This document shows, piece after piece, positions 1 through 64,000 of a stretch of DNA of 64,000 nt. Each line of letters opens with the position of its first letter. Positions within the stretch are counted from its first letter, which is position 1. The stretch lies in the IMG/VR virus record IMGVR_UViG_3300006484_001465, positions 1 through 64,000 of that record; one strand, 5' to 3'. The translations under genes and the position numbers were made by a program. The notes beneath the pieces were generated by a model. The model saw only the letters and a list, made by a program, of their open reading frames with translations, had not been told where the DNA came from and ran no database searches. The stretch comes from a virus.

Positions 1-1
1 T

Positions 2-745
2 TGTGGTGAGCCTAGAGATAGTGATACTTATGGTAGAGAAACTGTATGTTCATATAGTGGTGATAGTGAAATTTTATTAGAATTAGATAAAAATTTAGAT
101 GTATTTGATAATGCAATAGGGTTTAGAATTACAGATGATGGTCGTATTGGCTATAGAGCTTTGAAATACTATTGTTCTGGTACCACATCTGGTTCGACAA
201 CTGGTGTTACAATTGATGAGCAATATTCTATGAGTGGTATTGTTCAAAGTGATGTGTGGTCAAGAATTACGGTTAGGTTTGTTGCTGATGAGGCTTACAC
301 AAAAGAACAACTAAAATGTTTACCAGCTAGAAAGGGTAAATTAATGTTCTATGTTAATTGTAAATTAAAAGCAATATTTAAAGATGTTGATGAATTTGTT
401 GCAAGAAGATTAAACGAATATGAGGGTAAACAAGTTGGTATACCATTTAATATAAGTTTAGGTGGTGGTTCTCAAGGTCTAATGGAAAGTATGACATTTG
501 ATGGTCAAGATACTGAAGATTTAGGGTTACTAATTGAGAAGAATTTTGCTGGAACATTTATAGGTCAAATATCACAATTCAAATTCAATATTTGTGATAT
601 GAATTGGTGTGATATTAGTGCTGGTTGTTTAGAGCAATGTACTAGATATGACTTGAATTGTTGTGGTGACCCAGACAATGGGTTAATCATTGATGAGAAC
701 GGTGATTATATTATTCAAGAAAACGGGTACGGTATTCAATATTAA
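2..745 (+). CDS. LamG/ConA-like tail fibre or adhesin protein, 5' truncated
   Basis: The frame is open from the first bases of the window, so the gene starts upstream and the TTG at 161 is only an internal codon. The visible 248 residues end in a concanavalin A/LamG-like jelly-roll signature: a strand reading KLMFYVNCKLKAIFKDV, then GIPFNISLGGGSQGL, then EKNFAGTFIGQISQFKFNIC. This arrangement is typical of the lectin-like domain at the end of phage fibre proteins, where it would bind glycans on the cell surface. The C-terminus is Cys-rich (about seven Cys in the last 55 residues), which is unusual beside the Cys-poor neighbouring fibres. The receptor-binding role is inferred from fold pattern and from the fibre genes that follow. 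Confidence 0.6.
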   Translation, partial: CGEPRDSDTYGRETVCSYSGDSEILLELDKNLDVFDNAIGFRITDDGRIGYRALKYYCSGTTSGSTTGVTIDEQYSMSGIVQSDVWSRITVRFVADEAYTKEQLKCLPARKGKLMFYVNCKLKAIFKDVDEFVARRLNEYEGKQVGIPFNISLGGGSQGLMESMTFDGQDTEDLGLLIEKNFAGTFIGQISQFKFNICDMNWCDISAGCLEQCTRYDLNCCGDPDNGLIIDENGDYIIQENGYGIQY

Positions 746-778
746 TTTTTATTTTTTTGGGTTTATTATAACTCAACT

Positions 779-797
779 AATATTTATTAATAAAAAT
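779..797 (+). promoter_or_regulatory. phage late-type promoter motif
   Basis: AATATTTATTAATAAAAA begins about 24 bases before the start of the fibre gene at 803. It belongs to the ATATTTAT(A/T) family repeated before most structural genes here. Promoter function is inferred from recurrence, fixed orientation and position. Confidence 0.55.
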
Positions 798-802
798 ACA
801 TA

Positions 803-3001
803 ATGGCAAATAAGAAAATATATCAATTCCCTATTGACGCTAATTTATCTGGTGATAATTTGTTTTTAATGTGGGCTGATAATATAACTGCCGTTAGTAC
901 TTTATCAGGCGTTACAAATTATATCGCAAATAATATATTAGTTGAGGATATATACGTTACTGGTGGTACATATGATGGTACTGATATAATTCTAACTAGA
1001 AATGATAATAATACGGTATCATTCCCTCTACCTATACCTGAAAATAAATGGGTTATTGAATCTGGAACAACTGTAACAGTTAACACAAATTCACAAAGTT
1101 TTATTTATGGTGATTTAATTATTGAAGGTTTACTTAATTTAGAAGTTAATTCTAAATTGGTTGTCTTAAATGGTGATATAATATTAAATGGAGGTTCAAT
1201 AAGTGGTGATGGTACCACACAATTGGTTGAGATACCTATTTTTAATACAGTAACAACTGGTGGAACATACTCTAATGGTACTGCAACATTTACTAACAAT
1301 ACTGGTGGTACATTTAACGTAAATGGATTCTATACTGGTAATACTGAAGTATTTGTGACTGGTGGAACATACTCTAATGGTACTGCAACATTTACTAACA
1401 ATACTGGTGGTACATTTAACGTAAATGGATTCTATACTGGTAATACTGAAGTATTTATAACTGGTGGAACATACTCTAATGGTACAGCTGAATTTACTAA
1501 CAATACTGGTGGTACATTCAATGTAGATGGTTTTTATACTGGTAGTACTGAAATATTTATCACTGGTGGTACTTATAACCAAAGTAATGGTACAGCTGAA
1601 TTTACTAACAATACTGGTGGTACATTTAACGTAAATGGATTCTTAACTGGTTATACAAATTATTATACAACTGGTGCAACTTTAAATGGTACTACACTTA
1701 ACTTTAATAGAACGGATACTTTGTCAGCTTATACTGTTAATTTAAGTTCTTTAGGTGGTTCAATTAATTATGCTAATGTTATATTCGTTGATGCTACTAA
1801 TGGTAATGACAGTACTGCTATTACAGGTAGGTTTGATAAACCATGTCAAAGTATATACCAAGCCTCATATTTAGCTTCATTAATCTCAAAAAGTTCAACA
1901 AGTAAAGCATTAATTTATATTAGAAAAGGTGGGTATTACTGGAATGGTGCTCTACAAAACTACTTGGATTACTACTCTGAACCTGGTGTTGTATTTACTG
2001 GTGGTAGGGTTACTGACCAATCTTATGGTGCAGTTGTAAGTAATTTTTATGGGTATTCAATATTTTCAAATACGGATATATACATATCAGCAGCATCTTC
2101 TGTTAATTTTGAATTTGATTATATGTCTAATTCTGGTGCTGCAATCTTAATAATACCAGCATCAGGTACTGCAACTGTTACGGTAAAAGCTAATTATATT
2201 TATGCGTCAACTTCTGGTACTGGATATGGTATTACTATACGAAATAATTCCAATGTAACTATGAATGTTTCTAGGGGTATTGAAGCGGTACATAGTACTA
2301 TTGCATTTAGGAATTTCACTGGGTCAGTAATCATAAATTGCCCTAAAATATATTTAGGGTCTGGAAATATTTATGGTGGTAATTTTAAACAAGCAATAAT
2401 TGTCTATGATGGTTTATCTACTGGTAGTATAGTAATAAATGGTGATATTGAAAATAGGGATACTGTTAATTACGGTGGGATTGGTTCTATGATTACAACT
2501 TGGGCTGGTTCTTCACCTAAAATTAAAATAAATGGTAATATAGTTGGTGGTCCAATTAAAGCTTTAGATGCTGGACAAGGTGGTTATATTGAAGCAAGTG
2601 GTATGTTAAGTAGTGAAAATCAATATACTTTATGGGCTTATGGGTCTACTGAACTTATATTTCATAAATGTAGAATTATTAATAAAGGTAATGTTGCTGG
2701 TGCACAATGTGTTTCTACAAATAATACCGCTAGAGTATTTTTTAAAGATACATATTTTTATAACACTTTAACAGATTCATCACTAGTTGGTACAAATGGT
2801 TTATTATGTAAAATAATTTTAGATGGTTGTCAAGGTTATTCACCAGGTGTGTCTGGATATGCAGTTGAGACTGCCGTTGGTGGTGGGTTATTATATGTTA
2901 ATAATTCAAGATTTAATAAAGGGTTAAACCCAGCAATTACTGATATATATTCACCAAGTGGCTTTATATTAGATATTAATACATTAGTACCAAATTTTTA
3001 A
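803..3001 (+). CDS. tail fibre / tailspike-like protein with 34-residue repeats and a beta-helix
   Basis: A 732-residue virion fibre. Residues 1-75 form an N-terminal attachment module. Residues about 90-145 (SQSFIYGDLIIEGLLNL onward) begin a right-handed beta-solenoid shaft. Residues about 150-300 hold four near-identical repeats of about 34 residues built on TGGTYSNGTATFTNNTGG. From about residue 330 the sequence IFVDATNGNDS...GRFDKPCQSI is the usual entry to a pectin-lyase-like parallel beta-helix, which runs to the C-terminus. Residues 75-310 are clearly paralogous to the same region of the protein at 7535-11431, but the C-terminal halves differ completely. No catalytic residues are evident, so an enzymatic tailspike role is unproven. 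A late-type motif lies just upstream, and the next gene begins three bases after the stop. Confidence 0.7.
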   Translation: MANKKIYQFPIDANLSGDNLFLMWADNITAVSTLSGVTNYIANNILVEDIYVTGGTYDGTDIILTRNDNNTVSFPLPIPENKWVIESGTTVTVNTNSQSFIYGDLIIEGLLNLEVNSKLVVLNGDIILNGGSISGDGTTQLVEIPIFNTVTTGGTYSNGTATFTNNTGGTFNVNGFYTGNTEVFVTGGTYSNGTATFTNNTGGTFNVNGFYTGNTEVFITGGTYSNGTAEFTNNTGGTFNVDGFYTGSTEIFITGGTYNQSNGTAEFTNNTGGTFNVNGFLTGYTNYYTTGATLNGTTLNFNRTDTLSAYTVNLSSLGGSINYANVIFVDATNGNDSTAITGRFDKPCQSIYQASYLASLISKSSTSKALIYIRKGGYYWNGALQNYLDYYSEPGVVFTGGRVTDQSYGAVVSNFYGYSIFSNTDIYISAASSVNFEFDYMSNSGAAILIIPASGTATVTVKANYIYASTSGTGYGITIRNNSNVTMNVSRGIEAVHSTIAFRNFTGSVIINCPKIYLGSGNIYGGNFKQAIIVYDGLSTGSIVINGDIENRDTVNYGGIGSMITTWAGSSPKIKINGNIVGGPIKALDAGQGGYIEASGMLSSENQYTLWAYGSTELIFHKCRIINKGNVAGAQCVSTNNTARVFFKDTYFYNTLTDSSLVGTNGLLCKIILDGCQGYSPGVSGYAVETAVGGGLLYVNNSRFNKGLNPAITDIYSPSGFILDINTLVPNF
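1240..1665 (+). repeat. in-frame tandem repeats of about 102 bp in a fibre gene
   Basis: Four consecutive units encode GGTYSNGTATFTNNTGGTFNVNGFYTG-type blocks. The first two are almost identical at DNA level, which implies recent duplication. Related units occur at 7970-8280. Confidence 0.85.
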
Positions 3002-3004
3002 ATT

Positions 3005-3343
3005 ATGAATAGTACGATTTTATATGGTAGTAATTTACCCGAATTAACAAACATACTAATGGGTATGGTAACAATGTCAGATAATACATTATCTCAATTT
3101 AATAGTAATATTAATGATTTATCTGATTCAGATAAATTTATTATAAATGAATTTACAAATTTAACAAGTTTTAATACTATGGTTAATATTAACAATTCTC
3201 CAATATATTTTGATTGTACTATGGTTACACCAAATAATGTTTTAACTGAAATGAGTGATATTGATTATCTAACTTTAAACACAAATGATAGAACAATTGT
3301 TAATAATTTTATCACTTTAATTAAAAAATTAAGTAATATATAA
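3005..3343 (+). CDS. small unknown protein, fibre companion
   Basis: 112 residues, acidic, Asn/Asp/Thr-rich, with no signal peptide, membrane segment or Cys motif. It starts three bases after the preceding fibre gene stops and ends just before the promoter of the next fibre gene, so it is probably co-transcribed with the fibre at 803. I do not recognise the family. Position and size would fit a fibre-assembly chaperone or a small adaptor, but nothing in the sequence shows this. The C-terminal half (MSDIDYLTLNTNDRTIVNNF) looks helical. Confidence 0.6.
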   Translation: MNSTILYGSNLPELTNILMGMVTMSDNTLSQFNSNINDLSDSDKFIINEFTNLTSFNTMVNINNSPIYFDCTMVTPNNVLTEMSDIDYLTLNTNDRTIVNNFITLIKKLSNI

Positions 3344-3351
3344 AATAATAA

Positions 3352-3370
3352 GATATTTATATAAAAAAGG
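3352..3370 (+). promoter_or_regulatory. phage late-type promoter motif
   Basis: GATATTTATATAAAAAAGG lies 25 bases before the start codon at 3378. It is a strong match to the recurrent ATATTTATAnnAAAA motif. Confidence 0.6.
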
Positions 3371-3377
3371 AAAAAAA

Positions 3378-6300
3378 ATGGGAAGAATAATTCAACAAAA
3401 CAATGGTAAAACAACTGTATATATTACAGGTGAGAATATTAATAATATACCAGCATCACCTAACACATATTATGTTGGTGTTGATACAGATGGGTATTAT
3501 AAACTACTAAACCCTAGTGGGGGTGTTGATGACTTTACTAGTGGTGGTTCATTTACTGGTGGAACTATCACGGGTAATACGGTATTTACAAATGGATTAA
3601 GTGCAACTACGTTTTCAGCAACAACTTATTTAAATTTACCACAAGCTGGTGTTGTTGATGTGTCATATAGTGGGTTAACAGACCTAATAACTACTAGTGG
3701 GTTATCAAATGGTAGTTACTATTTAATAACAGACTTCCAAACATGTTATGACCAACCTGATTTTGATTATAATAATAGTCCTATTATTAATACAGGTATC
3801 ACAGGTAATTACAAACAGGGTCCTGTTGAACCTTTAATGGTTCTTGCAACATCAATTAATACAATTTCAAATCAAGCGTATCAGTCAATGTATCCAAATG
3901 ATAAAATAACGTATGATTGGTCATATTCAACAACTGAAGTTACTGGTGGTGTTGCTTATGGTAGAATTACTGAAAGAGTTGATGAATTCAATAATAGAAC
4001 TGATTATGACCATAGAACAATTTTATTTAAAAGATATAGATTATACACATATAGACAAGACCAACCTTTAAATGGTACAATAGAAATAACAAGTACTAAC
4101 CTTAATAATGTAACTGGTACTACAACACAGTTTACAAATTTATCCGTTGGTGATGTTATATATGTACCAGGTATAAACCCAAGTTATTTTGAAGTGGTGC
4201 ATATATCAGGTGATACTTTAATGTCGATTACTGGTGATACACTTTCTACCTTTGGTGGTGGGTTTGAGTTTTATAAAACAATAGAAGAAACGAATGATTC
4301 TAGTGGTTATTTTAACTTTAAAAGAACGAATGTTAAAACAGATGATTTTATAGAATACACAACATTCGGTGACGCAATATCAAATGATTATGCTAAAAAT
4401 ACATATATTGGTAATTACGCTAATAACTACACAAATATCGGTAGTGGAACTTTTATTTTAGCAAACAACGTATTCTTAGAAGGTCAGTATGAAAGTAATA
4501 AATTTGGTGATTATTGTTATAACAACACATTTGGAACTGACAACCAAAATAATGTTTGGGGGGATTGGTGTTATGAAAATGTGTCAGTAAACGATATTGA
4601 TGATTGTATTATAGGTCATTATTTTAATCGTAACTTAATAAATGCAAATTTAACCTCTAACCATATTGGTAATGATTTTAATAATAACCGATTATTGAAT
4701 GGGAATGGTACTGATTTTGAAGACAACATTATTGGTAATGGTTTTAGTAACAATCTTATTTATCATGGTTTTTATAAAAATGAAATATTAGATAACTTCC
4801 AAGATAATACAATTGGTGACTTTGGTAACCTAGATAATTTTGAATTCTATAGAAATTATATTCGTAATAATTTTAACAACAATATTATAAGACAAAATTT
4901 CCAAAACAATCAAATTGGTACAAACTACCAAGAGAATACTATTAATGGTGAATCTCAAGGTAATACAATACTTAATGGGTTTAATAATAATACTATTGGT
5001 AGTTATTTTAGTGTAAACGAAATTGGTAACGCTTTTAATAATAATACAGTTAATGATAGTTTTAATGAAAATACTACTAAATACAGTTTTTATAATAATG
5101 TTATTAGTAATGAATTTAATACCAACGATATAGGTACAAATTTTAGAAGTAATCTACCATCTAACTTAGATTTATTTGGGTGGTCAGACTTATCGACAGT
5201 ATCAACAAGAACATATGATACTTTTCTTAATTCACTTAATGGTCAAATAGGTAATTATATTTTAGGTAAAGAGTTAGTTATGAGAGTTATCTCTACATCA
5301 CAATATTTTAAAATTAAATTCACACAATGGACACAAAATGCAAATGGAGGTGGATTCCAATACGAAAGACAAGAAATTACTTCTGGTGGTACATTAGTAG
5401 GTAATTTAGTTTTATTTACTAAAACTAATTATGGTTCTGAGGTAGATGTTATTGTTCCAGGTGTTCTTGAAATAACTAGAGGTGTTCAAAATGGTATTTA
5501 TAACATTGTTTCTGAAGGTTCTTGGAATGGTTCAGTTTCACCAGCAGATACTCAATGGAACTCTATATATACCGAACCTAATAATGGGAAAAATTTTTCT
5601 TATAATAAAATAGGAAATGAGTTTCAAGATAACACAATAGGAAATGATTTTGGTTTCGGAGGCAGTCAAGCTCAAGGTAATGTAATAAATGACACTTTTC
5701 AGAATAATACGATTGGTCAATTTATGTACAATAATGTTATAGGTAATTACTTTACCAACAATACAATTGGTGATAACTTTGAGGCTAACTCAATTAACAA
5801 TTATTTTAATAGTAACTCTATTGGAGATGAATTTGAGAATAACACTATTGAGAATTATTTCAATAATAACACTATAGGTAATCAATTTATCAATAACACA
5901 ATTAAAAACTATTTCATAGGAAACTCTATATTAAATGGTTTTGAAAGTAATGACATAGGCAACTATTTTGGTCAAAATGGGGGTGTCATCCAAAATATAA
6001 TATTCAATGACTTTAAATATAACAAGATTGGAAATTTCTTCGGTAATGAGTTAAATTTTCCTACAGTAGGTGGGGGAACTGGAACTGATGGTGGTAACAT
6101 TATAAATGATGGATTCCAATTCAACGAGATAGGTGACAACTGCATTTATTCTGCTTTTAATTTAAATTTTGACAATAATAAAATTGGTAATGATTTTTGG
6201 CTTAACGTTTTTGGGTCAAACAACAACAATAATACAATAGGGAATTTATTTGTCGGTAACTCAGGTATTGGTGGATTCCCAACTGAAATTGGTGATAACT

Positions 6301-7070
6301 TTATATCTAATAATTTGGGTAACTACTCAGCGTTTAACGAAATTGATACTGATTTCCAATATAACAAGGTTGGTCATTTCTTTGGTAACGCTGGTAGTGG
6401 AACACAAAACATTATTTCTACTGGATTTAACAATAACAACATCGGTAATTACTTTGGTGATGACGGTTCTAATACTAGTGGGGGTAACGTTATTAATTAT
6501 GAATTTTACGATAACTTAATTGGTAACAAATTCTATGGTAACCAAGTTGATGCGGAATTTTTTAGAAATGACATCGGAAATGAGTTTTTTACTAATACGT
6601 TAAGTGGTGGAGGTGGTAATATATTCCATAATAATGAAATTGGTAATAGATTCAATAACAACAACACTGCTGGAACATTCTATGGTAATAATATTGGTGG
6701 TGGTTTTAACAACAATTCAATTGGAACAGACTTTTACAGTAACGAAGTAGGTTTTGGATTTAACAATAACAGTGTTGGTAATAATTTCTGTTCTAATTTT
6801 ATTAGCTACTATTTTTATGACAATACTATTGGTTCACAATTTTACAATAATAGAATTACAACCGATAATTTCCAACAAAATGTTATTGATAATAGTTTCC
6901 AATATAATATAGTAGACTTTTGGGTTAATAGTATTGATTTTACTAGTGGGCCAGCAACACACGTTTATGGTGTATATAATTGTACAATATTCGGTAGACA
7001 AGATGGTACACCTAGATTATCTTACTACGATAACTCAGATGTGTTAAACATAACTAACATTGATGCATAA
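3378..7070 (+). CDS. giant beta-solenoid fibre protein with NxIGNxFxNN repeats
   Basis: 1230 residues. After an N-terminal module (residues 1-90) and a globular segment (about 90-330), the protein is dominated by a degenerate repeat of about 9-14 residues, typically NTIGNDFxNN or NxIxNxFxxN. The alternation of Ile/Val/Phe with Asn ladders predicts a long, thin parallel beta-helix, similar in spirit to pentapeptide-repeat solenoids. The solenoid is interrupted at about residues 600-745 by a non-repeat domain containing KELVMRVISTSQYFKIKFTQW, which probably forms a side domain projecting from the shaft. The C-terminal 45 residues leave the repeat and may cap or trimerise the fibre. It has its own late-type promoter motif. 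Role inferred: long tail fibre or whisker-like adhesin. Confidence 0.65.
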   Translation: MGRIIQQNNGKTTVYITGENINNIPASPNTYYVGVDTDGYYKLLNPSGGVDDFTSGGSFTGGTITGNTVFTNGLSATTFSATTYLNLPQAGVVDVSYSGLTDLITTSGLSNGSYYLITDFQTCYDQPDFDYNNSPIINTGITGNYKQGPVEPLMVLATSINTISNQAYQSMYPNDKITYDWSYSTTEVTGGVAYGRITERVDEFNNRTDYDHRTILFKRYRLYTYRQDQPLNGTIEITSTNLNNVTGTTTQFTNLSVGDVIYVPGINPSYFEVVHISGDTLMSITGDTLSTFGGGFEFYKTIEETNDSSGYFNFKRTNVKTDDFIEYTTFGDAISNDYAKNTYIGNYANNYTNIGSGTFILANNVFLEGQYESNKFGDYCYNNTFGTDNQNNVWGDWCYENVSVNDIDDCIIGHYFNRNLINANLTSNHIGNDFNNNRLLNGNGTDFEDNIIGNGFSNNLIYHGFYKNEILDNFQDNTIGDFGNLDNFEFYRNYIRNNFNNNIIRQNFQNNQIGTNYQENTINGESQGNTILNGFNNNTIGSYFSVNEIGNAFNNNTVNDSFNENTTKYSFYNNVISNEFNTNDIGTNFRSNLPSNLDLFGWSDLSTVSTRTYDTFLNSLNGQIGNYILGKELVMRVISTSQYFKIKFTQWTQNANGGGFQYERQEITSGGTLVGNLVLFTKTNYGSEVDVIVPGVLEITRGVQNGIYNIVSEGSWNGSVSPADTQWNSIYTEPNNGKNFSYNKIGNEFQDNTIGNDFGFGGSQAQGNVINDTFQNNTIGQFMYNNVIGNYFTNNTIGDNFEANSINNYFNSNSIGDEFENNTIENYFNNNTIGNQFINNTIKNYFIGNSILNGFESNDIGNYFGQNGGVIQNIIFNDFKYNKIGNFFGNELNFPTVGGGTGTDGGNIINDGFQFNEIGDNCIYSAFNLNFDNNKIGNDFWLNVFGSNNNNNTIGNLFVGNSGIGGFPTEIGDNFISNNLGNYSAFNEIDTDFQYNKVGHFFGNAGSGTQNIISTGFNNNNIGNYFGDDGSNTSGGNVINYEFYDNLIGNKFYGNQVDAEFFRNDIGNEFFTNTLSGGGGNIFHNNEIGNRFNNNNTAGTFYGNNIGGGFNNNSIGTDFYSNEVGFGFNNNSVGNNFCSNFISYYFYDNTIGSQFYNNRITTDNFQQNVIDNSFQYNIVDFWVNSIDFTSGPATHVYGVYNCTIFGRQDGTPRLSYYDNSDVLNITNIDA
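4380..6920 (+). repeat. degenerate solenoid-coding repeats (NxIGNxFxNN)
   Basis: Dozens of short in-frame units rich in aat/aac codons, with ATTGGTAAT or ATAGGTAAT at their core, are interrupted at about 5170-5600 by a unique domain. The repeats are protein-driven and too degenerate to be a DNA tandem array. Confidence 0.75.
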
Positions 7071-7099
7071 TAATAAGAAAATTAAAAAATAAAAATAAA

Positions 7100-7477
7100 A
7101 TGGCAAGTGCAAATTTTAATACACAAATACTTTCATCAAATTATGAAAAACAAAATACTGAATATTTTTTAGATGATGTAATAACAAAAGGTTTTAACGG
7201 TCCTTATTCGTATAGTTTTACTAATGAAGTCCCTAACGGTGTATCATTAAACGGAGATATATTAACAATAGCGGAAAGATTAACTTTTGTTTTGTCAATA
7301 ACAGTAAATGCTGGAGATAAAAATAACCCTATATCTGTTATAGCGACAACAAACGTAACTATTGACACCACAAAAGATTATGCTAAAGAAGTAGAAATTC
7401 TATTGGATAATCCAAACATGACTCAAAAAGTAACTGACACTAAAAGTAATTGGGCTTCAATTATTGGGAAATTGTAA
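7100..7477 (+). CDS. small putative structural protein, unknown
   Basis: 125 residues. The N-terminal 95 residues alternate beta-strand-like segments (PYSYSFTNEVPNGVSLNGDI, then FVLSITVNAG and VIATTNVTID), resembling an Ig-like or putative-Ig fold as found in phage decoration and fibre proteins. The last 30 residues look helical. It follows the giant solenoid gene by 29 bases with an A-rich leader and no separate late motif, so it is probably co-transcribed with it. The fold is a guess from strand pattern only; I do not recognise a named family. Confidence 0.55.
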   Translation: MASANFNTQILSSNYEKQNTEYFLDDVITKGFNGPYSYSFTNEVPNGVSLNGDILTIAERLTFVLSITVNAGDKNNPISVIATTNVTIDTTKDYAKEVEILLDNPNMTQKVTDTKSNWASIIGKL

Positions 7478-7511
7478 GGGGTGATAAAGTTCCTAAATAA
7501 ATTAATTGTAA

Positions 7512-7530
7512 CATATTTATAATAAAAAAG
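7512..7530 (+). promoter_or_regulatory. phage late-type promoter motif
   Basis: CATATTTATAATAAAAAAG lies 22 bases before the start codon at 7535. It is among the closest matches to the consensus. Confidence 0.6.
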
Positions 7531-7534
7531 AATA

Positions 7535-10500
7535 ATGCCAAATAATAAACTAATATTAAGGAGTTTAAATAGTCCATGGATTACACCATTTAATGATATC
7601 ACTACGGGTAGTGTATTGTCTTGGGCTGATGTTGATAATAACTTCATATACTTAAAGGGTGAACTTATATATTCAGCACAAACCTCTGGTACTAATTTAA
7701 TTTTAAATAAAATTAATGGTAATGATATATTTGTTGATTTAACTCAATTTGAAGCTGAGGGGAATAGATGGCATATACCTTCAGGTACAACTGTTGAAAT
7801 AGCTAATGGTTATCAAAGTTTTATTTATGGTGACTTATATATTGAAGGGTTGCTTAAATTGAATGATGGTGCTCAATTAGTTGTATTAAACGGTGATATT
7901 ATACTTAGTGGTGGTAGTATTAGTGGTAATGGTACTACATTATTAGTTGAGTTACCTCAATTTGATACGGTGGTTACTGGAGGTACTTATTCTAACGGTA
8001 CTGCTACCTTTACTAATAATACAGGTGGTACATTTAACGTAAATGGGTTTTACACTGGTGGTGTTGAAGTATTAGTTACAGGTGGTACTTATTCTAACGG
8101 TACTGCTATATTCACTAATAATACGGGTGGTACGTTTAATGTAAATGGATTCTATACTGGTAGTACTGAAATATTTATCACTGGTGGTACTTATAACCAA
8201 AGTAATGGTGTCGCTACCTTTACGAATAACACAGGTGGTACATTCAATGTAAATGGATTCTTAACTGGTTATACAAATTATTATACAACTGGGTCAACAT
8301 TAATTGGTACAGTCGCATATTTTGATAGAACCGATGCATTATCAGCTTATACGTTAGATTTATCTTCAATAGAGTTTACAGGTAATACATCTGGAAATTG
8401 TATCGGGGATTTATGGGTTTCTAATTTACACGGTTGCTCACCAATTACAATACATAATTCAATTCAAAGTAGTGGTTCATCAGTTAATAACTCATTTGGA
8501 ATTGCATTTGGTGAAAATGCGGTTGTAAATGCAGCTGAAATAATAAACACACAAACACCAATAACAATAATTAGTGGTTGTTCATTTACTAATTCAGACC
8601 CAAATTATTCATACCCAGCAATTATATTACCTGGTGATGTAACTGCTTCATGGCAAGAATATATATGGAATTTTTGTTCTGAATTTTTAATATCTGGTTC
8701 ATCTGGAACCGAAATATTAAATGTTGGTTGTAGTGTATATGACATTTATTATGATGGCGTTTCATCAACGTACATAGTTGATTCATCATTAGTTGGTTCA
8801 AACTACACATTAATTAGTGGTAATACATTTTATTATGTATCAACTACGTTTCAAAGAACAGCATTTGCATTTGGTAAAGATGTTATTGCAACTGGATTAT
8901 ATTCACATGCTGAAGGTCAAAGTACAACCGCTAGTGGTAATACATCACATGCTGAAGGTCTTCAAACAACAGCTATTGGTAATTATTCACATGCTGAAGG
9001 TTATTATACAGACGCTGTTGGTCAAGCATCACATGCTGAAGGTAGTTTAACAACAGCTAGTGGTGGTGCATCACATGCTGAAGGTTTTCAAACAACAGCT
9101 ATTGGTAATTATTCACATGTTGAAGGTCAAAATACAGCCGCTGTTGGTCAATATTCACATGCTGAAGGATATCAAACAACAGCTAGTGGTATTACGTCAC
9201 ATGCTGAAGGTTTTGTTACAAGAGCTGGTGGTTATGCTTCACATGCTGAGGGTGCAACTACAACCGCTAGTGGTGTTTATTCACATGCTGAAGGTCAATT
9301 AACAATAGCTAGTGGTGCTGTATCACATGCTGAGGGTTTTGTTACAAGAGCTAGTGGTAATAATGCACATTCTGAAGGATATCAAACAACAGCTAGTGGT
9401 AGTTTTTCACATGCTGAAGGTGCTAATACAACCGCTAGTGGTGCTGTATCACATGCTGAAGGTCAATCAACAATTGCTAGTGGTGCACAATCACATGCTG
9501 AAGGTCAAAGTACAACCGCTAGTGGTAACACATCACATGCTGAAGGTATTTCAACAAAGTCTTTTGGTTCTTATTCACATGCTGAAGGTCAATCAACAAT
9601 TGCTAATGGTGAAGTATCACATGCTGAAGGTTATATTACAATAGCAATTGGTAATTATTCACATGCTGAGGGTGCAACTACAACAGCTAGTGGTACTTAT
9701 TCACATGCTGAAGGTCAATTAACAATAGCTAGTGGTACTACATCACATGCTGAGGGTTTTGTTACAAGAGCTGGTGGTCAATATTCACATTCTGAAGGGT
9801 ATCAAACAACAGCTATTGGTACTGCATCACATGCTGAGAATGTAAGTACAAGAGCTACTGGTAGTGGTTCACATGCTGAAGGTAATGGTACAACATCATT
9901 TGGTCAAAATTCACATGCTGAGGGTCTTATTACAACATCTGTTGGTAGTTGGTCACATTCTGAAGGTAGATTAACAACAGCTAATGGTCTTGCATCACAC
10001 ACTGAAGGTAATAGTACAATTGCTGGTGGTAATACGGCCCATGCTGAAGGTTCAGGTACAACTACATCAAATATGGCAGCACATGCTGAGGGTTATTTAT
10101 CAATAGCTAGTGGTTATGTATCACATGCCGAAGGTCAACAAACAACAGCTAATGGTTCTCGTGCACACGCTGAAGGTATTTATACAACAGCTAGTGGTAC
10201 TTATTCGCATGCTGAAGGGTATCAAACAAATGCTAGTGGTAGTACATCACATGCTGAAGGTACTGGTACAATAGCTGGTAATTATGTGTCACATGCTGAA
10301 GGTCATTATACAAAAGCAATGGGTTCAAATTCACATGCTGAAGGTGCAAATACAACTGCTAGTGGTACTGTTTCACATGCTGAAGGTAGTGGTACAATTG
10401 TTAGTAGTGCCTATTCACATGGTGAGGGTTATTATACAGTCGCTAGTGGTGCATCGTCACATAGTGAGGGTTCAAATACAACAGCTAGTGGTAGTTATTC

Positions 10501-11431
10501 ACATTCTGAAGGTTATTTTACAAAAGCTCTTGGTAATTTCGGTTCACATGCTGAAGGTTTTTATACAACAGCTAATGGTAATGGTTCACACACTGAAGGT
10601 TCAGGTACAACCGCAAGTGGTAAATATTCACATAGTGAAGGTGCCCTTACAACGGCTAGTGGTGATTATTCACATGCTGGTGGTATTAATACAATAGCAA
10701 GTACTAATACTTCATTTATACATTCAACTAATTCAAGAGTTACTGGTGCACGTAGTGCGGTATTAGGTGGTCAGAATATAACTGGTGCGACAGCTGATAC
10801 GGTTTATGTACCTAATTTAAATATTAATTCAACACCAACAAATGATAATTCATTAACACAAGTATTAGTTAGAGCAACAGATGGTACCGTTAAATATAGA
10901 ACAGTATCACCATACCCATTAAATTATGGTTTATTCTCGCAAACTGGAACTAGTGTGGATGTTACAAATACACTTGTTGAAACCACTTTGATTAATAATG
11001 GTACTGGTTCATTATCAATACCAGCAAATGGCTTTAGTGTTGGTGACAGTTTTACTGCTAAACTAATTGGTCATGTATCTTCGGTAAATGGTCATAAATT
11101 ACGTATTAGGATTAAATCGGGTATTGTTGTTTTGGCTGACACTGGTTCTATTACTATGCCAGTTACAAATATTGAACATTGGAATATAGATATTAATTTT
11201 ACAGTTAGGGCTATTGGTGCTGCTGGTGTGGCTTCTATAGCATCGGGTGGTATCTTTAATTATACTAAAACATCGAGTAATTCGATTGAAGGTATTGGGT
11301 TCAGTAAAATAGAAAGTGCATTATTTGATACAACAATTTCTAATACATTAGAAGTTACTGCACAATGGGACACTGCGAGTGCATCTGATTCAATTTATTC
11401 GGAAATATTTACACTAAATAAAACATATTAA
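7535..11431 (+). CDS. trimeric-adhesin-like tail fibre with about 43 YadA-head-type repeats
   Basis: 1298 residues. Residues about 65-270 are paralogous to the shaft of the fibre at 803-3001 (same SQSFIYGDLYIEGLL entry and TGGTYSNGTATFTNNTGG repeats). Residues about 455-1055 contain about 43 units of 14 residues of the form (Y/T)SHAEGxxTTASGx, the left-handed beta-roll repeat of YadA/Hia-type trimeric autotransporter heads. The array ends in a neck-like stretch (RSAVLGGQNITGATADTVYV) shared with the protein at 36081. Residues about 1110-1298 form a beta-rich C-terminal head, probably the receptor-binding tip. Each repeat presents Ser/Thr on the surface, making the fibre a plausible acceptor for the glycosyltransferases encoded nearby. 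It has its own late-type promoter. Trimeric state is inferred from the family. Confidence 0.75.
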   Translation: MPNNKLILRSLNSPWITPFNDITTGSVLSWADVDNNFIYLKGELIYSAQTSGTNLILNKINGNDIFVDLTQFEAEGNRWHIPSGTTVEIANGYQSFIYGDLYIEGLLKLNDGAQLVVLNGDIILSGGSISGNGTTLLVELPQFDTVVTGGTYSNGTATFTNNTGGTFNVNGFYTGGVEVLVTGGTYSNGTAIFTNNTGGTFNVNGFYTGSTEIFITGGTYNQSNGVATFTNNTGGTFNVNGFLTGYTNYYTTGSTLIGTVAYFDRTDALSAYTLDLSSIEFTGNTSGNCIGDLWVSNLHGCSPITIHNSIQSSGSSVNNSFGIAFGENAVVNAAEIINTQTPITIISGCSFTNSDPNYSYPAIILPGDVTASWQEYIWNFCSEFLISGSSGTEILNVGCSVYDIYYDGVSSTYIVDSSLVGSNYTLISGNTFYYVSTTFQRTAFAFGKDVIATGLYSHAEGQSTTASGNTSHAEGLQTTAIGNYSHAEGYYTDAVGQASHAEGSLTTASGGASHAEGFQTTAIGNYSHVEGQNTAAVGQYSHAEGYQTTASGITSHAEGFVTRAGGYASHAEGATTTASGVYSHAEGQLTIASGAVSHAEGFVTRASGNNAHSEGYQTTASGSFSHAEGANTTASGAVSHAEGQSTIASGAQSHAEGQSTTASGNTSHAEGISTKSFGSYSHAEGQSTIANGEVSHAEGYITIAIGNYSHAEGATTTASGTYSHAEGQLTIASGTTSHAEGFVTRAGGQYSHSEGYQTTAIGTASHAENVSTRATGSGSHAEGNGTTSFGQNSHAEGLITTSVGSWSHSEGRLTTANGLASHTEGNSTIAGGNTAHAEGSGTTTSNMAAHAEGYLSIASGYVSHAEGQQTTANGSRAHAEGIYTTASGTYSHAEGYQTNASGSTSHAEGTGTIAGNYVSHAEGHYTKAMGSNSHAEGANTTASGTVSHAEGSGTIVSSAYSHGEGYYTVASGASSHSEGSNTTASGSYSHSEGYFTKALGNFGSHAEGFYTTANGNGSHTEGSGTTASGKYSHSEGALTTASGDYSHAGGINTIASTNTSFIHSTNSRVTGARSAVLGGQNITGATADTVYVPNLNINSTPTNDNSLTQVLVRATDGTVKYRTVSPYPLNYGLFSQTGTSVDVTNTLVETTLINNGTGSLSIPANGFSVGDSFTAKLIGHVSSVNGHKLRIRIKSGIVVLADTGSITMPVTNIEHWNIDINFTVRAIGAAGVASIASGGIFNYTKTSSNSIEGIGFSKIESALFDTTISNTLEVTAQWDTASASDSIYSEIFTLNKTY
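8900..10700 (+). repeat. 42-bp tandem coding repeats (YadA-head-like)
   Basis: About 43 in-frame units carry TCACATGCTGAAGGT as a conserved core. The same core recurs at 36186-37350 in another gene, giving long homologous tracts that could recombine. Confidence 0.9.
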
Positions 11432-11441
11432 AATAAAAATT

Positions 11442-11702
11442 ATGCCAAAATTAACAGATAGAGATATCACTTTAACTAAAATTGTTCGTGCAACATTTTT
11501 AAATGACAAATGGGTAATATTAGTAACAGATACTAATAATTACCTATACAATGTATCATTCACAGGTTTAGAATCTGATGATAACAATACAATATTATCT
11601 AATACACACACAGCTTTATTAGATGTTGATAAATATGAAGAACCAGTTTTACCAGTTGATATTACTAGGGAAGATATAGTAGGTTCAACACCGAAACTGT
11701 AA
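11442..11702 (+). CDS. small unknown protein, fibre companion
   Basis: 86 residues, acidic, beginning 10 bases after the YadA-like fibre stops with an A-rich leader and no promoter motif of its own. Likely part of the same transcript. The sequence WVILVTDTNNYLYNVSF suggests a small beta-hairpin followed by an extended acidic tail ending in Pro-Lys-Leu. Small genes directly after fibre genes are often fibre-assembly chaperones, but there is no sequence evidence for that here. Confidence 0.55.
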   Translation: MPKLTDRDITLTKIVRATFLNDKWVILVTDTNNYLYNVSFTGLESDDNNTILSNTHTALLDVDKYEEPVLPVDITREDIVGSTPKL

Positions 11703-11705
11703 TTT

Positions 11706-11725
11706 AATATTTATTTTTATTATAT
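11706..11725 (+). promoter_or_regulatory. late-type promoter motif, variant
   Basis: AATATTTATTTTTATTATAT lies 38 bases before the start at 11744. It keeps the ATATTTAT core but has a T-rich downstream half, as do the variants at 42417 and 36032 (minus). Confidence 0.4.
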
Positions 11726-11743
11726 TTTTAATATAATAAACTT

Positions 11744-12793
11744 ATGAATTATATTAAGTTTAATTATAAAACAACATTACCTAAAGAGGCAAATGCTCCA
11801 TCAGTAACTATTGGTGGGGATTTACTTGTTGAATATGATGTAACATTTTATGTTGTAAAATCTGATGGTATGGAAAAGGTAAAATCAGTTAAATGTAAAA
11901 CTGGTGAAACGGTATATTCAAATATAGTGCAATGGTATATGAATTGGTATACAACTGTTCACCATGATGGGTTATTAGTTGCTGAAAATAGTTTTAACCC
12001 AGAAAATTCAGTTATATTTATAAAATTAGATGCATATGCTTTAGGTGATAATATTGCTTGGATACCATACATTGAGGAATTCAGAAAAAAATATAACTGT
12101 GTTTTAATTTGTTCAACTTTCTATAATGATTTATTTAAAGATGTTTACCCAAATATTTTATTTGTAGCACCGAATACAAATGTTGATAATGTTTATGCTC
12201 AATATTACATAGGTGCATCTAATGATGGTAATCAAAAATATTCACCTGTAGTGGTTGATGAAATGCCATTACAATATGTTGCATCATCAATATTATATTT
12301 ACCAATGGTTGAGATAAGACCAGAATTGGAAAAACAATTAAGAGATATGAAATTCAATAGAAAATACGTTTGTATTTCTGAATTTGCAAGTCATGAAAAA
12401 AAACATTGGAAATGTGAAAATGGTTGGCAAGATGTTGTTGATTATCTAAATTCAATTGATTATGATGTGTTTGTTATATCTAAAGAACCAACTAATCTTA
12501 CAAATGTAACTGATTTAACTGGTGATAGGTCAATACTTAATCGTGCTCAAACATTACGAAATGCTGAATTTTTCATGGGTGTTAGTTCTGGATTATCATG
12601 GTTGTCTTGGGGTGTTGGTACTCATACATTTTTAATTAGTGATGTTACCCAAATGAATCATGAATTTCAATCTAATGTCAGTAGAATATCGGCTAATCCA
12701 ACTTTAAAAAATGTTAATTATTATGCACCATTTGTTACTAAATCAGAAACTGTTATTAATTCCATAAAAAAATACTTAGAAAGTAAAAGTTAG
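11744..12793 (+). CDS. autotransporter-heptosyltransferase-like (TibC/BAHT, GT-B) protein lacking the Cys finger
   Basis: 349 residues. It aligns along its length with the TibC-like protein encoded at 31718-32866: a beta-rich N-terminal domain, then the core block LDAYALGDNIAWIPYIEEF with the Gly-Asp pair that begins the glycosyltransferase domain, then CSTFYNDLFKDVYPNILFV, and finally a sugar-nucleotide-side segment FFMGVSSGLSWLSWGVGTH. In the paralogue, and in the bacterial BAHT family as I know it, a four-Cys metal-binding segment follows. Here that stretch is replaced by NPTLKNVNYYAPFVTKSETV with no Cys. The enzyme may therefore use another substrate, be inactive, or act as a partner subunit. 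It sits directly after a YadA-like fibre, and fibre glycosylation is the natural inference. Confidence 0.65.
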   Translation: MNYIKFNYKTTLPKEANAPSVTIGGDLLVEYDVTFYVVKSDGMEKVKSVKCKTGETVYSNIVQWYMNWYTTVHHDGLLVAENSFNPENSVIFIKLDAYALGDNIAWIPYIEEFRKKYNCVLICSTFYNDLFKDVYPNILFVAPNTNVDNVYAQYYIGASNDGNQKYSPVVVDEMPLQYVASSILYLPMVEIRPELEKQLRDMKFNRKYVCISEFASHEKKHWKCENGWQDVVDYLNSIDYDVFVISKEPTNLTNVTDLTGDRSILNRAQTLRNAEFFMGVSSGLSWLSWGVGTHTFLISDVTQMNHEFQSNVSRISANPTLKNVNYYAPFVTKSETVINSIKKYLESKS

Positions 12794-12812
12794 TGATATT
12801 TATAATAAAAAA
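12794..12812 (+). promoter_or_regulatory. phage late-type promoter motif
   Basis: GATATTTATAATAAAAAAAC lies 23 bases before the start at 12818, immediately after the preceding stop. It is a full match to the consensus. Confidence 0.6.
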
Positions 12813-12817
12813 ACTTT

Positions 12818-13186
12818 ATGGATTTCTATATAAATAAAAATTCAACTTTACCTATAATGAAGCTTGATGTTGTTCAAGATGGTAGATATGATGTGAAAAA
12901 AATATATGAACTGATACAAAATTCAAATATGTATTTTTCTATGTCTGAATTGGAGACTGGTGTTAAAGTAATTGGTAAAAAACCAGCACTTTGTATTGCC
13001 AAACCATCTGACTGTGGTTATGATGAATATTATATAGCATATAAATTTTCAGAAAGAGAAACAAAAAAACCAGGTACTTATGTTGGTCAATTTACTATTG
13101 AGTTTTTAGATGGTTATGGTACTTTAATTATGCCTATTAGAGAAGAATTATACATACATATTTTAGACGGTAGTATTAAAAAATAA
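12818..13186 (+). CDS. unknown small structural-region protein
   Basis: 122 residues. The order is beta strands (MDFYINKNSTLPIMKLDVV), a short helix (YDVKKIYELIQNSNMYFSM), then alternating strands ending with a conserved-looking block GTYVGQFTIEFLDGYGTLIMPIREELYIHILD. The pattern resembles the small beta-sandwich domains of phage fibre or baseplate proteins. It has a consensus late-type motif of its own and is the last late gene before the polymerase. I do not recognise a named family. Confidence 0.55.
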   Translation: MDFYINKNSTLPIMKLDVVQDGRYDVKKIYELIQNSNMYFSMSELETGVKVIGKKPALCIAKPSDCGYDEYYIAYKFSERETKKPGTYVGQFTIEFLDGYGTLIMPIREELYIHILDGSIKK

Positions 13187-13194
13187 CCTTTTTG

Positions 13195-13225
13195 TTGCAT
13201 TTTTAATCTTAATTTAGTAACTTTG
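13195..13225 (+). promoter_or_regulatory. Bacteroidota-type host promoter P1 for DNA polymerase
   Basis: TTG at 13195-13197 is followed by exactly 20 bases and TAACTTTG at 13218-13225. This fits the Bacteroidota primary-sigma consensus (TTG or TTTG, 19-20 bp, TAnnTTTG). Predicted start lies near 13231, inside a palindrome. Confidence 0.6.
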
Positions 13226-13248
13226 TTAACCGTTTGGAAAACGGTTAA
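13226..13248 (+). promoter_or_regulatory. 10-bp palindrome/hairpin at the P1 start region
   Basis: TTAACCGTTT, loop GGA, AAACGGTTAA: a perfect 10-bp inverted repeat placed where P1 transcripts should begin. It is not followed by a T-run, so it is not a simple terminator. It could be an operator or a protective 5' stem. Confidence 0.5.
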
Positions 13249-13270
13249 AAAATAAAATACCCTTAATCTG

Positions 13271-13301
13271 TTGTTTTAATTTATTTTACCCCATATATTT
13301 G
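13271..13301 (+). promoter_or_regulatory. Bacteroidota-type host promoter P2 for DNA polymerase
   Basis: TTG at 13271-13273, 20 bases, TATATTTG at 13294-13301. The start codon is 16 bases after the -7 box, giving a leader of only about 10 bases. Confidence 0.6.
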
Positions 13302-13316
13302 TATAAATAATATCTT

Positions 13317-16300
13317 ATGAGTAAAATAAATTTTGAAGAAATTGAATCATTTCTAGAGGGTAGAGACCCACAAAAATATATTATTGCTATCGAGTCTAAT
13401 TATAGTGAGAACTATGTTGATTTAGTAATTAATGACCCTGAAACAGGTAAAAGACTTGAGCGACATAATTATAAACCATTTGTTTGGTTGAAACAGGATG
13501 CGTCAAATATTTTATATGGTGGTAATAAAACTAGGTTAAGAGAAGCTAGAGCTAAATTCAATATTAAGTTAAAACCATTAAGGGTTAGTGATGAAAGTGG
13601 GTTTATACCAGACCGAATGGATAATGGTTATAAATTTATAGCTGAAACAACAAATGGTTATAGTAGTTTAATTGCATTCTTTAAAGAAGGTGGTGTTGAT
13701 ATATGGGGTGATAAATATAAGGGTTTATTTTTAGCATTACCACCATCTGAACAATTTCTAATACAAACTGGTAAGCGTTTATTTAAAGGTATTGATGATT
13801 ATAATGGGTTGCATAGATTGCAATTTGACTTGGAAACTGCTGGTTTAGATGCTAGCAGACATGAGATTTTCCAAGTTGGTGTAAAAGATAATCATGGATT
13901 TGAAATTATATTAGAAACCAAAGGTGATACACCAAAAGAACGAAGAGAATCTGAAAAAGAAAATATTATCGAAATGTTTAAGATAATAGATAGGTTAAAA
14001 CCAGATTTAATTACAGCTTATAATTCTGAAAACTTTGACTGGCCGTATATCGAAAGACGATGTGAAAGATTATCAATTGATTTTACTCAAATCGTTAAAA
14101 CATTAAGTCCTAATTCTAAAATAAAAAGAAAGGATTCCCAATTAAAATTAGGTCAAGAAACTATTAACTACCTACAAACTTATATGTGGGGTTATAATAT
14201 CTTGGATATTTCACATGCTGTTCGTAGAGCGCAAGCAATTAATTCAGATATTAAACAATGGAGTTTGAAGTATATTACTAAATTCTCTAAAGTAGCAAAA
14301 ACAAATCGTGTTTATGTTCCAGGTGATAAAATCAATTATACATGGGCTGACAAAAGAGATTATTGGTTTAATAATGAAGATGGTTCTTGGGGGTTATTGG
14401 ATACGTTGCTAGATAAAGAAAGTAATTTATCAGATGAAACTGTGAATAAATTACTCAATGACGGTGGGTTAACTAGGGTTAAAGGTGATTACATAGTTCA
14501 ACGTTATTTATTAGATGACCTTTGGGAAACTGAACAAGTTGATTATATCTATAATCAAGCATCATTCTTATTAGCTAAGATTTTACCAACTTCTTATATG
14601 CGAAGTTCAACAATGGGAACTGCTGGTCAATGGAAGTTGATTATGGCCGCTTGGTCATATGAAAATGGGTTAGGTATTCCTAGTCTTCAACCAAAAAGAG
14701 AATTTACAGGTGGTTTATCTAGATTATTAAAAGTTGGGTACGCTGGTAATCGTGGTGTTGTTAAGTTTGACTTTGCAGCCCTATATCCTAAAACACAATT
14801 AACTTGGGGAATATTCCCGAATCTTGATATTACTGGTGTAATGGAAGGTTTATTAACATATGTTGTTGATAAACGTGATGAGTTTAAATTCTTAACTGGT
14901 GAGCATAAGGATGAATCTAAGCGACTAAAAGAGTTGTTGGATACCAACATGGGTAAATTAACACCAGAGCGCATTGAGAAGGCTAAATCAATGATTACTA
15001 TTGAATCTAAAAAGAGTTCAGATTACGATAAGAAACAATTACCACTTAAAATTCTAGCTAACTCATGGTTTGGTTCATACGGTGCACCTTATTTGTTCCC
15101 ATGGGGTGATACAGATTGTGCTGAAGAAACAACATGTAGAGGTAGACAATCATTAAGACTTATGGTTAAATTCTTTAAGGGTAAATATGATTTTGAACCT
15201 TTAGTATTAGATACCGATGGTTGTAACTTTATTATTCCAGAAAATATTAATGATATTAAATATATTGTTAAAGCAAGTCATTGGAAAACTGAAAAGTATG
15301 AACCAGGAACTGAATTAGTAGGTTTGGATGCTACATTGGCTGAATTTAATGAGACATATATGGAAGGTCGTATGGGTCTTGATATAGATGATATTTACGA
15401 TGCATCAATCAATTTTAAGCGAAAAAACTATGCAAACAAAATTGATGGTAAGGTTAAGCTTGTTGGTAACAGTATCAAATCAAAATCAATGCCTGTATAT
15501 ATTGAGGAATTTATAAATGAGTGTATTGCTTTGTTACTTGATGGTAAGGGATATGAATTTATTGAATTGTATTATGAGACAGTTAATAAGATTTATAATT
15601 ATCAGATTCCAGCATTAAAAATTGCATCAAAATCTAGAATTAAAATGACATTAAATAACTACAAAAATGTCTATTGTGGTGAAAAGAATAAAGCTGGTAA
15701 TTCAAAATCAAGACAAGCCCATATGGAACTTGCAATAGCAAATGATTTGAAGGTTGATATTGGTGATGTTATTTATTATATCAATACTGGTACAGCTAAA
15801 TCACATAATGATATTAAAGCTACAAAAAATAAAGAGACTGGTTTGGTTGAAGTTGGATTTAATTGTCAGTTAATACCTCAAGAACAAATTGAGAAAAACC
15901 CAGATTTATTAGTCGATGATTATAATGTTGCTAAATACTTAGAAAGTTTAAACAATAGAATAAAATCACTATTAGTTTGTTTCGATACTGATATTAGAGA
16001 TAGAATTTTAATTAGTGTTGAAAAGGATAAGAAGACTAAATTAATGAAACTTCAACAAAGAAGTGTTTTCACTGAATCTGAATGTACACTTGTATCTGGT
16101 AAACCATTGGAGCCAGGTGACCAAGATGATTACGAAGATGATTTAATGCGATTAGAAGATAGAGAAATTAAATTCTGGATTTCAGTAAATAAAACACCTA
16201 ACTTTATCGATGATGCTGATTGGTTACTACTTACTGAAGATTATCTTGAGAGAATGCGAATTGCTAAAGAAGAGGGTATTAAGGAAGAAAAAAGAGAAGT

Positions 16301-16724
16301 TTTAAATTTATTAAAAAGAATGGAAACTTCTGATTATCATAAAATGATTAATTATAATAAATTGCCTTTGAGACTTGAGTCTATCATTGAGGTTACTAAA
16401 GAACATTTAATGTCTATAAAATGGGATGAACCATTATTTAAATCAGCAGCATTATTTGATTACGAAGATGATGCAAAAGAAAGGGCTCTGTGGTATAGTT
16501 CAGTAGAACATGGTGCTGATAATATGTATGATATGTGGTTAGATTATAAAGCTGAAATGGAAGCTATGTCTGGTGGAACAATGGAAAAAGAACTTAGGGA
16601 TTTGGGGGCAACCATATATAATGAAGAAGTGTATAAAGAACATGAGGAATATATGAATGAAGAATTTCCACCTAGTGAAGATAAAATTTCGATTGATGAC
16701 GATGGTAATGATTGGAACTTCTAA
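13317..16724 (+). CDS. family B DNA polymerase with 3'-5' exonuclease
   Basis: 1135 residues, somewhat longer than T4 gp43. Exonuclease motif I is FDLETAGLD with D171 and E173. Exo II is ITAYNSENFDWPYI at about residue 240. Exo III is probably YLLDDLWE at about 400. Polymerase motif A is KFDFAALYP with D485, motif B is KILANSWFGSYG with K578, and motif C is LDTDG with D632 and D634. All catalytic acids are present, so both activities are expected. The last 130 residues are highly acidic and may hold the clamp-binding tail. It replicates the phage genome with the gp32-like protein encoded at 62989. It is transcribed from two host-type promoters, unlike the flanking late genes, and ends at a bidirectional terminator. 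Confidence 0.95.
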   Translation: MSKINFEEIESFLEGRDPQKYIIAIESNYSENYVDLVINDPETGKRLERHNYKPFVWLKQDASNILYGGNKTRLREARAKFNIKLKPLRVSDESGFIPDRMDNGYKFIAETTNGYSSLIAFFKEGGVDIWGDKYKGLFLALPPSEQFLIQTGKRLFKGIDDYNGLHRLQFDLETAGLDASRHEIFQVGVKDNHGFEIILETKGDTPKERRESEKENIIEMFKIIDRLKPDLITAYNSENFDWPYIERRCERLSIDFTQIVKTLSPNSKIKRKDSQLKLGQETINYLQTYMWGYNILDISHAVRRAQAINSDIKQWSLKYITKFSKVAKTNRVYVPGDKINYTWADKRDYWFNNEDGSWGLLDTLLDKESNLSDETVNKLLNDGGLTRVKGDYIVQRYLLDDLWETEQVDYIYNQASFLLAKILPTSYMRSSTMGTAGQWKLIMAAWSYENGLGIPSLQPKREFTGGLSRLLKVGYAGNRGVVKFDFAALYPKTQLTWGIFPNLDITGVMEGLLTYVVDKRDEFKFLTGEHKDESKRLKELLDTNMGKLTPERIEKAKSMITIESKKSSDYDKKQLPLKILANSWFGSYGAPYLFPWGDTDCAEETTCRGRQSLRLMVKFFKGKYDFEPLVLDTDGCNFIIPENINDIKYIVKASHWKTEKYEPGTELVGLDATLAEFNETYMEGRMGLDIDDIYDASINFKRKNYANKIDGKVKLVGNSIKSKSMPVYIEEFINECIALLLDGKGYEFIELYYETVNKIYNYQIPALKIASKSRIKMTLNNYKNVYCGEKNKAGNSKSRQAHMELAIANDLKVDIGDVIYYINTGTAKSHNDIKATKNKETGLVEVGFNCQLIPQEQIEKNPDLLVDDYNVAKYLESLNNRIKSLLVCFDTDIRDRILISVEKDKKTKLMKLQQRSVFTESECTLVSGKPLEPGDQDDYEDDLMRLEDREIKFWISVNKTPNFIDDADWLLLTEDYLERMRIAKEEGIKEEKREVLNLLKRMETSDYHKMINYNKLPLRLESIIEVTKEHLMSIKWDEPLFKSAALFDYEDDAKERALWYSSVEHGADNMYDMWLDYKAEMEAMSGGTMEKELRDLGATIYNEEVYKEHEEYMNEEFPPSEDKISIDDDGNDWNF

Positions 16725-16730
16725 AAATAG

Positions 16731-16757
16731 AAAAGGGACTCTGAAGTCCCTTTTTTT
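16731..16757. terminator. bidirectional intrinsic terminator
   Basis: AAAGGGACT, loop CTGA, AGTCCCTTT followed by T7. It lies between the convergent polymerase gene and neck-like gene, and the A-rich left flank gives a U-tract on the minus strand too. Confidence 0.85.
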
Positions 16758-17907
16758 ATTTCATATAAAAACCCATTGGTCTGAATTTTAATGCTCTATT
16801 TAGATATTCAGCTTCATTTGCTGCTCTTTCTAATTGTGTTGTACTAGATAACCTTGCTAATCTTTCATCTAACCTTTCTAGTATAGTTCTTCTTTCTTCA
16901 TTACCTTCAGATAATAATGAATCATAATCCATTGTCTTTTCAGCTTCTGGTGGTCCAACAACTCCTCCGAATTTACCTCTAGTTCTACCTAATGCTCTTT
17001 TTGCTTCAGATACAAATAATTGACGTATTAATGTTCTAGTTGGTTCATTGAACTTAGCGAAATCTAATTTAGAAAGTGGAACATCATTTGGTGACATGAT
17101 AATATCAGGGTTTTGTAATCTACATTCCTCTGGGTTATCAGTATCATAATAGTAATACCACACTTGACAACCAGTTAAATTAATTCCACCACCAACACCT
17201 TGATTTCCTATAGCACCACCAAAACTAAATTTAGAACCTGGTGTACTTAATAAATGTAGTAATCTAGTTCCATCTGGACCTTTAGTTATTTTATAAACTA
17301 ATTCACTTCTTAAAATTCTATTCTTTAAGTTCATGTCAGATGCGGTCAATAAGATGTCATATGCTGGTGCGATAAAGTAACCACCCATACCAGCACCACC
17401 CATACCAGCACCCATGGCACCACCACCAGAACCCATTTGAGCAAACCCACCACCTAAACCATAGTTAAGACCACCATAGTTAGCAAATAAAGCTCTATCT
17501 GTTGTTGGTGGTGTTACCCATAATACTTCATTAACTTCTCTACCAGCTGGAATCTGATAAACTTGTCTACCAGCTTCTACATTTATATAATCTTTTTTAA
17601 GTTCCCATGGACCTCTGGTTTGTAGTCCAACTTGTTTTGAGTATGCGTAAGTATATTGTGTTGAGAAATCTAAACTTCTAACACTTAAGGCAAATGCCAT
17701 ATCAATTGTATCAACATCTTTACCCAATAATGACATCCATTGATGTTCAATTAACCATTCTTGAGTGTATTGTGCATAATCTTCTATTGCAATTTCAAGT
17801 AGTACACAAAGTTGGTCATCGTCAAGTTCAATCTTACGATTAGGCCAACCCATAGACACCCTGAATTGTTCAAATATTTTTAATTTTTCGTCTTCATTTA
17901 CTGCCAT
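16756..17907 (-). CDS. putative neck / head-completion protein (T4 gp13-like role)
   Basis: 383 residues. The N-terminal part is alpha-helical and acidic (KLKIFEQFRVSMGWPNRKIE, then AIEDYAQYTQEWLIEHQW). A beta-rich centre with YQIPAGREVNEVLWVTPP is interrupted by a Gly/Met-rich linker at about residues 155-185. A helical C-terminus contains FVSEAKRALGRTRGKFGGV followed by a D/E-rich segment and ERLDERLARLS. This layout recalls the connector/neck proteins that sit under the portal in T4-like phages, especially the RxRGKF-G segment near the C-terminus. The assignment rests on pattern and on the neighbouring gp15-like gene, so it is tentative. A late-type motif precedes it on the minus strand. 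Confidence 0.5.
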   Translation of the reverse strand: MAVNEDEKLKIFEQFRVSMGWPNRKIELDDDQLCVLLEIAIEDYAQYTQEWLIEHQWMSLLGKDVDTIDMAFALSVRSLDFSTQYTYAYSKQVGLQTRGPWELKKDYINVEAGRQVYQIPAGREVNEVLWVTPPTTDRALFANYGGLNYGLGGGFAQMGSGGGAMGAGMGGAGMGGYFIAPAYDILLTASDMNLKNRILRSELVYKITKGPDGTRLLHLLSTPGSKFSFGGAIGNQGVGGGINLTGCQVWYYYYDTDNPEECRLQNPDIIMSPNDVPLSKLDFAKFNEPTRTLIRQLFVSEAKRALGRTRGKFGGVVGPPEAEKTMDYDSLLSEGNEERRTILERLDERLARLSSTTQLERAANEAEYLNRALKFRPMGFYMK

Positions 17908-17914
17908 GATATCT

Positions 17915-17932
17915 GATTTATATATAAATATC
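17915..17932 (-). promoter_or_regulatory. phage late-type promoter motif (minus strand)
   Basis: Read on the minus strand, GATATTTATATATAAATC ends a few bases before the start codon at 17907. It shows that motif orientation follows gene orientation. Confidence 0.6.
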
Positions 17933-17953
17933 TAACAATACTATAATCATCAA

Positions 17954-18211
17954 TTAAGTATTTAAAAATTTTAAAGTTAATTTGTAAGCTTCAGCTATTG
18001 TTTTGAATGAAGATTCTGGTGCTAAGATTGTTTTATTAACTAAAACAACTGGAACTGACTCTTGTTTAGTCAATTCAAATATTTTTTCAATTTCTTTTTC
18101 ATTCTCATCAGCCATAACATCAACATAAGTGTATTCAATACCGTTTGTATCAAATAACCCTTTTAATTCTTGACAATAAGGGCAATCTTCAAATCCATAT
18201 AATTTTACCAT
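17954..18211 (-). CDS. glutaredoxin
   Basis: 85 residues, the normal length for a class I glutaredoxin. It begins MVKLYGFEDCPYC with the redox pair C10 and C13 in a CPYC motif, and the cis-proline is in ESVPVVLVN at P54. It would supply electrons to ribonucleotide reductase or keep phage proteins reduced in the cytoplasm, as phage glutaredoxins such as T4 NrdC do. The start codon is two bases after the stop of the upstream SNF2 helicase gene, so the two are translationally linked. Confidence 0.9.
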   Translation of the reverse strand: MVKLYGFEDCPYCQELKGLFDTNGIEYTYVDVMADENEKEIEKIFELTKQESVPVVLVNKTILAPESSFKTIAEAYKLTLKFLNT

Positions 18212-18213
18212 TT

Positions 18214-20064
18214 TTATTCTATTTTATCTTCTATTATATAATCCACAATTTCATCAACTGCGGTTGTGTTATTATCATTTCTTGACATAATTTGATTAAT
18301 TATGTTTTTCTTTCTATTCAAGGTGTGCCACATTGTGCTAACTATTGTGTTCTCAAATAAGTTATAATAAACTGTAACATTATTTTTTTGACCTAATCTA
18401 TAACTTCTATCTTCAGCTTGTTCTGAATTACCAGGAACCCAGTCAAATGAATTAAAAACAACATATGTTGACCTTGTTAATGTAATCGCAACACCAGCTG
18501 ATATAATATTACCTATAAATACCATCGGACCACCTTCCATTTGGAATTTATCTACTGATTTTTGTTTTTCTTTTTCATTTAATTCACCATAATGAATTAC
18601 ACAATTACTACCATAATGTTCAGCTAGTGCGTTTAATTCATCAGTGAAACATGTAAAGATGATTACTTTATGACCTTGTTCTATTACTTCATCAACTAAA
18701 GCTATAGTTTCTGGTATAGTTTCCATTGCAATATATTTTCTTAGTAAACCTAATTCAACTAAATCTCTTTGTATAGTACCTTTTTTCTTTTGTTTTTTTC
18801 TTTCAAGTAGATAATCTTCCCATAGTGAGTCATATTCTAGTTGTTGTTTGTTTGACATTTTAAAATAATTCGGAACTCGTATTTTGTCTGGCATATCTAA
18901 AACTTCATCTTTCATTCTTCTTAATAGAAGATTCCTAGTTTTAATAGATAATTCATCTAAATTTGATGCACCATTGGTAATCCAAATTTTTCTTTTTGTT
19001 CTATTCTTTAATGTTGTTGTAATTTGTTTACCTTCACAGTATCTTTGAGCATAGAATTTCCAATTATCAACTAATGGTGATTTAATTAATCGTAATAAGT
19101 TATAAAAGTCCATAGGTCTGTTTGCCACAGGTGTTCCTGATAATAACCAAACTCGTTCAATTCCATAATCTACACAAAGTTCAGTCATAATAGCACCACG
19201 AATACTTTTATGGTTTCTAAGGTTGTGAGCTTCATCTATAATACACAAATCAAAATTAGAGTTAACTAAATCTCTAATCGGTGGCATACCATCATTTTTA
19301 TCATCTTTTAATGTGTGGAAATTTTTCAATATATCAAAGTTAATTATTGTAAACTTTGCGTGTGACCATCTCGAACCACTGATTATCGTAATATCTTCTT
19401 CTTGTAAGTAATTAATTTCTCTTTGCCAGTTTATTTTTGCTGATGATGGACAAACAATTAATATTTTTTTAGCACCACTTTCAATAGCGGCCACTATTGA
19501 TTGCATTGATTTACCTAAACCCATATCATCAGCTAGTATTGCACCATTTCTAGTCAATAAGAATTTTATACCTGATTTTTGATGGTCTAATATTTTTCTA
19601 CCAACTTTACCTTCTGAATCAATAAAGCTGTCTAGTTTCTCATATTTTTCAAAATCAACATCAATATCACATTCTTGGAAATATGGGTCATCAACCACTT
19701 GTGTTTTTGGTAAAAAATACATTCCAGACTTTGCTTGTTTTTTAGTTAATTTACCATATACATGATAAGTCTTTTCAGAATCAGCTAACATAAATTCAAT
19801 TAAAATCCTTTCTGGTTTGAATGTTAATTTCTCATTTTGTTGTAATGATTCACCTAAGAATTCAGTTATATTAACAATTTTATTAATTAACATAGGTTCT
19901 TTATCAAAGTTATCCATTACATATTTACTTTGGGTTGGTGTAAGAATTATTTTACCGTCAGCCAATAATTTTTTTTTCATTTTTTTTATATATGGGTTTT
20001 TACCTTCATAACCCTTAAGTTTTGAGATTGCTGAATACCCACCTATTTCATCTAAATTTATCAA
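18214..20064 (-). CDS. SNF2-family DNA helicase/translocase
   Basis: 616 residues. Walker A is in ILADDMGLGKSMQS at about residue 177, the DEAH box is in IIDEAHNLRNHKS at about 278, and motif III is WLLSGTPVANRP at about 310. The second RecA lobe carries VIIFTCFTDEL at about 470 and motif VI QAEDRSYRLGQ at about 560. This is the SWI/SNF (SMARCAL1-like) type of ATP-dependent double-strand DNA translocase. In T4-like phages, UvsW-type helicases reverse forks and process recombination intermediates, which is the inferred role here. The frame opens with TTG at 20064; the next in-frame ATG is at about residue 29, and an out-of-frame ATG overlaps just upstream, so the start is uncertain. Confidence 0.9.
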   Translation of the reverse strand: MINLDEIGGYSAISKLKGYEGKNPYIKKMKKKLLADGKIILTPTQSKYVMDNFDKEPMLINKIVNITEFLGESLQQNEKLTFKPERILIEFMLADSEKTYHVYGKLTKKQAKSGMYFLPKTQVVDDPYFQECDIDVDFEKYEKLDSFIDSEGKVGRKILDHQKSGIKFLLTRNGAILADDMGLGKSMQSIVAAIESGAKKILIVCPSSAKINWQREINYLQEEDITIISGSRWSHAKFTIINFDILKNFHTLKDDKNDGMPPIRDLVNSNFDLCIIDEAHNLRNHKSIRGAIMTELCVDYGIERVWLLSGTPVANRPMDFYNLLRLIKSPLVDNWKFYAQRYCEGKQITTTLKNRTKRKIWITNGASNLDELSIKTRNLLLRRMKDEVLDMPDKIRVPNYFKMSNKQQLEYDSLWEDYLLERKKQKKKGTIQRDLVELGLLRKYIAMETIPETIALVDEVIEQGHKVIIFTCFTDELNALAEHYGSNCVIHYGELNEKEKQKSVDKFQMEGGPMVFIGNIISAGVAITLTRSTYVVFNSFDWVPGNSEQAEDRSYRLGQKNNVTVYYNLFENTIVSTMWHTLNRKKNIINQIMSRNDNNTTAVDEIVDYIIEDKIE

Positions 20065-20122
20065 ATCTCATATAGTTAAAATTTAATTGTTATTTGTATC
20101 TAAAAATACTATTAAATATAAG

Positions 20123-20140
20123 GATTTTTAAATAAAAATC
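20123..20140. promoter_or_regulatory. 18-bp palindrome in a divergent intergenic region
   Basis: GATTTTTAAATAAAAATC is a perfect palindrome between the divergent helicase operon and the neck/tail genes. It may be an operator. It is AT-only except for its ends, so chance is possible. Confidence 0.3.
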
Positions 20141-20169
20141 AAGATTAAATTGACATTTATATTATTTCA

Positions 20170-20188
20170 AATATTTATCTATAAAAAA
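20170..20188 (+). promoter_or_regulatory. phage late-type promoter motif
   Basis: AATATTTATCTATAAAAAAC ends a few bases before the start at 20191. One position in the spacer half differs from consensus. Confidence 0.55.
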
Positions 20189-20190
20189 CT

Positions 20191-20715
20191 ATGTCGAGAC
20201 CTAGAATAATACCGATAAATAGAAATGCTAAATTTTTTAGTAGGGATGATTTTGATTTAGAAATTAATATGGGTAGAGAGGCTATTGAGGATGATGGTAA
20301 TTTTACAATCATACTTTATCGTGTTGATAGAACTCTAACTTCATCAGATGATGTTTATGGTGAATCAACTATGGATGGTATTAGATTTTTACCACCTGTT
20401 GAGCTTAGAATAGTACCAATATTAAATGAAGCTGAAAATAAAGCTTATAATAGTGGTTCTGGTTCATTAAGATATTTACAGGATGGTCAATTAACTTTTG
20501 GTATTTATGATGCACAACTTGCTGAAATGGATGTTGAATTAAGTTTTGGTGACTATGTTGGTTATGCTGTTAATGAAAGTGAAATGAGATATTTTAGTAT
20601 CGTTAATGACGGTAGAAAAAATTATGATAATAAACATACGATATTAGGTTACAAAGGTGCATTTAGAACTGTACTTTGCGCACCAATAGATTATAATGAA
20701 TTCAGAGGAATTTAA
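20191..20715 (+). CDS. putative neck protein (T4 gp14-like position)
   Basis: 174 residues. It contains DDVYGESTMDGIRFLPPVEL at about residue 50, a motif style (YGES...F.PP) seen in phage head-completion and neck proteins, followed by a beta-barrel-like half: LTFGIYDAQLAEMDVELSFG, then GDYVGYAVNESEMRYFSIVN, then a closing HTILGYKGAFRTVLCAP. It is 16 bases upstream of the gp15-like gene and shares its late promoter. In T4 the order 13-14-15 precedes the sheath gene; here the order is preserved but fibre and glycosylation genes intervene before the sheath. The gp14 label is positional and tentative. Confidence 0.5.
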   Translation: MSRPRIIPINRNAKFFSRDDFDLEINMGREAIEDDGNFTIILYRVDRTLTSSDDVYGESTMDGIRFLPPVELRIVPILNEAENKAYNSGSGSLRYLQDGQLTFGIYDAQLAEMDVELSFGDYVGYAVNESEMRYFSIVNDGRKNYDNKHTILGYKGAFRTVLCAPIDYNEFRGI

Positions 20716-20731
20716 AATTTAAAAATAAATT

Positions 20732-21808
20732 ATGGCAGTACCTAAAGGATTTAGAAAAGACATAAAGATTACACGTCAACCAATTGGTTTTGAACAAAGA
20801 CAAGATATGTTGGATGATATTGCTAGAAAGGGAACTTTTCTACCTAGAGGGGTAATGTATGAAGATATGGATTCAACTGTTATTGAATTTATTGAAAAGG
20901 ATTTATCAATTACAATTGAAGGTGAAAAGGTACCTGTTTTGTTTTTAACTTTACAAAGGTGGTCTGAATTTAGTCAATCTTGGCAATTTGCCGATAAGTA
21001 TAAAGATATTAAAATGCCATTTATAACGATTGTAAGACTACCAAACCCACAGGTAGGTAGAAATCAAGCTGGATTGTTTAATATACCTGGTAGAAGGTCT
21101 TATACGTATATGAAGATACCAACATTTGAAGGTGGTAGAGTTGGTGTTGATACATATAAGATTCCACAACCAACCTCAGTTGATTTAACTTATGAAGTTA
21201 GGTTGTTCTGTAATAGAATGAAAGATTTAAATCAATTAAATCAATTGGTTCAAAAAATGTTTCAGTCTAGACAACATTATGTTCGTGTCAATGGTCATCC
21301 AATGCCATTACATTTAGAGAGTATTGGTGATGAAAGTAATATCGATGATTTTGAAAATAGAAGATTTTATGTTCAACCATTTGAGATGGTACTTTATGGT
21401 TATATATTAGATGAAAATGATTTTGAGGTAATACCATCTATTAATAGAATATTTGTTGCAATTGAAGTTGATGGTCAAATAAGTAAAGTTAAATTTAAAA
21501 TATTACCAAGTAGTGTTGATGATGGTGTTATTTATAATTTTATTTTCCAAAAAGGTTCAAACCCATCTCAAAATGTCAATTCATTTTCATTTGTATCTGA
21601 TTTTGATGGTAGGTTTAATTCAATTGAAAATTTAATCAATATATCCAATATTGAGATTAAATCAAATAATGTGGTAATATTTAATGGTACTACTATTGTT
21701 GAACCATTAATGTTTAATAAATGGGATAATATTACAATAACAATAACTAGGACTGATAATAATGGGAATAGTACATTCAGCTTAATCGGAAACTCATTAA
21801 ATGGATAA
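20732..21808 (+). CDS. tail completion / sheath stabiliser protein (T4 gp15-like)
   Basis: 358 residues. The first 235 parallel T4 gp15: an early strand [14 protein letters not shown], a [11 protein letters not shown] strand, then [19 protein letters not shown] with a helix and a strand reading [15 protein letters not shown], and finally [20 protein letters not shown]. This corresponds to the MIYELSIFTRYEDD...RRRIEWSLTFEVNGW pattern of gp15 as I remember it. The final 120 residues are an extra beta domain ([20 protein letters not shown]) that T4 lacks and that may attach a fibre. The stop overlaps the start of the collagen-like fibre gene by 8 bases, so both are translated from one message. 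Confidence 0.6.
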
Positions 21809-23396
21809 TTTTTCACAAGGTAATATAAACGTAAATAAGACGTTCATAATTAGTAGCACACCAGTTACTCCGTTTAAACCATGTACTGGTATTACAACTG
21901 CTGATATAGTTAGTTGTGATGGAACTATGTCTATTAGATTATCAGCAACAACTGCAACGATAGATGGTAATTTTAATGTTACAGGTGAAACAAGTTTAAA
22001 TATATTAAAATTACCAAATGTTAGTAACATAATAGGTTCATCTAAATTTTTAGTTTTAGATGCAAATGATAATGTTCATTATCAATCTGGTGGTTCGGAT
22101 GGTACATCAGGAACCTCTGGCACATCAGGTACTTCTGGGTCAAGTGGAACTAGAGGTACGTCAGGTACGAGTGGTACATCAGGTAGTTCAGCAACTAGTG
22201 GTACATCGGGTAGTTCAGCAACTAGCGGAACATCAGGTAGTTCAGCAACAAGTGGAACTAGCGGTACTTCAGGCACGAGGGGAACATCTGGAACTACAGG
22301 TACAAGTGGAACAAGTGGTAGTTCAGCAACAAGTGGTACAAGTGGTGGTACTGGTAGTAGTGGTGCTTCTGGTAGTTCGGGTACATCAGGTAGTTCTGCC
22401 ACAAGTGGAACTTCTGGGACAACTGGAACATCAGGTACAAGTGGTACATCTGGAACTACGGGTACAAGTGGAAGTTCAGCAACAAGTGGTACATCTGGAA
22501 CTACGGGTACAAGTGGAAGTTCAGCAACAAGTGGTACATCTGGAACTACGGGTACAAGTGGGACTTCGGGTAGTTCGGCTACAAGCGGAACAAGTGGAAG
22601 TTCAGCAACAAGTGGTACATCTGGAACTAGTGGTAGTTCTGGTAGTTCGGGTACATCTGGTAGTTCTGGGACAACTGGAACAAGCGGAACAAGTGGAAGT
22701 TCAGCAACAAGCGGGACTTCTGGAACTAGTGGTACTAGTGGAACATCAGGTAGTTCAGCCACTTCGGGTACATCAGGAACCTCTGGCACATCAGGTAGTT
22801 CTGGGACAACTGGAACAAGTGGTACTAGTGGAACATCAGGTAGTTCAGCCACTTCGGGTACATCAGGAACCTCTGGCACATCAGGTAGTTCTGGGACAAC
22901 TGGAACAAGTGGTACTTCTGGAACTACTGGTACAAGTGGAACTTCGGGTAGTAGTGGAACAGGATTCAATACTGTACAATTCCCACAAATAACTAGATTA
23001 TTAACATCTGATGGTACAACAAATGGTGCAATTGCACAATCTGGATTAACGTATGATAATTCAAGGTTAATACTTGATGGTACATTAGTTATGGACACTA
23101 ATATTATAAGTGGATTAACTACTGGTATCCATGTTTGTTCTTCAATACCAGAAACATTTGGTTATGGTGCTTATTTTGATTATTATGTTATGAGTGGTAC
23201 TACTATGAGGGTTGGTACAGTTGTGAGTGTTTGGAATGGTATTGGTACTGAATATACTGATACATCTACATTAGATTTAGGTGGTACTACAAATCAAGTT
23301 GATTTATCAGTTAGTTTATCTGGTGGTAATGTTAATCTTATTGCAACTATATCAAGTGGTACTTGGACTATTAAAAATGGTGTTAGAGTAATATAA
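21801..23396 (+). CDS. collagen-like fibre protein
   Basis: 531 residues. Residues 1-95 are an N-terminal beta-rich attachment module. Residues about 98-390 are uninterrupted Gly-X-Y triplets made almost only of Gly, Ser, Thr and Ala ([16 protein letters not shown] style), with no Pro and two Arg, predicting a collagen-like triple helix of nearly 100 triplets. Residues 391-531 form a beta-rich head beginning [17 protein letters not shown]. The density of Thr and Ser makes the shaft a strong candidate for O-glycosylation by the cassette at 30669-35991. It overlaps the gp15-like gene by 8 bases. Receptor binding by the head is inferred. Confidence 0.75.
22096..22965 (+). repeat. collagen-like Gly-Ser-Thr triplet repeats
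   Basis: Nine-base and longer in-frame repeats (GGTACATCA, GGTAGTTCA, GGAACTAGT). Longer blocks are duplicated almost exactly, for example the segments around 22730-22830 and 22815-22910. Confidence 0.9.
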
Positions 23397-23439
23397 TATC
23401 TTTTTATCATTTAATTTATAAAATTTTTCAATATAATCT

Positions 23440-23455
23440 AATATTTATTAGTAAG
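23440..23455 (+). promoter_or_regulatory. phage late-type promoter motif with a long leader
   Basis: AATATTTATTAGTAAG lies about 108 bases before the start at 23548. This is much farther than usual, leaving a leader that contains an inverted repeat. Confidence 0.45.
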
Positions 23456-23531
23456 ATTATTTTGGACAGTGAAGAAATAGTTTAATATCTTGGTGAGTAG
23501 TCAAACATATATCTTATTGTCCAAAAATAAT
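23456..23531 (+). promoter_or_regulatory. structured 5' leader with a 13-14 bp inverted repeat
   Basis: ATTATTTTGGACA at 23456-23468 is complementary, with one bulge, to TGTCCAAAAATAAT at 23518-23531. The 49-base interior has no ORF and contains a short GTTT/AAAC inner pairing. It looks like a folded leader or small RNA ahead of the fibre gene. Function unknown. Confidence 0.45.
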
Positions 23532-23547
23532 ACTAAACGTATATATT

Positions 23548-26500
23548 ATGTCAAATGAATTTGTAGCCAGAAAAGGTATAATTATTAAGTCGATAAATAG
23601 TGGTACAACTGAAAATGAAGTATTAGCTATTGATAATGTTGGTCTTGTAAAAAGTAGAAATATTAATGATTTAATTAATGTTAAAAATTTAGTTACCGTT
23701 GGTCTTTCTGGGAGTACTGTAGATTTTAATTCAATTAAAGCGGCGGTTGATAGTATCACTGGTGCTTCGTCAACAAATACTTATGTTGTTGCAGTTGGTC
23801 CTGGCGTATTCTATGAAAACACCATAACCATGAAATCATATGTTGATGTTATTGGTGAAAGTGCAACAAATACAATTATACAAGCTATAAATCCAAATGT
23901 ATCATTAATTATTGGTGCTGACCAATCTATGATTAATAACGTACAAATTCAAGGTTGTACTGGTACTGGTGTTGCGGCTGTATATTATTCATCACCTACA
24001 ACACCTCAATTAAATGCTATATTTTATGTTGAAAATGTAAGATTTGGTACTAACTATACACATGCTAAAGTTGTTGGTACTTCTGGTGGTAACTGTATTA
24101 TGCAATGTTCAAATGTAAAATACGGTGGTTATCCATTTACTTTAGGGTTCTATTGTACAAACGATGGTTCAGGTATAGGTAGAATGCAATTAAGAAACGT
24201 AACATCAACAAATGGTGGTGTTGCAACAACAGCTGGATTAGTATTCGCTAAGGCTGACCAACCTGGTTGTGCGTTTATTGTTAATGGTTGTTTATTAACA
24301 AAGGCAAGCGGTAGTGCTGCTGGTGTTGGGTTCTGGATTGAGAATGGTGCATCTTTAAGATTGACAGGTGTTAATTTTCAAAGATGGGCTACGGGTATTT
24401 ATGCACCGCAAGTTGGTTCTGCACCAAGTATTGATGCTATTTCACTTAATTTTGAAAACTGTACAAAGGATGTTGATATAATACATTCTGGTGCAATTGG
24501 TAAGGTTCAAGGTACTGATAATTTCTTAAAAACAAGAATAAATATAAATTCACCACTTTATGAGGTTGGTCAAGATGCTAGAATAATTACTGTAGCAAAA
24601 AAAGGTGCTGATTTTACATCTATAAAATCAGCAGTTGATTATTTAATTGCTAGTGGGTCAACATCTTCTAATAGTAGATATGTTATTCAGGTTGGTCCTG
24701 GTCAATTTACAGAAAACGAAATTGATTTAACACAAACACCATACGTAAGTATTGTTGGTAGTAATATCCAAACAACACAAATATTACCAGCAACATCATC
24801 ACAACATATAATGAAATTAGGAGTTAATAATGAAATATCTTTTTTAAGTCTTAGTGGTTCTGGAGTTGGGTATGCTGGTATTTATGTTTATGATATTGGT
24901 GATTTCGGTCAAGCACATAAAATATCATTTTACGATTGCGATACAAATATCTGGGTTGAATCAAACACTCAAGATACTAAGTTTTATGGTGAATATGTTG
25001 ATTATAATGGTACATATACTTATGGAACAAAAGTTATAGGAAACAACGGTTATGAGGCGTTAGCCAATATGGAAAACTATTTTAACTTCCCAACGGGAGC
25101 AAATGTGACTTATTGTAACTATGTATCAGGTAGTGGTGCAACATTAAGTGTTTTTGTTGGTGACAATGCAAGTAATGGTGTTTCAGGTAGTACTGCATAC
25201 TTTGTTCAAGATGGTGCTGGATTATATTGTAGTACAATTACAATAGATGGTTTTACATATGGCATTAGAAATCCAAATGTGGGAGACCCAATTATGTTTG
25301 ATATTGATAATGTAAGTATTGTAAATGGGGAATGGGATTTATATGTTGAACAAATTGACACATTTGGTACTTTTGGTGGTAGTTCTAGTCACCAAAAAAT
25401 ATTTACAAACAGTTCTGACATATATTGGTCTTATCTAGATATTGATGATGGTGAATTAGAAATTACAAGAAAAGCTTCTGTAACATTTGCAGACGGAACC
25501 CATACAGATTTTACAACTTTAATATTTCAAGGTGGGTCGATGGGTCTAATGGAAGGTGGTACTATTATACTCGATAGTGGATTTACAGTTACAGTAAAAA
25601 TTGGTTTTGGTTATTTGGCTAAAACACTATCACCTAGTGTTATAGTTAGAATTGATTGGGGTAATTCTCAAATTACTTTATTACCAAATACAAATGATTA
25701 CATTTATATAAATGAAAATAGTATTTTATCAAGTTCTGGTAGTAGACCAAGTTCAGTAAATAATATAATTTTAGGTAGGGTTGTTACAGATTCAACAGGT
25801 GTTGTTTTTATTGATTTAAGTCCATTAAATGCTGACCACACCTCAAATAGATATGGTAATTTATTTAGGGAAGCTTTGGGTCCAATTTATGCTTATGGTT
25901 CTATTGTCACAGAAGGAACTACTGGATTTACTTTAGATGTTACCGCTGGTGAGTATTATTATTCAACTAATGTTTATACAACTATCGGTGGTTCACCTAT
26001 ATCATTTTTACAATATCGTAGAGATGGTCTTGGTGGTTGGATTACATCAGGTACAACTATTGTTAATAATACAGATTTTGATAATAATGGTGTTTTATCT
26101 GGATTAACTACAAATTATTTTACAAAACACACTCTTTATATTGTTGGTGATGGTTCATATGAAAAATATTTTTTAGTATTAGGTCAAAATGAATATGCAA
26201 CATTGGTTCAAGCTGAAAATGCTTTATTACCAACACCTCCAACTTTTTTTAATGATTCAGTTGCTCAAATTGCAAACATATATATTCAACAAGGTTTAAC
26301 AGGTATTACACAATTTGAAGATATTAGACCAGTTATTGGGTTTAAAGCTGGTGGGGTAAATGCATCATCATTACATGCTAACTTATTAGGGCTTTCATCA
26401 GATGACCACTTACAATATCTATTAGTTGATGGTGCTAGACCTATGTCTGGAAATTTAAATATGGGTAATAATAATATCGTTAATGTCGATTTATTAGAAA

Positions 26501-28521
26501 CTTCAAATATTAATGTTACTGGATTAACTAATAACCCCACTTTAACTAGATTTATGGTTACAGATACTAATGGTACTGTATATTATAGAAGTGGTGGTTC
26601 TGATGGTACGTCTGGTACATCGGGTAGCTCTGGAACTAGCGGTACATCGGGTACAAGTGGAACATCAGGTAGTTCAGCTACAAGTGGAACTAGTGGAACA
26701 TCAGCAACTTCTGGAACTAGTGGAACAACTGGTACGAGTGGTACTTCAGGTACATCAGCTACAAGTGGAACATCTGGTAGTAGTGGAGCTAACGGTTCAA
26801 GTGGAACATCAGGAACATCTGGTACTACGGGAACGTCAGGTAGTTCAGCTACAAGTGGTACATCAGGTTCAAGTGGTGTAAATGGTTCAAGTGGAACAAC
26901 GGGGACTAGTGGTTCATCTGGTGCTAATGGTTCGTCAGGTACAACAGGAACTTCGGGAACGTCAGGTAGTTCAGCTACAAGTGGTACATCAGGTTCAAGT
27001 GGTGCTAACGGTAGTTCGGGTACATCAGGTTCATCTGCAACAAGTGGAACCTCTGGTTCATCTGGAACAACGGGTACATCAGGTAGTAGTGGTGATAATG
27101 GTTCAAGTGGAACGTCAGGTACTAGTGGTAGTAGTGGGGTGAATGGTTCATCAGGTACTTCAGGTACAACTGGAACTTCAGGGTCAACTGGTACGAGTGG
27201 TACATCAGGTAGTAGTGGTGCTAATGGGTCTTCTGGTACAACTGGAACTAGTGGTAGTAGTGGTGCAAATGGTTCGTCAGGTACAAGTGGTACATCTGGC
27301 ACATCAGGTAGTAGTGGTGCTAATGGTTCGTCTGGAACTACAGGTACAAGTGGAACTAGTGGAACAACGGGTACATCAGGTAGTAGTGGTGATAATGGTA
27401 CATCTGGAACATCAGGTACTGGTGTGAGTGGGACTAATGGTACATCTGGAACTAGTGGTACAAGTGGGTCAATATCTGGTTTTGCGGTAACTGGTGATAT
27501 GGTAGTTGCTCAAGCTAGAAGGACTACATCGTATACGTTAACACTTGCACCAGCATTGATACCTTTTGATGTTACAGATGTTGAAAATGATTCCGCAGTT
27601 ATCGCTCATGATAACACAAATACTGATAGAATTTATGTTTATGATAGTGGATTATACTCAATACATTACCATTGTGATGTTGCTCAAGGTACCACAACAA
27701 ACGACTTTGAATTTGCTGTTACTAAAAATGCTTTAACCGTTTTAAATGGTAGTTTGATTCAAGGTAAAAATTCAAGTACGGATAAAATGACTGTTGGTAT
27801 TACTACTCAAGAAATTTTATCAGCTGGTGATTATGTTTCATTAGCATCACGTTATGTTGCTTCTTCGGGTGGTTTAGTTAATAATGCGGTTTTAAGTGTT
27901 ACTAAATTAAAAGCAATATATGGTACTTCAGGAACTAGTGGTACATCTGGAACATCGGGTACTAGTGGTGTTGATGGTACATTCTTTGGTACATCGGGTA
28001 CTAGTGGTGGTATTGGTGTAAGTGGAACTAATGGTACATCTGGTACTAGTGGTGCTGGTGGTGTTACAATAAGTAATAATGTTGATAATTATCTATTAAC
28101 TGCGACTGGTGTTGCTGGGTCAATTAATGGTGAATCAGCATTAACATTTGATGGTTCAATATTAACATTGCTTGGCGATTTTACACATAATGGTAATAGT
28201 TCAACATCAACAGGTAATGCTACAATTACAACACTTGAAACTATCACTTTATCATCTAATAAAGTATATATGATTGAATCAAATGTATTAGCATATGATA
28301 GTGTTTTTAATAGAGGTATCACAAGTAAAATACTTGGTAGTTTTATTAATAAAGCTGGTGTTATAACTCAAATTGGTTCACAGGTAATAACACAAAATAC
28401 GTCATTTTCATCAGCAGCGGTATCGATGTCAATATCTGGTTCAGATATACTAGTACAAGTTACTGGTGAAGCTGCAACATCAATTTCATGGTTTAGTTCA
28501 ATAATAGTTAGACATACATAA
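23548..28521 (+). CDS. giant fibre: double beta-helix, collagen-like stalk, C1q-like head
   Basis: 1657 residues. The N-terminus (NEFVARKGIIIKS) is an attachment motif. Two related pectin-lyase-like modules follow at about residues 45-300 and 345-600, each opening with (D)FxSIKxAVD and a strand ending VGPGxFxEN. Residues about 600-1010 are beta-rich and include a conserved-looking LHANLLGLSSDDHLQYLLVD, a motif common in fibre tips. Residues about 1015-1309 are collagen-like Gly-Ser-Thr-Asn triplets. Residues about 1312-1455 resemble a C1q/TNF-like jelly roll (DSGLYSIHYHCDVAQGTTTN), followed by a second short collagen-like segment and a different beta-rich terminal head. Collagen stalk plus C1q-like head is the architecture of C1q itself. 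Role inferred: receptor-binding fibre. Confidence 0.75.
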   Translation: MSNEFVARKGIIIKSINSGTTENEVLAIDNVGLVKSRNINDLINVKNLVTVGLSGSTVDFNSIKAAVDSITGASSTNTYVVAVGPGVFYENTITMKSYVDVIGESATNTIIQAINPNVSLIIGADQSMINNVQIQGCTGTGVAAVYYSSPTTPQLNAIFYVENVRFGTNYTHAKVVGTSGGNCIMQCSNVKYGGYPFTLGFYCTNDGSGIGRMQLRNVTSTNGGVATTAGLVFAKADQPGCAFIVNGCLLTKASGSAAGVGFWIENGASLRLTGVNFQRWATGIYAPQVGSAPSIDAISLNFENCTKDVDIIHSGAIGKVQGTDNFLKTRININSPLYEVGQDARIITVAKKGADFTSIKSAVDYLIASGSTSSNSRYVIQVGPGQFTENEIDLTQTPYVSIVGSNIQTTQILPATSSQHIMKLGVNNEISFLSLSGSGVGYAGIYVYDIGDFGQAHKISFYDCDTNIWVESNTQDTKFYGEYVDYNGTYTYGTKVIGNNGYEALANMENYFNFPTGANVTYCNYVSGSGATLSVFVGDNASNGVSGSTAYFVQDGAGLYCSTITIDGFTYGIRNPNVGDPIMFDIDNVSIVNGEWDLYVEQIDTFGTFGGSSSHQKIFTNSSDIYWSYLDIDDGELEITRKASVTFADGTHTDFTTLIFQGGSMGLMEGGTIILDSGFTVTVKIGFGYLAKTLSPSVIVRIDWGNSQITLLPNTNDYIYINENSILSSSGSRPSSVNNIILGRVVTDSTGVVFIDLSPLNADHTSNRYGNLFREALGPIYAYGSIVTEGTTGFTLDVTAGEYYYSTNVYTTIGGSPISFLQYRRDGLGGWITSGTTIVNNTDFDNNGVLSGLTTNYFTKHTLYIVGDGSYEKYFLVLGQNEYATLVQAENALLPTPPTFFNDSVAQIANIYIQQGLTGITQFEDIRPVIGFKAGGVNASSLHANLLGLSSDDHLQYLLVDGARPMSGNLNMGNNNIVNVDLLETSNINVTGLTNNPTLTRFMVTDTNGTVYYRSGGSDGTSGTSGSSGTSGTSGTSGTSGSSATSGTSGTSATSGTSGTTGTSGTSGTSATSGTSGSSGANGSSGTSGTSGTTGTSGSSATSGTSGSSGVNGSSGTTGTSGSSGANGSSGTTGTSGTSGSSATSGTSGSSGANGSSGTSGSSATSGTSGSSGTTGTSGSSGDNGSSGTSGTSGSSGVNGSSGTSGTTGTSGSTGTSGTSGSSGANGSSGTTGTSGSSGANGSSGTSGTSGTSGSSGANGSSGTTGTSGTSGTTGTSGSSGDNGTSGTSGTGVSGTNGTSGTSGTSGSISGFAVTGDMVVAQARRTTSYTLTLAPALIPFDVTDVENDSAVIAHDNTNTDRIYVYDSGLYSIHYHCDVAQGTTTNDFEFAVTKNALTVLNGSLIQGKNSSTDKMTVGITTQEILSAGDYVSLASRYVASSGGLVNNAVLSVTKLKAIYGTSGTSGTSGTSGTSGVDGTFFGTSGTSGGIGVSGTNGTSGTSGAGGVTISNNVDNYLLTATGVAGSINGESALTFDGSILTLLGDFTHNGNSSTSTGNATITTLETITLSSNKVYMIESNVLAYDSVFNRGITSKILGSFINKAGVITQIGSQVITQNTSFSSAAVSMSISGSDILVQVTGEAATSISWFSSIIVRHT
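26590..27475 (+). repeat. collagen-like triplet repeats with Asn-containing units
   Basis: In-frame Gly-X-Y coding repeats. Unlike the array at 22096 they include regularly spaced GANGSSG and GDNGSSG units. A second short array lies at 27925-28075. Confidence 0.9.
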
Positions 28522-28530
28522 AAAAATAAT

Positions 28531-29415
28531 ATGGCAGAATTTAATATAAACAATGGTGTAGTATTTACACCTAAAACAGTGACACAACCATTACCAATTC
28601 CTGATGGTGCTTTTTTACAATTAAAAGATAGAGGTGGTAGACTTATGTATGGACAAGTAGGTCCTAGTGGAGTTGATTATTCGTTTCAATCAGGATTATT
28701 TGCCAATAAAGTTGGTTATTGGACTGCAAATGGGATAACTGTTGCTACTACTACATTCGGTTTAGGTCCAATGGTAATTACAGGTACAGCAACAGCAGTT
28801 GCTTTATCAACTACTAACCTTTTCACCAGAACAAGAAGACTTAAAGTATTATCAGGAACACCCGCTGGTTCATTAACTGGTCAAAGACTTACTTCATTAA
28901 TTTTAACAATGGGGTCTGGCGCTATATTAACTGGTGGTGGTTTTTATTATGTGGTTAGATTTGGTATATCTGATGCTGCTGCGGTAGCTGGTGCTAGAAT
29001 GTTTGTTGGTTTAAGAAACATCGCTACTTCACCAGTAAATGTTGAACCATCAACATTAACTAACGTAATTGGCGTTGGTCATGGTGCTGCCGATACAACC
29101 TTAAGAATATATTACGGAGGTTCAGCAGCCCAAACACCAATTAATTTAGGGGCATTATTTCCATCAAATACAAGAAGTACTGATTTATATGAGTTAGCTT
29201 TATTTAATAGTCCATCTTCAACGAATAGTGTTGGTTATAGGGTTGAGAGATTAAATACTGGTGATGTTGCTATGGGTACGTTAACTGGAGCTGCTGGTGT
29301 AGCTTTACCTTTAAATACAGCACTATTATCAAATAACGATTATAGAACTAATAATGCAACAGCTTCAGCTGTTGGTCTTGATTATGTATCTATATATTAT
29401 GAAACTGATTATTAA
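28531..29415 (+). CDS. putative fibre head / receptor-binding protein
   Basis: 294 residues beginning 9 bases after the giant fibre stops. A short N-terminal module (FNINNGVVFTPKTVTQPLPI) leads into a beta-sandwich-like body rich in Gly, Ala, Ser and Thr. Segments such as GGFYYVVRFGISDAAAVAGARMFVGL and TLRIYYGGSA match the jelly-roll heads of phage fibre tips as I know them. There is no transmembrane segment and no Cys. It probably forms a separate fibre tip attached to the stalk of the preceding protein, but this is inferred from gene order and fold pattern only. Confidence 0.55.
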   Translation: MAEFNINNGVVFTPKTVTQPLPIPDGAFLQLKDRGGRLMYGQVGPSGVDYSFQSGLFANKVGYWTANGITVATTTFGLGPMVITGTATAVALSTTNLFTRTRRLKVLSGTPAGSLTGQRLTSLILTMGSGAILTGGGFYYVVRFGISDAAAVAGARMFVGLRNIATSPVNVEPSTLTNVIGVGHGAADTTLRIYYGGSAAQTPINLGALFPSNTRSTDLYELALFNSPSSTNSVGYRVERLNTGDVAMGTLTGAAGVALPLNTALLSNNDYRTNNATASAVGLDYVSIYYETDY

Positions 29416-29418
29416 ACT

Positions 29419-30168
29419 ATGAAATTATTCGACATAAAATTAAATAGATATGAACTATTCGAGGATGGTTTATATATTGAATATGTACCATTAAATGATG
29501 AAATAAGAGATTATTTATTTAATGGTAATATGTATCAATTGGTAAATAATTCAATTGATGAAACAATTACATATTATAAACCTATCGTTAGAATTGAGCT
29601 TTATAACTTATTACCTGAAGATATAAAACCACAATATATTAATGTACAATATAAGATAACTGATTCAATTATTAACCCTTCTGATATCAATTATGATATA
29701 TTAGGGTTTCATAAAAAAAGAACAATTTTATACGGTAATTTAATAAAGGTTGAGTATTTTAAAAATTATGATGGTATCACCTATTCTGAATTGATTTTAG
29801 AAGAAAATATGGTTTGCATTAGAGATGTTAATGGTTTAATTAAAAATAGAAATTTAAATATAAAATGGTATTTAAGTGATGACACTATTGGTGTTGAGAA
29901 AAATATTATAAAATATTATTCAACAGATGAGGCAATACAAGAAGGGTTAGATAGAAGGGGTAATATAATTGCTGATACTAAATCATACACATTATTTCAA
30001 ATTGGTCAGACACAGTCATTCGATTTATTAAGTGGTGTAAAAACAGAAGTTGATTTATTCATAGATGGGTATACTGACCCGTTAAGAACCGCTATAACCA
30101 ATTCTACAAAACCATATTTAACACAAACTATTAAGGATGGTATTATTGATAGATTAAGATTAGAATAA
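29419..30168 (+). CDS. unknown protein, fibre operon
   Basis: 249 residues, three bases after the preceding stop. The first 110 residues alternate short strands and loops (LFEDGLYIEYVPLNDEIRDY, then PIVRIELYNLLPEDIKPQYI). Later segments include YSELILEENMVCIRDVNG and a C-terminal helix DGIIDRLRLE. No signal peptide, membrane helix or catalytic motif is visible, and I do not recognise the family. Position between the fibre head gene and a membrane protein gene suggests a fibre-assembly or accessory structural role, not demonstrated. Confidence 0.55.
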   Translation: MKLFDIKLNRYELFEDGLYIEYVPLNDEIRDYLFNGNMYQLVNNSIDETITYYKPIVRIELYNLLPEDIKPQYINVQYKITDSIINPSDINYDILGFHKKRTILYGNLIKVEYFKNYDGITYSELILEENMVCIRDVNGLIKNRNLNIKWYLSDDTIGVEKNIIKYYSTDEAIQEGLDRRGNIIADTKSYTLFQIGQTQSFDLLSGVKTEVDLFIDGYTDPLRTAITNSTKPYLTQTIKDGIIDRLRLE

Positions 30169-30179
30169 AAAAATTAATT

Positions 30180-30668
30180 ATGAAAGAATTTTTTCAAGGA
30201 GTTTGGGCTTTAATATGGGCTACAATAGTGAGTTGTTTAATGATAACAATGGGTACTGCGTATTCATTAGGTTATTCTATTTGGTTGACAATAACATTAA
30301 AAAAATGGTATGCATTTTTTATATTCTGGTGGCGACTAATAGATGGTGTATTCTTTGCTTTAGGTCATATACTGTATGAGTTAGCATATTCTTTAGATTT
30401 AATATGGAATGTGAATGGTGAAATACTTGAAGATTTTATGACAGCTGAAGAAAATACAACATTTACTGATAGAGATATTTCTGTATCAGCAAGTGTTGGT
30501 AAATTACAAAAAGAAGGTAAGTTGAATAGATTTGGACTTTGGTTTAGTAGATTATTAAACTTTGCATTTGGTCAAAAACAACATGCTTTAGATGCGTGGG
30601 AATACACCCAAGCTAGAAAAGCACTTAGGGAAAAATATTTTAAGAAGAAAACTGATAAAAAGTTTTAA
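30180..30668 (+). CDS. two-helix membrane protein, unknown (holin-like topology)
   Basis: 162 residues with two hydrophobic segments at about residues 8-36 (VWALIWATIVSCLMITMGTA) and 43-72 (WYAFFIFWWRLIDGVFFALG), then a soluble, charged C-terminal domain ending in a Lys-rich tail. The topology would suit a holin or a membrane anchor, but the 90-residue soluble tail is longer than in most holins and I do not recognise the family. It closes the plus-strand fibre operon. Its stop codon abuts the stop of the convergent minus-strand gene with no spacer and no visible terminator. Confidence 0.55.
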   Translation: MKEFFQGVWALIWATIVSCLMITMGTAYSLGYSIWLTITLKKWYAFFIFWWRLIDGVFFALGHILYELAYSLDLIWNVNGEILEDFMTAEENTTFTDRDISVSASVGKLQKEGKLNRFGLWFSRLLNFAFGQKQHALDAWEYTQARKALREKYFKKKTDKKF

Positions 30669-31043
30669 TTAATTATATGGTTCATATGATTTTTCTTCAG
30701 AAAAGTTTGAACCATACTTTATGTTAATAACTTTTTTAAGTTCAAACCTAATATCATTGGTTATGTAAACTAATCTAGCTAATTCGATAAACGGTTCATC
30801 AAATTCTTTATTTTTTTCTTTGATTCTAATATCATCTTCAATATCCCATAATTGTTCATTTATTATTAACAATTGTTCATAATCATGTGTGTTAATATTT
30901 AAATCAGTAAATACAATTTTATGTAGGTAATTATACTCATTTTCAATTTTAAATAATTTATCACTATTTGTTATTCTTCTTCTTTTGATATCCAAGATTG
31001 ATAATTTATCAACTATCTCTCCTATTGAAACTTCTATTTCCAT
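30669..31043 (-). CDS. DUF6165-like protein of glycosylation clusters
   Basis: 124 residues, helical. It begins MEIEVSIGEIVDKLSILDIK and contains LWDIEDDIRIKEK, FIELARLVYITNDIRFELKK and a terminal GSNF-EEKSY. This pattern matches the DUF6165 family as I recall it, a small protein found beside glycosyltransferase and lipopolysaccharide genes, with unknown biochemistry. Here it is the last gene of the minus-strand glycosylation operon, three bases after the FkbM-type gene, which agrees with that association. Confidence 0.65.
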   Translation of the reverse strand: MEIEVSIGEIVDKLSILDIKRRRITNSDKLFKIENEYNYLHKIVFTDLNINTHDYEQLLIINEQLWDIEDDIRIKEKNKEFDEPFIELARLVYITNDIRFELKKVINIKYGSNFSEEKSYEPYN

Positions 31044-31046
31044 ATT

Positions 31047-31721
31047 TTATCTATTATCTATATATATTATTACTTCAGTGTAATATTCCATGAAGTGTTC
31101 GTTGAACAAATCCCATTTAATATTAACACCGTCTATTGAGTACACCTCGTAATTTGTGAACTTAACTAAATAATTATCCCTAAAGTTTATAAATTTAGTT
31201 TTTAGTTCTGCTGTTAACAAATGCCATTCACCAACAATCTTTTTAATATTGCTTTGTATATATTCAAGATTTTCATCATTAAATATTGAGTATTCACCAC
31301 CTTCACAATCAGTCTTTAAAAAATCAATTTTATCCAAATTATATAATTTAATTAATTTTTTAAATGTAATACCTTCCATATGTGTTTCATCACCATATAC
31401 TTGGTGGTTCTCAATATACGTATTATAATCAGACACACCTTTAAGTATTGGTGTTACTGGGTACCCAACAGTATTTTTAACTAACGTTTCAAACTCTAAT
31501 TCACTTGGTTCAATAACATAAACATGTTTTGGTTTTTTATCTAATATGGAATATGTAAATGACCCGATACTACCACCAACATCTAAAACTATATCATTTT
31601 CCTCAACTTCAAAAAACCTTTCATACATTTTAGTTTCAAAAGTTTCATATGTTATTAAATCTTTGTGGTGTTCACCTTCTGATGTATTCATCCACCCCCA
31701 ATCAAAGTTATCTAAATTCAT
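31047..31721 (-). CDS. FkbM-family methyltransferase
   Basis: 224 residues. The SAM-binding motif I is VLDVGGSIGSFTYSI at about residues 44-58. The acidic end of strand 2 is VYVIEPSE, and the FkbM hallmark is IDFLKTDCEGGEYSIF at about 145-160. FkbM enzymes O-methylate sugars or small molecules and often modify capsule, O-antigen or glycoprotein glycans. Its start overlaps the stop of the heptosyltransferase-like gene by 4 bases, so it probably methylates the glycan that the cassette builds. The exact substrate cannot be read from sequence. Confidence 0.8.
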   Translation of the reverse strand: MNLDNFDWGWMNTSEGEHHKDLITYETFETKMYERFFEVEENDIVLDVGGSIGSFTYSILDKKPKHVYVIEPSELEFETLVKNTVGYPVTPILKGVSDYNTYIENHQVYGDETHMEGITFKKLIKLYNLDKIDFLKTDCEGGEYSIFNDENLEYIQSNIKKIVGEWHLLTAELKTKFINFRDNYLVKFTNYEVYSIDGVNIKWDLFNEHFMEYYTEVIIYIDNR

Positions 31722-32866
31722 TTTAATAATTTTTTAATTTCAGTAATAACCATGTCACCAGTTATTCTTTTATGGCATTCAAATTGTTTATAAGTGTTTT
31801 TATGTTCTGGACACCAATTCCAATCACCCTTATCAAATTTATAATTTGGATTATTCCAACAACCGTTACATACTGATTTATTAACAATTCTAGTACAGTT
31901 ACTTGTAAACTCATGGTCTTCTACTGTAAAATTAGAAATCATAACAACATGTTTTCCAATCGCCCAAGATAACCATGATAAACCAGAGCTAAGTCCGATT
32001 AAGAACTCGCTATGGTGAATAACATTCATTGTATTTTCAATTGAGCAGTCTTTTAATTTTTCAACACCTTTATATTTTGACCCTTCTTTGGATACATCGA
32101 TAACTTTGTAACCATTTTCAATTAAGAAATCAATTACTTCTTGCCAACCAGTTTTATTATTCCAATACTTAAGACCTGATGTTGAATTTGGTGCAATTGT
32201 CACATATTTTGTATCGTATGGATTTTCCTTTGGTTTAAAATCAATATCTGGTTTTATTTCAGTAAATTCTAAACCTAAAATATTTGTAGCAGTTTGTTGC
32301 AGTGGAATTGTGTTTGGTAATACTGGTTCAGCATCCTCGTCATAAAACCAACCTAATGAATACATAGCGAATAAATTATGCACAGTTACTCCAGGTTCAA
32401 CAAATTCAATATTAGGGTATGATTCTTTTAATAGTTTGTTCCAGAAAGTTGATAGTATAACTTTGCAATTATGTTTTTTTCTAAATTCTTCAACATAAGG
32501 TATCCAAGCAATAGTATCACCTAATGATGATGACTCCATTGTTATAAACACACGTTTATCTGATAAATCTAAAGTATAATCACAAACTAATTCACCTTTA
32601 CGATAAGCTTTAATATTCCATTCTGTAAAATATTTTCTATTTAACTTGGTCCACATATTACTATTTATGGTTGCTGAATGAACTAATACCATATTATTAT
32701 CATAAAACTCAACTAAAAACTCATCATCAACATTCCCAATAACTTCAAAAAAAGGATTATTTACAAAATGGTAATTAAATGACATTTGTTCTTTAGGTTT
32801 CATTATATTAATTTTAGTGTTTTTTATTTCTTTCAAATACTTTAATCTAGTTTCTTCTGAATTCAT
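31718..32866 (-). CDS. autotransporter O-heptosyltransferase-like enzyme (TibC/BAHT family)
   Basis: 382 residues. A beta-rich N-terminal domain is followed by MESSSLGDTIAWIPYVEEF, whose Gly-Asp includes the expected general base, then STFWNKLLKESYPNIEFVEP, IAPNSTSGLKYWNNKTGWQE and FLIGLSSGLSWLSWAIGKH. Near the C-terminus four Cys with spacing C-x2-C-x15-C-x11-C (CNGCWNNPN...NWCPEH...FEC) form the metal-finger segment characteristic of bacterial autotransporter heptosyltransferases, which add heptose to Ser residues of strand-loop-strand adhesins. Finding it in a phage full of adhesin-like solenoid fibres suggests those fibres are the acceptors. Four-base overlaps on both sides place it in a tight operon. 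Family call is strong; sugar donor and acceptor are inferred. Confidence 0.8.
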   Translation of the reverse strand: MNSEETRLKYLKEIKNTKINIMKPKEQMSFNYHFVNNPFFEVIGNVDDEFLVEFYDNNMVLVHSATINSNMWTKLNRKYFTEWNIKAYRKGELVCDYTLDLSDKRVFITMESSSLGDTIAWIPYVEEFRKKHNCKVILSTFWNKLLKESYPNIEFVEPGVTVHNLFAMYSLGWFYDEDAEPVLPNTIPLQQTATNILGLEFTEIKPDIDFKPKENPYDTKYVTIAPNSTSGLKYWNNKTGWQEVIDFLIENGYKVIDVSKEGSKYKGVEKLKDCSIENTMNVIHHSEFLIGLSSGLSWLSWAIGKHVVMISNFTVEDHEFTSNCTRIVNKSVCNGCWNNPNYKFDKGDWNWCPEHKNTYKQFECHKRITGDMVITEIKKLLK

Positions 32867-35800
32867 ATTTCTTTTAATTTTTCAATCATTTTTTCCATTA
32901 TATCAACATCTTTTTCACCATGGAAAAATAATAAATTTTCTTTACTAGCTGGAACTCTAACCCATTTTGATAACTCTTCTTCATTATCATCAAGACCAAC
33001 TTTATCATAAATTAAATCAATATTATCTAAACTACCATTAACATAAATGTATGGTAACCCATTTAATATGTTGTATTTCCATAACAAAACATTTAATATT
33101 GTTTCTTCATTATATGGTGCATAATGTTCATTATTTTTTAATATTTTTGGGTTTATGCACATCCAATACCACTCATCCATGAAATCGATACAATCTTTAC
33201 TAGCAATAAAATAACCAGTTTGTCTATATCTTTCACGTACCTTTTGATTAACGCTATATAGTTCACAAGCTGGGTGTTCCAATGTGGTTGTTAAATCTTC
33301 TTTAGTTTCAGCACCACCTCTACCATTTGCAAATAAATAATCATAAACACCTTGAACAAAGAATGGGTAACTAAAATCAGTGTATAAGTTAAAGATATTA
33401 TCAACATTTGGTGTTGCAATCGAATCACTATCAACATATACCGCAATATCTAAATAATTAGTTAAAACATCTTTCATGATTAGTGGTCTTTGTATTAGTA
33501 ATTTATAGATGTTTGAATTATTTCTATTTATATAAAAGTTAGATTCTGAACTTTCATACATATTAGCATCGTTTTCTAAATTACAAACCCACTTAATTGT
33601 TGTTACATTTTCAACATTAACCTTTAAATCAGAATCTAACATATATACATATATTGGTAGATTACTAAATGCTCTAATTGATTTTGCTGCCGCACTAACG
33701 ATGTTAAAGTATTTAACATTACTGTATAATACATACCCATGCTTTACTAAACTATCATTAATTAATTTTTCATTATCTGGATATCCTTTGTATAAACTAT
33801 GGTGATGTACGTTAGTATTCATATACGTTAAACCAATTTCTTCTGACACTTGGTATTCTCTTACTGGTGAATCAGTCATAAGTGGTCTATAATCGTTTAA
33901 TAATGATAATATCGCCTTACTGTATGCAATTGGTCCTGTAGTTCTTAATACGGCCTCTTTACCCGCTCCATCGGTATAGTTTCTAATGTTATCTTCAACT
34001 AGTTCTATTGTTTTCTTTAGAAATGGGTGTTCGGGTTTGCATATGATATGCCAATTTTGAAATTCACCAAGTGAATAACCTAATTCATCGGACCAATCTT
34101 TACCTGGCCAATGTGACAAAAGATATTCATCGGTATATAATAATGTGTCTTCTAATGGTACTGTTGTTGTGCTTTTAATGTCTAAATAAACCCCACCAAC
34201 TTTATACATTAATAGATATCTAAAATAGTCAGCTTTAGCTGGGCCATAACTATCATTAATGGTTAAATACAGTTTTAATGTTTCTTCTGGATAATTTTCC
34301 TTTATAAAATTTACACAGTCTTCATCATTGTAGAATCTATATTCAAATGTTGGATTCATTTTTTTAAGTTGTTCAACATTATTACTTAATTCAACTGGTA
34401 ACTCATTTGTTTTATATGTTTGATGTATAATTCTAGGTATCTTTTGTTTTCTTAAAATTATATCACTCATTAGATATTCAACATCATAACCAGTAAATCT
34501 TTTTAATAATTTAGTAATTTCCTCTTTATTTGAAACTTCATTATGACATTCAAATTTTATTTTATTTGCTAATAAACCTGGATTCTTTTCACACTCATTT
34601 AAATACTCATTTAAAATAACGTGGTCATAACCTTCAGTATCAACTTTTAAATAATCAATACTTTTTACATTATACTTATCAATTAAGGTTGACCAAGTAA
34701 TAGTTGGTACTTCTTGAATTGTAACTAATTTATCATATAATTCTTTACCAATTTCTTTAACGGTAAATGGATGTGGATTATTTACACTATTACTACCCCT
34801 AACCCACCATGGTAAATTATAAGCATCAATATTATTATCTTCTATGTAGTATATATCTATTTTACCTTCTTCATCTGACATAGCAGCTTGTACCTTTTCA
34901 ACATTTCGTTTATTTGGTAATCTATCGATATAATACTTTATTGGTTCAATACTTATCCCTTTAGTTAGGTTAGTCGATTCTTCAATTAATGTGTCAAAAT
35001 CTGATGTACCAATCTCAATAAAATCATAATGACCATCATCAACTTCATTCAATTGTAATAAGTCAATCATTTTATTAACATCGGTATCAATATCACCAGT
35101 TAAAAAAGAAATACATTCTTCATTATCATATGAACCACAATATGTTTCTAAATTAAACATTAGGATATTTGAGTCATACATTAGTGCTTCTTTAACCACT
35201 AATGGATTTAATTCTAGTTTAGATGTGAATAAGAATAAATCACTAGCCATTATAAAATCTTCAGTATTATCTTTCTCTCCCCATATTACACAATTACTTG
35301 GTATAGTTTCCATTAATGGTTTCCAATAATCTTGAAAATTACCAGCTTGATTCCCTATAAAATGGAATGTTACATTTTCACCTTCAAATTGTCTAGCTAA
35401 TTCAAAAGCATAACCTTGGTTTTTGCCTGGAGTAAACAATCCAATATTTATAACATGTTTTGAATTTGGGTCAAGATTTAATTTTTCAATGGCAAGTTCT
35501 TGTGATTTATTTTTTTTATCAACTGGATATTCTATAACTGTTGATTCAACACCCAAATCCTCATACATTTTTTTTGAGTATTCAGATACGAATATAAATT
35601 TATCAGGTAAGTACTTTTTTAATTGTTTTGAATCGTATGAACTATGTGTTGTTTCAAATATCTTATATTGTCTATTTTCATCATAAAGTTTAGGTAACAT
35701 GGTTGAATCAATAAAAGTTTCAGATAATTCTTCTATAAAAATTAATTCAGGGTCAAAATCTTCTATAACTTTAAGTAGGTTAAATTTATCATCACCAAGA

Positions 35801-35991
35801 GAAATAAATTTATCACCTAATAAATTAATTATCTTATTTCTTTGAACTACGAAGTCTGGTGATAAAAAATTATATTCAACACATACAACATTATAATCAA
35901 GCATTAATAGTTCAATTTTATTTAATGTAAACTGAGGTGCACCACCTGTTGATAAGTGAGATGTTATTATTAATAAATTATTTTTAACCAT
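32863..35991 (-). CDS. four-domain glycosyltransferase/methyltransferase fusion
   Basis: 1042 residues with four recognisable enzymes in series. Residues 1-315 form a GT4-like GT-B transferase (VINIGLFTPGKNQGYAFE at about 180, FTSKLELNPLVVKEAL at about 257). Residues about 318-520 are an FkbM-like methyltransferase (FIEIGTSDFDTL, then IDYLKVDTEGYDHVIL). Residues about 520-760 are a GT32-type sugar transferase (IPRIIHQTYKTNELP, then YKVGGVYLDIKS, where the second acid of the usual DxD is Lys, a variant I associate with capsular enzymes). Residues about 765-1042 resemble a GT8-type GT-A transferase with YVDSDS as DxD. It starts the minus-strand cassette and probably builds and methylates a short glycan in one polypeptide. 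Confidence 0.75.
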   Translation of the reverse strand: MVKNNLLIITSHLSTGGAPQFTLNKIELLMLDYNVVCVEYNFLSPDFVVQRNKIINLLGDKFISLGDDKFNLLKVIEDFDPELIFIEELSETFIDSTMLPKLYDENRQYKIFETTHSSYDSKQLKKYLPDKFIFVSEYSKKMYEDLGVESTVIEYPVDKKNKSQELAIEKLNLDPNSKHVINIGLFTPGKNQGYAFELARQFEGENVTFHFIGNQAGNFQDYWKPLMETIPSNCVIWGEKDNTEDFIMASDLFLFTSKLELNPLVVKEALMYDSNILMFNLETYCGSYDNEECISFLTGDIDTDVNKMIDLLQLNEVDDGHYDFIEIGTSDFDTLIEESTNLTKGISIEPIKYYIDRLPNKRNVEKVQAAMSDEEGKIDIYYIEDNNIDAYNLPWWVRGSNSVNNPHPFTVKEIGKELYDKLVTIQEVPTITWSTLIDKYNVKSIDYLKVDTEGYDHVILNEYLNECEKNPGLLANKIKFECHNEVSNKEEITKLLKRFTGYDVEYLMSDIILRKQKIPRIIHQTYKTNELPVELSNNVEQLKKMNPTFEYRFYNDEDCVNFIKENYPEETLKLYLTINDSYGPAKADYFRYLLMYKVGGVYLDIKSTTTVPLEDTLLYTDEYLLSHWPGKDWSDELGYSLGEFQNWHIICKPEHPFLKKTIELVEDNIRNYTDGAGKEAVLRTTGPIAYSKAILSLLNDYRPLMTDSPVREYQVSEEIGLTYMNTNVHHHSLYKGYPDNEKLINDSLVKHGYVLYSNVKYFNIVSAAAKSIRAFSNLPIYVYMLDSDLKVNVENVTTIKWVCNLENDANMYESSESNFYINRNNSNIYKLLIQRPLIMKDVLTNYLDIAVYVDSDSIATPNVDNIFNLYTDFSYPFFVQGVYDYLFANGRGGAETKEDLTTTLEHPACELYSVNQKVRERYRQTGYFIASKDCIDFMDEWYWMCINPKILKNNEHYAPYNEETILNVLLWKYNILNGLPYIYVNGSLDNIDLIYDKVGLDDNEEELSKWVRVPASKENLLFFHGEKDVDIMEKMIEKLKEI

Positions 35992-36010
35992 GAGTTAAAT
36001 ATAGTATTAA

Positions 36011-36032
36011 TTTTTTTAAAAATAAATATAAA
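36011..36032 (-). promoter_or_regulatory. late-type promoter motif of the glycosylation operon (variant)
   Basis: On the minus strand the sequence reads TATATTTATTTTTAAAAAAA, about 40 bases before the start at 35991. It keeps the ATATTTAT core with a T-rich second half. It suggests that the cassette is expressed late, with the fibres. Confidence 0.4.
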
Positions 36033-36056
36033 ATACAGTCTTATTATAAAGTCTTT

Positions 36057-36074
36057 AATATTTATATATAAAAT
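36057..36074 (+). promoter_or_regulatory. phage late-type promoter motif
   Basis: AATATTTATATATAAAAT lies 23 bases before the start at 36081, within the divergent region shared with the glycosylation operon. Confidence 0.6.
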
Positions 36075-36080
36075 TATATT

Positions 36081-37610
36081 ATGTCTATTTCTTATATTAT
36101 TAACAACAATGATTCTACATTAACGGGTCAAACCATTTTTGGTGCATTATCACAAGGTAGTGGTGCAATATCTAGTGGTATTAATTCACATGCTGAAGGT
36201 CAAGATACAACAGCTATTGGTACTAGTTCACATACCGAAGGTAGTTTTACAACAGCTATTGGTAATTCATCACATGCTGAAGGTGATTATACAATAACTA
36301 GTGGTGATTCATCACATGCTGAAGGTGCTAATACAACCGCTAGTGGTGTTTATTCACATGCTGAAGGTAATTTAACAATAGCCAGTGGTATTACATCACA
36401 TGCTGAAGGATATCAATCAACAGCTAGTGGTGATTATGGTTCTCATGCTGAAGGTGCAAATACAATAGCGATTGGTAATCAGTCACATGCTGAAGGTGCA
36501 ACTACAACGGCTAGTGGTAGTGCGTCACATGCTGAAGGTTCTAATACGACTGCTATTGGTGATTATTCACATAGTGAGGGATATGGAACGATAGCTAGTG
36601 GTAATACATCACATGCTGAAGGTAGTTTTACAACCGCTATTGGTGATTATTCACATAGTGAGGGATATGGAACGATAGCTAGTGGTAATACATCACATGC
36701 TGAAGGTACTGGTACACTTGCTAGTGGTATTTATTCACATGCTGAAGGTAATTTAACAACAGCTAGTGGTGCTGCATCACATGCTGAGGGTAGTTATGCA
36801 ACTGCTAGTGGTAATTATTCACATGCTGAAGGTCAAGGTACAACTGCTAGTGGTGATTATTCACATGTTGAGGGTTCACTTACAACTGCTAGTGGTATTT
36901 TTTCACACGCTGAAGGTGGTTTAACAATAGCTAGTGGTTATCTATCACATTCTGAAGGTTCTGGTACAACTGCTAGTGGTACAGCGTCACATGTTGAAGG
37001 TGATAGAACAATAGCTAGTGGTACCACATCGCATGCTGAGGGTAGTTTAACAAGAGCTTTTGGTGATTATTCACATGCTGAAGGGTATCAAACAACTGCT
37101 AGTGGTTATTATTCACATTCTCAAGGTTATATTACATTAGCTAGTGGTCAAAATTCACATGCTGAAGGTCAGCAAACCTCAGCAACAACATATAATACAC
37201 ACGCTGAAGGTATTGGTACACTTGCTAGTGGTACGGGTTCACACGCTGAAGGTTATGGTACCAAAGCAACTGGAATTAATTCACATTCACAAAATTTATA
37301 TACAATAGCATCTGGGTTTCATTCACATGCGGGTGGTTCAGGTTCAACCGCAACTGGTATCGTATCATTCGTTCATTCATCTAATTCAACAATAAGTGGT
37401 GATAGAAGTGCTATTATTGGTGGTCAAGGTATAACTGGTTCAGCTGCTGATACTGTTTATGTTCCAGATTTTGTAATTAAAAAAACAGCATCAGTTCCAA
37501 CAAGTTCAGCAGATACTGTTGGTGAAAATGGTTCTATAACATGGGATAATACTCATTTTTATTGGAAAGCGAATGGTCAATGGTTGAGGGTTTCGGGTTC
37601 AACATTCTAA
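36081..37610 (+). CDS. second YadA-head-like trimeric fibre, about 28 repeats
   Basis: 509 residues. A short N-terminus (about 30 residues) goes straight into about 28 units of the 14-residue (Y/T)SHAEGxxTTASGx repeat, to about residue 425. A neck segment FVHSSNSTISGDRSAIIGGQ follows, shared with the protein at 7535. The C-terminus (ITWDNTHFYWKANGQWLRVS) is compact and aromatic-rich, unlike the large head of the other copy. Without the beta-helix N-terminal module it is essentially a head-repeat rod with a small tip. It lies directly upstream of the tail sheath region and ends at a bidirectional terminator. Probable fibre; attachment partner unknown. Confidence 0.75.
   Translation: MSISYIINNNDSTLTGQTIFGALSQGSGAISSGINSHAEGQDTTAIGTSSHTEGSFTTAIGNSSHAEGDYTITSGDSSHAEGANTTASGVYSHAEGNLTIASGITSHAEGYQSTASGDYGSHAEGANTIAIGNQSHAEGATTTASGSASHAEGSNTTAIGDYSHSEGYGTIASGNTSHAEGSFTTAIGDYSHSEGYGTIASGNTSHAEGTGTLASGIYSHAEGNLTTASGAASHAEGSYATASGNYSHAEGQGTTASGDYSHVEGSLTTASGIFSHAEGGLTIASGYLSHSEGSGTTASGTASHVEGDRTIASGTTSHAEGSLTRAFGDYSHAEGYQTTASGYYSHSQGYITLASGQNSHAEGQQTSATTYNTHAEGIGTLASGTGSHAEGYGTKATGINSHSQNLYTIASGFHSHAGGSGSTATGIVSFVHSSNSTISGDRSAIIGGQGITGSAADTVYVPDFVIKKTASVPTSSADTVGENGSITWDNTHFYWKANGQWLRVSGSTF
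36186..37350 (+). repeat. 42-bp tandem coding repeats (YadA-head-like), second array
   Basis: About 28 in-frame units share the TCACATGCTGAAGGT core with the array at 8900-10700. An internal duplication of two units is almost exact (around 36560-36615 and 36645-36700). Confidence 0.9.
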
Positions 37611-37636
37611 TAATGTAAATATTTTATAAAAATAAT

Positions 37637-37660
37637 AAAGGGGTCTTATAACCCCTTTTT
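37637..37660. terminator. bidirectional intrinsic terminator
   Basis: AAAGGGGT, loop CTTATA, ACCCCTTT and a T-run. It ends the YadA-like gene on the plus strand and the small ribbon-helix-helix gene on the minus strand. Confidence 0.85.
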
Positions 37661-37664
37661 TGTT

Positions 37665-37814
37665 TTATTCACCATACAAGTCTTTTGGTTTAATACATTT
37701 TTCTTTAATTAATTTTTCCACGTATGCAAACATTTTTAAACCATTTTCTTCACAGTAATCTTTAAGGATTTTATGGGTATTGGGTGTTATTTTAAGGTTT
37801 TTAGTTCGTTTCAT
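37665..37814 (-). CDS. small ribbon-helix-helix-like DNA-binding protein (49 aa)
   Basis: A 49-residue frame from ATG at 37814 to TAA at 37665. It begins MKRTKNLKITPNTHKILKDY, continues CEENGLKMFAYVEKLIKEKC and ends KDLYGE. A basic N-terminal strand with alternating residues (KNLKIT) followed by two amphipathic helices joined by a Gly-containing turn (ENGLKM) is the Arc/CopG ribbon-helix-helix pattern at its usual minimal length. Just upstream lie a late-type motif and a perfect 9-bp inverted repeat at 37833-37859 that overlaps it, the typical arrangement of an autoregulated repressor. It also diverges from the tail sheath operon, which it might control. It is the only minus-strand gene between the fibre and sheath genes. 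Confidence 0.65.
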   Translation of the reverse strand: MKRTKNLKITPNTHKILKDYCEENGLKMFAYVEKLIKEKCIKPKDLYGE

Positions 37815-37818
37815 AATC

Positions 37819-37836
37819 CTTTTTTTTATAAATATG
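37819..37836 (-). promoter_or_regulatory. phage late-type promoter motif (minus strand)
   Basis: On the minus strand CATATTTATAAAAAAAAAGG precedes the small DNA-binding gene by a few bases. TACTTTTG, a possible host -7 box, lies just upstream but lacks a TTG at the right spacing. Confidence 0.5.
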
Positions 37837-37859
37837 ACAAAAGTAAGTTATTTGTCATA
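37833..37859. promoter_or_regulatory. probable operator: perfect 9-bp inverted repeat
   Basis: TATGACAAA, 9-base spacer AGTAAGTTA, TTTGTCATA. It overlaps the promoter motif of the ribbon-helix-helix-like gene. Confidence 0.55.
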
Positions 37860-37863
37860 CTAT

Positions 37864-37886
37864 TTTTTGTTGTAAAACAACAAAAA
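37864..37886. promoter_or_regulatory. 10-bp inverted repeat between divergent promoters
   Basis: TTTTTGTTGT, spacer AAA, ACAACAAAAA. It lies between the small DNA-binding gene and the sheath promoter. It could be a second operator or a weak terminator of antisense transcription. Confidence 0.4.
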
Positions 37887-37907
37887 GAAATTTTTCGATT
37901 TTTACTA

Positions 37908-37924
37908 TATATTTATTATAAAAA
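37908..37924 (+). promoter_or_regulatory. phage late-type promoter motif before tail sheath
   Basis: TATATTTATTATAAAAA lies about 52 bases before the sheath start at 37961. An incidental 6-codon frame (37924-37944) lies in the leader. Confidence 0.5.
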
Positions 37925-37960
37925 TGACTCAAGATAATAATTAATTAAAAAAAGTAAATA

Positions 37961-40795
37961 ATGGCAGAGAAAGTATTCGTCAGTCCAGGTGTCTATACAT
38001 CAGAAAAAGACTTAACATTCGTTACACGACAAGTGGGTGTAACAACATTGGGATTGGTTGGTGAAACAACGCAAGGTCCAGCATTCCAACCTATCTTCGT
38101 ATCAAACTACGATGAATTTAGGTCTTTCTTCGGTGGCTTAGATGCTACTAGAGTAAAAGATACGGGTGCACCAAAATATGAATTACCATATATTGCAAAA
38201 TCATATTTATCACAATCTAACCAATTGTTTGTAACTAGAGTATTAGGTTTCTCTGGTTATGATGCTGGTTTAGCTTGGGGTATAACGTTAAGTGCTGCTT
38301 TAGACCCAAATACAATTGATGTTGTGTCTGCAACTTCATATTCACCATTAATTTCATTTACAGCTGATTCAACTGGTACTATAACTAGTTTAGTTTCTAG
38401 TGATTCAGTTATTCAAAGTTTATGGGATAATGGTTTAATCGGTTTAGATTATTTAGCTGCATCATCACTTGGTCCAGTTGCTCCAGTTCCTTTAACATTT
38501 GAAAAAATAGGTGTTGCTTTCCAAGGTGCTGAAATTCCTAATTTTGTTGTAACTTCGATAGTAACAAATACTAATGGAACAACTGGTGTAACATCTGGTG
38601 ATACTATTGTTTATTCTGGTGCTGGTTATTCTAATGTTGAAAACAAGGTAGTTGCATTATTAAGGTCTAGAGGTAGATACAATGGTTCTGAACAATTAGT
38701 ATTCGAAGTTTCTGCAAATACACAAGTTGATTTTGCAACAACACCTTTAAATGCTGAAACAGACCCTTATGGTGATTTCGCAATCGAAGGTACTTCAAAT
38801 ATTTCAGGTATATTTAGATATGATTTATCATTTGATAAAACTAAAAAGAATTACATCACTAGAGTATTGGGTAGAAATGCACAAGATGGTAAAACAGCAC
38901 TATTTGTTGAAGAGATATTTGAAAACATGTTCAGTGATTATGTTACTAACGATGAAGTGTTAGGGATTAACATTACAGATTTAGTTAACTACAATAGAGC
39001 ATTTGATGATTATAAGAAAGAATTCCAACCAGCGGTAACTCCTTGGGTTGTATCTGAACTTCGTGGTTCAAACTTATTAAGATTATTTAGACTTTGGACT
39101 ATTTCTGATGGTGATTCAGCAAACAAACAATTTAAGATTTCAATTAGAAACATCCAACCAGATGTTAAAGAATTTGATTTAATTGTTAGAAGTTATTATG
39201 ATACTGATGCAAGACCAAATATATTGGAAGCTTATTCAAGATGTTCAATGAACCCAGCTTCAAATAACTATATTGCTAAAAGAATTGGTACATTGGATGG
39301 TGAATTTCCATCAATGTCTAGTTATATCTTAGTTGATATGGAAACTGGTTCTGATACTTCAGATGCTTTCCCAGCTGGATTTATTGGTTACCCATTAAGA
39401 GATTATACTGAAAATAATAATACAACTGTTCAAGCACCAACAATTGAATATAAGAAAACATATGGTTCATTTGAAAACAAACGTAAATATTATTTAGGTT
39501 TAACTGATACTAAGGGTATTGACCAAGACTTCTTTGATTATAAAGGTGTTCCAGATAGTACAACTATCGATATGTGGACTGGTATGACAAATGGTTTCCA
39601 CATGGATGTTAATGCTAGTGCCGCTACAATTGATAACGTATTTATTACTGTAAACACAACTGGTGGTACTTATAGCCCAATATACACATTTGATACGGGA
39701 TGTTGTGTATTCCAAAATGATTTCCAATTACAAGGTACTTCATATGAAAAATTATACTCACGTAAATTTACATTTGTACCTTACGGTGGATTTGATGGTT
39801 GGGACCCATATAGAACAAGAAGAACAAATACAGACCCTTATTTAATTAACGGTACTAAAGGTTCAGTTGGTTTAATTAACGGTACATTCGCTAATAGAAC
39901 ATTAAGTAATGGTGACCCAGGTATCACATCTGATTACTACGCATACTTAGAAGCTATTTGGACATTTAAAAATCCAGAAGCAACAAATATTAACGTATTC
40001 TCAACTCCAGGTGTTGATACATTTAACAATACTAACTTAGTTGAAGAAGCAATTGAAATGGTTGAACAAGATAGAGCTGACTCTTTATACATTGTTACAA
40101 CTCCTGATACTGATGCTGGTGGTGAAGTTTTATTACCAGAAGATGTTGCTGACCAATTATATGGTCAATACGATAGTAACTATACTTGTACATACTGGCC
40201 TTGGATTCAAATTAACGATGCTGAGAACAATGTTTACATATATGTTCCACCAACAAGAGATGTGGTTAGAAACATTGCATTGACAGATAATATCGCATTT
40301 CCATGGTTTGCTGTAGCTGGTGTTCAAAGAGGTGATGTTGATGCTATCAAGGCAAGAGTTAAATTGACTTTGGGTGAGAGAGATACATTATACGAAAATA
40401 GAATAAACCCAATTGCAACGTTTGCATCTGAAGGTATTAAGATATGGGGTAACAAAACATTACAAGTTAAAGAAAGTGCTCTTGACAGAATCAATGTTAG
40501 AAGATTGTTACTACAAGCTAGAAAACTTATTTCTGCTGTTGCAATTAGATTATTATTTGAACAAAACGATGATATCGTTAGAAATCAATTCTTAAGCTTG
40601 GTTAACCCAATTTTGGATAACATTAGAAGTGAAAGAGGTTTAACTGACTTTAGGGTAGTATTGGATTCAAGTCCAGAATCAATAGATAGAAATGAATTAC
40701 TTGGTAGAATTTTCTTGAAGCCAACTAGAGCATTAGAATTTATATGTGTAGAATTTAATATCGTACCAACTGGTGCATCATTTGATGATATCTAA
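37961..40795 (+). CDS. contractile tail sheath protein (T4 gp18-like)
   Basis: 944 residues, clearly longer than T4 gp18 (659). The N-terminus KVFVSPGVYTSEKDLTFVTR followed by GVTTLGLVGETTQGPAFQPI is the standard opening of sheath proteins, forming the extended arm that links subunits. Residues about 110-330 and 440-600 are inserted, probably surface-exposed domains. The C-terminal 200 residues carry the conserved core (WAGVQRG-like WFAVAGVQRGDVDAIKARVK, then ERDTLYENRINPIATFASEG and an end reading LEFICVEFNIVPTGASFDDI). It polymerises around the tube and drives DNA injection by contraction. Single-gene unit between a late-type motif and a strong terminator, consistent with high expression. 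Confidence 0.95.
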   Translation: MAEKVFVSPGVYTSEKDLTFVTRQVGVTTLGLVGETTQGPAFQPIFVSNYDEFRSFFGGLDATRVKDTGAPKYELPYIAKSYLSQSNQLFVTRVLGFSGYDAGLAWGITLSAALDPNTIDVVSATSYSPLISFTADSTGTITSLVSSDSVIQSLWDNGLIGLDYLAASSLGPVAPVPLTFEKIGVAFQGAEIPNFVVTSIVTNTNGTTGVTSGDTIVYSGAGYSNVENKVVALLRSRGRYNGSEQLVFEVSANTQVDFATTPLNAETDPYGDFAIEGTSNISGIFRYDLSFDKTKKNYITRVLGRNAQDGKTALFVEEIFENMFSDYVTNDEVLGINITDLVNYNRAFDDYKKEFQPAVTPWVVSELRGSNLLRLFRLWTISDGDSANKQFKISIRNIQPDVKEFDLIVRSYYDTDARPNILEAYSRCSMNPASNNYIAKRIGTLDGEFPSMSSYILVDMETGSDTSDAFPAGFIGYPLRDYTENNNTTVQAPTIEYKKTYGSFENKRKYYLGLTDTKGIDQDFFDYKGVPDSTTIDMWTGMTNGFHMDVNASAATIDNVFITVNTTGGTYSPIYTFDTGCCVFQNDFQLQGTSYEKLYSRKFTFVPYGGFDGWDPYRTRRTNTDPYLINGTKGSVGLINGTFANRTLSNGDPGITSDYYAYLEAIWTFKNPEATNINVFSTPGVDTFNNTNLVEEAIEMVEQDRADSLYIVTTPDTDAGGEVLLPEDVADQLYGQYDSNYTCTYWPWIQINDAENNVYIYVPPTRDVVRNIALTDNIAFPWFAVAGVQRGDVDAIKARVKLTLGERDTLYENRINPIATFASEGIKIWGNKTLQVKESALDRINVRRLLLQARKLISAVAIRLLFEQNDDIVRNQFLSLVNPILDNIRSERGLTDFRVVLDSSPESIDRNELLGRIFLKPTRALEFICVEFNIVPTGASFDDI

Positions 40796-40806
40796 AAATA
40801 ATTAAT

Positions 40807-40837
40807 AAAAAGGGTTATTTATTTAACCCTTTTTTTT
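40807..40837 (+). terminator. intrinsic terminator after tail sheath
   Basis: AAAAAGGGTTA, loop TTTATT, TAACCCTTTTT with further Ts: an 11-bp stem and U-tract. Confidence 0.85.
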
Positions 40838-40854
40838 AAAAAAATAGAATCATT

Positions 40855-40870
40855 AATATTTATAATAAAA
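40855..40870 (+). promoter_or_regulatory. phage late-type promoter motif before tail tube
   Basis: AATATTTATAATAAAA is an exact core match 48 bases before the start at 40903. Confidence 0.6.
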
Positions 40871-40902
40871 GATAACAAAAAGAATTAAAAAAATAAAAGA
40901 AC

Positions 40903-41391
40903 ATGGCTGATTTATTGATGAAAATGCCCGTACCTTATGAGCCTAAAAAGAAGAATAGATGGCTTTTAAGATTTCCAGCTGATTTAGGTATACAAGAATG
41001 GTGGTTAGCGTCTGCCTCAAGACCTTCTATAACACAAAATGAGGTTGAAATACCTTTCCTAAACACATCTACTTGGGTAATCGGTAGATTTACATGGGAA
41101 TCTATAAGTGTGACGTTTAGAGACCCTATTGGGCCATCTGCTGCTCAAGCTATTATGGAATGGGTTCGTTTACAATCTGAATCTATTACAGGTAGACAGG
41201 GTTATGCTGCTGGTTACAAAAAAGATATTGAATTAGAGATGTTGGACCCAACTGGAGTTGTTATTGAAAAATGGCAATTGCAAGGTACAATGTTGACGAA
41301 TGTTAACTTTGGTGACTTATCGATGGATGATGATGGTATCGCAGATATCACAGCTGACATGAGATTTGACAGAGCTATACTTTTGTTCTAG
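40903..41391 (+). CDS. tail tube protein (T4 gp19-like)
   Basis: 162 residues, the same size as T4 gp19 (163). It has the typical order of tube proteins: a strand KKNRWLLRFPADLGIQEWWL, residues SASRPSITQNEVEIPFLNTS, then the conserved WESISVTFRDPIGPSAAQAI strand-helix, and a final beta segment LQGTMLTNVNFGDLSMDDDG ending ADMRFDRAILLF. It forms the hexameric rings of the inner tube through which DNA passes. It lies directly after the sheath gene as in T4, between its own late-type promoter and a strong terminator, as expected for an abundant structural protein. Confidence 0.93.
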   Translation: MADLLMKMPVPYEPKKKNRWLLRFPADLGIQEWWLASASRPSITQNEVEIPFLNTSTWVIGRFTWESISVTFRDPIGPSAAQAIMEWVRLQSESITGRQGYAAGYKKDIELEMLDPTGVVIEKWQLQGTMLTNVNFGDLSMDDDGIADITADMRFDRAILLF

Positions 41392-41433
41392 CAGAATTAC
41401 TTTATCAAAAAGAATTAATTAAAAATATCAATT

Positions 41434-41460
41434 AAACCTATAAGTAATTATAGGTTTTTT
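41434..41460 (+). terminator. intrinsic terminator after tail tube
   Basis: AAACCTATAA, loop GTAA, TTATAGGTTT and a T-run. Confidence 0.85.
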
Positions 41461-41472
41461 TGTTTTTTATTA

Positions 41473-41488
41473 GATATTTATAATAAAA
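41473..41488 (+). promoter_or_regulatory. phage late-type promoter motif
   Basis: GATATTTATAATAAAA is an exact consensus 21 bases before the start at 41494. Confidence 0.6.
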
Positions 41489-41493
41489 TTCAA

Positions 41494-42354
41494 ATGAGAA
41501 AAAGTGATAAAAAACATAATATGTCTAAAGTTAATTTATTAGCCGAACAAAGATATTTGGAATCAAAAGGTATAATAACTGAATCATTTCATAAACCAGA
41601 TGGTACACCTATTGGTGTTGACAGTATGCACAGACCAGTAAATGAAGACCCAATTGGTGTTAATAATGAATTAATGGTGATTAAAAGACAAATTGAAGAT
41701 TTAAAACCAAATTTTACAATTAATTTTGATGCTTTGAAAGTTATAGGTTTAGATTTGGAGATAACTTATGATTTAAATAGTAAACTTTATAAAGTTAGAA
41801 ATAGTATTACTGGTAAATATTATGTTAATAACATATTACATACTCAATGTGTTGATTGTGAATTTAGAACTCCTGATGAAGTTATTAAATTTATTAGACG
41901 TAAAGCTGAAGGTGGTGCTGTTAAATTAATGCCTCAACAAAATGAAGGTGTTGAAGAAGGTGATTTGGGTGCATATAGAAGTAATTTACAAAATACTGGT
42001 AACTATCCATGGACAACTTATTTAGGTAATAAAGAAAAAGGTGAATCTGACAAAAAACAAAATATTAAAGATAAGGAAGGGTTCGAAAATGAATTTAAAA
42101 AAAGTTACGCTGGGCAAACAATTGAAACAACTAACGGATTATATACCTTTTTTGATATAAAATATAAAAATAATTATGGTAATTATGATTTGATATTTAC
42201 AAAACCTAAAGGTGAAAATGATTGGAGTGGTGCTAATCTTTTTATAACATATGACCAAACACTGGGTTATTATATTGATGAGTATAAAGGTATCAAATTA
42301 ACTGATGCTGACTCAGAAGAAAAAGTAATAGAAATGCTAAGTTATAATAAATAA
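41494..42354 (+). CDS. unknown virion-region protein with a putative capsid-targeting leader
   Basis: 286 residues from the first ATG; an in-frame ATG at 41521 (residue 10) would give the start MSKVNLLAEQRYLESKG. The leader ends IITE-S at about residue 31. The same pattern, (R)(F/Y)LxSKG(I/L)ITE, opens the otherwise unrelated protein at 43848. T4 internal head proteins carry N-terminal peptides cut by the prohead protease after I/L-x-E, so this may be a capsid-targeting peptide. The rest shows a central beta-rich domain (FDALKVIGLDLEITYDLNSK, with VRNSITGKYYVNN), a linker rich in Lys/Glu at about residues 165-205, and a C-terminal mixed domain. No enzyme motif is visible. It is a single-gene transcript with its own promoter and terminator. 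Confidence 0.6.
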   Translation: MRKSDKKHNMSKVNLLAEQRYLESKGIITESFHKPDGTPIGVDSMHRPVNEDPIGVNNELMVIKRQIEDLKPNFTINFDALKVIGLDLEITYDLNSKLYKVRNSITGKYYVNNILHTQCVDCEFRTPDEVIKFIRRKAEGGAVKLMPQQNEGVEEGDLGAYRSNLQNTGNYPWTTYLGNKEKGESDKKQNIKDKEGFENEFKKSYAGQTIETTNGLYTFFDIKYKNNYGNYDLIFTKPKGENDWSGANLFITYDQTLGYYIDEYKGIKLTDADSEEKVIEMLSYNK

Positions 42355-42357
42355 CAT

Positions 42358-42384
42358 AAAACCACTTTTAAAAGTGGTTTTTTT
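42358..42384 (+). terminator. intrinsic terminator
   Basis: AAAACCACTTT, loop TA, AAAGTGGTTTT followed by Ts, directly after the stop at 42354. Confidence 0.85.
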
Positions 42385-42416
42385 ATTTTATGTTATTTAC
42401 AAAAAAACTTATTATG

Positions 42417-42430
42417 GTATATTTATTTTT
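42417..42430 (+). promoter_or_regulatory. late-type promoter motif, variant
   Basis: GTATATTTATTTTT lies 51 bases before the start at 42468. It has the core with a T-rich second half. Confidence 0.4.
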
Positions 42431-42467
42431 GAGTTATAAAAATAATATTAATAAATAAGTTTTAATT

Positions 42468-43535
42468 ATGGAAAACAGACCAAAAGTCTTCCCAACGGCA
42501 GACCAAATTGCCGCAGCAAATCAAACTGGGGTGCAAATCGCAAAAGAGCAAGAAGAAACAATAATGAATAATCAGGTGTCTTCTGGTGAAATAGAGGCGG
42601 CAACTGAAATGGCTAGAAGAACAGCTGAACAATTACGATTAAGAGAGGAATCCTTAAAATCATCAAATCAAGATGTTGCTCAAGAAGTATTAAACCCAAG
42701 AGTTGAAGTACAACAACACACAATGAAAAGTCCAATGGAAAATTTAAAACCACAAATCAACACTAATAGAGATATTGAAATAGCTCAAATTAGTCAACCA
42801 CAAATGAATCAACCTTATGATATCATTCCATTACCAAGTGAAGGTAAGTTATATAGAAATAAAAAAGGTAAAATTAAAGTTTCATTCTTAACTGCGGCTG
42901 ATGAAAATATTTTAACATCACCAAACTTACTTGAGAGTGGTGATTTCTTAGAAATATTATTAAATAGAAAAATATTAGAACCAGAATTAAGATATAATGA
43001 TTTGATACCTGGTGATAGAGATGCTATTATGGTTTGGCTTAGAGCTACTGGTTATGGTGAAATGTATCCAGTTACAATTTTAGATGAAAATGATAAACCA
43101 TTTGAAACTGAAGTTGATTTAACTAAACTTAAAGTTAAACATTTATCAGTTGAGCCAGATGGTGAGGGGTTGTTTACATTTACATTACCTTTATCAAAAT
43201 CAACTGTTAAATTTAAATTATTGACAGTTGGTGAAATTAGTGAGCTTGAAAAGTTAGCATTATTTTTAAAAGAAGAAAATAATTTAATTAATACTGAATC
43301 AACATTATTACTTGAGTCTCAGGTTGTTGAAATTGATGGAAATAGAGATAAAAACTATATTTCTGAATTTATTGATACAATGAGAATCATGGATAGTAAA
43401 AAATTAAAAACCTATATGTCAGAATTAGATTGTGGTATTGATATGAACATTACGTTCGGGACCCCTGGGGGAGGGTCCGTTACTAGGTTTCTTCCCTTTA
43501 CGGTCAAGTTTTTTTGGCCTGACTTTAACATATAA
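42468..43535 (+). CDS. baseplate hub protein (T4 gp26-like)
   Basis: 355 residues. Residues 1-120 are polar, Gln-rich and probably disordered. From YDIIPLPSEGKLYRNKKGKI the family pattern begins: VSFLTAADENILTSPNLLESG, LLNRKILEPELRYNDLIPGDRDAIMVWLRATGYG, YPVTILDENDKPFETEVDLTKL, LPLSKSTVKFKLLTVGEI, then a C-terminal SELDCGIDMNITFGTPGGG and FLPFTVKFFWPDFNI. The GDR-AIM-WLR-TGYG block and the FFWPD ending are what I associate with gp26-type proteins of the T4 baseplate hub. The final codons overlap an open +1 frame that continues into the small protein at 43606, raising the possibility of frameshifting at a run of seven Ts. Confidence 0.7.
   Translation: MENRPKVFPTADQIAAANQTGVQIAKEQEETIMNNQVSSGEIEAATEMARRTAEQLRLREESLKSSNQDVAQEVLNPRVEVQQHTMKSPMENLKPQINTNRDIEIAQISQPQMNQPYDIIPLPSEGKLYRNKKGKIKVSFLTAADENILTSPNLLESGDFLEILLNRKILEPELRYNDLIPGDRDAIMVWLRATGYGEMYPVTILDENDKPFETEVDLTKLKVKHLSVEPDGEGLFTFTLPLSKSTVKFKLLTVGEISELEKLALFLKEENNLINTESTLLLESQVVEIDGNRDKNYISEFIDTMRIMDSKKLKTYMSELDCGIDMNITFGTPGGGSVTRFLPFTVKFFWPDFNI
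43459..43478 (+). promoter_or_regulatory. GC-rich hairpin inside the gp26-like gene
   Basis: GGACCC, loop CTGGGGGA, GGGTCC, the most GC-rich spot in this part of the AT-rich genome. It lies about 30 bases before a T7 run. It may stall ribosomes or simply encode the local Gly/Pro turn. Confidence 0.4.
43509..43517 (+). other. candidate slippery sequence (T7GG)
   Basis: TTTTTTTGG. In the gp26-like frame it reads TTT TTT TGG. A +1 slip yields TTT TTT GGC and joins an open frame that runs without stop to 43791. It could also be a homopolymer artefact. Confidence 0.4.
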
Positions 43536-43605
43536 AAATTACCTATTAGAGGAAATTTATTATTGTGTTAAACATATTGGGTTTACGTATTCAGATGTTT
43601 TAAAT

Positions 43606-43791
43606 ATGTCAGTTTACGAAAGGAGACAGTATTTATCACATTTGTTAAATGAAAATAATAGAAAAACTGAAGCTTTAGAAGAGCAAAAAGAGGAAATAAA
43701 CAACAAAGGTGCTAAAGGTACCAGGTCAACTAAAGTTAGTGGTGACCAATTAAAAGCAAGATTAAAATCAGGAGAAATACCCAACCAGTAA
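43606..43791 (+). CDS. small baseplate hub-associated protein (possible gp51-like), start uncertain
   Basis: 61 residues from the only ATG, MSVYERRQYLSHLLNENNRK, then a Lys/Glu-rich helix and a basic tail. The same frame is open upstream to 43447 and encodes convincing protein just before the ATG: TYKNYLLEEIYYCVKHIGF followed by TYSDVLNM. That helix-helix-xxERR pattern resembles the small hub or tail-assembly proteins following gp26 in T4-like phages. No ATG, GTG or TTG exists between 43447 and 43606, so the longer product needs a +1 (or -2) frameshift from the gp26-like gene or a rare codon such as CTG at 43519. The terminator hairpin includes the stop codon. Confidence 0.55.
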   Translation: MSVYERRQYLSHLLNENNRKTEALEEQKEEINNKGAKGTRSTKVSGDQLKARLKSGEIPNQ

Positions 43792-43808
43792 ATTAGTTGG
43801 GTATTTTT
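43775..43808 (+). terminator. intrinsic terminator overlapping a stop codon
   Basis: AAATACCCAAC, loop of 10 bases containing the TAA stop, GTTGGGTATTT and Ts. Confidence 0.8.
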
Positions 43809-43818
43809 CTTTAGATTA

Positions 43819-43833
43819 GATATTTATTAATAG
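43819..43833 (+). promoter_or_regulatory. phage late-type promoter motif
   Basis: GATATTTATTAATAG lies 29 bases before the start at 43848. Confidence 0.5.
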
Positions 43834-43847
43834 TAACTATTTTAATA

Positions 43848-45254
43848 ATGAAGATAATAATTAATGAATGGCGATTTTTGGTATCTAAAGGTTTAATAAC
43901 CGAAGAAAAGTATCAAGATGTAATTAAAAAGCTTAAAGTAGGTGATAAATTAGAATATACTGATGATAAGGGTACTAACCTTTCATTTGAAGTGATATTT
44001 AATGATAGTGGTCAAGTTTATTTAAAGAACTTGGATAGTGGTGTTTATAAGAATAATTATTTTTTTATAACTATTACTGATTTATCAAAAGATGATTTGA
44101 CATTTAAAACTATTAATGTCCCTAAAAATTTACCAGATAACCTTAAAGGTGAAACTAATGATTCAGTAAAATTAAAAGAGTTATTAAAATCATTTCCAAT
44201 TAATACATGGCGAAGTTCAACATTTAAAAATATATCAAAACTTAATATGGGTGGTGATACTATTGATATTGAGAAACCTGATGCTGAAGATGAAAAATTT
44301 AAAGATTACGTAAAGGTAAGAGATATTAATCCATTTTTAGATGAATTAAAAAGTTTAAAACCTGGTAATGTATATAAACTAGTATTATCAAATGGTGGTA
44401 CAATAAGTTTAAATTTAATTGATAATAAGGATGATAGTCTGTTCTTTGAGCATGATGGTTTAACTGGTCCAGCAAAATCATATAGTGATTTAATTAACGC
44501 TGAATTGATGCTTGATATTGATTCTAATTCAGTTCAACAAATGGTATCATCAACAACTGATGATGAGAATGTTGATTCAGTATACAATATTACTTTTAAA
44601 AAAATAGTTAAAGGTCAGGATGATGAAAACAATAGGTCATATAAAAAAATCTTAATTAAGAATATTATAGATATTGACTTAACTGGTAAGTCAGATAAAG
44701 AAGATGGTGAAGAAAAAATGTCTGGTGATACAAAGGATATAAAAGATATATCTGATGAGGAAATTGATGATATGTCACCAGAGGATATAACTAGTATGGT
44801 TTTGAATGACCCCACATTTAAAGCTGCATTTTTATCTAAACCAGGATTTTGGAAAAAACTAGTGGGTGGTAAACCTAAAGGAATATTGGCCGCTAAAAAA
44901 ATATTAAAGAATTTTAATGAATTTGGTGGTAGGTCTGGTGATGATAAAGAAAAAGATTTAGTTGTTGATTTCTTTAAAAATAACCAAGAATATTTTGTAC
45001 AGTTATTAGATAAAACATTTAGTAGAGGTGAGGTAATATTAGATATTACAAAAAAATATAAAGTTAAAACAAAGAAAAGAACAAATGTTGATGGTGGTGT
45101 AACTGTTTTTCTTTACGGTAAAGGATTTATGTTTAAAATAAATTCAATTTACGGTGATACTAAAAATGACTTTAGAGCTACATTAATAATAGATTATAAT
45201 ACCGATAATGAATATCGTGAAAATAGAACAATAAGAGTTACTGACGCTTACTAA
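43848..45254 (+). CDS. unknown virion-region protein with a putative capsid-targeting leader
   Basis: 468 residues. The N-terminus MKIIINEWRFLVSKGLITE matches the leader of the protein at 41494 (RYLESKGIITE) although the bodies are unrelated, and the I-T-E ending fits a T4-type prohead protease site. The body has two beta-rich repeats, each opening with a G(D/N)(K/V)Y/LEY-type strand (KVGDKLEYTDDKGTNLSFEV and KPGNVYKLVLSNGGTISLNL), an acidic linker at about residues 285-320, and a helical C-terminal third containing DPTFKAAFLSKPGFWKKLVGG. It is followed after two bases by the tape measure gene in the same operon, so it might equally be a tail-tube-lumen or tape-measure-associated protein. Function unknown. 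Confidence 0.6.
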   Translation: MKIIINEWRFLVSKGLITEEKYQDVIKKLKVGDKLEYTDDKGTNLSFEVIFNDSGQVYLKNLDSGVYKNNYFFITITDLSKDDLTFKTINVPKNLPDNLKGETNDSVKLKELLKSFPINTWRSSTFKNISKLNMGGDTIDIEKPDAEDEKFKDYVKVRDINPFLDELKSLKPGNVYKLVLSNGGTISLNLIDNKDDSLFFEHDGLTGPAKSYSDLINAELMLDIDSNSVQQMVSSTTDDENVDSVYNITFKKIVKGQDDENNRSYKKILIKNIIDIDLTGKSDKEDGEEKMSGDTKDIKDISDEEIDDMSPEDITSMVLNDPTFKAAFLSKPGFWKKLVGGKPKGILAAKKILKNFNEFGGRSGDDKEKDLVVDFFKNNQEYFVQLLDKTFSRGEVILDITKKYKVKTKKRTNVDGGVTVFLYGKGFMFKINSIYGDTKNDFRATLIIDYNTDNEYRENRTIRVTDAY

Positions 45255-45256
45255 TT

Positions 45257-47857
45257 ATGGCAAAATACGAATTTGATAAGAAAAAATTTGAGGAGTGGAA
45301 ACAAGCTCAAAAGGAATCTGCTGAACTTCAGGAAAAGATGAACAGTAACCTTAATGGTTATATGGAAGGTGTTAAAAAATTAACTGAACTACAAAAAAAC
45401 TTACAATTTATTGAGCAAAAAGTCGCTCAATTAAAAAAAGAACAACTTAAAGCTGAAAATGATTTATTAGAAAATACTAAAAAACTTAATAAAGCAACAG
45501 CAGACGGTGATGCTAATGAAATAAAAGCACTTAAAGAAAAGGAAAAAGAATTAAAAAAAATAATTGCAGCTAAAAAAGAAGGTGTAGATATAACTGAAAA
45601 AGAATTAGGTTTACTTAAGCAACAAACAGCTGAGTTAACTGAACAAGTAAAACAAACTAGTTTAATAAGCGCTGGATTAGGTTCAGCAGTTGGTTTTTTA
45701 GGTAAAGTACCAGGTTTAATCACTAAAGGTTTCGGTATGCTTAAGGGTACTGGAATCTTTGAAATGGACAAAGCTATATTAAATGCTAATAAAAGCATGG
45801 CTGGTTCTGAAAAAACATTTAACAATCTTTATAATACTATTAAAGATTCTGCTAAAACAACCACAATGTGGGGTGTTGGTGTTAAGGATTTGGCTGTTAT
45901 GCAACAAGGTTATAGTGAAGCTATTGGAAAGTCGGTGATGTTGACTGAAGATGGTTATAAGGCTATGGCTGGTATGGCTGAAGGTACTGGGTTAGGTAAG
46001 GAATTTGCTGTTGGTATGGCTGCTGAAATGGATAAATTTAACATTTCAGCTGAAAGGTCTGGCTCAATAGTTGAGATGACTATGAATAAAGCTGCTAAAC
46101 TTGGTGTAAATGGTGCCGCTGCATTAAAGTCATTACAAAACAATTTAAAATTAGCACAAAGATTTAATTTTAAAGGTGGTATTGCTGGTTTAGCTAAGTT
46201 ATCAGTTGAAGCTACTAGATTAAAATTAGATATGCAAGGTATTGCTGGTATGGCTGAAAAAGTATTTAGACCAGAAGGTGCAATAGAAATGGCCGCTCAA
46301 TTAACAACAATGGGTGGTGAATTTGCTAAACTAGGTGACCCGATGACATTACTATTTAAAAGTAGAAATGATATGGCTGGATTTTCTAAAGATGTTGGTA
46401 AAGCTTCTGCTGAATTTATTGAATTTAATAAAGAGACTGGTGAATTTAATATTAAAGCTGGTTTGGCTGCTGATAGAATGCGTGAGATATCAACAATAAC
46501 TGGTATAGCTGTTGAGGAGTTAAAAGAAATGGGTTCGGCTCAACTTAAAATTGTGGAAGTTGGTAAAAATCTTAAATCTGGTATTTTTGGTGAAGAAGAT
46601 ACTCAACTAATAAGTTCATTTGCTAAATTTAAAGATGGTAAATGGAAAATAGAAGCTGGTAGCTTTAGTAAAGATTTAAAAGATTTAAATAAAAATGATA
46701 TTGCAAGGATTAAAGCTGAGGATAAAACATTACAGGAAAGAGCTGAATTTGGTAGGTCTTTTGATGAAACTATACAAGACTTAATTTTAATGGTAAAAGA
46801 AATGTTATTACCATTAGCTAAATCTTTAAGAGAAAATTTTGGTGAAAGAGTTAAAGAATTAGCTAAATGGTTTAATAGTTCAGAATTTAGAGATATGGTC
46901 GAAGGTGTTATTAAGGGTGTTGGTGATTTTATAAAATATATTAGTGATTTTATGAAAAATAATCCAATAACAGCGGCAGTTACTGCTGGTGCGGCAATAT
47001 TTGGTGGTTCTATTTTAAAATATCTTGGCGAGTCAGCAATGTGGTTGTTGAATGGTAAATTATTAGGTATGGGATTCAATTCAGTAGCTAGTGGTGGAGG
47101 TGGTGGCGGTGGTTCTATGCTTGATATGTTGGATATGGGTGACGGAAAAGGAAAGGGTAAATCAGGTAAAATGGGTAGATTTGGTAAAATTGGTAAATTT
47201 TTAAAAGGTCCTGGTGGTGCTGGTCTTCTTGCTGGTGGTTTTGCTGCTTATGATGAATATAGTGAAAATGCTGCTACGGGTATGAGTGGTGGTGAAAATG
47301 CTGGTAGAACTGTATCGAAAGGTGGTGGCGCAATGGGTGGTGCTGCTGCTGGTGCTGCAATGGGTGCTATTGGTGGCCCTGTTGGTGTTTTACTTGGTGG
47401 TATAATTGGTGGTATTGCTGGTAGTGCATTAGGTGAAGAAATTGGTGATGCAATATGGGGCAATGAAAATGCAACCGCAGTTTCAGCTGGTAGAGGTAAA
47501 AATAAAGCTGGTGATTTCAAAAGTGTTGGTATGCAAGATGGTATTATGTTTCACCCGCAAGATAAATTCTTAAAAGTAAATGATGCTATTACAATTGCTG
47601 GAACTCAAGCTGGTGGTAATGCTAAATTAGCTGAAAAAATGGGTAATGGGGGTTCATCAAATGAAACAACACATAAATTTAATGATTTAAATATTAAAAT
47701 ATCAGTTGATGCACCTAGTGATTCTAAATTTTGGGAAAGTATCGTAAATCAACCAGATATAATGAAAAAAATAACTCAAGGTGTTCATATAAGTAGTGAA
47801 GAAGCATCAAGTGGTGGCAAAGTTACTGGTAGTGGACCTAAACGAAGAGGTAAATAA
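45257..47857 (+). CDS. tail tape measure protein
   Basis: 866 residues. Residues 1-140 are a long coiled coil rich in Lys, Glu and Gln. Residues about 140-520 are helical with many Ala, Gly and Met, including GMAEGTGLGKEFAVGMAAEM. A hydrophobic stretch NNPITAAVTAGAAIFGGSIL lies at about residues 570-590, and a Gly/Ala-rich segment (GGAMGGAAAGAAMGAIGGPV, then LLGGIIGGIAGSALG) at about 695-740. Helical rod plus hydrophobic Gly-rich segments near the C-terminal end is the signature of tape measure proteins, which set tail length and enter the envelope during injection. Position after tube and hub genes and before the baseplate genes supports this. Confidence 0.85.
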   Translation: MAKYEFDKKKFEEWKQAQKESAELQEKMNSNLNGYMEGVKKLTELQKNLQFIEQKVAQLKKEQLKAENDLLENTKKLNKATADGDANEIKALKEKEKELKKIIAAKKEGVDITEKELGLLKQQTAELTEQVKQTSLISAGLGSAVGFLGKVPGLITKGFGMLKGTGIFEMDKAILNANKSMAGSEKTFNNLYNTIKDSAKTTTMWGVGVKDLAVMQQGYSEAIGKSVMLTEDGYKAMAGMAEGTGLGKEFAVGMAAEMDKFNISAERSGSIVEMTMNKAAKLGVNGAAALKSLQNNLKLAQRFNFKGGIAGLAKLSVEATRLKLDMQGIAGMAEKVFRPEGAIEMAAQLTTMGGEFAKLGDPMTLLFKSRNDMAGFSKDVGKASAEFIEFNKETGEFNIKAGLAADRMREISTITGIAVEELKEMGSAQLKIVEVGKNLKSGIFGEEDTQLISSFAKFKDGKWKIEAGSFSKDLKDLNKNDIARIKAEDKTLQERAEFGRSFDETIQDLILMVKEMLLPLAKSLRENFGERVKELAKWFNSSEFRDMVEGVIKGVGDFIKYISDFMKNNPITAAVTAGAAIFGGSILKYLGESAMWLLNGKLLGMGFNSVASGGGGGGGSMLDMLDMGDGKGKGKSGKMGRFGKIGKFLKGPGGAGLLAGGFAAYDEYSENAATGMSGGENAGRTVSKGGGAMGGAAAGAAMGAIGGPVGVLLGGIIGGIAGSALGEEIGDAIWGNENATAVSAGRGKNKAGDFKSVGMQDGIMFHPQDKFLKVNDAITIAGTQAGGNAKLAEKMGNGGSSNETTHKFNDLNIKISVDAPSDSKFWESIVNQPDIMKKITQGVHISSEEASSGGKVTGSGPKRRGK

Positions 47858-47940
47858 ATATGTTAATTTTTTGTTAAAATTATAAAAAAAGTTGTTATTT
47901 AATAAATAAATCAGTTTATTTACATTGTCTTAAATGGATA

Positions 47941-48050
47941 AATAATATATTAATATAATATATATAATAATTAATAAAGTAATATATATAATAAAATAAT
48001 AATATATATTATAATATAATAATTAATAAAGTAATATATATTATAAAAGT
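47941..48050. repeat. AT-only intergenic segment with 24-bp direct repeats
   Basis: About 110 bases almost without G or C. TAATAATTAATAAAGTAATA and its extension occur at 47965-47988 and again at 48017-48040, exact over 24 bases, and the surrounding ATATAT runs are self-complementary. The 250-base gap 47858-48107 holds no gene otherwise. It may be an easily melted region (origin or promoter upstream element). Confidence 0.6.
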
Positions 48051-48080
48051 TATTTATTTTTTCAAAATTTTTATTACCAT

Positions 48081-48097
48081 AGTATTTATATATAAAG
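48081..48097 (+). promoter_or_regulatory. phage late-type promoter motif of the baseplate operon
   Basis: AGTATTTATATATAAAG lies 27 bases before the start at 48108. Confidence 0.55.
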
Positions 48098-48107
48098 AAT
48101 TAATACT

Positions 48108-51100
48108 ATGCCAAATTCAATAAATTCACTATCACCTTCCTTTAGGGATTATTTATTACTTAAGAATTTAGTAACAGATACTGTAATTGATAATGGTTTA
48201 CAATCATTATTAGGTGGTATTGGTTATCCAGTTGAAGTAGAAACGTTACCAATTGCGGTTCAACCGTCAAATAGTATTGATAATACTGGTACTATATATC
48301 AAGAATTAAATACTATATTAAATACTTTTCAAGGTACTACTGATGATTACTCTCAAACTAATATTATATTAAATCAATCAACAAATAGTGTAATAGGTAA
48401 TCAAGGTCTTTATTCAAATTCAAATGAATTATTAAATGGTCAATTTTTAGCTAATGGTAATTTAACTAATAGTTCTGATGTTAGAGAAGGTATGACATCT
48501 AAAAATATATATGTTGATGTACCTAAACAATCAGTTATTGATTTAAATACACAACCAGTACCAACTTTTCAAAATCTTAAATCATATATTGATGAGAATA
48601 ATAATTTAAATATAGGTGGACCTAGTACACAAGCTGCCGATATAATCGGTGGTGTTGTAGGTGGTCAAGGAGTTGGTTTTAATTCAACAGGTGGTTTGGT
48701 TGCTAATGAAGATATTAGGTCAACTTTACTAGGTAGAGTATTAGGTGCTACTGGAACTATAAATGATACACCTTTAGGTAATATAGGTGGTCAACAATTA
48801 TTAGCACATGTTGGTTATAATGCAGCATTTGGTTTACAACAAGAAACATTAGGTAGTTTAAATTTAAATCCATTATCATTACTTCAAGGTAAAAGTTTAG
48901 TTAATTTAAATTATAGTATTACAGTACCTAAAGGTACCGTTGGTAGAATCCTTAACTTTGCAGCAAATATACTTGGTGTTCAATCACCAAAAAGTTTATT
49001 AGAAGAATCTTCAAGTATTTATTCATTTAGTAATAAATTAGATTATATTGGTCAACCAAATATTAAACGAGCAAATGAAATGCTTAAAAATTCTGGTGTG
49101 GGTCAAGTTCAAACTTTAATTAATCATATGAGAGCTAATATGATTATCTCTAATCCAAATGGAACAACATTAAGACAGGGATATGCGGCTGGATACGAAG
49201 ATGATAGAATTAAAAAGGGTGATAATACTGGTGATGGTGTAAATTATAATTTATATGCAAGAGGTGATGGTGATGGTGGTATTATAGATTTCTTAAACGG
49301 AAAGGAAAATAGCCCAATATCATCAGGTAACTATGATAGACCTGGACAAATTATAGGTGATGGTTGGGCTGAAGACTATAGAGGTTTTTATGCTAGTTAT
49401 GATTTACCAGTTTCAGAGTCTGATGCTGAATTAAATAGAGCTGGAACAACAATTAAAAAATATAAAGATGCTTTTGGTTGGACTGATGAGTATAACAACA
49501 CACCAGATAGTGTTAAAGATTTCAATCAAGAAACATTATTCAACAATAAAAAAACACTTTTATATAAAACAAGAAAATTATTTGAAACAAATAGAATGCA
49601 AACACTTGTAACAGGTCATGGTGTTAAAGATGATTCTGAATCTCAAATACAAACTGCCGTATCTAGTGTTGGTCGTTTTGTTTCAAAAGGTAGTGGTGTA
49701 TTATCATATAATGCTTTAATTAAAGGTGTTAACGATGACCCAGCCAAAGTATTTTGTAGAACATGGACAACATACGATAGATATGATGATGTTTTAGATT
49801 TACAAAAGAATAGAGGGTTATATGGTTCAAATCGTAATATATTTAGAAAAAATGTTGAATTATCAGTTTTAGAAGATAATGGTTTTGCTAGAATAGCACC
49901 ATATAAGACTGATGATATGTCAAAAAAATATACTGACAATAAAAGATATATGTTCTCAATTGAGAATTTAGCCTGGAATGATAATTTACCTAATTTATTA
50001 GCATGTGAAATTGGTCCTGGTGACCAATTAAGTGGTCATAAAGGTAGAATAATGTGGTTCCCACCATATGATATTAGCTTCAGTGAATCAACATCAGCAA
50101 GTTGGGATAAACATAATTTTATAGGTAGAGGGGAACCGATGTATACTTATAATAATACTGAAAGAACTGGTAATTTAAGTTGGAAAATAATTATTGACCA
50201 TCCGAATTACCTTAATTTTATTGGTGGTGCTGAAGGTATAAACCCTACAAATTTTGATGATTATGTTGCATCATTTTTTGCTGGTTGTATTCCATTGGAA
50301 GAAGCAAAACAAATTCTTACAAAAAATGAGAGTGATAAAACTGAAACTGCAAATGCTCAAACAAAACCAGAAGAAACATTACTTGAACAATTAGCGCCAC
50401 CATCATTTAATGTTTATTTTCCAAATGATGTTTTTGAAATTGATAAATATCCAAAATATGAAGATGGTGTGTGTGATGTTGATAATGCATTAGAAACATT
50501 AAAAGGTCATACTGATAGTGTTCATTATGCTGAATTTAGTCCAGATGGAACTAAAGTAGTTACAGCATCATATGATAATACAGCTAGAATATGGGATGCA
50601 ACATCTGGTGATACTATATATATATTAGCTGGACATACTAATTCTCTCATTACTGCTAAATTTAGTTCAGATGGTACTAAAGTGGTAACAGCATCATATG
50701 ATGATACCGCTAGAATATGGGATGTATCAAATGGTAGTTCATTATTTACATTAGGACACACTAATTCTGTTAGTTATGCTGAATTCAGCCCAGATGGAAC
50801 TAAAGTGGTAACAGCATCATATGATGATACCGCTAAAATATGGAACGCAATCAATGGTACTCTAATATTTAATTTAAGTGGACATACTAATACCGTTTAC
50901 GATGCTAAATTTAATCCAAATGGAACTAAAATTATAACTTCATCAAATGATACTACAGCTAGAATATGGGATGTAGCATCTGGTACTTTAATACATATCT
51001 TAAGTGGCCATACTGATGGAATACTAAGTTCTGAATTCAGCCCAGATGGAACTAAAGTAGTTACCGCATCATATGAAGGTACAGCTAAAATATGGGATAC

Positions 51101-53450
51101 AGCAACTGGTGCTTTAATATTTAATTTAAGTGGCCACACTCAGTTTCTTAATGCTGCTAGATTTAGTCCAGACGGAACTAAAATTGTAACTGCCGCCACA
51201 TCCCCAGATAACACATCTAAAATATGGAATGTATCAAACGGTGGTTTATTATTTACATTAGACGAACATACTGATGCGATTAATGACGCTAACTTTAGTC
51301 CAGATGGAACTAAAATTGTAACTGCATCATCTGATAATACAGGTAAAATATGGGATGTATCAAATGGTGCTTTATTATCAACATTAGCTGGACATACTGA
51401 TTGGGTTTTAACAGCTGAATTCAGCCCAGATAATACTAAAATTGTAACTGCATCATTTGATGATACCGCTAAAATATGGGATGCAACAAAAAATTATGGT
51501 GTTTGTAGAATTGATTATAGTAAAAATATTACGGGTAAAGGTGAAGGTATAGATAGATATAACGAATCATGCTATCAATTTTTAGTTGAGGGTAAAAAAA
51601 CATGGTCATCAGTCCAATGCGGAGACACACCTAATGTTTACCAGGGTACTGACGGTAGAGATGAACCAGATAGAACTGATTTTGGTTTAAATGGTACGGG
51701 GACAACAGTTGATTATACTGGAACTAGACTTGCTGATAAAAAATATTTAGGTTGGAGAGACCCACAATATAAAATTGATTTACAAAATTATTTACTTACA
51801 AAATGTAAAAATTGTAAAGTAGTAGTTGAAGGTTTTGCTAGTGTTGTTGGTACTTTTGGTGATAATAGAAATGATAAATTATCAGAACTTAGGGCAAATA
51901 GTGTTAAAGATTGGTTATTAACAAATATATTAACAGACCCACCATTTTCAGAAAGAGTAACAGTTGCAGCAGTAGTTGGTGGTGCAACTAATAAAGGTGG
52001 TGATGGTACTAGTTCATGTCCAGAATCACCAGCATCAAGAAAAAGAAATTATTTAAAATCTGTAAATGATGTTTATGGTTGTAAGATTAATAGATACGTT
52101 ACGGTTAAATTTGTTATTGACCCTAATTTAAATACTGAAGATAAACCAAAAACAGAAAAGGAAACAGTACCACCACCTAAAGTTTTATTACCTAAAATAA
52201 GTCCATCTAGATTTTATACAGAATGTGATTATTTTCAGAAATTAGAACTTTCAGACCCAACGGTATATGATACTTTAAAAACTAAAATTAAATTTTTCCA
52301 ACCAGCGTTTCACTCAACAACGCCAGAAGGTTTTAATTCTAGATTAACATTCTTACAACAATGTATGAGACAAGGGCCAACTCAAGGTGCTGGTACTACA
52401 AATAACCCAAGTAATTTAGCATTTGGTAGACCACCAGTATGTATATTAAGAATTGGTGATTTTTACCATACTAAGATTATAATTGAAAATTTAAATTTCA
52501 CATTTGACCCATTGGTTTGGGATTTAAACCCAGAGGGTGTTGGTGTACAACCAATGATTTGTAATGTAGATATGTCATTTGCATTTATTGGTGGTTCAAG
52601 TCTTACTGGACCAATTAATAAATTACAAAATGCTGTATCATTTAATTACTTTGCAAATACTGAAGTATATGACCCAAGAGCTGATACTATTGTAGTTAAA
52701 GATGACAAGGGAAGTATTGTTAATGGTGAAGATAGTATTTCTGCTTTCAAAAATAATTTAACAGAAGCGCAGATGAGTCCAAATATAACACCAACTGCGA
52801 ATCAACTTGCTCAAAATAATAATGCAAATGCTGGTAATCAACCATTAACTAGCTTAACAGCTACTACTGCAACAACGGTTCCAGTACCACCAACAGCACC
52901 ACCAGTACCAACTGACCCAGACCAAGCGGTATTTAGTAATGCTGAGTTTACTAATACTTATGCATTTAATATTAATTATGATGGTGATAAATTAAAAGGT
53001 AGATTTGGGGTTGTTAATGGTTTATCTAAAGACTATCAAGCTAAACTTAGGTTATTTAGTTCAACGGGTGGTAATATTGATATTGCAACATTTACAATAA
53101 ACTCTAGTTCACACCCTGACTTACCAAATATGGGTGAATTTATTAGTGAAAAAGGTGGTTGGAAATCAGCTTTAGGTGAATTAGCTGATGTAAAAAATGG
53201 TGGTGTTTTATTTATTGTTTCAGTTTTGGCATATCCAGATTATAAATATTATAAATCTAAAGCGATTGCACAATTTGATTGTCCAGAGGAAGATATTAAA
53301 TATGCGGATATGTTAGATTATGAGGAGTGGGGTTATATCTTAAAAGACCCTTGTTGTAATTGTTGGCCAAATGGAACTGGTAAAAGTACTATTTCAGTTT
53401 ATAACGATAAAGGTGTACTTGTGAATTGTCCAATCTCTGGTTGTACATAA
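48108..53450 (+). CDS. giant baseplate protein with WD40 propeller and OmpA-like domain
   Basis: 1780 residues. Residues 1-790 are phage structural sequence, including MFSIENLAWNDNLPNLLACE, FPPYDISFSESTSASWDKHN and a TGNLSWKIIIDHP strand like those of large baseplate proteins. Residues about 796-1130 are eight consecutive WD40 repeats (GHTDSVHYAEFSPDGTKVVT then ASYDDTAKIWD). Residues about 1222-1345 match an OmpA/MotB C-terminal domain (VVVEGFASVVGTFGDNRNDKLS, in which the Asp of the usual GHTD is missing, then LRANSVKDWL), a fold that binds peptidoglycan. Residues about 1400-1600 return to phage structural sequence (RPPVCILRIGDFYHTKIIIE), and a Cys-rich tail ends the chain. WD40 and OmpA look inserted into one ancestral baseplate protein. 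First gene of the baseplate operon. Confidence 0.8.
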   Translation: MPNSINSLSPSFRDYLLLKNLVTDTVIDNGLQSLLGGIGYPVEVETLPIAVQPSNSIDNTGTIYQELNTILNTFQGTTDDYSQTNIILNQSTNSVIGNQGLYSNSNELLNGQFLANGNLTNSSDVREGMTSKNIYVDVPKQSVIDLNTQPVPTFQNLKSYIDENNNLNIGGPSTQAADIIGGVVGGQGVGFNSTGGLVANEDIRSTLLGRVLGATGTINDTPLGNIGGQQLLAHVGYNAAFGLQQETLGSLNLNPLSLLQGKSLVNLNYSITVPKGTVGRILNFAANILGVQSPKSLLEESSSIYSFSNKLDYIGQPNIKRANEMLKNSGVGQVQTLINHMRANMIISNPNGTTLRQGYAAGYEDDRIKKGDNTGDGVNYNLYARGDGDGGIIDFLNGKENSPISSGNYDRPGQIIGDGWAEDYRGFYASYDLPVSESDAELNRAGTTIKKYKDAFGWTDEYNNTPDSVKDFNQETLFNNKKTLLYKTRKLFETNRMQTLVTGHGVKDDSESQIQTAVSSVGRFVSKGSGVLSYNALIKGVNDDPAKVFCRTWTTYDRYDDVLDLQKNRGLYGSNRNIFRKNVELSVLEDNGFARIAPYKTDDMSKKYTDNKRYMFSIENLAWNDNLPNLLACEIGPGDQLSGHKGRIMWFPPYDISFSESTSASWDKHNFIGRGEPMYTYNNTERTGNLSWKIIIDHPNYLNFIGGAEGINPTNFDDYVASFFAGCIPLEEAKQILTKNESDKTETANAQTKPEETLLEQLAPPSFNVYFPNDVFEIDKYPKYEDGVCDVDNALETLKGHTDSVHYAEFSPDGTKVVTASYDNTARIWDATSGDTIYILAGHTNSLITAKFSSDGTKVVTASYDDTARIWDVSNGSSLFTLGHTNSVSYAEFSPDGTKVVTASYDDTAKIWNAINGTLIFNLSGHTNTVYDAKFNPNGTKIITSSNDTTARIWDVASGTLIHILSGHTDGILSSEFSPDGTKVVTASYEGTAKIWDTATGALIFNLSGHTQFLNAARFSPDGTKIVTAATSPDNTSKIWNVSNGGLLFTLDEHTDAINDANFSPDGTKIVTASSDNTGKIWDVSNGALLSTLAGHTDWVLTAEFSPDNTKIVTASFDDTAKIWDATKNYGVCRIDYSKNITGKGEGIDRYNESCYQFLVEGKKTWSSVQCGDTPNVYQGTDGRDEPDRTDFGLNGTGTTVDYTGTRLADKKYLGWRDPQYKIDLQNYLLTKCKNCKVVVEGFASVVGTFGDNRNDKLSELRANSVKDWLLTNILTDPPFSERVTVAAVVGGATNKGGDGTSSCPESPASRKRNYLKSVNDVYGCKINRYVTVKFVIDPNLNTEDKPKTEKETVPPPKVLLPKISPSRFYTECDYFQKLELSDPTVYDTLKTKIKFFQPAFHSTTPEGFNSRLTFLQQCMRQGPTQGAGTTNNPSNLAFGRPPVCILRIGDFYHTKIIIENLNFTFDPLVWDLNPEGVGVQPMICNVDMSFAFIGGSSLTGPINKLQNAVSFNYFANTEVYDPRADTIVVKDDKGSIVNGEDSISAFKNNLTEAQMSPNITPTANQLAQNNNANAGNQPLTSLTATTATTVPVPPTAPPVPTDPDQAVFSNAEFTNTYAFNINYDGDKLKGRFGVVNGLSKDYQAKLRLFSSTGGNIDIATFTINSSSHPDLPNMGEFISEKGGWKSALGELADVKNGGVLFIVSVLAYPDYKYYKSKAIAQFDCPEEDIKYADMLDYEEWGYILKDPCCNCWPNGTGKSTISVYNDKGVLVNCPISGCT
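50496..51494 (+). repeat. eight WD40-coding tandem repeats of about 126 bp
   Basis: Units share long near-identical DNA blocks such as CCAGATGGAACTAAAGTGGT and GATACCGCTAAAATATGGGA. Similarity at DNA level is higher than expected for an old domain. Confidence 0.85.
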
Positions 53451-53470
53451 AATTAATAAAAAAATAAATT

Positions 53471-53788
53471 ATGGCAAGTTATTTCGATAGATACGAAAAG
53501 TTTAGATATGAAGGTAAGATATTACCCATACCATATATCAGGATACCAGTAGAAGCTACTGATAAAAATATTATTTATAAATTAAGTAGAACTAGACTTG
53601 ACAAAGTCAGTCAAACTTATTATAATAACCCATATCATGGTTTTTTAATTATGTTAGCAAATCCACAATATGGTGGTTTGGAATTTAATATAAAAGATGG
53701 TGATGTAATAAGAGTACCTTATCCTTTTGATTCTGCACTTGAAAGATATATAGGGCAAGTAAATAGATACAAACAACTTTATGGTTAA
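53471..53788 (+). CDS. LysM-containing baseplate protein (T4 gp53-like)
   Basis: 105 residues. The C-terminal part, NPYHGFLIMLANPQYGGLEF followed by NIKDGDVIRVPYP, is a LysM-type ending (a helix, then a strand with D-G-D-x-I-x-V-P). T4 gp53, a baseplate wedge protein, contains a LysM-like domain after a short N-terminal part, and the size and position between two giant baseplate genes suit that role. It starts 20 bases after the WD40 protein and 11 bases before the hub gene, so all three are co-transcribed. The LysM fold here probably serves protein contacts. Confidence 0.6.
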   Translation: MASYFDRYEKFRYEGKILPIPYIRIPVEATDKNIIYKLSRTRLDKVSQTYYNNPYHGFLIMLANPQYGGLEFNIKDGDVIRVPYPFDSALERYIGQVNRYKQLYG

Positions 53789-53799
53789 TTTAAAATAAT

Positions 53800-56700
53800 A
53801 TGGATAAATCTAGTGTTTCACAAAATAGAATATTGTGGTTAGACCCTAATAAGGCTAACAATGTAATGGTTAACCCAGAAGATTTATGTATTAAAGTTGA
53901 ATTTAGTACTAAGCGAAAAGGTAGAAGTATAATTTATTCAGGTGCCGAAACTATCAATACCGTTGATAGTAATGCAAATGTTACATTTATTGAGGGGTCA
54001 AAAGTTGATAATGGTTTATTACCAGCTTTAACAACCAGATATACTGATGCGATTGCTTTAGATGTAATGAACGCATCAGAACAACAAACTGATGATTTTG
54101 AAAGTTTAGGTATTGAAAGTATTGATATTGAATTTGACACTGCAAATACACCATTAATTAAAATAAAATTTATAGATGTAAGAGGTAATGCAATACTATC
54201 ACAAGGTAGTATGTCTAAATATAGAATGTTTTTTGAATTACCATACCCAATCTTTAGTTTAAAAGTTAAAGGTTTTTATGGTGGCACTGTAAACTATTGT
54301 TTGCATATGCAAAGATGGAACGCATCATTTAATTCAGAAACTGGTAACTTTGAAATACAAGCCGATTTTATGGGATTTACTTATGCCTTATTAACGGATT
54401 TATTAATTGGGTTAATTAGAGCGGCAGTTAGAACAAAAAAAGGACAAGCTAAATTAATTTTAAAACAAGATGAATATGGTGAAAACTCAAATTTAATCAT
54501 AACAATAGATGAGATGTTAACTAAATTTGTTGAATTAGCTAACACCACACAAAAAATATCACAAGAAGATAATTCAGCTGCACAGCTACAAGGGCATGAT
54601 GAAATAGCTGCTGATTTAGAGTCTATAAGAGTTGCCTTTGATACATTTAGCGCTGCAATATATGATGGTGTTAACCCAGTTAATACTTATTTTAAATCAC
54701 CAGATGGTGTAGTTTTATGTGTACCAAATGGTGCTGACTCTGATAAAAAATATGAAACCGCACTTAAAGCTTATGAAGAAACAATTACAGGATTAGTTAA
54801 TGCGGTAAATAATAAGATTTCAGATGATACTTTGAAGTTAAATGAAAACTTATTGAAAGATGTTGTTAAAATATCCGATATTACTAAAGCACAATTAACT
54901 AGTGCTGATAATATTAATGAAATTATTAACCATTCTGGTGGTAAATACACGAGTGATGAAACTAACAAAGATTATGTTAAAGAGTTATTGAAAGTGATTG
55001 GTAATTTAGGAACATCAGTAGCCACTGATGATACTAAACTTAATATTTATAATTTAAAAAGAATACAATACCATTTTAATGATATAAAAACAAAACTTGC
55101 TGAAAATAAAACAAAAACTGAAACAGACTTTAACGCTAAATTAGCAGATACTGCTGAAGGTATTATTGGTTTTGAACCAACAATTAGAAATATATTTAGA
55201 GTTTTATCAGTAAATGCTGAAATATTTTTAGAGGTATTAAAAGATGTATCAGTAGAAGCACAAAGTGACGCTAGTGGTAAACGAGCAGTTGAATTTAATA
55301 AAATATCTGGTCTTTTAAATGTTAATCAAGCTGATGTAGTTAATGTTGAAAAGAAAACAATATATCCTTGGCCAGAATATAGACAAGAAAAAGCTGGTGA
55401 AGGTTATGTTGAAACCTGGCTAGGAAAAGCGCCCGTTATAGCAACAAATATAAATGAAGTTGTTTTCGTTAAAGAGTTACACACTGAGTTATTAAACGTT
55501 GCAAAATTTGATAAAGATTTACAAGAGCAAATTGATAATCCAGATGCTGGTGCAGATGTTGATACAAATGCGATAGCACCAGCAGATGCTTGGTTTCCGT
55601 TAACACCAGCTGACACACCAATTAATCCATTAATGACACAAAATCCATACATTGAAGCAACAGATGCTAATAATGCTGACGAAGTAAAAAGATTAGTATT
55701 ACTTAGGACTTTTATGTTATTAGGTGTTAGTACATTCAATAGTAAGATTGAATCATCAAAAGGCGGTGCATTATTAAAAACAATGGGTGGGCTAGAAGCT
55801 GAAACTTTAGTCGCTGCTTGTAGAAAGTTAGGTAAACATGGTCAAGATTTATTAGCAACAATGTTGGAGGAAGTTAAAGATGAGGATGAAGAAAAACGAA
55901 TTACTGCCTTTATAAATAAAATTACAGAATTTGGTGCAGAAGGCTCATCTAAAATAACCAACCCAGGCGCTGTTAGTAAAAAACCAATACTGATTAAAAC
56001 TACGGTTGGTGTTGATAATGTTGTGCAGACAATTCCAGGAGACCAGCTTAAATCTCACTATTATAAATACGTATATATTAGAGATGATGATGCAAAAGCC
56101 GCTTATATACCAGTAAACACAGGATTTGACGGTTCTGGATTTTATAATAATGATAATACATTTAAATCAAGAGATGATTTAAAAGAGTTATCTAGTAGTA
56201 TAATATTTGTTAGTAACCCTAAAAATTATGAAGGTACAGATAATGTAGATACATTCAAAGATGAAGATGATGGTTCACTACATGTTAAGTTATACGAATT
56301 AAGCGAGTATACAGCATCATCGATGATTCCAGAATTTGGGAAAGAACTTGTTGATTTTCATAAAGGAAACTTAGATGAAGCAAATTCAGTACCTCGTGTT
56401 GATTCGGTATATAGAAGTATTGTTAATAATCAAGATACTAAATCAAATGATTCTGATGAAATTATTGATGGTTTAAACCCATATAATGGTAATTATTCAG
56501 TTTTAGAGATGAACACTTTAAATTATGATGCAACGGAAGCAGATTTTGCTGATGAATTTAATTATTATATGGGTGAGCCAATGTGGAAAAACGATACTAA
56601 AGTAGATTCATCATTAATAGGTTTTTATACAGAATTTAATAATTTTAAATTTAATGGTGATAGAGATAATGTTAACTTACCAGTTGTTGGTACTTACTTA

Positions 56701-59700
56701 TCATACCCAATTGATAAGAAATTATATGACGATGCAATATTATACGCTGGTGATGGTGAATTTAGTGATAATATATATTTTATGCCTGAATTAGAAAGAA
56801 CACAAATCAACACTAATTCTAAAATTTTCAGAAAAACATGGGCAGATAACGGTGCCTATTTAAAACAAAAGGGGTTATTAAGTTTAGGGATAAAGGGGAA
56901 TAAACTTTATTTACCATTTATAGAATTTGGTATTTCTAACGCAGACGTGCGAACATCTGGTTCAAATAATACAGGTAATTTATCAGTATCACTATTTGGT
57001 AGTTATTTTTATTATAGACAACCATTAGATGAAGTTAGAGCACTTTTATTCTTACACACAATTCCATGGCAAGGTGTTAAAAATTTCGGGGCTGATATTC
57101 AAGAAATGATGATGTTAGATAAATATCTTGACTGGACATCATGGCAACGCCTTAAGGAAGAAGAAACTAAAGGTAACTATACAAGAGTTAGTAGTATTAG
57201 AACATTATTTCAAGTTAATGGAGCATTTGTTCACGCACCAAAAGCGTGGGTATTATTTGTTGGTGCTATGCTTTGGAGAGTAAGATATACAGCAACACAC
57301 AATAATACCGACCCTATAGTATATTCTGGTAGGGAAGGTAAAAAATACACACTAATACCAGCAAACGTAAGAACGCCACTATCAAAAGAATATTTATATT
57401 TATCAGCACCATATGGTGATGCTTATGCTGAACATAACCCATGGGGTATGTTTTTTGGTGATGCCCCTGATGGGTATGCAGTAACAAGGGATTTGGAATA
57501 TGGAATAAGAGGTGCTGCTACAGCATATGAAACATATGTACCACTAGATTTAACATTAATGAATTTACCAAAACAAGTTAGAGATGAATTTATTTCTTAT
57601 TTTGAAGAATGGGTTAAGGATGATACTGGATTTAAATTTATACAAAAAGAGTTAGAATTATATAAATCAAAAAGTAATTATGACGATTGGTTTACTAAAA
57701 ATCAAGAAGTTAGAAATTTAGCAAAAGCACCAAATTCAAATCAAACGGGGTTACAAAAACGAATATCAAGAACTGAATTAAATAAATTATTTACTGAATC
57801 AGTTGTTAATAATTATGCATTGATTGCTGGTGTAAAAGATATTGTTAATGACGGTGCATCAACGGTTGGTAATTTAAATACAATATTTAAACCTAACACA
57901 CCAGTCATGAACTATATGGTATCTTTACTTACACAACCAACAGTAATACAAAATGTTAATCCAAATATTTGGAACTATGATTATTATGATAAAGCTGCTG
58001 GTTATGTTGGTGGTAATAAATTTAAAAAACAAGCATCAGAGGCTGGGTATCAAAATGGTACATCATCTAAAAGCATTAGAGTTAGAGCTGATAAATTTAG
58101 AATATATTTATCTGGTTTTTATAGTAAATTAATAACATTAAATGAAGCATATCAAAAAGAAGTAATACCAGACCCAGAAGATGAAGCGCAACAAGAAATA
58201 TTTGGAACTGGTGATGATGATACTATAAACTTGATGATATATAGAATATTATCATCGATTAATGACAAATGGTTAAATGGTTCAGAAAATAAAAGTGCAT
58301 TTTCACAATGTGGTGAAACAACTAAAAATGAAATAGATTTAAAACATGCCAAAAAATTTAGAGCATCAGCAACGGAAGCGTCTTTAATTGATACATTTAG
58401 ATTTGTTGATAGGGCCTTTGCTGATATTGGTGATAAATTTTATTTAAATATAAATTCAGTTACAGATTTGATTAGAGCAAATTATAATCAAAGTTATTTT
58501 GATATAATTAATAAAATTTTATCTGATAATAATTTTAACTTTATACCACTACCAACCTTCGTTAACTTTAACAATATAGATGAATTAAAAACGGTGTTTA
58601 CTGCATACACATATAATAACCCAGTTACATTTAAAGGTACGGGTCCAGCGTTTGTTTGTGTATATGTTGGACAAGCCTCAACAAACTTAGATTTGGGTAC
58701 TGGCTCTGTTTATCCAGATGATGGACTATCGATATCAATGGATAGTGATACTGGAACCATAGAATTACCAGTAGAAGCTAGTGATTTAAATTCACCAATA
58801 GAAGCTGATAGTTTAGATGGTAATGTACCAGTATTTGCGGTTAACTATGGACAACAAAATCAGAATTACTTTAGAAGTATTAAATTAGACCAAAGAGAGT
58901 TTACCGAAACAATGGAATCACTCCAAGTTATTGAAAGTATATCACAAACTGGTGATAAAAGTAAACCAACGTATGCTGGTAATAATTTATTTAATGTTTA
59001 TCAAACTAGGTCATATAGTGCTGAAGTGGAAATGTTAGGTTCAGCAATGATTCAACCAATGATGTATTTCCAATTAAATAATATACCAATGTTTAGAGGT
59101 GCTTATTTAATTTACAAGGTAACACACTCTATCAAACCGCATTCAATGACAACAACCTTTAAAGGTAATAGAGTTAAAAAAGCTAAAACGCCATTAATGG
59201 ACAAAGCAACAATGCTTATGAATTTGATTGGAACAACAGGTTCTGGAGCACTAATTGGTTCTGATAGAGGTGTATCCGCTGGTTATTATTCAGCTATAAT
59301 AGCAACATTAATTGAAAATGGTGTAACTAATGGTTTTATGGAACTTGGTAAACCAATTGGTCAAATAACCAATAAAAAAGTTGATTTAAGTGGTACTAAA
59401 TTTAAAAATAGTGCTGGAGATATCGGATTCATGGTTACTGAAGCGGCAGATGCATTTAGAAAAATGGTACAAGAATTAAGTAAATGGGTTGAGGGTGAAG
59501 TTAAAGCTGGTCGTTTTAAAGAAAAAGAAACATATGGAAAAGCTGGTTCGTTTTATAGAACTTACGCAAAACAAGTTGAATTGGCAAAAGGTCAAAAAAC
59601 AGCAGCAGCAGCTGGAACATCACTTCATGGATGGGGCCTTGCTGTAGATTGGAATTGGGTTAGTCCAGACGGTGTCATGTTTACAAGGCTTTATAAAGAA

Positions 59701-60651
59701 GGTAGTAGGCCAAGTGAGTTTGATTTTAATACAGACCCAATAGTAGGATGGTTATTTAATAATTCATATAGATTTGGATTTTTAAATCCAGGCTGGGCCC
59801 ATGATAAGGGTAGTTATGATGAAGTATGGCACTGGGAATATCATGGGACACAAGCAAAATGTATAGTCGCAAAAAGTAAAACTATATTTGGACAAGCATA
59901 TGATACTAGCAAACCATTAGACTCAATAGTTAAAAATCCAAAAACACCAGACGGTAAAGAAGCTGTATACCCAACAAATAGTTGTGATGATAAATACATT
60001 AAAGCTAGAGATGGTAATAGTTTAGTTGGTGCAAGTAGAGAAGATATGAAAGTAGATAAGTTAACACCATTCAGTGCAGAGTTAAAAAGTATAATTACTA
60101 ATGGTAATTATGCTGGTGTAGCCATTAGCGATTATAAAAATGATTGGTTAGCGGTAACTAGTAATTATATTGCTAAAAAAGAAACGTTTACAGCAACACC
60201 TGGTAATGATGAAGGTACATTAAGAGCTGGATACGGTACTGATAAAATATTACAGAATGGTTCATTAGTAAAAGTAACATCTAGTACTGTATTTACGAAA
60301 GAAGTTGCTAAAAATACATTAGTTTATCAAATTAAAAATACATACGGTAAACAAATCGAAAAAGATTTGGGTAGTGCTAATTGGAATAAGTTAAATAAAT
60401 ATCAAAAGGCAGCATTAGTTAGTTTAGGTTATAACGCTGGTGCTTATTATATTTCAGCTAGAGAATATGGTGAACAAATAAAAAATGCTATTGAAAAAAA
60501 TGATTTTAAAGAGGCTGCTCAAGGTATATTAAACGGACCAATAAGTGGTGCACAATCAGGTGTATTAAGTGGTTTGATTAAAAGAAGAATAGAAGAGGCT
60601 CAATTATTTTTAGTAGATAAAAATGCAAGTTTAAAGTATATATCCGAATAA
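53800..60651 (+). CDS. giant baseplate hub with M15 peptidase and GH24-like lysozyme domains
   Basis: 2283 residues. Residues 1-210 contain a hub-type beta domain (SIDIEFDTANTPLIKIKFID, then SLKVKGFYGGTVNYCLHMQRW). The middle 1500 residues are unrecognised structural sequence ending with a hub-like strand HSIKPHSMTTTFKGNRV. Residues about 1900-2030 are an M15/VanY-type peptidase: H1943 and D1950 in SLHGWGLAVDWN, and E2008 with H2011 in EVWHWEYHG, supply zinc ligands and catalytic Glu. Residues about 2095-2275 are a T4-lysozyme-like GH24 domain: E2128 in IAKKETFTATPGNDEG, then LRAGYGTD, YQKAALVSLGYNAG and RRIEEAQLF. The protein would therefore cut both peptide and glycan bonds of peptidoglycan on penetration, replacing T4 gp5 and probably gp27. 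Confidence 0.8.
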   Translation: MDKSSVSQNRILWLDPNKANNVMVNPEDLCIKVEFSTKRKGRSIIYSGAETINTVDSNANVTFIEGSKVDNGLLPALTTRYTDAIALDVMNASEQQTDDFESLGIESIDIEFDTANTPLIKIKFIDVRGNAILSQGSMSKYRMFFELPYPIFSLKVKGFYGGTVNYCLHMQRWNASFNSETGNFEIQADFMGFTYALLTDLLIGLIRAAVRTKKGQAKLILKQDEYGENSNLIITIDEMLTKFVELANTTQKISQEDNSAAQLQGHDEIAADLESIRVAFDTFSAAIYDGVNPVNTYFKSPDGVVLCVPNGADSDKKYETALKAYEETITGLVNAVNNKISDDTLKLNENLLKDVVKISDITKAQLTSADNINEIINHSGGKYTSDETNKDYVKELLKVIGNLGTSVATDDTKLNIYNLKRIQYHFNDIKTKLAENKTKTETDFNAKLADTAEGIIGFEPTIRNIFRVLSVNAEIFLEVLKDVSVEAQSDASGKRAVEFNKISGLLNVNQADVVNVEKKTIYPWPEYRQEKAGEGYVETWLGKAPVIATNINEVVFVKELHTELLNVAKFDKDLQEQIDNPDAGADVDTNAIAPADAWFPLTPADTPINPLMTQNPYIEATDANNADEVKRLVLLRTFMLLGVSTFNSKIESSKGGALLKTMGGLEAETLVAACRKLGKHGQDLLATMLEEVKDEDEEKRITAFINKITEFGAEGSSKITNPGAVSKKPILIKTTVGVDNVVQTIPGDQLKSHYYKYVYIRDDDAKAAYIPVNTGFDGSGFYNNDNTFKSRDDLKELSSSIIFVSNPKNYEGTDNVDTFKDEDDGSLHVKLYELSEYTASSMIPEFGKELVDFHKGNLDEANSVPRVDSVYRSIVNNQDTKSNDSDEIIDGLNPYNGNYSVLEMNTLNYDATEADFADEFNYYMGEPMWKNDTKVDSSLIGFYTEFNNFKFNGDRDNVNLPVVGTYLSYPIDKKLYDDAILYAGDGEFSDNIYFMPELERTQINTNSKIFRKTWADNGAYLKQKGLLSLGIKGNKLYLPFIEFGISNADVRTSGSNNTGNLSVSLFGSYFYYRQPLDEVRALLFLHTIPWQGVKNFGADIQEMMMLDKYLDWTSWQRLKEEETKGNYTRVSSIRTLFQVNGAFVHAPKAWVLFVGAMLWRVRYTATHNNTDPIVYSGREGKKYTLIPANVRTPLSKEYLYLSAPYGDAYAEHNPWGMFFGDAPDGYAVTRDLEYGIRGAATAYETYVPLDLTLMNLPKQVRDEFISYFEEWVKDDTGFKFIQKELELYKSKSNYDDWFTKNQEVRNLAKAPNSNQTGLQKRISRTELNKLFTESVVNNYALIAGVKDIVNDGASTVGNLNTIFKPNTPVMNYMVSLLTQPTVIQNVNPNIWNYDYYDKAAGYVGGNKFKKQASEAGYQNGTSSKSIRVRADKFRIYLSGFYSKLITLNEAYQKEVIPDPEDEAQQEIFGTGDDDTINLMIYRILSSINDKWLNGSENKSAFSQCGETTKNEIDLKHAKKFRASATEASLIDTFRFVDRAFADIGDKFYLNINSVTDLIRANYNQSYFDIINKILSDNNFNFIPLPTFVNFNNIDELKTVFTAYTYNNPVTFKGTGPAFVCVYVGQASTNLDLGTGSVYPDDGLSISMDSDTGTIELPVEASDLNSPIEADSLDGNVPVFAVNYGQQNQNYFRSIKLDQREFTETMESLQVIESISQTGDKSKPTYAGNNLFNVYQTRSYSAEVEMLGSAMIQPMMYFQLNNIPMFRGAYLIYKVTHSIKPHSMTTTFKGNRVKKAKTPLMDKATMLMNLIGTTGSGALIGSDRGVSAGYYSAIIATLIENGVTNGFMELGKPIGQITNKKVDLSGTKFKNSAGDIGFMVTEAADAFRKMVQELSKWVEGEVKAGRFKEKETYGKAGSFYRTYAKQVELAKGQKTAAAAGTSLHGWGLAVDWNWVSPDGVMFTRLYKEGSRPSEFDFNTDPIVGWLFNNSYRFGFLNPGWAHDKGSYDEVWHWEYHGTQAKCIVAKSKTIFGQAYDTSKPLDSIVKNPKTPDGKEAVYPTNSCDDKYIKARDGNSLVGASREDMKVDKLTPFSAELKSIITNGNYAGVAISDYKNDWLAVTSNYIAKKETFTATPGNDEGTLRAGYGTDKILQNGSLVKVTSSTVFTKEVAKNTLVYQIKNTYGKQIEKDLGSANWNKLNKYQKAALVSLGYNAGAYYISAREYGEQIKNAIEKNDFKEAAQGILNGPISGAQSGVLSGLIKRRIEEAQLFLVDKNASLKYISE

Positions 60652-60657
60652 GTAATA

Positions 60658-60688
60658 TTGTTTTTTTAAAATAATTTGGTTATATTTG
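60658..60688 (+). promoter_or_regulatory. Bacteroidota-type host promoter at the start codon
   Basis: TTG at 60658-60660, exactly 20 bases, then TATATTTG at 60681-60688. The ATG at 60693 is only 4 bases beyond the -7 box, so the message would be nearly leaderless or start inside the frame. Confidence 0.55.
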
Positions 60689-60692
60689 CAAT

Positions 60693-61289
60693 ATGTTTGT
60701 TGGAAATATAGTAGTACAGAGTAAAATAAATATTGATAAATATTTCAATGTAGTTGAATCCATGGATGGTATCATCCATGGGTTACCTACTTTAATAGTT
60801 GGTTGGGATATAGTTAAAACAACTAATCCAGATGTCGATTTTATAAATAGAAAACTATCAGATGATATTTTTTGGACATTTAAAAAAACTGAACGAAGGG
60901 ATATATTTGAAAATGATTTATATGATTTTGTACACTACTGTTACAACTTATTGATTAAGGATATTAATTATGAATTTATAGATTTAATCCAATTAACAGA
61001 ATCAGAACTAAAAATTACGTTTAAAACTATTAAAAAAAGCACCAACGCTGTTGGATATATACATCAAAATATGTTATATATTTATACTGAAAATATAGTA
61101 TATGGTCTTGATTTAAACCTAGTTAATTATTTAGATTATAATTTACTTGAAACATTAAATAAAATAAAATCATATTGCTCAGTATTTTTGGACAATGATG
61201 AAATACTTATAGAATACAAGGACATAATTGACATGCTTAATAACGAGGTTAAGTATGTTCCCTTTTTGTATTCTATTGAGCATGGATAA
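60693..61289 (+). CDS. unknown protein
   Basis: 198 residues beginning MFVGNIVVQSKINIDKYFNV, followed by GLPTLIVGWDIVKTTNPDVD. The centre is helical and aromatic-rich (FENDLYDFVHYCYNLLIKDI), and the C-terminal half has a strand pair with YIHQNMLYIYTENIVYGLDL. No signal peptide or known catalytic motif is seen. It follows the host-type promoter at 60658 and not a late-type motif, so it is probably expressed early. Its end overlaps the next gene by 8 bases. I do not recognise the family. If transcription begins at the usual distance from the -7 box, the true start might be the in-frame Met at about residue 24. Confidence 0.6.
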   Translation: MFVGNIVVQSKINIDKYFNVVESMDGIIHGLPTLIVGWDIVKTTNPDVDFINRKLSDDIFWTFKKTERRDIFENDLYDFVHYCYNLLIKDINYEFIDLIQLTESELKITFKTIKKSTNAVGYIHQNMLYIYTENIVYGLDLNLVNYLDYNLLETLNKIKSYCSVFLDNDEILIEYKDIIDMLNNEVKYVPFLYSIEHG

Positions 61290-61680
61290 GACAGTATTAT
61301 TAGCATCTTTCATATTTAAGGACAGATTAGATTGGTTTTTAACTTATCTAGAATCGTCATTCCAAATCAATAAAAATGTAGTATTCCTATATGATATAGA
61401 GGATGGCACTAAAGTCATGGTTACTTTTAAATTGCTAATAAAAGCTGACACTCATATAAACTTCAAAAAAGTATTCCCAAACGCAACCTTAATACATAAA
61501 AAAGGTAATGCAATCTATAGTATAAATGCTTTAAATAAATTAATCGAAACATATAATGTCGATAACATTGGTAATATAAATTATAAATCAGTAATTATTG
61601 ACTGGTCAAATTACCAGGATAATTTATTATTAATCAAAAATAATAATCTGGTTATAACACCAATAAAGCGAATTTTATAA
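61282..61680 (+). CDS. unknown protein, coupled to the upstream gene
   Basis: 132 residues starting at ATG 61282, which overlaps the preceding stop by 8 bases (translational coupling). The frame opens earlier at 61228, but those 18 residues overlap the upstream gene and look unlike a start. The sequence MDKTVLLASFIFKDRLDWFL, KNVVFLYDIEDGTKVMVTFK and KKVFPNATLIHKKGNAIYSI followed by NALNKLIE resembles a small alpha/beta protein that I have seen in T4-like genomes without a function. It probably works with the 198-residue protein. Confidence 0.6.
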   Translation: MDKTVLLASFIFKDRLDWFLTYLESSFQINKNVVFLYDIEDGTKVMVTFKLLIKADTHINFKKVFPNATLIHKKGNAIYSINALNKLIETYNVDNIGNINYKSVIIDWSNYQDNLLLIKNNNLVITPIKRIL

Positions 61681-61688
61681 TATTATCA

Positions 61689-61704
61689 GATATTTATATA
61701 CAAA
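61689..61704 (+). promoter_or_regulatory. phage late-type promoter motif
   Basis: GATATTTATATACAAA lies 43 bases before the small gene at 61732 and returns the region to late control. Confidence 0.5.
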
Positions 61705-61731
61705 TACATAATTAAATTAAAAACAGGTGTT

Positions 61732-61908
61732 ATGGAAAATAATGATAAAAAAATAAACTTAGAAAAAAACTTAGATGAGTTTTTAACAAGTGAAAATGTA
61801 AATGTAGATTGTAATGACGAAGGTTGTATCATTAAAACTGATAAAAGCTTAGTTGAAAGAATCAATAAAAAAATAATAACAGAAGACGGAAGACAATTAT
61901 TATTTTAA
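61732..61908 (+). CDS. small acidic protein (58 aa), possible prohead-core companion
   Basis: 58 residues from ATG at 61732. It begins MENNDKKINLEKNLDEFLTS, contains two Cys (VDCNDEGC) and ends NKKIITEDGRQLLF. The stop is one base before the start of the next gene, so they are translated together. The C-terminal I-I-T-E-D contains the same I-x-E pattern seen in the leaders at 41494 and 43848 and may be a protease site. Small acidic proteins beside prohead-core genes are usual in T4-like phages. I do not recognise the family with certainty. Confidence 0.6.
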   Translation: MENNDKKINLEKNLDEFLTSENVNVDCNDEGCIIKTDKSLVERINKKIITEDGRQLLF

Positions 61909-61909
61909 G

Positions 61910-62701
61910 ATGAGAAATAAAACTATAAATAAAGCATTACTAAGTGAAGAACTTAAAAAGTTTAAATCACTTACGAATTATAATTACTATGATGATAGGT
62001 CTACTATATCTGAAAACTTCCCAATCGTAAGTATGGAAGAAGAAAGACCAGAAGACCCTATGTATTCTGGTAAAGATATCATATTAGGTATGGCCGAAGC
62101 TGAAGGTGATGAAGCAAATGCACCAGCAGAAGATAATTTAGATGCTGATGTTGAAGATATCACTGCTGATATTGAAGCTAACGCTGAAGAACCAACAGAA
62201 CCAATGGGTGATGCAAGTGCTGAATTACCAGTTGACGATGTTGCACCAGCTGAAGAAATGCCAATCGAAGAACCAGCACCTGAAGAAGATGCTGTAGAAT
62301 TAGATGTTACTGAATTAGTAAAAGGTTCTGAAGCTGCAAAACAATCAGCAGATGCTGCAAATTCTAAAATAGAACAATTAATGAGTATGGTTGATAAGTT
62401 AGAAAGTCAATTATCATCAATGAGCTCAATTTCAGATAAAATTGATGGTTTGGAAAAAGAAATCGAAAGAAGAAATCCAACACCAAAAGAAAAATTAGAA
62501 ATGCGTTCATTAGATTCATTCCCATATAGTGTTAAATTAACTGATTTTTGGGATGAAAAAGGTGACCGTTATGATACTGGAGCTGATGATGATAAACCAG
62601 AGGAATATGTGTTAACACAAAAAGATATTGATGATGATTATAGTGAGTCAGATATTGAAGATAGTTTCAATGGTGATGAATACGAAGAAGAAAATATGTA
62701 A
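61910..62701 (+). CDS. acidic coiled-coil protein, prohead core/scaffold-like
   Basis: 263 residues, strongly acidic. The N-terminus MRNKTINKALLSEELKKFKS runs to DDRSTISENFPIVS, with I-S-E at about residue 36 fitting a prohead-protease site. Residues about 60-140 are almost entirely Glu, Asp, Ala and Pro. Residues about 145-195 form a coiled coil (AANSKIEQLMSMVDKLESQL). A more conserved-looking segment, EKLEMRSLDSFPYSVKLTDF, is followed by another acidic tail. Acidic, Ala/Glu-rich, helical composition resembles T4 prohead core and scaffold proteins. It could alternatively be an internal head protein. The preceding gene ends one base before it and a strong terminator follows. Confidence 0.5.
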   Translation: MRNKTINKALLSEELKKFKSLTNYNYYDDRSTISENFPIVSMEEERPEDPMYSGKDIILGMAEAEGDEANAPAEDNLDADVEDITADIEANAEEPTEPMGDASAELPVDDVAPAEEMPIEEPAPEEDAVELDVTELVKGSEAAKQSADAANSKIEQLMSMVDKLESQLSSMSSISDKIDGLEKEIERRNPTPKEKLEMRSLDSFPYSVKLTDFWDEKGDRYDTGADDDKPEEYVLTQKDIDDDYSESDIEDSFNGDEYEEENM

Positions 62702-62724
62702 AATAATACATAATTAATATATTG

Positions 62725-62750
62725 AAAAACAAGGCATTAGCCTTGTTTTT
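62725..62750 (+). terminator. intrinsic terminator
   Basis: AAAAACAAGGC, loop ATTA, GCCTTGTTTTT: an 11-bp stem and T-run isolating gene 32 from the upstream late transcript. Confidence 0.85.
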
Positions 62751-62781
62751 CTTTTTTATAGTTAAAAATATTTAAAAAAAG

Positions 62782-62812
62782 TTGTTATAAGATTATAAAC
62801 CTAGTACTTTTG
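62782..62812 (+). promoter_or_regulatory. Bacteroidota-type host promoter P1 of gene 32
   Basis: TTG at 62782-62784, exactly 20 bases, TACTTTTG at 62805-62812. It predicts a leader of about 170 bases. Confidence 0.6.
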
Positions 62813-62854
62813 TAAAACATAATTCGAAATTAATCAAAATATTTAAAAAACCCC

Positions 62855-62885
62855 TTTACTTTTTACCAATTTAGTAGTACATTTG
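62855..62885 (+). promoter_or_regulatory. Bacteroidota-type host promoter P2 of gene 32
   Basis: TACATTTG at 62878-62885 preceded at 20 bases by TTT in place of TTG. A weaker but well-spaced second promoter. Confidence 0.45.
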
Positions 62886-62921
62886 TACATATAAATTAAT
62901 ATAGTAAAATTGACATAGGGA

Positions 62922-62959
62922 AATTAAATAGTAGAATTAAATAGTAGAATTAAATAGTA
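62922..62959 (+). promoter_or_regulatory. triple AU-rich repeat, possible gp32 autoregulatory operator
   Basis: AATTAAATAGTAG occurs three times head to tail (62922, 62935, 62948; the last copy ends differently), 30-65 bases before the gene 32 start. T4 gp32 represses its own translation by binding an unstructured leader containing UUAAA-type repeats; each unit here contains TTAAA. Confidence 0.5.
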
Positions 62960-62988
62960 TAATAATCAAACAAATATAAATTAAAATT

Positions 62989-63894
<906 letters not shown>

Positions 63895-63923
63895 GTTAAA
63901 AAATAAAAATAAATAATTATAAA

Positions 63924-63951
63924 TGGGTGGACATTCGTTCACCCTTTTTTT
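63924..63951 (+). terminator. intrinsic terminator after gene 32
   Basis: GGGTGgAC, loop ATTC, GTtCACCC followed by T7, one mismatch in the stem. Confidence 0.75.
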
Positions 63952-63969
63952 AAAATCAAAATTAAAATT

Positions 63970-64000
63970 ATGAGCGAAAACAAAAAACTACCAAAAAAAT
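63970..64000 (+). CDS. truncated gene at the window end
   Basis: ATG at 63970 opens a frame reading MSENKKLPKK to the last base, preceded by an A-rich leader typical of starts in this genome. Only ten residues are visible, so no function can be given. Confidence 0.4.
   Translation, partial: MSENKKLPKK

Follow-up and report, generated by a model that had tools for sequence, protein, structure and literature searches.

A WD40 propeller nested in the OmpA-like domain of a contractile-tail baseplate-region protein, with a rapidly changing predicted binding face

The window analysed here, the first 64,000 nucleotides of the 109,443-base IMG/VR virus record IMGVR_UViG_3300006484_001465 from an uncultured contractile-tailed phage, carries among its tail genes a single uninterrupted open reading frame of 1780 codons (Table 1). 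Its product is a structural protein of the contractile-tail baseplate region, and a WD40 propeller, predicted to be closed and eight-bladed, is nested within an OmpA-like domain in the middle of this protein. Comparison with relatives shows that the OmpA-like domain is ancestral and family-wide and that the propeller is a rare addition, whose predicted binding face is evolving far more rapidly than the remainder of the protein. With moderate confidence, we favour a model whereby the nested propeller of one clade is an exchangeable, fast-diversifying protein-binding head on a conserved baseplate-region protein, and whereby its partner is most likely a variable host envelope or surface protein.

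Table 1. The 1780-aa protein, its parts and its tail-gene surroundings (positions in the window)
Feature	Positions	Strand	Basis
Whole 1780-aa protein: baseplate region, nested OmpA-like domain and WD40 propeller	48108..53450	+	ORF, profile searches, homologues
N-terminal body, residues 1-766	48108..50405	+	Invariant alignment columns; without Pfam match
OmpA-like first strand FNVYFPND and linker YEDG, residues 767-788	50406..50471	+	Motif in most relatives; strand in both AlphaFold models
Inserted WD40 propeller, residues 789-1133	50472..51506	+	Pfam, DNA repeats, AlphaFold, Foldseek; missing from most relatives
OmpA-like remainder, residues 1134-1345	51507..52142	+	PF00691; solved OmpA/Pal homologues by profile and fold
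C-terminal body, residues 1346-1590	52143..52877	+	Family alignments; 234/235 identical to L002
Variable C-terminal tail, residues 1591-1780	52878..53450	+	96% to L002, 23% to L009
Tape-measure protein, directly upstream	45257..47857	+	PHROG tail length tape measure, E 2e-11
Small ORF, 105 aa, between the 1780-aa protein gene and the hub gene	53471..53788	+	No Pfam match
2283-aa hub-like protein with VanY peptidase and phage lysozyme domains	53800..60651	+	Pfam
Contractile-tail genes: sheath 37961, tube 40903, T4-type baseplate protein 42468	37961..43535	+	PF17482/PF04984, PF06841, PF12322

Gene order and place in the tail

The assignment to the baseplate region is based on gene order, because the gene lies between those of a tape-measure protein and a hub-like protein. 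This order holds across the family: a tape-measure homologue adjoins upstream in 117 of the 118 family loci with enough flank, and in 146 of 150 loci a hub homologue follows downstream at no more than 2.5 kb; these counts are partly non-independent, since some contigs are represented twice. The Pfam matches of the contractile-tail genes are weak, with the sheath exceeding the PF17482 cut-off. In T4, the counterpart position holds tube-cap proteins, and the 1780-aa protein is most likely of this tube-cap/initiator type, an assignment based on gene order together with weak viral fold matches, to the N-terminal domain of a contractile injection system (CIS) tube protein and to a tail tube cap. 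The protein thus resembles the T4 gp48/gp54 tube cap and the CIS tube-initiator in its position after the tape measure and in these weak fold matches; however, it is far larger, carries an OmpA-like domain mid-protein and has no detected sequence similarity to them.

A PHROGs search with the body returned weak matches only, all labelled unknown function or 'membrane protein', and Pfam gave no match in residues 1-766, where a conserved block (RIMWFPPYD...FIGRGEP...YTYNNTER) includes long predicted strands. The C-terminal body, with the motifs HPAFHSTTPEGFNSRLTF...ILRIGDFYHT...WDLNPEG, is the most conserved part of the protein. In a low-confidence whole-protein AlphaFold model of the insert-free relative L047 (pLDDT 54), only the OmpA part matches solved structures. 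A relationship of the body to the tail-tube protein by sequence was considered and rejected, as profile comparison of the two gave nothing significant.

The hub-like protein combines a VanY-type peptidase (residues 1916-2016) with a phage lysozyme (2128-2266), and thereby two wall-cutting enzymes in one tail protein. The tail tube protein (40903-41391) is 83-100% conserved in its 80 best relatives, whereas the baseplate protein of the same phages diverges to 40-60%. YadA-head repeats (PF05658, 1.5e-23 and 6e-6), which are typical of trimeric adhesins, were observed in two probable tail or fibre proteins, at 36081-37610 and 7535-11431. In addition, an ORF at 21801 contains collagen-like repeats (Pfam collagen, 2e-31), and the 1657-aa protein that follows it at 23548 (region 21801-28521) matches tail-fibre families.

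A propeller within an OmpA-like domain

The first-pass annotation had reported eight WD40 repeats, and these were confirmed: residues 795-1128 (50490-51491) match PF00400 with an E value of 5.8e-72, all eight repeats individually score above the Pfam cut-off (30-43 bits against 27), a genomic profile search returns eight separate WD40 matches in the gene, and the DNA of the region shows tandem repeats of ~126 bp. AlphaFold, given residues 620-1640 with 55 relatives, predicts a closed eight-bladed propeller at a pLDDT of 95-98, consistent with the propeller that the annotation had supposed; the best Foldseek fits are the eight-bladed Tako8 design and the eight-bladed ODA16 (TM 0.95-0.96 on the target, rmsd 1.2-1.4 A). 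Cys789 and Cys1133 lie at the two ends of the insert. The cysteine after YEDG is present in six of the six insert-bearing proteins where the position is visible and in 1 of 29 others, and because it is nearly confined to insert-bearing proteins, the flanking cysteines may form a clasp at the propeller neck.

An OmpA-type domain had also been proposed, and it is present, being marginal for the window sequence alone and solid for the family. The window protein scores 25.1 bits against PF00691 (E 6.4e-5), just under the curated cut-off of 27.2, whereas a match at E <= 1 is obtained for 42 of 55 relatives, the best E value being 2.4e-9, and L016 reaches 33.8 bits; the family profile matches solved OmpA/Pal structures at E 2e-5, and the L047 model fits OmpA, Pal, MotB and TagL domains. 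The fold starts at ~767 with FNVYFPND, is broken by the propeller (789-1133) and continues over ~1134-1345, where the motifs CxxC, GFAS, NxxLSxxRA and CK..R are found. Nearly all relatives have an FNVYFPND-type strand, then YE.G, a linker of variable length, a helix, G[YF]AS and NxxLSxxRA; the strand motif [YF]F.N[DN] is conserved in most of them, and the first OmpA strand is a strand in both AlphaFold models. Because propeller-free relatives keep this strand, which in the compact relative L063 lies 49 residues ahead of GYAS, near the usual spacing in OmpA domains, the propeller sits inside the OmpA-like domain, after its first strand (YFPND), and the OmpA-like domain itself sits between two conserved parts of the body. 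The WD40 and OmpA-like parts had been described as lying together between structural halves of a baseplate protein; their embedding in a protein of the tail or baseplate region holds, but they are not two neighbouring inserts, since one is nested in the other. The proposal that the two form a joint docking module is not supported, given that the OmpA-like domain is ancestral and the propeller nested and lineage-specific.

In canonical OmpA domains, the aspartate of the GHTD segment contacts diaminopimelate, as established for Acinetobacter OmpA. The window protein reads GFAS at this segment, a deviation that had been noted from the single sequence and is real, but that is not peculiar to it: the pocket-Asp position is Ser in 49 of the 55 relatives, Thr in 2, a gap in 4 and Asp in none. 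Of the ligand-pocket pair expected for peptidoglycan binding, Asp (GHTD) and Arg (LSxxRA), the family keeps the arginine alone (Arg1262, in 54/55), and Asn1255 is kept in 50/55. With the canonical Asp missing throughout the family, even though Arg and Asn persist, the earlier suggestion that this domain binds peptidoglycan is doubtful as judged from the alignment. Compared with OmpA/Pal/MotB domains (PF00691), the family thus has the fold and NxxLSxxRA with its Arg and Asn in common, but differs in the Ser for the pocket Asp, in four extra conserved cysteines and in a long loop after strand 1, which in the window protein houses the propeller. These cysteines (1233, 1236, 1304 and 1325), which are kept in 35-40 of the 55 relatives and are unusual for OmpA domains, possibly form disulfides or a metal site.

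Distribution and divergence of the propeller

The protein belongs to a large, mostly unannotated family of tail proteins with an OmpA-like domain: each of two scans gave more than 580 confirmed relatives, and over 500 candidate stretches of IMG/VR contain homologues. A scan of genome contigs gave five loci only, all distant (Bacteroidales/Paludibacteraceae, Mycoplasmatota and Prochlorococcus assemblies). The query's only match among deposited phage genomes is gp99 of the 440-kb Salicola phage SCTP-2 (L256:4495-9702), a 1735-aa hypothetical protein with C-terminal WD40/PQQ-type propeller repeats.

Among 125 distinct full-span relatives, WD40 blades occur in three intact proteins (the window protein, L002 and L009) and in the split pair L004/L084, and the addition of fragments added no further bearer; as the loci behind these relatives had been selected by their resemblance to the window protein, the true frequency of the WD40 insert is probably lower. 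L004 and L084 have an identical blade segment in common and seem to be the two parts of a single gene that was split within identical repeats. Metagenome contigs end inside or just before the WD40 repeats (at the end of L004, the start of L084 and the end of L003), and because they stop there, short-read data probably understate how often such propellers occur. An assembly chimera was rejected, as the same fusion occurs in the independent contigs L002, L009 and L004 with L084; a separate host-like WD40 gene was rejected too, no other WD40 sequence having been found in the 109-kb record.

Relatives lacking the insert are the majority. In a tree of the body, all propeller bearers fall within one supported clade, and the nearest relatives of the window protein beyond its own 96% group, L005 and L006, are without the propeller and retain the same tail gene order. 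At least one loss, regain or swap of the module has taken place. The same loop also accepts other sequences: in L007 and L008, an insert of another kind (~400 aa) occupies exactly this site after YEDGKC, likewise flanked by cysteines and non-WD40 by cut-off. This insert is probably propeller-like; it has few weak matches, mostly to propellers, and no internal repeat period was found in that of L008. Shorter unrelated inserts (56-176 aa) occupy the loop in L165, L154 and L148. Elsewhere in the protein, insertions near the end of the OmpA-like domain were observed in L146 and L151, and a C-terminal extension of ~800 aa in L051 and L074; Pfam gave no match for the L154 insert or for these C-terminal extensions.

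Divergence between the window protein and L002 is strongly localized. The two are 89% identical overall, with 96% in the N-terminal body and 100% in the C-terminal body (234/235); the OmpA remainder is 79% and the propeller 68% identical. The dN/dS ratio is 0.60 for the propeller and 0.73 for the OmpA remainder, compared with 0.02-0.24 for most of the flanks, and dS is 0.40, 0.18 and, for most flanks, 0.07-0.17, respectively. The raised dS of the propeller suggests that, besides selection, repeats or alleles have been exchanged. Blade number varies too, with eight in the window protein and L002 and seven in L009; the blades are near-identical units with a period of 40-44 aa, and the closest matches of the window blades, as to grouping by genome or by position, are mixed, coming from its own blades, L002 and L004.

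Within the blades, the change is concentrated at a few positions. In 25 cleanly aligned blades from four genes, with positions counted from the conserved Phe, changes in the framework codons are almost wholly synonymous, and positions -6, -4, +12 and +14 rank 1, 2, 5 and 8 of 37 in variability (P 4e-4). At these four face positions, 22 of 30 residues differ between the window protein and L002, compared with 71 of 260 at the other blade positions (Fisher p 1.1e-6), the basis being this one close pair together with the blades of the four genes. In the WD40 repeats of fungal HET-D/HET-E, codons 7, 9, 25 and 27 are positively selected interface codons (PMC1805685). The phage pairs -6/-4 and +12/+14 are similarly 18 residues apart and flank a conserved hydrophobic residue and a conserved Asp, and because spacing and flanking residues are the same, we infer that the two sets of positions are equivalent.

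Possible roles and comparison with known systems

A protein-binding role for the propeller, one of the options offered by the first-pass annotation, fits these data. In the model that we favour, the body of the protein would build the baseplate core, and the OmpA-like domain, displayed family-wide from the middle of the protein, would be a carrier projecting from that body. In one small clade, a complete WD40 propeller, inserted in the loop after OmpA-like strand 1, would project in turn from the OmpA-like domain and, exposed on the virion, act as an exchangeable protein-binding head, in which the framework stays fixed, the residues of the ligand face diversify, and blades or the whole propeller may be gained, lost or swapped. 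The ligand would be a variable host envelope or surface protein, contacted in adsorption or penetration; this is the most likely candidate, since change is seen at the face and not in the rest of the baseplate protein, and since close relatives that lack a propeller build the same tail. If this model is correct, a contractile-tail phage puts a fast-evolving recognition propeller on a conserved baseplate-core protein and not on a fibre, and the hypervariable positions of its blades are those that serve self/non-self recognition in fungi. What counts against a host-recognition head is that adhesins are usually found on fibres, not on core proteins. A more specific version, which we regard as tentative and on balance somewhat doubtful, is that a self-diversifying propeller of recombining near-identical blades serves as an exchangeable host-recognition domain on the baseplate core by means of its OmpA-like carrier, with a repertoire like that of fungal allorecognition receptors but used by the attacker. 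Close relatives with the propeller, without it and with another insert at one site make a role of such modules in host recognition directly testable.

The partner of the propeller could also belong to the phage itself, such as a co-varying fibre. We consider it rather unlikely that the propeller is an assembly or attachment platform that docks a tail fibre or accessory protein and whose face co-evolves with that phage partner. In favour of this reading, WD40 propellers generally serve as platforms for binding proteins, some products of the window's genes resemble fibres, having collagen and YadA-head repeats, and have to be attached somewhere, and the propeller-free L005 and L006 could use another fibre set; however, the unchanged tail gene order of these near relatives indicates that the propeller is dispensable for assembly, and a variable ligand face on a 96-100% conserved baseplate protein resembles an arms race and not a fixed joint. 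A role in envelope docking, whereby the OmpA-like domain would grip peptidoglycan or a periplasmic protein and the propeller would add affinity for a periplasmic protein while the VanY/lysozyme hub digests the wall, places the gripping after the breach of the outer membrane, with the tip held in place. We judge this to be unlikely: although the fold is OmpA-like by sequence and structure, Arg1262 and Asn1255 are retained, and the next large gene, which stays adjacent, encodes two peptidoglycan enzymes, the diaminopimelate-contacting Asp is Ser or Thr in the aligned relatives (apart from the four gaps), and the fast change of the OmpA remainder (dN/dS 0.73, window against L002) is unexpected for a domain that grips invariant peptidoglycan.

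The dN/dS of the propeller region as a whole is below 1. Its fast change could also reflect relaxed constraint or repeat exchange, dS being raised there too. Taken to its end, the propeller would be a recently captured, weakly constrained decoration, a selfish or neutral insertion at a tolerant loop without a specific ligand. Its rarity and lineage-specific presence, the acceptance of other inserts by the same loop and the raised dS agree with such an origin, which is nevertheless very improbable in our view, because the framework codons are strongly purified, with variation confined to the face positions, and reading frame and propeller closure are maintained.

The first-pass annotation had regarded WD40 propellers as unfamiliar in contractile-tail baseplates; propellers are, however, known from contractile tails. 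WD40 folds have been predicted for receptor-binding proteins of diffocins and of contractile C. difficile phages such as phiMMP03 and CDKM15 (PMC13324602), and phiKZ gp131C is cited in PMC4901313 as a seven-bladed propeller at the baseplate periphery. The C. difficile proteins share with the window protein the presence of WD40 propellers in contractile-tail particles, and theirs are proposed to bind host S-layer protein; by their description they are separate large receptor-binding or fibre proteins (PMC13324602), whereas the propeller described here is nested in the OmpA-like domain of a baseplate-core-region protein beside the tape measure. The five-bladed propeller of the phi11 receptor-binding protein Gp45 and, as mentioned in the same source, PRD1 P2 are further propellers of phage adsorption organelles (PMC4901313). 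As far as the account in that source extends, phiKZ gp131C and phi11 Gp45 have a beta-propeller in the adsorption organelle and a proposed receptor role in common with our model, but they are not described there as WD40 and are presented outside any OmpA fold and without tandem near-identical blades. In the literature covered, which was incomplete, we found neither a WD40 propeller nested in the OmpA-like domain of a core baseplate protein, nor allorecognition-like blade variation in a phage tail, nor OmpA-like peptidoglycan-binding baseplate proteins of phages. The fungal HNWD proteins HET-D/HET-E (PMC1805685) have in common with the phage propeller WD40 units of ~42 aa that are alike in DNA, variation in blade number and hypervariability at the corresponding four blade positions; they differ in being intracellular NLRs, in that site-wise positive selection has been formally shown and in their concerted evolution across a gene family, and we do not suggest homology beyond the WD40 fold. 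Thus, propellers in phage receptor-binding proteins are known, and it is the nested location and the diversification signature that appear to be new.
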